32,196 nucleotides of DNA from a virus: the IMG/VR virus record IMGVR_UViG_3300037042_003190, positions 1 to 32,196 of that record; one strand, written 5' to 3'. Position 1 is the first letter of the stretch; every line of letters starts with the position of its first letter. Below are positions 1 through 32,196 of this stretch, one piece after another. Position numbers and translations under genes: made by a program. Under the pieces are notes generated by a model. The model was not told the DNA's origin and searched no databases. It saw nothing but the letters and a program-made list of their open reading frames with translations.

Positions 1-2
1 TT

Positions 3-767
3 GACCTCGACTTCGCCAGCCTGCCGGTAGTGGTCTCACGCACCGCGGGGCAGCTGAGCAGCCCCGAGGATGTCGAGGCCTGGATCCGCGACGCGCTGCT
101 GCTGCACCCAGAGGGGTATGCGCTTGTTGTCGTGGACACTCTCGCGAGGAACTTCGGCGAGGGAGACGAGAACGCCACGAAGGACATCGGGCAGGTGGTG
201 CAGGGCCTGCAGCGGCTTGCCGACGCGCTTGGTGGACTGTGCGCAGCCGTCCACCACACCGGACACCGGGACAAGGAGCGAGCTCGCGGCGCGATGGCCT
301 TGCTCGGTGCGCTCGATGTCTCGCTGCGCGTGACGCGCGAAGGGCGCGAGATCACGATCGAGACGACGAAGGCGAAGAACTGGGCCACGCCTGACGCGAT
401 CCGCGCGACGCTGACCCCGGTGGTTCTGGGCCAGGATGCCAAGGGGCGCCCGGTCACTGCGATCACGCTCGACACCGAGGGGCAGTCAATCACAGAAGCC
501 CTCGACGCCGCGACGGCAGCGGCCACCGACCCGCACGTCGTGCGCCTGCTGCGCGCGGTGCAGGACGCAGGCGGGGCGTCGCTCCCGCGACGCACGCTCG
601 CGTCGCAGATCGGTGCGTCGGAGCACGCAGTGCGCGTGCGCCTGGATGAGTTGGTCGCGGCCGGCTTGGTCAACATCGAGCGCTCCGAGAAGGCACGCCA
701 GCCGGGCGCCTACTCCCTCACGGAAACCGGTGCGCGAGCTCTGGAATATTCCGAGGTGCTACTGTGA
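3..767 (+). CDS. RepA-like AAA ATPase/replicative helicase, 5'-truncated by the window edge
   Basis: The reading frame is open from base 3 (beginning DLDFASLPVV), so the N-terminus, including any Walker A loop, lies outside the window; the in-frame GTG at 30 is probably not the true start. The visible part carries a Walker B-like strand, VVVDTLARNFGEGDEN, then a helix and AAVHHTGH, the arrangement typical of RepA/AAA_25 hexameric helicase-type ATPases of phages and plasmids. The last 75 residues look like a winged helix: VVRLLRAVQDAGG, SLPRRTLASQIGASEHAVRV, then LVNIER and AYSLTETGAR. Such proteins unwind or load at replication origins, and the repeat array directly downstream fits that role. 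The stop overlaps a GTG that opens a low-complexity ORF through the repeats, which I do not call as a gene. The family call is good; exact function (helicase or initiator) is inference. Confidence 0.8.
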   Translation, partial: DLDFASLPVVVSRTAGQLSSPEDVEAWIRDALLLHPEGYALVVVDTLARNFGEGDENATKDIGQVVQGLQRLADALGGLCAAVHHTGHRDKERARGAMALLGALDVSLRVTREGREITIETTKAKNWATPDAIRATLTPVVLGQDAKGRPVTAITLDTEGQSITEALDAATAAATDPHVVRLLRAVQDAGGASLPRRTLASQIGASEHAVRVRLDELVAAGLVNIERSEKARQPGAYSLTETGARALEYSEVLL

Positions 768-847
768 GGGTCGAATATTCAGGCCCCCAGGCGGGGGTTT
801 CGGGGTTTGCGGTGGGGGTTTCGCCAATTGAATCAGGGAAATCTTCC

Positions 848-1002
848 TGGGTGAGCTACTTCCGCCCAGAGCTCACCCAGTCCGCCCAGCTGGGTGAGCC
901 CGAATCACCCAGAGCCGCCCAGAGTTTCCGGTTTTCGACGCAACCTACGTGTTACCAGCACCTTGAACTGGGCGTCCGCGTTTCGCCCAGCGTCACCCAG
1001 AG
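848..1002. repeat. Array of direct and inverted CNCCCAG repeats (iteron- or operator-like)
   Basis: Ten copies of CNCCCAG or its complement are visible: CTGGGTGAGC 848-857, CGCCCAG 863-869, GCTCACCCAG 871-880, CGCCCAG 883-889, CTGGGTGAGC 890-899, TCACCCAGAG 905-914, CGCCCAGAG 916-924, CTGGGCG 968-974, CGCCCAG 984-990 and TCACCCAGAG 993-1002. GCTCACCCAG pairs perfectly with CTGGGTGAGC on either side, giving two mutually exclusive 10-bp stems (848-857 with 871-880, or 871-880 with 890-899), each with a CGCCCAG in its loop. Several copies alternate TCACCCAG and CGCCCAG with similar spacing. Iterons for the upstream ATPase, an origin hairpin or regulator sites are all possible. Confidence 0.7.
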
Positions 1003-1039
1003 TTTCAGAGTATTCCCGACCCGGCACCCTGGACGGCAG

Positions 1040-1053
1040 GCCCCTTTAGGGGC
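1040..1053. terminator. Compact GC hairpin, possible terminator or part of the origin
   Basis: GCCCCTTTAGGGGC forms a 6-bp stem with a 2-nt centre. It lies between the repeat array and the nuclease gene. There is no T-run on either side, so intrinsic termination is uncertain. Confidence 0.35.
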
Positions 1054-1086
1054 GCCGCCTGGGGCGTGGGGAGGGGCTGCGCGCGG

Positions 1087-1092
1087 TTAAAT
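1087..1092 (+). promoter_or_regulatory. Possible -10 box (TTAAAT) before the nuclease gene
   Basis: An AT-rich patch, TTAAATAATCCC, abuts the ATG at 1099 in otherwise very GC-rich sequence. TTAAAT at 1087-1092 leaves 6 nt to the start codon and no purine-rich SD is present. Distance and lack of an SD match the pattern seen before the genes at 1541 and 10745, so a leaderless or very short leader transcript is possible. No clear -35 was found. Confidence 0.35.
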
Positions 1093-1098
1093 AATCCC

Positions 1099-1509
1099 AT
1101 GGCTAAATCAATTCCCCCACGTCCCAATTCCCCCTCGGTGTCGGCGAGTGCCGCCGGCCGTCGATCACGCAACCGCGGCAAGGTCGGCGAGCGCGAGGTC
1201 GCCGACCTGTTGCGATCTGCAGGCTGGCCGGCCGCGCGGCGCGGTGTCCAGCACGCCGGTGGGCCGGACAGCCCCGACGTGGTCGGTGGGCCGGCCGGCT
1301 GGCACGTCGAAGTCAAGCGCACCGAGGCGTTGAACGTCTGGCGTGCGATGGCACAGGCGGTGGCCGATGCGCAGGGCAGACCGGCCCTTGTCCTGACGCG
1401 GCGCAACGGCGCGCGGTGGCTCGCGGTGTTGGACGCTGAGGTCTTGCTCGCGCTGCTCCGGTGGGCCGAGGACCAGCCCGGCTCGCCGTTCGCAAACGGG
1501 CTGGCTTGA
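1099..1509 (+). CDS. Holliday-junction-resolvase-like PD-(D/E)XK nuclease
   Basis: A 136-aa basic protein read from ATG 1099; an upstream in-frame GTG at 1066 lies in the hairpin region and would add only GC-rich residues. Motifs fit small archaeal-Hjc or phage-type PD-(D/E)XK resolvases: GKVGEREVADLLRSAGW (helix with an acidic residue), then DSPDVVG, then WHVEVKRTE, the E-x-K strand. They are followed by a helix with WRAMAQAVADAQG and a strand PALVLTRRNGARWLAVL, the usual order for this fold. It would cut branched recombination or replication intermediates before packaging, consistent with its place between the replication gene and the packaging genes. The fold assignment is fairly secure; a generic nuclease is the alternative. 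Confidence 0.75.
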   Translation: MAKSIPPRPNSPSVSASAAGRRSRNRGKVGEREVADLLRSAGWPAARRGVQHAGGPDSPDVVGGPAGWHVEVKRTEALNVWRAMAQAVADAQGRPALVLTRRNGARWLAVLDAEVLLALLRWAEDQPGSPFANGLA

Positions 1510-1534
1510 CGGGGCCGGCCGAGGTCGCTAGCGT
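1506..1534 (+). promoter_or_regulatory. Sigma70-like promoter TTGACG-17 nt-TAGCGT
   Basis: TTGACG (1506-1511) matches the -35 consensus at five of six bases. TAGCGT (1529-1534), with the conserved TA and final T of a -10, follows after exactly 17 nt. The -10 ends 6 nt before ATG 1541, so transcription would begin at or next to the start codon; there is no SD. The -35 overlaps the end of the nuclease gene. Confidence 0.5.
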
Positions 1535-1540
1535 TCGCGC

Positions 1541-1822
1541 ATGGCCCAGCCCATCAGCACCACCCTCAGGCCGAGCACATGGCCTACCGTAGCGAGCTAC
1601 ACCCACGCCGAGGCGCCGGCGGCCTTCGACACGGTGGACCGGGCGGTGGCGTTCGACGCGGTGCTGGCGTTGGCGGCGGGGACGGTCACCGTGCGCTGCT
1701 CGGGCGACAGTGCCGACTTGTCTTTCACGATGGTGGTCGGGCAGATCCTGCCGATTCGCGGCCTTAGGCTGGTCACTGGTGGCACGATCTTGATCGGCAA
1801 CCTGCGCCTGCTCTGGGCCTGA
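1541..1822 (+). CDS. Small beta-rich phage protein of unknown function
   Basis: A 93-aa protein starting at ATG 1541 directly after a promoter-like sequence. The second half alternates hydrophobic strands: AGTVTVRCSGDSADLSF, VVGQILPIRGLRLVTGGT, ILIGNLRLLW. This GTVTV / GQ-LPIR / G-L-LW pattern recalls small beta proteins common in the structural regions of phages and prophages, usually annotated as hypothetical or spike-base-like. No enzymatic motif or signal peptide is visible. A minor virion or decoration protein is the best guess. It is followed after 2 nt by the TerS-like gene, suggesting co-translation. Confidence 0.7.
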   Translation: MAQPISTTLRPSTWPTVASYTHAEAPAAFDTVDRAVAFDAVLALAAGTVTVRCSGDSADLSFTMVVGQILPIRGLRLVTGGTILIGNLRLLWA

Positions 1823-1824
1823 TT

Positions 1825-2421
1825 GTGGACGCAGCCGGGCTGCCAACCACCCTGCCGTCCACGCCCGAGGATTGGGCAGAGGTGCCCGGCCTGCTCGACC
1901 AATCGGTCGAGGATGTGCTGATCCTGCGAGGCTGCCTGCGTTGGCTCGCGGCGCGAGGCGGCACGGTGTTGGAGTGGGTCGGCGAGCACTTCGCGCTGCT
2001 GCCGGCGCACGTCTCAGCGGAGTGGGTCTACACCCAGCTGAGCCGCGACGGTTGGACCCAGGCACATGGCGAGGCTATGCGTCGCGCGGTGCCAGCGCTG
2101 ATCGACGAACTGCTCGACATCGTTGATGGCCGCGACGTGGTCGTCGGCTATCTGAGCGCGTCGCCCCCACGCGACCTGAACGTGCGGGACAAGATGCGCA
2201 TCGAGGTCCGCGTGCAGCGTCTCAAGTGGCTCGACCGCGAGCGCTTTGACCGCCCCGATCGCATCCAACACAGTGCCGACCCTGACGCGCCACCCATCCA
2301 GGTGACTGAGTTGCAAGCTGCGGAGGAGATCCGTAGGCTGCTGGAGATCGCGACCGAGCGTCGCGCCGACAAGATCCGCATCGAGGCATCAGCCGCGATG
2401 TCAACCCAAGGAGAGAACTGA
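1825..2421 (+). CDS. terS: Terminase small subunit-like protein
   Basis: A 198-aa protein with a GTG start 2 nt after the previous stop and no SD, so probably translated by re-initiation. The order of features resembles phage small terminases: an N-terminal region with ILRGCLRWLAARGG and LPAHVSAEWVYTQL, a helical segment AMRRAVPALIDELLDIVDGR, then RDKMRIEVRVQRLKWLDRERF and a tail with DRIQHSADPDAPP. The 'RxKxRxEVR...KWL' helix followed by a G/D-rich tail is what many TerS proteins show in the form RDKLRVDTRKWL. TerS binds the packaging-initiation site and regulates TerL. The separation from TerL by 3.1 kb is unusual, and the HTH protein at 5346 is a rival candidate. Confidence 0.6.
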   Translation: MDAAGLPTTLPSTPEDWAEVPGLLDQSVEDVLILRGCLRWLAARGGTVLEWVGEHFALLPAHVSAEWVYTQLSRDGWTQAHGEAMRRAVPALIDELLDIVDGRDVVVGYLSASPPRDLNVRDKMRIEVRVQRLKWLDRERFDRPDRIQHSADPDAPPIQVTELQAAEEIRRLLEIATERRADKIRIEASAAMSTQGEN

Positions 2422-4340
2422 TGCTGACCATTGCCAACACCAGCCCGGTGAATGTCGCCGGGGTATGGGAGCGCTTCGTCGTTGAGACCATGATGGCTCA
2501 AGACCTCCGGCCGCGCCTATGCACCGCGAGCAACGGCTCCAACCTGCGCGTGATCCCAGTGCGGGTGCGCGCGCCCGATCTGCAGGAGGTCGATGTGTGC
2601 GTCCACCTAGACCCCTACGAGGTTCTGAGGCTCGACTCCACCGACATCGACGTGGGACCGTGCGAGGCCCTTGTGGACTGGGGCGCTGAGCCCCTGGCCC
2701 TGCCGACCGACCCCCTCATCCACTTCGGTGGCCCGCTGTTTATCGGCGGAGAGCCTGCCACGGTGCGCGCGTTCCGAGTGGCGGGCGCCCATTTTGAGAT
2801 CGACGCGGTGGCGCGGATTGCCAGCCCCCTCGGGGTAGCCCAGATCCGAATGCGCTACGCACCAGGGTCGGCGTGGGCCGACGCGGAGATGATCGTCTAC
2901 TGCCAGGACGTGAGTCGGCACAACCTTGGGGTTGTGACCGTCCAGTTTGGCGACTCGATGGTGTTCCTGGGCAACGTGCGCCCGCCGCATGGGACGCTCG
3001 GCCCAACCTCGGTGCAGCTGCCCGTGACGGGAGTCCGAGGGCAAGCCCACTACTACCCGCTGCGGTTCTTCTGGCCACGCCTCTGCGCTGGGCTACCGGC
3101 CTTCGTGTCCAACCTCGCAGCAGCCCAGCTGCACATCACCGGGCACGGGGTCCGACGCCTACACCCGAGGGGCACGCCCCCGATGCTGCCGACGCGGTCC
3201 AGCGCAGCGCCCGAGCTCAACGCCAACCTCGTCTCGGTGCTGCTATCGGGGGGCACCCTCAACCCGCCCATCGGCCCGAGCCGGCGCAGTGCTGACACCG
3301 GCGAGCAAGAGGACCAGCTGTTCGACACGGGCATCCTCGCGACGCGGCGCCCGACGAGCGGCGCCGCAACCGGCCGCCTCTACGCCGCCTGCTACACCCA
3401 CGCCCTCCGCCCCAGCAACTACGTAGACTCACAGGGCGACCTCCTCGACCTCGACGAGGCCACGGCACGCGGCTCCGTCATCTGGGACGGCCGGCCGTTC
3501 AACGAGGCCGCGCGGCGAGAGTTCGGGTTCATCCAGGGGTTGCCCTCCCCGACGGCCACGCAGGGCTGGGATGGCCCCGACACGCAGCACTGGCTCGTGC
3601 AGAGCTTGACGTGTGCGGTGCGCCTCACGCCGTCCTGGGCTGCGCAGCGGTTGCTGCGCCAGCAGGCCATGCTCTACCTCGCCATGCGCACGGCGACGCC
3701 CGGCGCCGGCACGACGGGGAGCTACTCGGCCCGCGAGTGGGGCTACGAGGGCCTGCTCGTCGTCGCCATCTGGCGCAACATGACCGACCGCGACCTAGCC
3801 GAGCGCGTGCGCGTGCGGTTCTGGCTTCGCGCGGCATCCGTGTTCGTCCCCATGATGGGGAACACGCGGAGCTACCTGCACGCCCACGGCAACGACCCAC
3901 GCCTCGGCACGGGCGACTGGACAGTCGAGTGGCAAGAGGCCCTCGGCGCCTACGGCTACGGCCACGCGCTGGAGTTCGTCCCCGGTGGCGCCGCAGCCGA
4001 GGGGGTCACGGGGCCAGCCCGCGCGGCCTGCTTGCGCGTGGCTGAGCGCATCGTGATGGAGTCAATGACCGACAACCCCGACGACGGTGTGATCGTCGAG
4101 CGGTCGTTGGATGGCCGCACGAAGCCGTTTGATCGCAGCTTCAAGGCCTTCGGCTTCCCGCTCGCTGCGGCGTTGGTGCTGCGCTACGCGGGCCCGTTGC
4201 CGGGCCCGGCTGAGCGGCGCGCTGCGGTTTGGCTCTCGCGCCTCATCACGACGGCGCGCGAGACGCTGACCCCGAAGCTGCTCGACTGGGTGCCGCCAGA
4301 GGCCTATGCCAGCGTGGATAACCCCGAGGAAGTTCTGTGA
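2421..4340 (+). CDS. Unrecognised 639-aa protein, possible beta-sandwich plus helical-toroid architecture
   Basis: The ATG overlaps the previous stop by one base and has a strong SD, AAGGAG at 2408-2413. I do not recognise the family. The first ~230 residues are strand-rich with few charges (RVIPVRVRAPDLQEVDVCVHL, then AGAHFEIDAVARI, LGVAQIRMRYAPGSAWADAEMIVY, GVVTVQFGDSMVFLG), suggesting beta-sandwich domains. From about residue 370 it is helical with repeated aromatic-rich helices (TQHWLVQSLTCAVRLTPSWAAQ, YSAREWGYEGLLVVAIWRNM, VRFWLRAASVFVPMMG), recalling alpha/alpha toroids of polysaccharide-active enzymes. No signal peptide, membrane segment or coiled coil is visible. Its place inside the packaging region is odd for an enzyme; a virion protein is equally possible. 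It overlaps the next gene by 4 nt. Confidence 0.85.
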   Translation: MLTIANTSPVNVAGVWERFVVETMMAQDLRPRLCTASNGSNLRVIPVRVRAPDLQEVDVCVHLDPYEVLRLDSTDIDVGPCEALVDWGAEPLALPTDPLIHFGGPLFIGGEPATVRAFRVAGAHFEIDAVARIASPLGVAQIRMRYAPGSAWADAEMIVYCQDVSRHNLGVVTVQFGDSMVFLGNVRPPHGTLGPTSVQLPVTGVRGQAHYYPLRFFWPRLCAGLPAFVSNLAAAQLHITGHGVRRLHPRGTPPMLPTRSSAAPELNANLVSVLLSGGTLNPPIGPSRRSADTGEQEDQLFDTGILATRRPTSGAATGRLYAACYTHALRPSNYVDSQGDLLDLDEATARGSVIWDGRPFNEAARREFGFIQGLPSPTATQGWDGPDTQHWLVQSLTCAVRLTPSWAAQRLLRQQAMLYLAMRTATPGAGTTGSYSAREWGYEGLLVVAIWRNMTDRDLAERVRVRFWLRAASVFVPMMGNTRSYLHAHGNDPRLGTGDWTVEWQEALGAYGYGHALEFVPGGAAAEGVTGPARAACLRVAERIVMESMTDNPDDGVIVERSLDGRTKPFDRSFKAFGFPLAAALVLRYAGPLPGPAERRAAVWLSRLITTARETLTPKLLDWVPPEAYASVDNPEEVL

Positions 4341-4573
4341 CCGACAAGATGCTAGCGTCGGCCGCTAAAGTCGTGGCGCAGGACGGCCGGATCGCCGCCC
4401 TGCGGGCTGAGAACGCCCTATCCCTGCACAAGCTCAACGCGATGACCCTGCTCGCTCGCGAGCAGAGCTACGAGCTAGCGGCAGCCGCGGCTACGCGGCG
4501 CACAATGGTGTGGGTCATCGGCGCCCTGGCCGTGGTCAACGTCCTGCAGGCAGCGGTGGGGGTTCTCCTGTGA
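4337..4573 (+). CDS. Small coiled-coil protein with C-terminal membrane anchor
   Basis: A 78-aa protein with a GTG start overlapping the previous stop (GTGA). Residues 1-50 are helical with regular Leu/Ala spacing (RIAALRAENALSLHKLNAM), likely a coiled coil. The last ~20 residues, MVWVIGALAVVNVLQAAVGV, form one membrane helix. The positive charges just before the helix predict an N-in topology. Such proteins sometimes belong to phage lysis functions, but no lysis partner is adjacent, so function is unknown. Confidence 0.65.
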   Translation: MTDKMLASAAKVVAQDGRIAALRAENALSLHKLNAMTLLAREQSYELAAAAATRRTMVWVIGALAVVNVLQAAVGVLL

Positions 4574-4884
4574 GCGGTCACGGGGGACTAGAGGCCGAGG
4601 TCTTAATCCTGCAGGGAGCGATCCAGGACTACGTCCGCCGGATGGGGGACGCGCGGCAACTGTTGGAGGTCACGCATAGCCAGGACGGGGTGCAGTGGAC
4701 CTCAGAGCGCAAGCGGATGCTTTGGCTCAGCCGCTACCGAGACTGGCAGGTGGGCCTGCCAATCGTGCGGACTCCCGAGGAGGAGGCCCGCCGCGAAGAC
4801 CTCGTCAGCGCATCGCTTCAGGAGTCGGCACTCCCGAAGGGGTCGCGTCGAGGGCTGCCTGAAGGGAGCGCGGCGTGGGAGTAG
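4570..4884 (+). CDS. Small hypothetical protein in the packaging operon
   Basis: A 104-aa protein. GTG 4570 overlaps the previous stop by 4 nt and is preferred to an upstream in-frame ATG at 4510 that lies wholly inside the preceding gene. The protein is charged and helical (LEAEVLILQGAIQDYVRRM, then WTSERKRMLWLSRYRDWQVG) with an acidic stretch, RTPEEEARREDL. No known motif is visible. Tight overlap with genes on both sides suggests translational coupling in one operon leading to TerL. Confidence 0.65.
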   Translation: MSGHGGLEAEVLILQGAIQDYVRRMGDARQLLEVTHSQDGVQWTSERKRMLWLSRYRDWQVGLPIVRTPEEEARREDLVSASLQESALPKGSRRGLPEGSAAWE

Positions 4885-5060
4885 ATCACCCCCAACCACT
4901 GCCCCCCTACCCGGGGCGGACACCCGAGGACCACATCGCCCGCTTCAAGCTGTGGCACGCGGCGCTGCTAGAGTTGGGTGGACACAATGCGCGCCTGAGG
5001 CAGCGAGCCGAACCACCCGAGGAACCCAAGCCGGAGAACCCCGAGCATGACGGGTGTTGA
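4875..5060 (+). CDS. Tiny hypothetical protein
   Basis: A 61-aa proline- and glutamate-rich peptide from GTG 4875, overlapping the upstream gene by 10 nt and the downstream gene by 14 nt. A short helix, HIARFKLWHAALLELGGHNARL, is followed by a charged tail, EPPEEPKPENPEHDG. There are no recognised motifs. The overlaps on both sides and the continuous frame support it weakly. Confidence 0.5.
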   Translation: MGVDHPQPLPPYPGRTPEDHIARFKLWHAALLELGGHNARLRQRAEPPEEPKPENPEHDGC

Positions 5061-5349
5061 CCTAAAGCCCGGCAAGGAGCCCTGCCTCGTCGGCTACGAC
5101 GTGAAGAGCGGGCAGCTTCGCCGGTTCGCGATCGATCAGACGCGCTGGGTGGTCTGCATCGCGTGCAAACGTGAGCGGCCACCGCACGCAGTGCGCGTCG
5201 AGGCGTTCTCGATGCTCGACGCTGGCGCGAACCCGCGCCTCGACGACGACATGCTGGTATCGACCCCCTTCTGGTGCTGGAACTGCTACGAGCGCGACAA
5301 GCCGGGCGGCGCCGTCACCATCCAGCACCTGGAGCCGAGGCCGGCGTGA
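5047..5349 (+). CDS. Small zinc-ribbon-like protein
   Basis: A 100-aa protein from ATG 5047. Two CxxC pairs, CIAC (in VVCIACKRERPP) and CWNC (in FWCWNCYERD), are about 40 residues apart and would form a treble-clef or zinc-ribbon site. The loop between them is acidic (LDAGANPRLDDDM). Such proteins are frequent small accessory genes of phages; DNA binding or a structural role cannot be separated. The stop overlaps the next GTG by 4 nt. Confidence 0.65.
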   Translation: MTGVDLKPGKEPCLVGYDVKSGQLRRFAIDQTRWVVCIACKRERPPHAVRVEAFSMLDAGANPRLDDDMLVSTPFWCWNCYERDKPGGAVTIQHLEPRPA

Positions 5350-5579
5350 AGATCCCCACGAACGAGAACGGCATCCCGCTCGGTGAGCACCACCACCGGG
5401 CACGGCATAGCGACGAGCTCGTGCGCTGCATCCGGCGCCTGCATGAGGGGGAGGGGCTCGGCTACCGCGCCATCGCGCGGCTGCACCCCGAGGTCTCCAT
5501 CCACACCATCCGCGCGATCGTCGAGTATCGACGCCGGGCGGGGGTGCCTCGGGGGTGGCGTGACGCTAAGCCCGAGTGA
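5346..5579 (+). CDS. Small helix-turn-helix protein upstream of TerL
   Basis: A 77-aa protein from GTG 5346, overlapping the previous stop by 4 nt; in-frame starts further upstream lie inside the zinc-ribbon gene. After NENGIPLGEHHHRARHSD comes a helix-turn-helix: ELVRCIRRLHEGEGLGYRAIARLHPEVSIHTIRAIVEYRRR. The pattern (helix, G-x-GYRAIAR, then xxSIxTIRxIV-YRRR) matches HTH proteins that often sit next to phage terminases. It could be the packaging-site recogniser or a regulator. It overlaps the likely TerL start by 20 nt. Confidence 0.7.
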   Translation: MKIPTNENGIPLGEHHHRARHSDELVRCIRRLHEGEGLGYRAIARLHPEVSIHTIRAIVEYRRRAGVPRGWRDAKPE

Positions 5580-7143
5580 TGTCGATGCCCTGCTGCCCTA
5601 CCTCACGCCGCCAGAGCGTGCGAGGGTGCTGCAGCTGACGGCATCCACGCGCCCATTCTGGGTGCCTGTGAACTGGGCGCAGCGCGCGCTCTTGGATTGC
5701 GAGGCGGACGTAATCGGGTTCGGTGGCGCGGCCGGCGGCGGGAAGACCGACGCGGCCATCGGCCTCGGTGCGACGCAGCACAAGCGAGTCGCGTTCTTCC
5801 GACGTGAGAGCACGCAGCTGGTATCGGTCTATGACCGCATCGCGGAGCTCGTCGGCAACCGTGACGGCTACAACTCCAAGTGGAACCTGTGGCGCGGTGT
5901 CGGCCCGAGGCGTGCGACGTTTGAGTTCGGCTCGGTGCCGTCTCTGGGTGACGAGGAGCGCTATCGAGGCCGCCCCAAGGATCTGCTGATCGTTGACGAG
6001 GCGAGTAACTTCCTAGAGTCAGTAGTCCGGTTTCTGATGGGGTGGGTGCGCACGACAGACCCCGGTCAGCGGTGCCGCACCGTCCTGACGTTCAACCCGC
6101 CAGCGAGCCGCGACGGCATCTGGCTCGTGCGGTTCTTCGCGCCCTGGCTAGACGACAAGCACCCGCGGCCAGCGAAACCTGGAGAGTTGCGATGGTATGC
6201 GACGATCGACAAGGATGAGACGGAGCTAACCAGTCCGGCGCGCTTCCACCACAAGGGCGAGTTGATCGTCCCGCAGTCGCGGACGTTCCTCCCGTCCCGA
6301 GTCACCGACAACCCCTACCTCATGGGCACGAACTACTACGCGCAACTGCAAGCGCTACCTGAGCCGCTGCGGTCGCAGATGCTCTACGGCGACTTCAAGA
6401 TCGGCATGACTGACGACCCGTTCCAGGTGATCCCGACCGAGTGGGTCGAGGCAGCCATGAAGCGATGGACACCGCGCGCCGTCAAGCAGCCGATGGACTG
6501 CCTCGGCGTGGACGTTGCCCGCGGCGGCGCCGACCGCACGGCAATCGCGCGCCGGCACGGCTGGTGGTTCGACGAGGTTCTCACCTACTCGGGTGAGAAC
6601 ACGCCGGACGGCCCCAAGGTGGCCAGTCTCGTGATGGCGGCCAAACGCGACCGAGCCCCGATCAACATCGACGTGATCGGTGTGGGAGGCTCACCGTTCG
6701 ACTTCCTGCGGCAGGCGGACCAGCAGGTGGAGGGCGTGCGCATGGACGCTGTCGATGATAAGTGGACCGACAAGAGCGGGATGCTGCGGCTGCGCAACCG
6801 ACGCTCGCAGTTGTGGTGGCGCATGAGGGAGTTGCTCGACCCCCACGCCAACAACGGGATCGCGCTGCCCAACAGCAGCGAACTGAAGGCCGAACTATGC
6901 ACACCGAAGTTTGAGGTGCGCAGCGGCATGATCGTGGTGGAGTCCCGCGATGAGATCGTCAAGAAGCTGAAGCGCTCGGTGGACCTAGCGACCGCGGTGG
7001 TGCTTGCAGCGATGGACACCCCGAAGTGGTTTCCCGAGCAGCAGCCGAACTACCGGCCGCGGAGCATCGACTACGACCCCCTGCGCCCGATCGACGACCG
7101 AGAAGACCGCGCCGCGGGGGACTACGACCCGTTCCGGCTGTAG
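5560..7143 (+). CDS. terL: Terminase large subunit
   Basis: A 527-aa packaging motor and nuclease. I start at GTG 5560 (TLSPSDVDALLPYL...) because upstream in-frame codons from 5383 lie inside the HTH gene and encode Arg/Ser-rich non-protein-like sequence. The ATPase domain has a Walker A, GGAAGGGKT (K62), and a Walker B, LLIVDEAS (D146, E147), followed by TFNPP as a coupling-type motif. The nuclease domain is RNase H-like: LGVDVARGGADRTA (D318), INIDVIGVGG (D371) and SVDLATAVVLA (D475) supply the expected acidic triad. It binds the portal, drives DNA into the prohead with ATP and cuts the concatemer. All key residues are present, so it should be active. The gene ends just before a promoter-like hairpin region. 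Confidence 0.96.
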   Translation: MTLSPSDVDALLPYLTPPERARVLQLTASTRPFWVPVNWAQRALLDCEADVIGFGGAAGGGKTDAAIGLGATQHKRVAFFRRESTQLVSVYDRIAELVGNRDGYNSKWNLWRGVGPRRATFEFGSVPSLGDEERYRGRPKDLLIVDEASNFLESVVRFLMGWVRTTDPGQRCRTVLTFNPPASRDGIWLVRFFAPWLDDKHPRPAKPGELRWYATIDKDETELTSPARFHHKGELIVPQSRTFLPSRVTDNPYLMGTNYYAQLQALPEPLRSQMLYGDFKIGMTDDPFQVIPTEWVEAAMKRWTPRAVKQPMDCLGVDVARGGADRTAIARRHGWWFDEVLTYSGENTPDGPKVASLVMAAKRDRAPINIDVIGVGGSPFDFLRQADQQVEGVRMDAVDDKWTDKSGMLRLRNRRSQLWWRMRELLDPHANNGIALPNSSELKAELCTPKFEVRSGMIVVESRDEIVKKLKRSVDLATAVVLAAMDTPKWFPEQQPNYRPRSIDYDPLRPIDDREDRAAGDYDPFRL

Positions 7144-7175
7144 GGCACATAGGGCCGGAGGCGCGGCCCTAACCT
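7143..7175 (+). promoter_or_regulatory. GGGCACATAG element, hairpin and TAACCT box before the GNAT-like gene
   Basis: Right at the TerL stop lies GGGCACATAG (7143-7152), repeated exactly at 10706-10715. A hairpin follows, AGGGCC / GGCCCT (7151-7156 and 7165-7170, 8-nt loop), and then TAACCT at 7170-7175, 9 nt before ATG 7185. CACATA (7146-7151) to TAACCT is 18 nt, a promoter-like spacing. GGAG touches the ATG, too close to serve as an SD. Confidence 0.35.
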
Positions 7176-7184
7176 GCCACGGAG

Positions 7185-7667
7185 ATGCCCACCCTCAACA
7201 TCGGCCACATGTCGCTTGCTGAGCTCCGCGAGTTTGGGGAGCTCTTGATGCGTGAGCACTACGAAGAGGTGGCCCTGAACAAGCAGGTGATGACCCTTGC
7301 CCCCGACTGGGACCGCTACGAGGAAATCGCCGACCGCGGCGTCCTCCGTGGGCTGGGCCTGTGGGTGAACTACGGGACGCACGTCGAACTGGGCGGGTAT
7401 AGCCTCAACTTCGCGGGCCCCCACCTGCACTACCGCGACCTCTTCGTCTTGCAGAACGACGTGTTCTTCGTGCGTAAACCGTTTCGCCGGGCAACGCTCA
7501 CCTCCGGTGTGCGCGCGTCGAAAGCCCTGATTGACGCGACGAAGGATCTCGCTCGTGAGTGTGGCGCCCGGCTGCTTCTGTGGCACGCGAAGGAGGGCAC
7601 CGCCTTTGAGACGTTGATGCGCCGCAGGGCTCGCGTGCAAGACATCATCTTTAGTGAGGAGGTTTAG
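7185..7667 (+). CDS. GNAT-like N-acetyltransferase family phage protein
   Basis: A 160-aa protein. HYEEVALNKQVMTLAPDWDRYEEIADRGVLRGLGLWVNYGTHVELGGYSLNF resembles the start of GNAT-like proteins common in phage structural operons, which continue with 'PHLHYxDLFVLQNDVFFV' exactly as here. The C-terminal half (ALIDATKDLARECGARLLLWHAKEGTAFETLMRRRA) is the second half of the fold. The acetyl-CoA loop (Q/RxxGxG/A) is not obvious; RKPFRRATLTSGVRASKAL stands in its place, so catalytic activity is uncertain. T7-like and related phages carry such a gene near the portal, sometimes as a virion component. It ends 2 nt before the next gene. Confidence 0.75.
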   Translation: MPTLNIGHMSLAELREFGELLMREHYEEVALNKQVMTLAPDWDRYEEIADRGVLRGLGLWVNYGTHVELGGYSLNFAGPHLHYRDLFVLQNDVFFVRKPFRRATLTSGVRASKALIDATKDLARECGARLLLWHAKEGTAFETLMRRRARVQDIIFSEEV

Positions 7668-7669
7668 CC

Positions 7670-7987
7670 GTGGCGGTCTCGGCAATCATTGGTGGCGTTA
7701 TGGCCGTGGCGTCGATCTACCAAGGGGAGACGGCGAGGCAGACCGCGAAGGCAGGGCAGCGCGCGCAGAGGGACGTGCAATCCCGCGCGGAGTCCAATGC
7801 TGCGGCCGAGCGAATCCGCGCCCAGCAGCAGGAAGCGAAGGTCCGACGCAAGACCCAGAACCTCGACGCGGGTCTCGACAACGCGATGGTCTCAGGTGCG
7901 CGAGGCGTGAAGTCTACAATGCTCACCGGTGGTGCGGGGCCAACTGCCGGCGGGAGCTACGCAACCCAGACCCTGCTCGGAGGCTGA
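7670..7987 (+). CDS. Small virion-type protein with N-terminal hydrophobic helix
   Basis: A 105-aa protein from GTG 7670 with a strong SD (GAGGAGG just upstream). The N-terminus, VSAIIGGVMAVASIYQG, is a hydrophobic helix; residues 20-70 are a charged Ala/Gln/Arg helix (AAAERIRAQQQEAKVRRKTQN); the tail is Gly-rich. The pattern resembles a miniature of gp14-like internal virion proteins (compare the gene at 19565), and similar small genes stand before portals in related phages. Function is inferred from shape and position only. Confidence 0.65.
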   Translation: MAVSAIIGGVMAVASIYQGETARQTAKAGQRAQRDVQSRAESNAAAERIRAQQQEAKVRRKTQNLDAGLDNAMVSGARGVKSTMLTGGAGPTAGGSYATQTLLGG

Positions 7988-7988
7988 C

Positions 7989-9722
7989 GTGCAGACCGCA
8001 AAGCTCAAAGACCAGGACAAGGGGGAGGTGCTGCGCTACTACCGAAAGCGCAACGAGGAGTTGAAGCGTCTACGCAGCAGCTATGACTCGCACTACCGCG
8101 ACCTCGGTGAGATGTTCGCCCCCCGCACTGGCCTGTGGGGCACGCGCATCGACACCAACCCAGGACGCAAGCGGCACGGCCAGATCCTAGAAGGCACGCC
8201 GGAGTGGTGCGTGACAGTCGCGGCGGCCGGCGTGATGTCGGGCGCGTCGTCACCGGCCCGGCCGTTCTTCAGACTCACCACGGCAGAGCCAGACCTCGCG
8301 CGGAAGTGGCGAGTGCAGAAGTGGCTGCAGGGCGCCACCGATCGAGTGCTGCGTGTGTTCCAGCGCTGCGGCTACTACGGCGCGCTGCCCCCGATCTACA
8401 CCGAAATGCTCGTCTACGGCACGGCCGCGACGACGATGATGCCGCACTGGAAGCGTGTGGTCTCGTTCATGCCGCTGACGTGCGGAACCTACGCCGTCCA
8501 GCAGAACGCCGACCGTGAGATGGTGGTCCTCTACCGGGAGTTCCAACTGAGCGTCGGGCAGTTGGTGAAGGAGTTTGGCCACGCCAACGTCTCGATGCGT
8601 GTGCGGGCAGCCTGTGAGGCTAAGAACATCGACCTGATGATCGATGTCGTCCACGCGATTGAGCCGCGGCACGACTACGACTCCACGCAGATGGACGACC
8701 TCAACATGAAGTGGTCGTCGTGCTACTTTGAGGTTGGCGGCGACGCCGACCGCGTGCTGCGCATGAGTGGGTTTCCCAACTTCCCGGCCCTCGTGCCGGT
8801 CTGGGCGAAGGTCGGGATGAACGTCTACGGGGACAGCCCCTGTATGCCGATCCTCGGCGACGCGCGGCAGCTTCAGCACCAGCAGAAGCGCAAGGCTCAA
8901 GCCATCGACTACAAGGTCCGGCCTTCGCTCGCGGTGTCCACATCACTGAAGAACCGCGATGTTGACCAGCTGCCCGGCGGCGTGACCCCGGTCCCCGACG
9001 GCGGGCAGGGCGGGATCCGCGCGGCTTGGATGGTGGACCTCGACCTCGGGGATCTCCGTGAGGACATGGAGACCACGCGACGACGCTTGTTTGAGGGCAC
9101 CTACGTGGACCTCTTCCGAATGCTGACGCGCGACGACGATCCGCAGCGCACCGCCTACGAGGTCAGCGTGCGACAGGAGAGTAAGATGGTCTCCCTCGGC
9201 CCGATGCTCAGCAACGTGCAGTCCGCGCTGCACGAGCCCGCGGTTGACTTCGTCTTCGCCCAGCTGATTGCGTCGGGGCAGATCCCCCCGCCTCCCGAGG
9301 AACTGCTCGGTGCCGATCTCGCGATTCAGTTTGTTTCAACGCTGGCCCAAGCCCAACGCATGGTCGGCACACTGCCAACCGATCGACTGATCGGTTCACT
9401 GCAGGCTGTCTCGACACTGAAGCCGGACGTGATCGACGGGTTCAACGCTGACGAATGGCTGCGCCGCTACTCGGACGACCTCGGTGTCGATCCTGAGTTG
9501 ATTGTGCCGGGGCCTCAGATCGCGCTCGTGCGCGATGCACGTATGCGTGCGGAGACCGCACGCGCGCAGAGCGAAGTGATTGCCGAGCAGGCGGGCGCCA
9601 CGCGCGACTTCGCGCAGGCCTCGGCGGCATTGCCGCAGACGGCCGGCTCCCAGGTGCCGCCGCCGGCTGATGTGATGGCCCAGCTGACGGGCTACGAGTC
9701 CCCATCTTCGCGAATGCTTTAA
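7989..9722 (+). CDS. Portal (head-to-tail connector) protein
   Basis: A 577-aa protein. GTG 7989 is preferred (SD GGAGG a few nt upstream); the extension to 7929 lies inside the preceding gene. It matches the podovirus head-tail connecting protein family: the N-terminal ELKRLRSSYDSHYRDLGEMFAPRTG with GTPEWCVTVAAAGVMSGASSPARPFFRLT, then a region ending YTEMLVYGTAAT, a clip/crown region with YGDSPCMPILGDARQLQHQQKRK, and the C-terminal helix region with RMVGTLPTDRLIGSLQ. It forms the dodecameric ring at one vertex through which TerL packages DNA and to which the adaptor attaches. Length is typical (T7 gp8 is about 536 aa). Its stop overlaps the next ATG by one base. Confidence 0.93.
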   Translation: MQTAKLKDQDKGEVLRYYRKRNEELKRLRSSYDSHYRDLGEMFAPRTGLWGTRIDTNPGRKRHGQILEGTPEWCVTVAAAGVMSGASSPARPFFRLTTAEPDLARKWRVQKWLQGATDRVLRVFQRCGYYGALPPIYTEMLVYGTAATTMMPHWKRVVSFMPLTCGTYAVQQNADREMVVLYREFQLSVGQLVKEFGHANVSMRVRAACEAKNIDLMIDVVHAIEPRHDYDSTQMDDLNMKWSSCYFEVGGDADRVLRMSGFPNFPALVPVWAKVGMNVYGDSPCMPILGDARQLQHQQKRKAQAIDYKVRPSLAVSTSLKNRDVDQLPGGVTPVPDGGQGGIRAAWMVDLDLGDLREDMETTRRRLFEGTYVDLFRMLTRDDDPQRTAYEVSVRQESKMVSLGPMLSNVQSALHEPAVDFVFAQLIASGQIPPPPEELLGADLAIQFVSTLAQAQRMVGTLPTDRLIGSLQAVSTLKPDVIDGFNADEWLRRYSDDLGVDPELIVPGPQIALVRDARMRAETARAQSEVIAEQAGATRDFAQASAALPQTAGSQVPPPADVMAQLTGYESPSSRML

Positions 9723-10126
9723 TGAAGCTCGACCCCCTAACCCTCACCTCCAGCGTCGCCCTCGCCCCAGCGTTGGCCGAAACGTCTGACCTCACCTCGG
9801 CCTTCGTGCAGTGGGGCATCGGGGGCATCATCCTGCTCGCGTTCGTGTTGCCCTCGATGCGACGGGCAGAGAAGCGCGAAGACGCTCGCGATGCCCGTGA
9901 CCTTGAGGAGGCGCGATCGAGGGGGGTTGCCCAGGAGAGGCTTATGGACACCCTGCGTCAAAGCGTGAACCAGCAGAGCGAGGCACTGGTGCAGTGGCGA
10001 GTGTCTGTCGGAGAGATCACTCGCGCGATTGAATCCCAGGATGCTCAACTCGGCGCCCTCATCACGACGCAGGAGGCCACCGCTCGCCTGATCGCGTCGC
10101 TGTCGAGTAAGCTCCTCAGCGCATGA
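9722..10126 (+). CDS. Membrane-anchored coiled-coil protein
   Basis: A 134-aa protein from ATG 9722 (TAATG overlap with the portal). One transmembrane helix (about residues 29-46, VQWGIGGIILLAFVLPSM) is followed by MRRAEKRE and then a long charged heptad-like helix to the end. The basic residues lie after the membrane helix, so the positive-inside rule puts the coiled coil in the cytoplasm, the reverse of a normal Rz-type inner-membrane spanin. It overlaps the lipoprotein gene by 4 nt. A holin-like, superinfection or head-associated role is possible; none is proven. Confidence 0.7.
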   Translation: MKLDPLTLTSSVALAPALAETSDLTSAFVQWGIGGIILLAFVLPSMRRAEKREDARDARDLEEARSRGVAQERLMDTLRQSVNQQSEALVQWRVSVGEITRAIESQDAQLGALITTQEATARLIASLSSKLLSA

Positions 10127-10410
10127 AGACCCTGATAATCGTGCCGCTGCTCGCGCTCGTCGCCTGCTCCGGCGGTCCCGACCCCGTGCGTCTGCGCGCC
10201 GAGCGCGCCGGCTACCACCTCGCACTGCGGTGCGCCAACGGCTGGTTCATCAACCTGCCTTACACCGCCGACGATGAGCGACTGGTGCGGAAGTCGCTTA
10301 CCGATTGGGATACGTCGCTCGCTGCTGACGAGCGTCTACTCGCGTCGCCGATCGGCACGCCGGCAGACCCGCAGCCCCCGTTCGCTGACCCGGCCAGGGT
10401 GCCGCAGTGA
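10123..10410 (+). CDS. Small lipoprotein, possible outer-membrane spanin-like subunit
   Basis: A 95-aa protein with a classic lipoprotein signal: MKTLIIVPLLALVAC, lipobox LVAC with Cys15, Ser at +2 and no Asp, which predicts sorting to the outer membrane. The mature part has one further Cys and ends in a Pro-rich tail (PADPQPPFADPARVPQ), as in many Rz1-type o-spanins. It overlaps a membrane/coiled-coil gene by 4 nt, superficially an Rz/Rz1 pair, but the partner's predicted topology is wrong. The lipoprotein call is strong; the spanin role is tentative. It overlaps the next gene by 4 nt. Confidence 0.75.
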   Translation: MKTLIIVPLLALVACSGGPDPVRLRAERAGYHLALRCANGWFINLPYTADDERLVRKSLTDWDTSLAADERLLASPIGTPADPQPPFADPARVPQ

Positions 10411-10703
10411 ACACCTTTGACAAGCTCATCGCACAGGTCACCGCTCTCACGCGGGACCACGCGCAGAGCATCAGTGTCCGCTTCGCCGTGCAGACGCGTC
10501 CGCGAATCGCCGCGTTGCTTAACGACTACGCCATCGTTGCTCTCCGCGAAGCAGCCGGCCAGGACGTGACGACGGCGCGCATTGCACTCGCCAATTCGTC
10601 GGCGCAGCTGCTCCGCGAGGAGCAGGCGACGCTAGAGCTTGAGGCTCGCACGCTGGCGCTTCGCGCTGCGTTCGCGGTGATTGCCTCCTTGCTCGTCGTC
10701 TGA
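10407..10703 (+). CDS. Small helical protein with hydrophobic C-terminus
   Basis: A 98-aa protein from GTG 10407 overlapping the lipoprotein stop (GTGA). Mostly amphipathic helix (residues 5-80, including ARIALANSSAQLLREEQATLELEARTLAL), ending in LRAAFAVIASLLVV, a short tail-anchor-like hydrophobic segment. It has no family motif. Being the last of three overlapping membrane-related genes, it may belong to a lysis or membrane-remodelling cassette. It is followed by an intergenic promoter-like element. Confidence 0.65.
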   Translation: MNTFDKLIAQVTALTRDHAQSISVRFAVQTRPRIAALLNDYAIVALREAAGQDVTTARIALANSSAQLLREEQATLELEARTLALRAAFAVIASLLVV

Positions 10704-10737
10704 CGGGGCACATAGCCCCGCCCCCCAGCAGTAGCGT
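10704..10737 (+). promoter_or_regulatory. Hairpin with GGGCACATAG element and TAGCGT box
   Basis: CGGGGC / GCCCCG (10704-10709 and 10715-10720, loop ACATA) forms a 6-bp hairpin that contains GGGCACATAG (10706-10715), identical to 7143-7152. TAGCGT follows at 10732-10737, 17 nt after CACATA (10709-10714) and 7 nt before GTG 10745. TAGCGT is the same box as at 1529. No T-run follows the hairpin, so it is more likely an operator or promoter element than a terminator. Confidence 0.4.
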
Positions 10738-10744
10738 GCTGGGC

Positions 10745-11089
10745 GTGTCATCGGACCACGATCCTTACAGCGACCCGGTCGTCGAACCCCATGAGGTTGA
10801 CGAGCGCGGTCGCAGGCTGTCCGCAGAGGAACAGCTAGAGCGTCGCGACTTCGATTGGCTCATGCGAGACAAGATCGGGCGCCGCGTTGTGTGGCGCCTC
10901 ATGGACCTCTGTGGAGTCCCGACCGGTGACCACTTCTCGACGAACGCCATGCAGATGGCGCGCAACCTCGGGATGGCGGAGATTGGTAAGCGACTGCACA
11001 TCTTGGCCCAGGCATCTGGTCTTGATCAGTTCCGCAGCATGATTGAGGAGGCAGCATCTCGTGACCGCGCCAGCCGTTCCAAGCGCTAG
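10745..11089 (+). CDS. Bbp19-like phage protein
   Basis: A 114-aa protein. I choose GTG 10745, which leaves the TAGCGT box intact upstream; GTG 10736 would start inside that box. The core, FDWLMRDKIGRRVVWRLMDLCGVPTGDHFSTNAMQMARNLGMAEIGKRLHIL, matches the Bbp19 family (W-L-M-D-GRR-VWRL, then 'xFxxxxxxMAxNxGxxxIGxxL'), known from Bordetella phage BPP-1 between portal and scaffold, as here. Its role is unknown; it is assumed to act in head morphogenesis. It overlaps the scaffold gene by 29 nt. Confidence 0.75.
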   Translation: MSSDHDPYSDPVVEPHEVDERGRRLSAEEQLERRDFDWLMRDKIGRRVVWRLMDLCGVPTGDHFSTNAMQMARNLGMAEIGKRLHILAQASGLDQFRSMIEEAASRDRASRSKR

Positions 11090-11741
11090 CCCGGTCGTCG
11101 AGCCCACCCCGGCCCTGACGACCCCCACTCCTACGCCTACACCGACGGCCGCGACTCCCGCGCCCGCAGGTGGAGTGCCGACGGATCCATCGTCAGACAC
11201 CAAGCCGGCCGAGAAGAAGCCGTCGCTTCTCGGCGCCGCGAAGGCGAAAGAGACCGGCAAGAGCGAGGGCGACCAATCGCCCACAGCACCCATCACGGTC
11301 AAGCCCGTAGACGGCCACCCCGTGTTTGACGGCCCCGCCGCGTCGGCGTTTGCCGAAATCGCTCAGGCCCGCGGGCTGTCCGCGGACCAAGCCCAGCACG
11401 TCTTCAACGATCTCGCGCCGAAGCTGTTCGCCCAGATGGAGGCGCAGCATGTTACGCGAGTCGAGAAGTGGGCAGACGACGTGCGCAAGCACCCCGAGCT
11501 TGGAGGTGCGGATCTGGAAGAGAAGCTCACGGTCGCCCGTGCAGCCATCGACCAGTTCGGCCCCGAGCTCCTGCCTCTGCTTGACTCCAGCGGCTACGGA
11601 TCCCGCAGCGAGGTGCTCCTCGCTTGGTATCGCGTCGGCCGTCGGATGATGGGCGACCGGATGGTCGCAGCGTCCACCCCCTCTGTTGAGGAGCGGACGC
11701 TTGCGAGCCAGATGTTTGACAAATCGCCGGAACTCACTTGA
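11061..11741 (+). CDS. Capsid assembly scaffolding protein
   Basis: A 226-aa protein from GTG 11061, with SD GAGGAGG about 10 nt upstream inside the preceding gene; the possible TTG at 11043 would destroy this spacing. Residues 1-75 are Pro/Thr/Ala-rich and disordered (TPTPTPTPTAATPAPAGG). The remainder is helical: AFAEIAQARGLSADQAQHVFNDLAPKLF, then VEKWADDVRKHPELGGADLEEKLTVARAAIDQFGPELLPLLDSSGYGSRSEVL. The 'W...hPElGG..l..nL..A..aldqFG...l..lld..G.g..pe' pattern is the hallmark of scaffolds in this phage group. It directs procapsid assembly and then leaves. It lies between Bbp19-like and capsid genes. Confidence 0.88.
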   Translation: MTAPAVPSASPVVEPTPALTTPTPTPTPTAATPAPAGGVPTDPSSDTKPAEKKPSLLGAAKAKETGKSEGDQSPTAPITVKPVDGHPVFDGPAASAFAEIAQARGLSADQAQHVFNDLAPKLFAQMEAQHVTRVEKWADDVRKHPELGGADLEEKLTVARAAIDQFGPELLPLLDSSGYGSRSEVLLAWYRVGRRMMGDRMVAASTPSVEERTLASQMFDKSPELT

Positions 11742-11749
11742 GCCGGACC

Positions 11750-11761
11750 TCTCGCTAGTAA
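11750..11761 (+). promoter_or_regulatory. TAGTAA box before the major capsid gene
   Basis: In the 29-nt gap before the capsid ATG, GCTAGTAA contains TAGTAA (11756-11761), 9 nt before ATG 11771, echoing TAGCGT at 1529 and 10732. No SD precedes the capsid start (CCAACCACC instead), which is surprising for the most abundant virion protein. No convincing -35 is seen. Confidence 0.25.
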
Positions 11762-11770
11762 CCAACCACC

Positions 11771-12778
11771 ATGGCTGTTCTCGCTGCAACCCACCCGACG
11801 CTCCTCGACGTGACCCGTCGCATGGACCCGAAGGGCAAAATCGACCAGATCGCTGAGATCCTCAACGCCGTCAATCCTCCACTAGAGGACGCGGTGTGGG
11901 TCGAAGGTAATTCGTTGCTCTCGCACCAGACGACGGTGCGCACGGGCATCCCCGACCCGACGTGGCGCAAGCTCTATGGCGGCGTGCAGCCGACCAAGAG
12001 CACCACGGCCCAGGTGAAGGAGTCCATCGGTGAGATGGTCGCCTACGCCGAGGTCGATGCGACGCTCGCCGAGATCAACGGCAACTCCAGCGAGTGGCGG
12101 TTGTCGGAAGAGCTCCCCCACATCGAGGGGTTCTCCCAAGACCTCACCGAAGCGGTGTTCTACGCGAACGAAGGTGTCACACCGGAGAAGTTCAACGGCC
12201 TGTCCGCGCGCTACAACACGGCCAACACCGCTCTCGCGGCGTCGGCGGAGAACGTGCTTTCCGCAGGTGGCTCGGCCAACCGGGGCTCGATCTGGCTGGT
12301 CGGCTGGTCGCCGCAGGGTATCGCGATGCTCTACCCGAAGGGCAGCACCGCAGGCCTCTACACCGAGGACAAGGGCAAGGTCACGGTCGAGAACGTGGAT
12401 GGCCTGAACGGCCGCGCCGAGATGTATCGCACCTACATGCGCTGGCGCGCCGGTGTGCTCGTCCGCGACTGGCGCTACGGGATCCGCATCGCCGCGATCG
12501 ACCGCTCGACGCTGACGAAGAACGCGGCGTCGGGTGCCGACCTGATTGACCTCATCACGTCGGCGGTCGAGTTGATCCCTAACGGGGGCTCGGCTCGCTG
12601 GACCTTCTATACGGATCGGAAGATCCGCACGTTCCTGCGCAAGCAGATCGCCAACAAGGTCGCGGGCTCGACCCTGACCATGGAGACTGTCGCAGGCAAG
12701 CCTGTGATGATGTTCGACGGCATCCCGTTCAAGCGGTGCGACGCGCTCTCAGTCGCGAACGAGGACGCCCTCGTCTGA
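11771..12778 (+). CDS. Major capsid protein, BPP-1 type
   Basis: A 335-aa protein. TLLDVTRRMDPKGKIDQIAEILNAVNPPLEDAVWVEGNSLLSHQTTVRTGIPDPTWRKLYGGVQPTKSTTAQVKESIG is almost motif-for-motif the N-terminal part of the capsid family seen in Bordetella phage BPP-1 and relatives (HK97 fold). Further support: VDATLAEINGNSSEWRLSEELPHIEGFSQDLTEAVFYAN, then VTPEKFNGLSARYN. It forms the icosahedral shell. Gene order (portal, Bbp19, scaffold, capsid, cement) agrees. It has no SD; the gene is preceded by a TAGTAA box and followed by an 8-bp hairpin. Confidence 0.93.
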   Translation: MAVLAATHPTLLDVTRRMDPKGKIDQIAEILNAVNPPLEDAVWVEGNSLLSHQTTVRTGIPDPTWRKLYGGVQPTKSTTAQVKESIGEMVAYAEVDATLAEINGNSSEWRLSEELPHIEGFSQDLTEAVFYANEGVTPEKFNGLSARYNTANTALAASAENVLSAGGSANRGSIWLVGWSPQGIAMLYPKGSTAGLYTEDKGKVTVENVDGLNGRAEMYRTYMRWRAGVLVRDWRYGIRIAAIDRSTLTKNAASGADLIDLITSAVELIPNGGSARWTFYTDRKIRTFLRKQIANKVAGSTLTMETVAGKPVMMFDGIPFKRCDALSVANEDALV

Positions 12779-12787
12779 GCGGCAACC

Positions 12788-12807
12788 GCGGCCCAGTCCT
12801 GGGCCGC
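12788..12807 (+). terminator. Strong hairpin between capsid and cement genes
   Basis: GCGGCCCA (12788-12795) and TGGGCCGC (12800-12807) make a perfect 8-bp stem with a GTCC loop, 10 nt after the capsid stop. Only TT follows, so it may be a partial terminator or an mRNA-stabilising 3' hairpin that keeps capsid transcripts abundant. Confidence 0.5.
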
Positions 12808-12824
12808 TTACCTGGAGAACACAC

Positions 12825-13346
12825 ATGGCATATGTTGATTCACGGCTGGATTTCCAGCCAATCACCTCACTGAAGGCCCTCGGCGCTCTCGCCGCAGGCG
12901 CCACGGTGATCCTCGACAACGCAGTCCCCCTGACGAATGTGCGCGACATCGGCGCAGGCGAAGGCGACCTCTACCTCGTCGTCATCGCAACCGCCGACGG
13001 CATCTGCGCGACCACGACCACGCTCGTCGTGGATATCCTCACGGATGCGAACGTGCAGACCCCGGCCCTCCCGCCGATGCTCTCGCCGACAATCATGCAG
13101 ACTTCGCAGCCGTTGGCCATCACCGCCAGCATTGCCACCACAGCGTGGCAAAGTGCTCAGTCGGCGCCGACCAACCGCAAGCCGGTGGTTGTGATGAAGC
13201 TGCAGCCGGGGCTCGCCTGGGAGACTCACCTCGGCGTCCAAGTGCGTAACACTGGCGCGGTCGCGATGACCTCGGGCGCCCAGGTCGCGGCATACCTTAC
13301 GCGTCAGCCTGCCGAGTGGCGGAGCTACGCAGATGCGGTGAACTGA
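12825..13346 (+). CDS. Capsid cement/decoration protein, Bbp16-like
   Basis: A 173-aa protein from ATG 12825 with SD CTGGAGAA. After DSRLDFQPITSLKAL it is strand-rich: ATVILDNAVPLTNVRDIGAGEGDLYLVVIATADG, and near the end GLAWETHLGVQVRNTGAVAMTSGAQVAAYLTRQPAEWRSY. The 'RDIGxGExLYxVV' motif and position right after the capsid gene match Bbp16-type cement proteins of BPP-1-like phages, jelly-roll proteins that stabilise the shell. The family call is fairly firm. The next gene (13348) has the same kind of C-terminal 'DAVN' tail and may be related. Confidence 0.75.
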   Translation: MAYVDSRLDFQPITSLKALGALAAGATVILDNAVPLTNVRDIGAGEGDLYLVVIATADGICATTTTLVVDILTDANVQTPALPPMLSPTIMQTSQPLAITASIATTAWQSAQSAPTNRKPVVVMKLQPGLAWETHLGVQVRNTGAVAMTSGAQVAAYLTRQPAEWRSYADAVN

Positions 13347-13347
13347 T

Positions 13348-13914
13348 ATGTTGCACGATGGACGCCTCCAACTCGCGAACCGGGCAACCCTCACGGGAGC
13401 CTGGGTCGCGAACCCATTCCTACTCTCGGTCGGTGGTGTCGCTGTCAACTTCAAGCATGTTGGCGACGTGGTCCCGATCACCGCGGTCACGTCGGATAAA
13501 GTTGCCCTCGTGATCCAGTTCGATATCGCGCCCGCCCACAAGACCCTCGCGTCCAGTGTCGTCGGCTTGGCGTTCGTGCTCCGCGCGTCGCCAAGCTCGG
13601 TGGACGGTCTCGCCGCGGGCAGCTTCTCGCTGTGGAGCAACTTCGACCCCGGGCTGATCGGGCCCACCCTCGACTTCTACATCGCCACGGTGGGGTCGAA
13701 TGTGCAGCCGACCAATCGCGCCTTCGCGCGCGTGCCGCTCCCGGCTGTCCGCGGGGGTGGTATTGCGTCTACGTTCTTGCACCTCATGGCGGTGGTGCCG
13801 GGGGCCGACACCACGCCGATGGTTGCGGGCGAGGTGTCTGCATTCATCACGTCGGCCGACGCCGCGCACGGGCTGTTCAGCTGGCCCGACGCGGTCAACA
13901 CGGGGGTCATCTGA
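13348..13914 (+). CDS. Putative second decoration-type structural protein
   Basis: A 188-aa protein whose ATG is 1 nt after the previous stop. It is rich in beta strands with few charges (NPFLLSVGGVAVNFKHVGDVVPITAV, TLDFYIATVGSNVQPTNRAF, LAAGSFSLWSNFDPG) and ends FSWPDAVNTGVI, recalling the SYADAVN end of the upstream cement protein. The size and fold type suggest a duplicated or diverged cement or head-fiber protein, but I do not recognise a named family. It overlaps the next ATG by one base. Confidence 0.7.
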   Translation: MLHDGRLQLANRATLTGAWVANPFLLSVGGVAVNFKHVGDVVPITAVTSDKVALVIQFDIAPAHKTLASSVVGLAFVLRASPSSVDGLAAGSFSLWSNFDPGLIGPTLDFYIATVGSNVQPTNRAFARVPLPAVRGGGIASTFLHLMAVVPGADTTPMVAGEVSAFITSADAAHGLFSWPDAVNTGVI

Positions 13915-14345
13915 TGCCCACCGTCAAAGCGACCGTAAAGATGATGTGGCGTGGTCAGGTCGTGAAGCGGGGCACCCGCTTTATGATCCCCGACGGCGAG
14001 GCGTTGCCGGACCACGTCGCGCTGGTGACCGGCAGCGAGCCGGACTTCATCCCCATGACGACGGCGCCCGGTGAGGCCGCGGTAGTGCCCACGGGGGCAG
14101 GCCACGCCAAAAACACCCCGCTGCCACTGTCCCACTTTGCGCGCTCGGGCGCCGAGCTCCGCGGGTTGGAAAAGATGGCTGCGGACATGGCAATGCAATC
14201 CGCGCCCCGGGCCCCCGTGCCGGAGGCCGCACGGCCGCCGGAGATGGCCTCAGACGCGGCGCCGGGCCAGCCGGCGCCGGTGATCCCGGCGCCCCCGCTG
14301 AGACCTCCCCAGAGGCCTGGGCGGCGCGCGCCGAGCGAAGGCTGA
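13914..14345 (+). CDS. Small head-region protein with Pro-rich tail
   Basis: A 143-aa protein; ATG 13914 overlaps the previous stop (TGATG). The first ~50 residues look folded (ATVKMMWRGQVVKRGTRFMIPDGEALP); the remainder is Pro/Ala-rich and probably disordered (PAPVIPAPPLRPPQRPGRR). No known motif. Position after cement-like genes suggests a minor head or head-tail protein. A hairpin with terminator features follows. Confidence 0.6.
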   Translation: MPTVKATVKMMWRGQVVKRGTRFMIPDGEALPDHVALVTGSEPDFIPMTTAPGEAAVVPTGAGHAKNTPLPLSHFARSGAELRGLEKMAADMAMQSAPRAPVPEAARPPEMASDAAPGQPAPVIPAPPLRPPQRPGRRAPSEG

Positions 14346-14353
14346 TCGATGTG

Positions 14354-14380
14354 CCGGCCGCCCCCGCGGCCGGTGTCTTT
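14354..14380 (+). terminator. Terminator-like hairpin between head and tail modules
   Basis: CCGGCCGC (14354-14361) and GCGGCCGG (14366-14373) form a perfect 8-bp GC stem with a CCCC loop, followed by TGTCTTT (14374-14380). It is the best intrinsic-terminator candidate in the window, and sits exactly at the head/tail boundary. Confidence 0.55.
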
Positions 14381-14395
14381 CCCGGTAGGTGAGTG

Positions 14396-16549
14396 ATGAC
14401 CGTCGAAATCTATCCCGACCTCTCCGGTGCAGGCGCGACAGACTACCTGTCGAAGCGGTTTACCGTGACGGTGAACGGCTCCCCGACATGGACCTTCGGC
14501 GTCGAGCGGACCCCAGTCGTGGGCGTCTGGGCCAGCTTGGGGGCGGCCACCGTCGAGCATAGTTGGGTCAAGATCGGCACGAACGAGGCTGTCACGTTCG
14601 TAGTGGTGCGCAAGCACCACGGCACCGGCGTGGTCATCCCCATCACCGCGTTTAGCGTCTCGTCGGCCAACGGGGCTGCCACTGCCGCAATTGTGGGGGG
14701 CGCACTAATCGTCAGTATGCCGGCCGACACGCGCGCCAAGATCGAAGTGAACGGTGAGCGTGGCAACATCCTCGCACTGTTCGCCGACCCGCTGAAGCCG
14801 GCGGTGCCGGCAGGGGCGGTGAACTGGGTTTCCCTCGGACGACCCACCACGCTCGCAGTGAATCAGAAGGTGTTCATTCCGGCCGGTGTCGTGGAGACGG
14901 TGCCGGGCGCGGTAAACAGCAACCGCGAGATCCGCATGGCCAACGGCGCCGAGGTCTACATCGAAGGCGGCGCGGTGCTGATCGGCAGTTTCAACTTCTC
15001 CAACGGGGGCCTGCCGGTGAACGGTGCGAAGGTCAGCGGGGCGGGTGTCGTGTCGGGCGCCTTCGTGGCCTACCCCTACGTGCAGGCCCTGCTGGTCTAC
15101 TCAATCCAGTTCACCTACGCGATCTTCCACACGGACTACGGGGTCTTCGGCTACTTCGACAACCGCGTCGAGGGTGTGACCACCACCCTCGCCCCGTTCT
15201 ACACGACGAGCAACGGTGTCTGTGAACTGACGCGCGCGCACCAGATCAACCCGTGGTGGCCCAACACTGACGGCACCGGCGGGATCGCGCCGAAGTCACT
15301 CGCGGAGCCGCGCTCGGACCTGACGAAGTGCTACCTGTTTGCGGGCGATGACTGCCTGCTACTCGACAAATCTGGTGTCACAGTCACCGTGACCGAGTGC
15401 CACCTCATCACCAGCAACGGGGGCTCGATCCATTTCGGCTACTACGCGATGGGGCTGAGCGCCCTCGGGACAACCGTCCAAGACTGCGCGCTGGAGAGCT
15501 TCAGTCCCGACTATATTCCCGGGTTCAACCCTGCGGGGGTAATCAAGTGGTGGTGCGACGGGCAGGAGGCCGACCGCTTCGACGGCCGCTACAATGTCAT
15601 CCTGCAGCGCATCCGCGTCTACGGCCCGCTCTACCAGCGGCTGTTCGCGCTGGTAAATGTAAAATACCCGATGGAAGTCTGGGGTGCGTCGAGCCAGGAG
15701 GCCGCGGGCTCGACGGCCAACTGGCTGATCGACGGCCTGTGGGTGGAGACGCTGCCCCCGGCGAAGAGCCTGATCTACGGGCGCGACCGGCGGAACACAC
15801 TTTCCAACTTAGCGTTCCGCGGCGTGCGGATCGCGGGAGAGCAGGTGTCGGTCTACAACTTCACCGACTACTTCGACCTGGAACAGCCGCTGTTCCAGAC
15901 GTGCTACCACCTCTTCGTCGAGGGCAAAGCGTTGACTACCTACACCGAACTCGCAAACCTCGCCCTCGGGCAGCTGGGGGACGTGCCGCGTGTGGTCTCG
16001 ATCTCCCCGCTCGACGGCTCCACGCAGGCGGACCTCTGCGCCACCATGATCCCGCAAGCGATCGAGTTGACCCTCGGGCGGCACGCGTGGTCCTTCGCGA
16101 CGCGCCGCTCGGACCTCGTCGAGGTTGTCGCTGGCGGGAACGACCAGTTCCCCTACTGCTACGAGATCCCCGGCGGGATGCAGCGACTGCTCGCGGTGTT
16201 GCCGCCTGGAGTCACCGACGTGGTGCAAGGGCTGCAGCCGGCGCGCTACGCCGTCGAGTCGAACGGCACGACACTGCGCATCTACACGGTGGACCCTGCC
16301 GCAACGGTCGTGTTCACGACCTACGACGTAGACACCAACGCGTGGCCGGCGGAGTTCAAGCAGGCCACGATTTACCGGCTCGCCTCGATGCTCGCCGGCC
16401 CGGTGCTCAAGGGGGAGACCGGTCGCCGCGTCGCGCGCGAACTGCTCCAGCTGGCGGAGTATGAGGTCGCACGCGGTGCGCCGCCGGACGCGAGTATGCG
16501 GCGCGCGCCGGTAGACCACACAATCGACTGGCTCGCGGGGCGTGAGTAA
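14396..16549 (+). CDS. Fusion: polygalacturonase/dextranase-like beta-helix plus tail tubular protein A (adaptor)
   Basis: A 717-aa protein from ATG 14396 (GGTAGGTG upstream). Residues 1-130 form a beta-sandwich-like segment (ITAFSVSSANGAATAAIVGG, RAKIEVNGERGNILALFADP) like the N-domain of GH49/GH28 enzymes. Residues 145-510 look like a right-handed beta-helix: FIPAGVV, GAEVYIEGGAVLIGSFNF, GAKVSGAGVVSG. NTDG (D292) and GDDC (D318, D319) recall the clan GH-N acidic residues. From about 513, LTTYTELANLALGQLGD, SQADLCATMIPQAIELTLGRHAWSFATRR and the C-terminal EYEVARGAPPDAS read as a gp11-like adaptor, about 205 aa (T7 gp11 is 196). It would ring the portal and carry a polysaccharide-degrading enzyme. 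The substrate is unknown. An internal TTG at 15932 with GAGGG 7 nt upstream could give a free adaptor. Confidence 0.88.
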   Translation: MTVEIYPDLSGAGATDYLSKRFTVTVNGSPTWTFGVERTPVVGVWASLGAATVEHSWVKIGTNEAVTFVVVRKHHGTGVVIPITAFSVSSANGAATAAIVGGALIVSMPADTRAKIEVNGERGNILALFADPLKPAVPAGAVNWVSLGRPTTLAVNQKVFIPAGVVETVPGAVNSNREIRMANGAEVYIEGGAVLIGSFNFSNGGLPVNGAKVSGAGVVSGAFVAYPYVQALLVYSIQFTYAIFHTDYGVFGYFDNRVEGVTTTLAPFYTTSNGVCELTRAHQINPWWPNTDGTGGIAPKSLAEPRSDLTKCYLFAGDDCLLLDKSGVTVTVTECHLITSNGGSIHFGYYAMGLSALGTTVQDCALESFSPDYIPGFNPAGVIKWWCDGQEADRFDGRYNVILQRIRVYGPLYQRLFALVNVKYPMEVWGASSQEAAGSTANWLIDGLWVETLPPAKSLIYGRDRRNTLSNLAFRGVRIAGEQVSVYNFTDYFDLEQPLFQTCYHLFVEGKALTTYTELANLALGQLGDVPRVVSISPLDGSTQADLCATMIPQAIELTLGRHAWSFATRRSDLVEVVAGGNDQFPYCYEIPGGMQRLLAVLPPGVTDVVQGLQPARYAVESNGTTLRIYTVDPAATVVFTTYDVDTNAWPAEFKQATIYRLASMLAGPVLKGETGRRVARELLQLAEYEVARGAPPDASMRRAPVDHTIDWLAGRE

Positions 16550-19500
16550 TGGCCACTACGCGCCGGTTCCAGCGGTCGCTGATCGGGGGCGAGGTCACGC
16601 CGAAACTGCACGGGCAGATCGACCTCCCCTACTATCAGAATGGGGCGCGTAAGCTGCTAAACGCTGTGGTCGAGCCTATCGGGCCGGCAAGTCGTCGGCA
16701 GGGGTTCAGGTTCCAGCGGGTGGCCAAAACGAAGTTTCGCGCGGTCCCATTCCGCTACGGCCCCACCAACAACGCGATGGCGGAGTTCGGGGATGGCTAC
16801 GTGTGCATCCACACCCTCGCGGGCGTGCTGCTCTACGGATCACCTTCCGCATACAAGCTGCCGGAGACCTTCGTTCCGGGCAACGTCGCAATCAACCCGA
16901 CGAACCGCATCACCCTCACGGCTCACCCGTTCGACCCGAGCGAGCCGGTGCGATTCAGCACTGACAACACCCTCCCGGTGGGCCTCTCCGCAGGCATCAC
17001 CTACTACGTGCTGGTAGTGGACGCGAACACCATCCAGGTCAGCACCACCCCCGCCGGCCCCGCGGTCACGATTTTCACGGGGGGTGTCGGCAACCATCGG
17101 TGCGTGCGGTTCTACGACACGGGCGACCTCACCACGTTCGGGGGCTCGGCTTACTACAGCACGCAGCCGAACCCCGCCGGCAACGTGGTCGAGACCGCCC
17201 CCGGTGTAAATGCCTTCTGGCACCTCCAACCGGCAACCGGTGAACTGGAGATTCCGACCACCTACACCGCGGCGCAGATCGGCACGCTGGACTACGTGCA
17301 GAGCTTCGACGTGCTAACAATCGCGCACGTCGCGCACCCGATGCGGGAGCTCCGACGATACTCGGCAACGCGGTGGGCGTTTGTTGAAGTGCCGCGGGGG
17401 CCGTCGCTGGCGGCACCGACAGGCGTGTCCGCAGCACGCACCTACGGCTTTGAGGTGCTGGTGAAATGCAGCAACGCCTCCCCTGGGGTGCTCTCGACTT
17501 TCGACGTTATCGGGACGCAAGCCCCGATTCCGCGTGTCCCATTTGGTGAATACACCTGTGTGCTCCTGCGACAGCACACGGGGAGCGATATGGCGAATAT
17601 CACGCCGGGCTTCTACCTCGCGGCCAACATCAGTCCGAGTGCGGGCACCTTCAACCTCATGTCGCTGGCTGGGAAGATGCAGGTGGGCGTCACCTACACC
17701 TCGCCGCAGGATTACGGCTACGTCACACCGCTGAGCTACCCGAGCGACTTCATCGAGACCTACGTGGTTACCACGGTGGACGCGAACGGCTCTGAGTCAG
17801 CCCCCTCGGTGGAGGCGACTGCTGACAACGACCTAGCCCAGCAGGGCAACTTCAACACCATTCAGTGGTCAGCTGTAGTGGGGGCCAGCAGCTACCGCAT
17901 CTACAGGAAGTTCGCCGGCGTGTTTGCTTACGTGACCGAGACCACGGCGCTGACCTGGAAGGATGACGGCTCCGATGAGCCTGACGGGTCGCGCACCGCA
18001 CCGCGCATCGACACCACCCTGCTGACCAATAACCCCGCGGCAGTGGGATACTATGAGCAGCGCCGCATCGCGGCCGGTCTGAGTGGGCTGCCCCAGACGG
18101 TGCTCTTCACCCGGTCCAACACCGAGTCGGACTGGGTCTATCACCTGCCGGTGCAGGACTCCGACCGCCTGTCGTTCCGCGTCGGCGCCCGCGAAGCCTG
18201 CACCGTCCAGTATGTGCTCCCGCTGGCGCAGCTAGTCGTGTTGACGGACTCGACCGAGTTCCGCGTCACGCCTCTGAACGACGACGCCTTGACCCCCGCC
18301 TCGGTGTCCACGCGCCCGCAGACCTACGTCGGGGCTGCGAAGGTGCGGCCCCTCCTCGCGTCGGGCACCGCACTCTTCATCGCGGCGCGCGACAAGCACG
18401 TCCGCGAGCTTGGCTGGAGCGCCGAGGCTTCAAGCTACGTCACCGGGGATCTATCGCTGCGGGCGCTGCACCTGTTCGACGGCTTCTCAATCCTCGACGC
18501 AGCGTTCGTTCGCGCCCCGTGGCCAATCGCATGGTTTCCGTCAAGCTCAGGCAAGCTGCTGTCGCTCACCTACGTGCCCGAGGAGCGTGTGGGCGCGTGG
18601 GCGCAGCACACCACGCAGGGATCCATCACGTCGGTCGCGGCCCTGCCCGAGGCTGATGGCGACCACCTTTGGGCTTGTGCGCAGCGGGTAGTTAATGGGG
18701 CGACGGTCCACTACGTCGAGCGGATGCCCCCGGCCCCGACGCTGACGACGGCCATTGAGGCGCAACTACTCGACGCGCACCTGACGTTCGACGGGCGCAA
18801 CACCGGCGCCACGACGTTGACCGCGGCCTACGGTGGGCTAGCCCTCAACCCGTTGGGCGCCGCCTACACCTCGTTTGTCGTAACGGCCTCGTCCGCCACG
18901 TTTGCCGTGGGGGACGTTGGGGCGTCGCTCATCTTCTACGGCTCCAAGAGATACCCGCACGAGTTGGTCATCACGCAGTTCACCAGCGCGGTGCAAGTGG
19001 TCGCCTACCAGAGGGGGACGTTCCCGCAGGCCTATGTGGCGGTGCCCGTCACGACGTGGGCCTTCGCCCGCGCGACGTTCACCGCGGCGCACCTAAAGGG
19101 TATGACGATCGAGGCCCTCGGCGACGGTGTCGCCTACTCCGGCATCTTGGTCAATGCCTCGACCGGCGTGTTCACGCTACCGAAGGCGGCGGCCGTCGCC
19201 TGCGTGGGTCTCGGCTACATCACTGACATCGAGCCGCTGCCGCTGACGATCGGGATCCCGGGCGAGAGCCTAGGCTCCCCGAAGGCTGTCGATCGCGCGC
19301 GCATCAGCGTGGCATCGTCGGGGGTCTTTGAATTGGGGCCCGACGCCGCACGCCTCAAGCTCATCGACCCCGCGGTGTTGGAGGAGGCCCCAGAGTTCTC
19401 ATTTGACCCAGTGCCGGACCAGCCCACCGGGCTCGGCACGGCTGTCGTAGACCTCGCGACAGTGCCAAAGTGGAGCGCTGACGGTAGGCTACTCGTGAGA

Positions 19501-19563
19501 CAAAGCCGCCCCCTCCCACTCACTGTCCTAGGGATCGGGGTCGAGGTTGTAATCGGAGACTGA
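16549..19563 (+). CDS. Tail nozzle protein (tail tubular protein B-like)
   Basis: A 1004-aa protein; ATG overlaps the previous stop (TAATG). The N-terminus, FQRSLIGGEVTPKLHGQIDLPYYQNGARKLLNAVVEPIGPASRRQGFRFQ, is the signature of podovirus gp12-like nozzles ('F..GelsP.l.gR.Dl..Y.nG...l.N....p.GgasRRpGt.f'), followed by VPFRYGPTNNAMAEFGDGYVCIHT. Residues about 400-490 read like a fibronectin-III domain (VTTVDANGSESAPS, IQWSAVVGASSYRIYRKFAG). The C-terminal half is strand-rich beta-propeller type. It forms the hexameric tail tube below the adaptor and gates DNA. It is longer than T7 gp12 (about 794 aa), mainly because of inserted beta domains. Confidence 0.9.
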   Translation: MATTRRFQRSLIGGEVTPKLHGQIDLPYYQNGARKLLNAVVEPIGPASRRQGFRFQRVAKTKFRAVPFRYGPTNNAMAEFGDGYVCIHTLAGVLLYGSPSAYKLPETFVPGNVAINPTNRITLTAHPFDPSEPVRFSTDNTLPVGLSAGITYYVLVVDANTIQVSTTPAGPAVTIFTGGVGNHRCVRFYDTGDLTTFGGSAYYSTQPNPAGNVVETAPGVNAFWHLQPATGELEIPTTYTAAQIGTLDYVQSFDVLTIAHVAHPMRELRRYSATRWAFVEVPRGPSLAAPTGVSAARTYGFEVLVKCSNASPGVLSTFDVIGTQAPIPRVPFGEYTCVLLRQHTGSDMANITPGFYLAANISPSAGTFNLMSLAGKMQVGVTYTSPQDYGYVTPLSYPSDFIETYVVTTVDANGSESAPSVEATADNDLAQQGNFNTIQWSAVVGASSYRIYRKFAGVFAYVTETTALTWKDDGSDEPDGSRTAPRIDTTLLTNNPAAVGYYEQRRIAAGLSGLPQTVLFTRSNTESDWVYHLPVQDSDRLSFRVGAREACTVQYVLPLAQLVVLTDSTEFRVTPLNDDALTPASVSTRPQTYVGAAKVRPLLASGTALFIAARDKHVRELGWSAEASSYVTGDLSLRALHLFDGFSILDAAFVRAPWPIAWFPSSSGKLLSLTYVPEERVGAWAQHTTQGSITSVAALPEADGDHLWACAQRVVNGATVHYVERMPPAPTLTTAIEAQLLDAHLTFDGRNTGATTLTAAYGGLALNPLGAAYTSFVVTASSATFAVGDVGASLIFYGSKRYPHELVITQFTSAVQVVAYQRGTFPQAYVAVPVTTWAFARATFTAAHLKGMTIEALGDGVAYSGILVNASTGVFTLPKAAAVACVGLGYITDIEPLPLTIGIPGESLGSPKAVDRARISVASSGVFELGPDAARLKLIDPAVLEEAPEFSFDPVPDQPTGLGTAVVDLATVPKWSADGRLLVRQSRPLPLTVLGIGVEVVIGD

Positions 19564-19564
19564 T

Positions 19565-20200
19565 ATGGCACCAGACCCCTACGCATTCCCTTGGTGGGCC
19601 TCGGCCAACAACCCGCAGCGGGAGATGCAGTCACGAGCATCGGCCCGCCCCGGCACACCGGAGAAAGCCGGGCTCGGCAAGCTCGGTGTGGGTCTCCAGG
19701 TGGCCGGCGCACTCGTCGGCGCAATCGGCGACTACTACTCAGCCAAGAACCAGAAGATGGAGCTCGGTAGCCGGGCGCTCTCAATGGACTTTGAGGCCAA
19801 CATCTCCGCCCAGAATGCAGCGCAGGCGGAGACCGACGCGGCAACCGAACGGGAGGCCGGCAAGCGCAACGTCGTCATCGCGGGGCAGGCCGCGGGGCAG
19901 GCTCGCGAGTCGCAGCGGGTCCGCACAGCTGCGGGCGGTGTGGGCGACTCCGCATCCGCAGCCGAGGTCGAGGCCTCCATGCGCTACGCCCAAGAGATCG
20001 ACACTCAGAACATGACGGTGGCCTCGGTGCGCGAGGCCAACGCCCTGCGGCGGACGGCCGTCGATTCACGGAATCGCTCGATGATCGCGAAGGTGTCGGC
20101 ATCCAACCTGCGCCGCAGCGCGCAGAGCATCCGCCCCGGCCTCGCTGCTGCGACGAGCCTGCTCGGCAGTGCCGGCGTGATCGGGAGATACTCCACCTAA
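19565..20200 (+). CDS. Internal virion (ejection) protein, gp14-like
   Basis: A 211-aa protein whose ATG is 1 nt after the nozzle stop. A hydrophobic segment, GVGLQVAGALVGAIGDYYSAKNQKMEL, is followed by long Ala/Glu/Gln helices: FEANISAQNAAQAETDAATEREAGKRN, then QRVRTAAGGVGDSASAAEVEASMRYAQEIDTQNM. The 'A..g.v.g...YY.ak.q...l' start and the 'aa.gv..g.GSa.ev' middle match T7 gp14-type proteins that are ejected to form an outer-membrane channel. Position after the nozzle and before two larger proteins repeats the T7 order. Confidence 0.82.
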   Translation: MAPDPYAFPWWASANNPQREMQSRASARPGTPEKAGLGKLGVGLQVAGALVGAIGDYYSAKNQKMELGSRALSMDFEANISAQNAAQAETDAATEREAGKRNVVIAGQAAGQARESQRVRTAAGGVGDSASAAEVEASMRYAQEIDTQNMTVASVREANALRRTAVDSRNRSMIAKVSASNLRRSAQSIRPGLAAATSLLGSAGVIGRYST

Positions 20201-20203
20201 AAC

Positions 20204-22627
20204 ATGGCCCCACGCGTCACCCCGTCCACCACCCAAGACCCCCGCCCGATGCCGGGGCTCTCGGCACCGGAAGTAACACCGCAACGCTCGGCGACGGCGG
20301 ACCAGTTGTCGCAGGCCGGCGTCGGGCTCATGCGCGCGGGCATCGGCGTGTCGTTCGTCGCCGCGAGGGCGAAGGCCGATTACGACGAGGGGCGTGTGTC
20401 CGAACTGGAGACCCGCTACGCCGATGGCGCCTACAACGCCCTCCGCGGCGACCGCGGCTACCTCAACCTCGTGGGCTCGCCAGCGGCGGATCCAGCAAAG
20501 CGCACCGAGTATCTGGCAGGCCTCGACCGTGCCGCGGAGACGCTGATCGACGCGACCGACAGCCCCGAGCAGCGGCAGGCTCTGACTGCACGCCTGCACG
20601 CGCGGGGGATGCGCGCGCGTGAACTGATCGACTCCCACCACTACGACCAGAGCCGGGTGTTTGCGATCGGGCAGGAGGCCGGCCGTATCAGCCGCGCGCA
20701 GACCGACTACGTCGCCAACTTCGACAGCGCCAACCCAGCCGTGGCGCGCGATGACTACAACCGCGCCGTTGCGTCAACGACCCGTTTCGCGGAGATGAAG
20801 GGGCTGCCGGTCGAGGACGCTGTTGCCGGGGTCAAGGCGGCAATGCACGCCGGGATGCTCGATCGGTTGATCCGCGAGGAGCGTGTCGATGAGGCCCAGG
20901 CCTACTACCGCGACAACCGCGGCGGCCTCGACGCTGATGCGCGCGGCAAGATCGAGGGTGTGCTGGGCGAGGCATCGGCGCGGAAGCGCGGCACCGATCT
21001 CGCGTTTGAGTTTGAGGCCCAGAACCTGTCGCCGCTCGACCAGCTAGCCAAGCTCGACTCGATGCGTGGCGGCACCGGCACCGGCGCCGGCCCCGCGCTG
21101 CCGAATACGCTGACTGATCGCGAATACCGGAAGGCCCTCGCTGCGGTGATTGATAGGCAGCAAGTCAAGGCGGAGCTTGCGGCTCGCGAGACCGTCTCCT
21201 TCCAGGCTGATGTCTTCGGGCGCCTCGACGCCAATCGGCAGGCTGCGCTAAGCGGCCAGGGCAGCACACCGGGGGTGCCCGCCGCGCTGCTCGACGTGGA
21301 GAGTCTGCTGTCCCCGACAGAGACCGAACGCGCGCGCCGGCTCGGCGTGCTCGACAACCTGCGCACCTACGCCGAGCACGGCCGGTTTGGTGACGTGCCG
21401 GGCGGACGCGAAGCCGCGGCGCGGTTGATGCAGGACGGCATCATGCGCGAGCTCTCGTGGGAGCAGATCCACGCTCGCGTGCGCCCCTGGGTCAGTGACT
21501 CAACGATGTCGGACCTGTTCCAGGGTTGGAACAAGGCGCGTGGCACGCGCGCGCCGAACCCCGACGCGAAGGGCGACTGGGAGAGCGACCGCGCGTTTGT
21601 CAACACCGAGACCGATCGAATGCTGAAGTTCCTGCCGGCGGACGCTCAGGCCGGTAGGTTCAGCGAGCAGGCCGGTGAGCGGGCTGCGTTTGACTTCCGC
21701 CGCGACGAAGTCTTCACGATGGTGAAAGATCGTTTCTTGAAGGTCCGCGAGAAGGACACCACGACGCCCGAGCGCGACCTCGTGCGGCAGATTGTGTCGG
21801 CGTTCGTCGAGGAGAAGCTGCAGGCTGCCGGCGGGGGGTCACCCTCCGACAAGGTCAACGCCGCGGGTGCCACGATTTTCGCATTCACCAACGCCGAGAA
21901 CGTCAACAGCTTTCAGGTCGTCGAGGCCGGTGTTGCCGTGCCGCTGTCGGAGCTTGCTGACCCGGCGACGATGCGCATGGCGCGCGGACACGCGCTCGCT
22001 GCGGCGGCGCAGGAGCGCCTTGAGGCGGAGAAGTGGAAGCCTCAGGATCCCACTGCCACGCTCGACCGCCGCTATGTCGAACACATGGCCCGCGCCGATC
22101 GCTACGAGGCGGCGGCCAACGAAAACAACCTGAACCTGCCGACGCTCGCGAGGGTGCTCGCGAGCGTGCGCGCGATCGAGGGCCCTCAGCGGGCACTAAA
22201 GGCGAAAGCCGATGAGGAGATGCCCTCATTAGTCAAGAGCTTGGAAGCGAGGGCCCAGGCCGAGGAGCAGGCGACCGTCACACAGATGATGCAGCGGGGG
22301 GCCAAGTTCGGCGAGGTCGCGCGCTACGTCTACGAGACCCGCTACGGGTGGGAGCCGAACGGACTCCCCTACGAGGCGGAGAGGCTGCGCCTGATTCGGC
22401 AGGATCTATGGGCCACATTCCCTGAGGCGGGCCTACCAGCCCGGCTCTACCAGATCGGCGAAGGGGATAGCTACCAGCCGCCCGCGAGGCCCCCTTACAG
22501 CCTACCCGCATACCCGTCGGTCGAAGACCGCGACCGCTTCTGGCAGACTGCGCCGTTTGTGCGCGGGGATTCGGACGCCGCGCGGCAGCGTGATGCCGCG
22601 GCCGAGCGTAGGATGCGCTGGCGATGA
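20204..22627 (+). CDS. Internal virion (ejection) protein, gp15-like
   Basis: An 807-aa protein from ATG 20204 (T7 gp15 is 747 aa). After a Pro-rich start it is almost entirely alpha-helical: LSQAGVGLMRAGIGVSFVAARAKADYDEGRVSELETRYADGAYNAL, then many repeats of the kind LIREERVDEAQAYYRDNRGGLDADARGKIEGVLGE, which recall gp15-type proteins that build the ejected trans-envelope tube. No lytic transglycosylase motif, zincin or membrane span is visible. Its place between gp14-like and giant gp16-like genes fixes the assignment. The stop overlaps the next start by 4 nt (ATGA). Confidence 0.82.
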   Translation: MAPRVTPSTTQDPRPMPGLSAPEVTPQRSATADQLSQAGVGLMRAGIGVSFVAARAKADYDEGRVSELETRYADGAYNALRGDRGYLNLVGSPAADPAKRTEYLAGLDRAAETLIDATDSPEQRQALTARLHARGMRARELIDSHHYDQSRVFAIGQEAGRISRAQTDYVANFDSANPAVARDDYNRAVASTTRFAEMKGLPVEDAVAGVKAAMHAGMLDRLIREERVDEAQAYYRDNRGGLDADARGKIEGVLGEASARKRGTDLAFEFEAQNLSPLDQLAKLDSMRGGTGTGAGPALPNTLTDREYRKALAAVIDRQQVKAELAARETVSFQADVFGRLDANRQAALSGQGSTPGVPAALLDVESLLSPTETERARRLGVLDNLRTYAEHGRFGDVPGGREAAARLMQDGIMRELSWEQIHARVRPWVSDSTMSDLFQGWNKARGTRAPNPDAKGDWESDRAFVNTETDRMLKFLPADAQAGRFSEQAGERAAFDFRRDEVFTMVKDRFLKVREKDTTTPERDLVRQIVSAFVEEKLQAAGGGSPSDKVNAAGATIFAFTNAENVNSFQVVEAGVAVPLSELADPATMRMARGHALAAAAQERLEAEKWKPQDPTATLDRRYVEHMARADRYEAAANENNLNLPTLARVLASVRAIEGPQRALKAKADEEMPSLVKSLEARAQAEEQATVTQMMQRGAKFGEVARYVYETRYGWEPNGLPYEAERLRLIRQDLWATFPEAGLPARLYQIGEGDSYQPPARPPYSLPAYPSVEDRDRFWQTAPFVRGDSDAARQRDAAAERRMRWR

Positions 22628-25600
22628 CATCGAACGACCTACCGCTTCCGCCGCTGGAGCCGAGCCTCCCGCAGAACCCTATCCAGCCGGTGTCGATCCC
22701 CATGCCGGAGCCGGTGCTGCCGGCGACGGACAGCCCGATGGCGCGCGTCGTCCGCGAGCAGGCGGCCGCCGAGACCGACCACTCCCGCGCGGTCATGCGC
22801 GAGTCGGTCAGCCTCGACCCGTCCGCATACCGCCGGGCCATGGAGGTCTCGACGCGTGCGGGCGTGGATCTGCAGACCGCTCTCGACCGGCCGGACACCA
22901 TCTCTCAGTGGGAGCAGGCGCGCGCCACCGACCTGGACGCCCTCGTCGAGCGGACGCCAATCCTCGCCGGGTGGGCGCAGAGCTATCCACGATCGGTGGC
23001 TACGGCCGACGACCTGGAGGCCCTCGCCGGGGTCGAGCGCAGCTTCGTGGATTGGGTGAGTGCCAACTGGGAAGTGGGCACGCTCATCAACGAGCAGGGC
23101 CGCCTCGGCGCACTGCTTGGCGCAGGCTGGGCGTCTGACGTGGATCTCCAACGCCTCGACGAAGTCAAGCGTCGCCTGCAGGGGGCACCGCGGGACACCG
23201 GCCTCAGCTACGGGGTGGGCAGCGCCTTGGAGTTGGCGGGCCAATGGGTAGATCAGCTATGGCGCTCTGCAGTAGGTGGCGCCCCGACCGCTCTCGTAGG
23301 CGCCGCGGCGGCCGGCCCCGCCGGTGCGGTTGCCGGCTTCGGTGTCGGGTTCCTCTCGACGCAGGTGGCGCAGTCAATGGTCACCGAGGGTGGCAACGCT
23401 TACCTGGAATACCTCGACGCCGGCTACGAACCGGGCGACGCCGCGCGCGCGGCCTTCGGTGTCGGTGTCGCCAACGGGGCACTGGAAGCCATCGGTCTGA
23501 AATACGCGACCATGCCCGCACGCAAGCTCGGCGCGATGGCATCCCGCAAGATCGCGGGCACGCGTCTCCTGCAGCGGGCCGCCGCCGCCGCCGTCGTGAC
23601 CACCACCGCCAAGAAGGTATTCGCCGATGTGATCGGTGATCTCGTGAAGAGTGTGGCCGCGGAGACCGTCACCGAGATGACGCAGGAATCGGTGACGCTG
23701 GCCGGCCAGAGTCTGCTGCGCTCATACACGCGGCCAGAGTTGGCCGGGATGCTCTCGACGGTCGAGGGGCGGGCGGAGGTCTACACGCGCCTCGCCGACA
23801 TCGTCACGAAGACCATGAGCGGCACGCTGCTGCTCGGCCTGCCCACATCGGGCCTACGCCTGCACTACGACGCGAAGCGCGCCGAGAAGGGCGCGCAGGC
23901 GCCGCGGTTCTTTGAGAACCTCAGCCGAGGTGCCGTGCCATCGAAGGTGGCCCAGGATTCGCCGGGGCTGTTCGCCCAGTTCGTGCAGGATGTGACGGGG
24001 GACACCGTGCCCGAGGTGTTCGTCGATGTGCGCCAATTCCGCGAAGTCGTCGAGACGGCCGAGAAGGCGCGCAAGAAGGCGGGCTCTATTTCGCAGACGG
24101 TGCAGGAGACCGTTAACGCGCTCCTTGGCGGGCTGTGGGACGCCTCCGAGAAGATCCCCGGCACGGCCGCGGACCAGGATGTCGTGATCCCGACTGGCGA
24201 GTTCCAGAAGATCGCCGACACCGCGCTAGGCCGCGCATTGATGCCGCACCTGCGTCTCGATCGCGACTCGATCTCAGTGGCCGAGGAGGCCCGCTACTCA
24301 CCGGAGATGCGCGTCTACGCCGCCGAGGCGCGCAAGATCCTGGCTAAGGATGAGGAGACCCGCGGCACCCTACGCAAGGAGCTCCGCGCGGTCCACGACC
24401 GTGTTGCGGGAGAGCTAAAGGCCCAAGGTCGCGAGGCGTCCGAGGTGCGTGCGTTTGCGTGGATGCACGCGGCCTGGGTCACTACGCAGTCTCGGCGCAT
24501 GGGCATGACCCCCGCGCAGTTCGACGCCCGGTTTGGCGCCGGGGTTGGTGTGGACACCGGGGCTGGTGCGCCCGGGGGCGCCGATATCGCAGGCGCACTG
24601 GCGCAGGGCGTGCAGCCCTACGAGGCCACCGAGGGCGCCGCCAACGAGGACGCGATGGCCCACCTCCTAGCACCCCCGGGGCTCAGCCCCCTGATCGGGG
24701 CGGAGCAGGGCACACTGCCGCCCGACGGGATTGGCACTCTGACCGGCAGCACCGGCAGCACCCGGCTGGTGCTCTCGCGTGAAGGTAAGCCAGTGGCTGC
24801 GCTCCAAGTCATGGCTCGCGAAGGTTCGCCCCCGGCAATCGCCAACATCTACACCGACCCCACGGTGCGGCGGCAAGGTCTCGCGTCGCAGTTGGTGGAG
24901 GCGGCGCGCGCGCAATTCCCGGGCGCGGAGCCAGTGTCGTTGACGGATGCGGGCGCCGGCCTGTTCAACTCGATCGCGACCGAAGCAGCGGGTGAGAGCA
25001 CTGACCAGAGCTCTCGCGCGCCCGACGCGCCCGCGCCCGACGCGCCCACGCCCGACGCGCCCACGCCCGACGCACCCACGCCGGACGCGTTGGCCCCTTC
25101 CGATGCGGAGATCGATGCTGCGCTCGACTCGATCGACTACGAGAGCGTCAACGCCCTCGCGCGCGCCACGGATGGCAAGGTCCGCGTGCGCGCCTTCAAG
25201 GTCATCCTGCAAGAGCGTCACGCGCGGGCGACGGCCAAGCTGGGCATCAACCTCAAGCGGGACTCCGCTGCGCGCCGCGCGTTCCTGGCGCGCGTCATCT
25301 ACCGCGATGCCCTCTATGCCCTGAAGCAGAACCCGAACGCGATCGGGTGGTATGACGAAAAGACCACTGAGGCTCTCGCGCTGGTCGCGCTGCTGCACCC
25401 CGAGATCGCGACCGACGAGACCTCCCGGCTGGCGTTCGTGTTTGCGCTCGCGGTGATGAGCAACGGGCAGAAGGTCAACAAGAACTTCGACCTCGCGGAG
25501 CAGTGCTACCGCGGGTGGAAGGCCACCGGGAAGATGCCGGAGAACGTCGGCATCGGTAAGCCGGCCCGCGCGATGAACGCTGCGATGGTGTTGTGGAACC

Positions 25601-28600
25601 AGCTGGTGCCGCGGTGGGGGCCCGAGCGCTTGCTTAAGGTGTTCCTGGCGCAGGCGCCCGCGAATGTCATTGCGAAGATCACCGGCACCGAGGTGAAGGA
25701 CGAACTGGTCACCACGGTCGTGCGCGGCGCCGCGTCGATCGGGCCGAAGATCGGCAACGGCTTCTTTTCCAACCTCTACGGGATCTTCTCGGCCCTGACG
25801 ATGGACCGCTGGCTGGTGCGGAGTTGGGGCCGGTGGCTCGGCATCCTCATCACAGAGCGGCCGGACATGGTTGCGGAGAAGACGCTAGAGATGCAGGCGC
25901 TGCTGCTCTCCTTGACTGACGGGGAGCGCACGGGGATTGAGGCCTTGGTTGGTGTTAGCTTGATGGCCGACTCCGTGGTGGCGGCGGCGGAAGCGATCAG
26001 CAAGTTTTCCGAGAAAGCTGAGCGGCGCGCAGCCCTGATTGCGCTGCCGCGGGGGAACGCCATCCGCAAGCTGTCCAACAACCTCGCCGGGTGGATCGAC
26101 GGGCAGAAAGAAGACCCTAGCAACGGGAACGAGCGCAATGAGATTCGCGCAGCATTCCAAGAGGTTCTGCTCCGACTGCGTGCCGATCACCCCGCCTACG
26201 CCAAGCTGGAGATGGCGGATCTGCAGGCGGTCCTGTGGTATGGCGAGCGGCTGATTTATGAGACCGCGGGGAGGTTCGTGCAGAAGAACCCCAACGCGGA
26301 CGGCGACGCTGACGGCGACGGCTACGACGACGACGAAGCCCCCGACTACGCAAACGCCGCCGCGCTGCTGGTGGTTGCGCGCAAGGTAACCCAGCGTAGA
26401 GTAGATAACCTAAGGAAGAGACTCACAGATGACCGACAACAAAAGCGTGCAGCAGAACAGTCCAGAGTATCCGCCCAACATGACGGGGCAGGAGAAGCAG
26501 GACGAGGCCCTGATCGAACGCCTCAACCAGCCGGCGACGGCCCAAGAAGTGGATTCACTCCTCCCCAGTTCGCCCTTTTCATCAATGCCGAACTTGCCCG
26601 GCAGGCTCGGGCCGCGGGTCATGCAGGACGCCGAGGCGGCAATGCTCAGGTACCACCCCGGGGCTACGTTAGAGCATCTGGCGGAGGAGGCAAAAGCTCA
26701 CGGATTCTAACGGGCCTGCTGCGAGGCGCGCGCACGTTCGGGCGGTTCAAGGCCAGCGAGGCCCTGGGGGATGCTTACTCGCTGGGATCTAACGCGACCC
26801 CCGACTTCTACGAGATGGACCCCCGCGACCCGGCGACGGCCGCGAAGTTCCACGCGTTGATCTCGGCCGCGAAGCAGGCGAACAAGTTTGGCTCGTCGGC
26901 CTACGTCTACGACGTTGCCGACTACGGGGCCATGCGGGTCTTCTTGTCGGCCTCGGGGCAGAGTGGGTTTGGGCTGAAGCCCGACGGCGACCTTGTCTCA
27001 GTGTTCAGCACCGAGGGCGCCGGGCACGCAGCTACAGCGCTCGGTGTCCAGATGGGCGCGACGAAGGCCGACGCTTTCGACACCGTGCTGCCCCTCATCT
27101 ACGCAGCCCACGGGTTTAGGGTGGTGTCCCGCGTTGCGTGGAACGACGGGAGGAAGCCGTCAGATTGGGACTACTCAACCTACTCCGAATACAAGGACGG
27201 GCGACCCGACGTGGTCTACCTAGTCCACGACCCTGACTGGTTTGGCTACACTGAGACCACCGATGGCGGCCGCGCACTGCCACCCACCAACTGGGAGACC
27301 GCGGTGCGCCGCCAGAAGCGGGCACTTAACGAGATCAACCGCCGAGGAGCCGACCGCGATGCACGACCCAACCCACAGCAGCCTACCGCAGAACCCGGGC
27401 CCCTCTCGCAACTCTCGCAACTCGGCGGCCGACGCTATCGAGGCGTGGCTGGCCGAGCAGGTGAGGCTCGCTACGGAGATGCGCGGCCGGGTGCGGTCAG
27501 CGTTCGGGGCATCCACTTCTCTCGCGAGCCCCGCGGATCCCTCGACGCAGGATCCTACGGGTCCGGCCCCCGAGGCGCCGAGGGCCAGCGGGTCGCCGGA
27601 GATGCCACCCTCAGCGCCCGCGCCTACTTCTACGTAGACGAAGGGAGCGGGGTCAGCCCTGAGGTAGGGGTCGGTGAAGAGGTCCATGAGGTCACGCTCG
27701 ACAACGTCTACGACGCGAAGGCGGACCCGCTCGGTGTCATCGCGAAGTGGCGCAACAGTGACGCGCCGACCGCGAACAGCATGGAGCAGGCGATCCACGC
27801 CGCCGGCTTCGACGGCTACTACGTGCCCGGCGTGCAGGGCGACCAAGGCGTCGCCGTCATCATCGGCCCAGAGCACTCGACAATCCCGGTAGACCACGTC
27901 GGGCCGATGTCGGAAGTCAGCGGCCCCGACCTACTGGAAGCGAAGCGTGGTGGTGGTGCGGGCACTGGGGGTGGTAGTCGCCGGCCCACACCACCGACGA
28001 CGCCGCCGGCACAGCCGACCTCGCCGGCACAGCCGACATCGCCGGCACAACCGGCGCCGCCAAACCGCCGAGGTGCCTACGACTGGCGTGGGCGCAGGGT
28101 GCTCCTCAACGCGCAGTCGGACGCGAGCAGCTGGGTCCACGAGCTCGCCCATCACTTCCTTTTCGCATTGGAGGAGATGACGGGGATGCCGGGCGCACCG
28201 CAGGATCTCGTCGATGACTTCGACGTGCTGCTGCGTTGGTTCGGCGTGAAGGACCGGGCGGCGTGGAATGCCATGACGCTCGACGCCAAAGTCCGATACC
28301 ACGAGCAGTTCACCTACTCTTACGAGCTACACGTCTGGGAAGGCCGCACTCCTGCGCTCAGCTTGCAGAAGCTGTTCGCCCGGTTTGGCGCGTGGCTCCG
28401 CACGGTCTACCGCGGCACGCAGGAAGAAGCGCGCGCACGCGTCAACTCGCTCTATATGCAGGTGGAGGGGGTGACGAGCCCGCTGCCCCCGATGAACGAC
28501 GAGGTGCGCGCGGTGTTCGACAAGATGCTCGCGTCCGAGGACGCCGGCCGGCACGCCACCGCCGCCTACAGCGCGGTGGCCCTGTTCACTACGCGCGACG

Positions 28601-31600
28601 AGTTCCTCGCCGGGGGTGGGACGGCGGCGCAGTGGGACGAGTATGAGGCCGCACGCCAACTCGCCGATGACATGGCAATCGAGACGTTCGTGGCGCAGGG
28701 CGCGCGGGCGTTGACGTGGATGCGTGGACACCGAGGTGGGGTGTCGCGCCGGATCAAGAACGTCGTGAGGGGGCTACGGGAGAAGCTGCGCACCGAGGCC
28801 GAGGCCGAGATCGACAACACCCTCGTTGAGGAGATCCGGCAGGCAATGTCGCAGCCGGGCATGAAGCTGCGTCGCGACTCGCTGCGTGGGTCGCTCCCCG
28901 GCGGCCGGTCACAAGAAGAGATCGAGGCATTCGCGCGCCGCTGGAGCAGCGACGGTGGTATCGACGTGGCTATCCTCGCCGGCCGTTACGGGCTGGAGCC
29001 CGAGGCCCTGCTTGAGATGCTGCTCGACGCTCCGTCACGCGATGACGCGGTTGATGCCGCCCTCGATCGCATGATGCTGGACCGGCACTCCGACCTCGCC
29101 ACCCCCGAGGGCGTCGAGCGCGCTGTCGATCGCGCTCTGCAGGGCGAGGTCCGGCAACGGATCACGCAGTCCGAGATCCACCTGCTCGCTACGACCGGGA
29201 TGCCGGGCCGTGTGGTGCAGGCAGCGCTGACGCTTGCCGTCGAGCAGACGCTCGACACTCGCACGGTTGGCACCCTGCGGCGCCCGCACGCGTTCTTAAT
29301 CGCAGCCCAGCGCGCCTCGCGTGAGAGCCGGCAGCACCTTGCCGAAGGCAACCCGGCGAATGCGCTGCGGGCCAAGCGGGTGCAGATGCTCAACGAGAAG
29401 CTGGGCATCGCCGCGCGCTACGCAATCGAGGAGATCGACGGCTTCCTCGGGAAGCTCTCGGGGTTCTTCGCACCGGACCTCCGCATCGCCAAGTCGCGCG
29501 CGATGCCTTACGTCTACGCGCTGCGCTCGATCCTCGCAGAATACCAGTTCGGGCGCGACCGCCGCTCGCGTGAGGAGTGGCGCGCCCGCGCGGCCGAAGG
29601 CCTCGCCCAGCTGCAGACGGTTGACCCACTGGCCTTCGTTGAGGTGCAAGCGGTGATGGCAGACCTCCGCGGCCGAGTGAGCCCGCGCGACTTCCGTCAG
29701 CTGACGCTGGCGGAGTTTCGCACGGTGATGCGCGCCGTCGAGAGCCTATGGCACCGCGGCAAGCAGGCCCGCACTGCAGTGGTCAACGGCCGGCGCCTCG
29801 ACATCGAGGATGTGGCGATCGAGTTGGGTGAGGACGTGCGCCGGGCAACGCTTCGGCGGAAGCTCCCGCCCATCGACCCGGTCAAGGCTCGCGACGCTCT
29901 CCGTTCCGCGAACAAACTCGGTGGCCTGCGAGCTCTCGCGCGTCGAGCCGAGTCGTTCTTCGATCTGCTCGGGCCGGCGTGGACCTCGCTGTTCTTCCGC
30001 CCCGTGCAGGACGCTCTCGACATCTACCGTGTCAAGCGTAGCCACTACGTCAAGCGGCTGGAGGCCCTGATCGCTGGGCTAGGCCAGCAGCGCCCCGGTG
30101 TGATCCCCTGCTCTGCGACGATCGGCTACACGTTCGGGAGCGGCAACGGTGGTCACGGGATGGTCGAACTGCTGCACGCACTCCTGCACAGCGGCAACGC
30201 GTCGAACTTCGCGAAGCTGCTCGTCGGCCGCCGGTGGACCGACATGGGCGCCGCCTTCGACCAGGACGGCAATCTCAACACCGACCGCTGGGATGCGATG
30301 CTGATCGACCTCCGCGAGCGGGGCATCCTGAAGCGTGAGCACTACGAGTTTGTGCAGGCTGTCTGGGATCTCACCGAGGAACTGAAGGGCCACGCGCAGG
30401 CGGCGCACTACGAGCTATTCGGCGTGCCGTTCGACGAGGTCAAGCCGGCGCCGGTGAATACCCCGTTCGGCACCTACCGAGGTGGCTACGTGCCGGCGAC
30501 GCTCGACCGCGAGCTCGTGCCGTTGGCGGACATGCACGCGCAGCTGGAGAAGGTTCAGGAGAGCGTGCAGTTCTTGATGCCGACGGTGGGCCGCGGCTTC
30601 ACGATGGCCCGCATCGAGGACTACCGGGCACCCCTCGCGCTCGACATTCGGCTGCTGGCGCGGCACATCGATCAGGTGATCCGCTTCTCCTACGTGCAGC
30701 CCGCAGTAACCCAGGCAATGCGCGTGTTGCGCAACGCCGACGTGGCCGGCGCACTGGAGAGCTACGCGCCCGGCTCAGCGGTGGATCTCGTGATCCCGTT
30801 CCTGTCGCGTGCAGCGCGGCAGTCTGCCTCGGCACCGGGGTTGTCCGATGAGGTTGATGCCTTCTGGTCTGTGGTGCGGCGGCGCGTCGGCATGAATGCG
30901 ATGTTCGGCAACCTGCGCAACGCACTGCAGCAGATCACCGGCCTGTTCCCGGCAATGTTGAAGGTGCCGCCGCGCTACCTCATGGGCGGCCTGATGCGCA
31001 CCGCGCTCCGGCCGTCGGCCATCGCGCGGGTCTCCGCAGCTAGCAGGTTTATGGCCACCCGCCTATCTGGTCAGGTCATGGACGTGACCGGCGTGGTCGA
31101 GCAGTTGATGCTGAACCCGAGCCCGCTCGCGAAGGTGAGCCGCTGGGTGCGTGAGCATGGCTACTTTCTGCAGACCTACACACAGCACATCGTCGATCTC
31201 GCAACGTGGGACGGCGCCTACGAGTGGGCCAGCCACCGGGGCCTGAGCCCCGAGGACGCGGTCGCTGAGGCGGACGCCGCGGTGCGTCTGACTCAGGGCA
31301 CTACGGACCCCGAACACAAAGCGAAGTTTGAGACGGGGACACCGGGCTACCAGACGCTCGTGCAGTTTCAGGGCTACTTCAACATGCTGGCCAACCTGCT
31401 CGGCACTGAGTTCCCGAAGGCTATGCGGTCGGCCGGGGCTGGGCGGAACGCGCGCCTGTTCTCGGTGTGGGCCCTCGGGTTTGCCGCGCCAATGCTGGTG
31501 GCCGACGCGATTGCGCGCGCGGCATCGGGCAGCTTCGACGATGATGACGACGACGGCTATTCGGACGAGGCCGCTGACTGGTTCTTTGGTGGGCTTGGCC

Positions 31601-31965
31601 GCGGCGCGTTGGCGCTGCTGCCGTTCGGTTCGTCGATCGCGGTGATCATCAACACCTTCGACGACAAGGCCTACAACGACGACATGCTGTCGAGCCCCTC
31701 CGTCGCGGCCTTGGATCAGGCGACAGTCGGGTCGATGCGCGCGGTCAAGCGGTTGGCCACCGGCGAGGAGTTCCGCGGGCAGGATGTTAAGTCGATCGCG
31801 ATGCTGCTGGGTCTCGTGACCGATCTGCCCACCGGCCTAGTTGGTCGCGCACTCGGCTACGTGCGCGAAGTGTCGCGTGGCGCAGTCGATCCCTACAACG
31901 CCGCCGACGCAGTCCGTGGTGTGGTGACGGGGACCGCAGCCGAAGGGTCCAGGGTTGGCCGGTGA
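22624..31965 (+). CDS. Giant polyvalent ejection protein (gp16-like position) with acetyltransferase-, ART- and metallopeptidase-like domains
   Basis: One 3113-codon frame from ATG 22624. In order: Pro-rich start and helices; a Gly/Ala hydrophobic stretch (about 216-253) likely to insert in a membrane; a GNAT-like segment (about 715-775, NIYTDPTVRRQGLASQLVEAA); five PDAPT repeats (800-824); a helical domain I recall from other phage giants (about 828-1130, NAIGWYDEK, MSNGQKVNKNFDLAE; DUF7178-like); an acidic DADGDGYDDD loop (about 1225-1240); a low-complexity linker; an unnamed domain (about 1364-1573, YVYDVADYGAMRVFLS); an ADP-ribosyltransferase-like domain (H1631, Y1668-F-Y, E1721); a Pro-rich linker; a zincin (H1839-E-L-A-H1843, possible third ligand E1894); long helices; and a DDDDDDGYSD loop near 2970. 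This matches phage polyvalent proteins injected with DNA. Codon bias drops in two linkers that contain embedded ORFs (26429 and 27359). No transglycosylase motif was seen. Confidence 0.9.
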   Translation: MTSNDLPLPPLEPSLPQNPIQPVSIPMPEPVLPATDSPMARVVREQAAAETDHSRAVMRESVSLDPSAYRRAMEVSTRAGVDLQTALDRPDTISQWEQARATDLDALVERTPILAGWAQSYPRSVATADDLEALAGVERSFVDWVSANWEVGTLINEQGRLGALLGAGWASDVDLQRLDEVKRRLQGAPRDTGLSYGVGSALELAGQWVDQLWRSAVGGAPTALVGAAAAGPAGAVAGFGVGFLSTQVAQSMVTEGGNAYLEYLDAGYEPGDAARAAFGVGVANGALEAIGLKYATMPARKLGAMASRKIAGTRLLQRAAAAAVVTTTAKKVFADVIGDLVKSVAAETVTEMTQESVTLAGQSLLRSYTRPELAGMLSTVEGRAEVYTRLADIVTKTMSGTLLLGLPTSGLRLHYDAKRAEKGAQAPRFFENLSRGAVPSKVAQDSPGLFAQFVQDVTGDTVPEVFVDVRQFREVVETAEKARKKAGSISQTVQETVNALLGGLWDASEKIPGTAADQDVVIPTGEFQKIADTALGRALMPHLRLDRDSISVAEEARYSPEMRVYAAEARKILAKDEETRGTLRKELRAVHDRVAGELKAQGREASEVRAFAWMHAAWVTTQSRRMGMTPAQFDARFGAGVGVDTGAGAPGGADIAGALAQGVQPYEATEGAANEDAMAHLLAPPGLSPLIGAEQGTLPPDGIGTLTGSTGSTRLVLSREGKPVAALQVMAREGSPPAIANIYTDPTVRRQGLASQLVEAARAQFPGAEPVSLTDAGAGLFNSIATEAAGESTDQSSRAPDAPAPDAPTPDAPTPDAPTPDALAPSDAEIDAALDSIDYESVNALARATDGKVRVRAFKVILQERHARATAKLGINLKRDSAARRAFLARVIYRDALYALKQNPNAIGWYDEKTTEALALVALLHPEIATDETSRLAFVFALAVMSNGQKVNKNFDLAEQCYRGWKATGKMPENVGIGKPARAMNAAMVLWNQLVPRWGPERLLKVFLAQAPANVIAKITGTEVKDELVTTVVRGAASIGPKIGNGFFSNLYGIFSALTMDRWLVRSWGRWLGILITERPDMVAEKTLEMQALLLSLTDGERTGIEALVGVSLMADSVVAAAEAISKFSEKAERRAALIALPRGNAIRKLSNNLAGWIDGQKEDPSNGNERNEIRAAFQEVLLRLRADHPAYAKLEMADLQAVLWYGERLIYETAGRFVQKNPNADGDADGDGYDDDEAPDYANAAALLVVARKVTQRRVDNLRKRLTDDRQQKRAAEQSRVSAQHDGAGEAGRGPDRTPQPAGDGPRSGFTPPQFALFINAELARQARAAGHAGRRGGNAQVPPRGYVRASGGGGKSSRILTGLLRGARTFGRFKASEALGDAYSLGSNATPDFYEMDPRDPATAAKFHALISAAKQANKFGSSAYVYDVADYGAMRVFLSASGQSGFGLKPDGDLVSVFSTEGAGHAATALGVQMGATKADAFDTVLPLIYAAHGFRVVSRVAWNDGRKPSDWDYSTYSEYKDGRPDVVYLVHDPDWFGYTETTDGGRALPPTNWETAVRRQKRALNEINRRGADRDARPNPQQPTAEPGPLSQLSQLGGRRYRGVAGRAGEARYGDARPGAVSVRGIHFSREPRGSLDAGSYGSGPRGAEGQRVAGDATLSARAYFYVDEGSGVSPEVGVGEEVHEVTLDNVYDAKADPLGVIAKWRNSDAPTANSMEQAIHAAGFDGYYVPGVQGDQGVAVIIGPEHSTIPVDHVGPMSEVSGPDLLEAKRGGGAGTGGGSRRPTPPTTPPAQPTSPAQPTSPAQPAPPNRRGAYDWRGRRVLLNAQSDASSWVHELAHHFLFALEEMTGMPGAPQDLVDDFDVLLRWFGVKDRAAWNAMTLDAKVRYHEQFTYSYELHVWEGRTPALSLQKLFARFGAWLRTVYRGTQEEARARVNSLYMQVEGVTSPLPPMNDEVRAVFDKMLASEDAGRHATAAYSAVALFTTRDEFLAGGGTAAQWDEYEAARQLADDMAIETFVAQGARALTWMRGHRGGVSRRIKNVVRGLREKLRTEAEAEIDNTLVEEIRQAMSQPGMKLRRDSLRGSLPGGRSQEEIEAFARRWSSDGGIDVAILAGRYGLEPEALLEMLLDAPSRDDAVDAALDRMMLDRHSDLATPEGVERAVDRALQGEVRQRITQSEIHLLATTGMPGRVVQAALTLAVEQTLDTRTVGTLRRPHAFLIAAQRASRESRQHLAEGNPANALRAKRVQMLNEKLGIAARYAIEEIDGFLGKLSGFFAPDLRIAKSRAMPYVYALRSILAEYQFGRDRRSREEWRARAAEGLAQLQTVDPLAFVEVQAVMADLRGRVSPRDFRQLTLAEFRTVMRAVESLWHRGKQARTAVVNGRRLDIEDVAIELGEDVRRATLRRKLPPIDPVKARDALRSANKLGGLRALARRAESFFDLLGPAWTSLFFRPVQDALDIYRVKRSHYVKRLEALIAGLGQQRPGVIPCSATIGYTFGSGNGGHGMVELLHALLHSGNASNFAKLLVGRRWTDMGAAFDQDGNLNTDRWDAMLIDLRERGILKREHYEFVQAVWDLTEELKGHAQAAHYELFGVPFDEVKPAPVNTPFGTYRGGYVPATLDRELVPLADMHAQLEKVQESVQFLMPTVGRGFTMARIEDYRAPLALDIRLLARHIDQVIRFSYVQPAVTQAMRVLRNADVAGALESYAPGSAVDLVIPFLSRAARQSASAPGLSDEVDAFWSVVRRRVGMNAMFGNLRNALQQITGLFPAMLKVPPRYLMGGLMRTALRPSAIARVSAASRFMATRLSGQVMDVTGVVEQLMLNPSPLAKVSRWVREHGYFLQTYTQHIVDLATWDGAYEWASHRGLSPEDAVAEADAAVRLTQGTTDPEHKAKFETGTPGYQTLVQFQGYFNMLANLLGTEFPKAMRSAGAGRNARLFSVWALGFAAPMLVADAIARAASGSFDDDDDDGYSDEAADWFFGGLGRGALALLPFGSSIAVIINTFDDKAYNDDMLSSPSVAALDQATVGSMRAVKRLATGEEFRGQDVKSIAMLLGLVTDLPTGLVGRALGYVREVSRGAVDPYNAADAVRGVVTGTAAEGSRVGR
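25021..25095 (+). repeat. Five 15-bp tandem repeats encoding PDAPT
   Basis: CCCGACGCGCCCACG-type units repeat at 25021, 25036, 25051, 25066 and, degenerate, 25081, in frame as PDAPA-PDAPT-PDAPT-PDAPT-PDALA. They form a stiff linker between the GNAT-like and following helical domains of the giant protein. Copy number is likely variable between relatives. Confidence 0.85.
26429..26710 (+). CDS. Embedded +1-frame ORF within the giant gene, possible small protein
   Basis: A 93-codon ORF with ATG 26429 and AAGGA 12 nt upstream, wholly inside the giant gene but in the +1 frame. The product is protein-like: MTDNKSVQQNSPEYPPNM, a helix with EKQDEALIERLNQPATAQEV, and an end, YHPGATLEHLAEEAKAHGF, typical of small soluble bacterial proteins. 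By hand count GC3 here is about 77% in this frame and about 44% in the giant frame, whereas the following stretch of the giant gene is about 90%. Stops in both alternative frames cluster just before it (26397, 26402, 26411) in unusually AT-rich, intergenic-looking DNA. No ATG, GTG or TTG occurs in the giant frame from 26428 to about 26815, so the downstream domain has no separate conventional start. Function unknown. Confidence 0.5.
   Translation: MTDNKSVQQNSPEYPPNMTGQEKQDEALIERLNQPATAQEVDSLLPSSPFSSMPNLPGRLGPRVMQDAEAAMLRYHPGATLEHLAEEAKAHGF
27359..27637 (+). CDS. Second embedded +1-frame ORF, upstream part of the ADP-ribosyltransferase-like region
   Basis: A 92-codon ORF from ATG 27359 with an SD-like GAGGAG about 9 nt upstream, again in the +1 frame of the giant gene. 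The product begins MHDPTHSSLPQNPGPS, has one convincing helix (ADAIEAWLAEQVRLATEMRGRVRSAFG) and ends in a Pro/Ser/Ala-rich tail. Over its first 41 codons GC3 is about 85% here and about 54% in the giant frame. Beyond about 27480 both frames look good and the giant frame encodes conserved ART-like motifs (GIHFSREP). It may be a real overlapping gene, or a relic of a gene swallowed by the giant frame. A longer upstream extension to 27242 reads into the preceding domain and is not favoured. Confidence 0.4.
   Translation: MHDPTHSSLPQNPGPSRNSRNSAADAIEAWLAEQVRLATEMRGRVRSAFGASTSLASPADPSTQDPTGPAPEAPRASGSPEMPPSAPAPTST
28006..28059 (+). repeat. Three 18-bp repeats encoding PAQPTS
   Basis: CCGGCACAGCCGACCTCG-type units at 28006, 28024 and, diverged, 28042 encode a Pro-rich hinge between the ART-like domain and the HExxH metallopeptidase of the giant protein. 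Confidence 0.8.
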
Positions 31966-31977
31966 CCGCACCCTAGG

Positions 31978-32196
31978 TCAGCTTGGCCCATCGAGAAGGT
32001 ATGGGATGGGGCCAGACGGGACGTGGCGTGGTGCCAAGCCCGTTGGATCGTTGCCGTAGAACGCTAGCCTGATGTCGGCTTCGCTCATGCGAATGCTGTT
32101 CAAATAGCGATCGGGGTTCGCGCGGATCTTCGCGCCCAACTCGGCGCGAAGCCGCTCGTTCTCCTCCCGAGCGCGCCTGTTGCGGCGGATCGTCTT
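31978..32196 (-). CDS. C-terminal part of a minus-strand gene, function unknown
   Basis: Read on the minus strand from the window edge, 72 codons are open before TGA at 31978-31980. The visible protein starts with a basic coiled-coil-like helix (RRNRRAREENERLRAELGAKI), continues RANPDRYLNSIRMSEADIRLAFYGNDP and ends PIPYLLDGPS. The mixed composition and sensible codon use support coding. It converges on the giant gene with only 12 nt between stops, so a new, oppositely transcribed module begins here. No family is recognised. Confidence 0.6.
   Translation of the reverse strand, partial: KTIRRNRRAREENERLRAELGAKIRANPDRYLNSIRMSEADIRLAFYGNDPTGLAPRHVPSGPIPYLLDGPS

Follow-up and report, generated by a model that had tools for sequence, protein, structure and literature searches.

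A single gene in a podophage genome fragment encodes one chain in which an N-terminal domain resembling glycan hydrolases (residues ~1-512) is joined to a complete podophage head-tail adaptor (residues ~513-717). The window, that is, the whole stretch of DNA analysed, is an entire IMG/VR virus record of 32,196 bases. The gene product is best explained as a head-tail adaptor with a covalent N-terminal glycan hydrolase that replaces the tailspike. This reading is likely; its enzymatic activity and virion position are inferred, with neither activity data nor a virion structure available. The fusion observation itself is confirmed and is broader than first stated, other putative virion glycan enzymes also being fused to head-tail adaptors, with catalysis, display at the neck and dual expression remaining inferences. 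The fused gene comprises the following features.

14396..16549, + strand: fused gene for a GH-N-like beta-helix and a head-tail adaptor, 717 aa (open frame, continuous codon-position GC, Shine-Dalgarno-like AGGTGA).
14396..14815, + strand: N-terminal beta-sandwich, residues ~1-140, a putative GH49-type Ig-like domain with approximate boundaries (AlphaFold strands, pLDDT mostly 64-86 at 61-132; weak PF17433 match in one homologue).
14816..15931, + strand: predicted beta-helix domain, residues ~141-512 (Foldseek and hhalign).
15263..15274, + strand: NTDG motif, N290-G293, with candidate catalytic D292.
15344..15352, + strand: GDD motif, G317-D318-D319, a candidate catalytic Asp pair.
15545..15553, + strand: K384-x-W386, a possible remnant of the GH28 RIK.
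15920..15934, + strand: GAGGG (15920-15924) and TTG (15932-15934), the native start site of the adaptor inside the fusion.
15932..16549, + strand: head-tail adaptor domain, residues 513-717, with the stop codon (PHROG 394, alignment to lone adaptors, Foldseek).

The frame runs uninterrupted from the ATG at 14396 to the stop ending at 16549, and the AGGTGA lies directly 5' of that ATG. Third-codon-position GC stays at 0.76-0.96 over the entire fused ORF without a dip at the junction, where the sole nearby stop is a TGA at 15933 in a frame open for only 40 codons. Three separate metagenome assemblies contain a fusion of the same kind, that of the homologue L007 (100-99.15% nucleotide identity), and L137 constitutes a second distinct homologue with the same junction.

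The C-terminal half is an adaptor of a known family. Residues 514-716 match PHROG 394 ('tail protein') at 1.7e-22 over profile positions 2-188 of 190, and this half aligns end to end, at 29-35% identity, with the lone adaptors of BPP-1, Caulobacter phage Jess A and freshwater phages. With a profile of these lone adaptors, the solved Carin1 connector is matched at 5.7e-27. Foldseek likewise pairs the adaptor half with the Carin1 connector (8ck1_E, 9.8e-10, TM by target 0.73) and with T7 gp11 (8.6e-4), in addition to LME-1 and KP32 TTPA. The gene is preceded by that of the major capsid protein and directly followed by that of the nozzle. By full-length profile, fold and gene position, this half meets the criteria for a PHROG 394/T7 gp11-like adaptor; its assembly into a dodecamer on the portal is inferred.

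Residues 1-512 give no match above threshold in Pfam, PHROG or NCBIfam. The N-terminal domain has no Pfam family even at E 10, the GH49 catalytic profile PF03718 finds no match in the record at E 10, sequence and profile searches against solved structures return nothing related, and no relatives were found in named phages or GTDB genomes. Weak plasmid matches were mostly to GH28 (E 0.003-3), a lead only, later tested by hhalign. A profile of the three homologous N-domains aligned with five GH28 enzymes at 95.6% (1.2e-8), placing NTDG on NTDG and GDD on GDD, and an esterase profile used as a control scored a probability of 0.1%. The predicted fold matches the GH49 isopullulanase 3wwg in Foldseek (1.7e-8, probability 1.00), with a TM by query of just 0.30. 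The AlphaFold model has a mean pLDDT of 63.5 and a pTM of 0.46, its beta-helix part being of low confidence in places; a model of the L007 domain (pLDDT 41.0) was left out of the evidence. One homologue also touches PF17433 (Glyco_hydro_49N), weakly, at 0.019. Because fold, hhalign and PF17433 agree on clan GH-N while curated matches and the GH28 His and Arg are absent, the domain is clan GH-N-like yet outside GH28 and GH49 as curated.

The three beta-helix homologues (window, L007 and L137) share just 29-39% identity. Across them N290, D292, G293, G317, D318, D319, K384 and W386 are invariant. The GH28 His (GHG) and the Arg of RIK are not conserved in the three-homologue alignment; the Lys is kept, and the equivalence of K384-x-W386 with RIK is inferred.

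Searches of IMG/VR, together with five named phages, gave 124 distinct adaptors. A long N-terminal extension is present in 23 and lacking in the other 101, making the lone adaptor the norm. Besides the window, beta-helix domains are found in two distinct homologues, L007 and L137, both adaptor-fused. In the other twenty extended adaptors, the equivalent position is taken by an SGNH/SASA esterase-like domain. Six of them were scanned and all exceeded the SASA cut-off (PF03629); L143, whose domain is cut by the contig end, was assigned by motif only, and the remaining esterase fusions were recognized by the esterase profile or by motifs belonging to it. The esterase domain of L049 has no match among 50,697 named phage records. 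A subclade of the esterase adaptors (L014, L105, L108, L110, L111, L112 and L130) retains QGExD but reads GQNQ or GQNN at the catalytic serine motif GQSN, and its domain may therefore be a binding module only.

The esterase profile search further revealed this domain at the N-termini of three unrelated kinds of connector protein: the PHROG 477/DnaT_2 'head-tail adaptor Ad1' (L094, L095, L096, L099-L103, L119 and L124), gpW-like connectors (L104, L125 and others) and an unnamed ~160-aa protein (L113 and L118). Among these, L099 is siphophage-like, having tail-terminator and tape-measure neighbours. Further records with the esterase on connectors other than PHROG 394 are L126-L129. BFVD holds two long adaptor-fold proteins without a name in the tables consulted (A0A516LTA4, 1084 aa; A0A516LMG1, 761 aa), so proteins of this sort have been deposited, though they apparently remain undescribed. 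The reverse order seems to occur in PHROG 9239 (Vibrio phage VP2 Q6RCF4, ~741 aa), with the adaptor at the N-terminus and an Ig-like extension following it. The open-access literature searched, which leaves out most subscription papers, yielded no description of an enzyme joined to an adaptor.

A sequence-only reading had described one uninterrupted frame running from a clan GH-N-like beta-helix with acidic motifs into a complete gp11-like adaptor, a protein said to be normally lone and about 200 aa long. The frame held (open frame, GC, PHROG 394, fold and hhalign), as did the gp11-like identity (PHROG 394 and Foldseek to T7 gp11), the lone norm (101 of 124 distinct adaptors without a long extension) and the clan-level likeness with its acidic motifs. 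Membership of GH28 or GH49 was not met, as the His and Arg are not conserved and no curated match exists. The same reading had proposed matching each half by profile and structure and looking for the fusion in other phages: the adaptor half was matched, the N-terminal half is GH-N-like by fold and hhalign and not by curated profile, and the fusion was found in L007 and L137. It had noticed neither the start site retained at the junction nor the esterase fusions that parallel the beta-helix ones.

The window follows the gene order of BPP-1/epsilon15-type podophages: portal, GP7 major capsid protein, adaptor, nozzle, lysozyme-like protein and giant protein. The window is a genome fragment, the contig ending 231 nt past the giant protein.

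7929..9722, + strand: portal protein (PF12236, 2.4e-128).
11771..12778, + strand: major capsid protein, GP7 family (PF20911, 1.4e-109).
16549..19563, + strand: nozzle-like tail protein, 1004 aa (PHROG 376, 1.4e-129 over its full length).
22624..31965, + strand: giant virion protein, 3113 aa (PHROG 9880, 4.7e-250), after which the spike gene comes next in unfused relatives.
31966..32196, + strand: contig end, without a + strand spike start (three-frame reading and motif search).

Some further observations concern this setting. Three small genes between the portal and capsid genes (9722-10703) resemble a lysis cassette, with a membrane segment and a lipoprotein signal recognized by eye only. On the - strand, a frame at 31973-32196 that is open to the contig end resembles a real protein C-terminus, and a convergent gene may come after the giant protein. 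Residues ~121-216 of the nozzle-like protein are matched a second time, ahead of the adaptor, in L139, L165, L080 and L075, in the manner of a mobile domain. Nozzles tend to be long in fused phages, at 985-1413 aa among those seen.

Fused phages and their unfused relatives differ in the presence of a separate spike gene. All 11 unfused relatives with sequence past the giant protein have a large gene next, starting like MTISSTTRKAGPF; it lies 52-78 nt downstream of the giant protein in ten of them and 697 nt downstream in one. Of the products of this gene, four were scanned and two are pectate-lyase-like beta-helix spikes. Among contigs of at least 28 kb, a spike-anchor profile (A10), made from the first 120 residues of these proteins, detects the anchor in all 19 unfused ones and in none of the 17 fused PHROG 394-type ones, which include the window and several near copies; four unfused fragments shorter than 28 kb were also negative for the anchor. 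Eight fused contigs have no ORF of at least 180 aa in the spike's place after the giant protein. In the window there is no spike start in the 231 nt that follow the giant protein, and the A10 profile, which represents the tailspike docking domain, is absent from the whole record.

This correlation is given without a P value because fused adaptors cluster and several contigs are near copies. In the adaptor tree the fused rows fall together, a single origin remains possible, and a very long branch leads to the window; given this clustering, the absence of the spike in fused phages could represent a single evolutionary exchange. The lack of a fibre or spike gene in the window, which the sequence-only reading had put forward, is no proof alone and was rejected as a stand-alone argument, since the contig ends so soon after the giant protein; the contig comparison was used instead and supports the absence. 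Separately, the beta-helix relative G003 encodes a 1037-aa tail protein (L195:8945-12055, - strand; PHROG 4271, 1.9e-65) between its portal and capsid genes. Its role is unknown, and G003 is the only relative among those fetched to have it.

The junction of the beta-helix fusions retains a start site. At the position of the lone-adaptor ATG, the window has TTG and both L007 and L137 have GTG, in the same layout, and GTCGAGGG precedes each. A start codon with such a site occupies this position in 87 of 101 unfused adaptors, and most esterase fusions have a glycine codon there. Each beta-helix-fused ORF contains just three in-frame start codons with such a site, one of which is the native adaptor start in all three. 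TTG makes up 9% of Leu codons in the window, and the FVEG peptide encoded at the junction is conserved in all three beta-helix fusions. The kept site may be a relic or an active internal start giving free adaptor. Two products are therefore conceivable, an inference drawn from sequence alone.

In the mechanism proposed, about twelve adaptor domains would form a ring beneath the portal, with the enzyme domain hanging outside this ring, near the T7-type fibre docking site between adaptor and nozzle. There it would hydrolyse capsule, slime or O-antigen polysaccharide by an Asp-based mechanism, doing the job of a tailspike. Among the beta-helix fusions, free adaptor may also arise from the kept start site, yielding a mixed ring with fewer than twelve enzymes. 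The neck site is plausible because the N-terminal domain of the R4C adaptor lies at the periphery (PMC10276861) and the fibres of T7 attach where adaptor meets nozzle (PMC6702177). A ring-like display at the portal-nozzle junction, already suggested by the sequence-only reading, is inferred only. GH28 and GH49 enzymes act as monomers, and covalent fusion thus suits an enzyme of this type better than it would a trimeric spike. Against this explanation stand the low-confidence beta-helix model, the TM of 0.30, the missing GH28 His and Arg, the clustering of fused adaptors, the fragmentary window and the extra tail protein of G003.

Two rival explanations concern the junction. An assembly or sequencing error near 15930 could have joined two adjacent genes: the TTG at 15932 shares letters with an out-of-frame TGA (TTGA), as in a usual stop/start overlap, and the case rests without read mapping. 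However, codon-position GC is continuous through the junction, beta-helix homology reaches FVEG at the junction in the homologues, and the same junction occurs in L007, L087, L088 and L137, which come from separate assemblies. This recurrence nearly refutes an artefact, and an assembly join was rejected on recurrence and codon-position GC together, leaving almost no room for it. The other rival accepts the fusion and holds that the TTG/GTG site is a mere relic, or reflects selection on FVEG, so that the full-length fusion is the sole product. All three homologues conserve FVEG, GAG-GGN codons yield GAGGG by themselves, and the esterase fusions, mostly without a start codon there, still work as fusions. 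On the other side, each ORF has only three sited in-frame starts, one of them exactly the native adaptor start in three of three homologues, and TTG accounts for 9% of Leu codons. The balance tips slightly towards the relic.

The other rivals concern the role of the N-terminal domain. The beta-helix might be a glycan-binding module that anchors the phage to a surface sugar without cutting it, which the missing GH28 histidine and arginine would allow; asparagine stands in for the catalytic serine in a subclade of the parallel esterase fusions, where catalysis is therefore dispensable. This is nevertheless improbable for the beta-helix, in which three acidic residues and K384 are invariant despite 29-39% identity; the GH28 histidine, moreover, is not needed by GH49-type enzymes. 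Less probable still is an internal role, whereby the enzyme domain is not displayed and instead acts in assembly or DNA ejection, or is cut off, with another protein meeting the host surface. Such a role draws on the merely inferred virion position of the domain, on the long nozzles of fused phages, whose insertions (or an unseen gene) could meet the surface, and on the extra large tail protein in G003. It is opposed by the location of adaptors outside the capsid, with the extra N-terminal domain peripheral in R4C (PMC10276861), by the suitability of the enzyme types (glycosidase, acetylesterase) for surface glycans, and by the missing spike in fused contigs. A displayed, glycan-cleaving domain remains the preferred reading.

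Short-tailed phages are thought to meet surface glycans via fibres or spikes that are separate proteins, anchored where adaptor meets nozzle; in the window, the enzyme would sit on the docking ring itself. The fusion suggests a different route for a phage through the bacterial sugar coat and offers a testable claim on the evolutionary rebuilding of receptor-binding machinery. It also points to a class of glycan-active virion enzymes overlooked by annotation, as its members are filed as tail proteins or left unnamed. Since the same esterase occurs on unrelated connector proteins, the neck is perhaps a general attachment point for such enzymes. A bolder joint reading, no more than a possibility, is that neck-borne glycan enzymes form a general convergent alternative to the tailspike, with hydrolases and esterases on the N-termini of unrelated connectors; that in the podophage clade they replaced the spike gene, with a swap of enzyme type; and that, among the beta-helix fusions, a single gene yields adaptor with and without the enzyme, setting the number of enzymes per ring.

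In comparison with known systems, the C-terminal 205 residues are like the PHROG 394 adaptors T7 gp11, KP32 TTPA and BPP-1 Bbp14 in sequence, predicted fold and gene position. Those adaptors are lone proteins of ~200-220 aa, whereas the window protein has 512 enzyme-like beta-helix residues in front. KP32 TTPA, which had been invoked as a functional precedent, is a weak analogue: its reported activity is attributed to the adaptor alone, with no glycosidase domain attached (PMC5440376), and has no bearing on the N-terminal domain of the window. With the clan GH-N families GH49 (isopullulanase, dextranase) and GH28 (polygalacturonase), this domain shares an acidic triad in NxDG/GDD and, as far as its low-confidence predicted fold goes, a beta-sandwich followed by a beta-helix; unlike them, it lacks a curated match and a conserved GH28 His and Arg, and is fused to an adaptor. 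Podophage tailspike depolymerases, such as the pectate-lyase-like spikes of the unfused relatives, are also virion-borne beta-helices presumed to act on surface glycans. Tailspikes are trimeric. They are separate proteins with an N-terminal docking domain, whereas the enzyme of the window belongs to the adaptor chain and has no docking domain.

Extra domains at the phage neck have been described elsewhere. The head-tail adaptor of roseophage R4C bears an N-terminal Ig-like attachment domain at the ring periphery (PMC10276861) and resembles the window protein in having an additional N-terminal domain; it differs in that this domain is Ig-like and presumed structural, and in that the adaptor is that of a siphophage. 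The neck passage structure proteins of Lactococcus phages place carbohydrate-binding or pectin-lyase-like domains at the neck (PMC10684548). These are separate neck appendage proteins, whereas in the window the domain is part of the adaptor itself.
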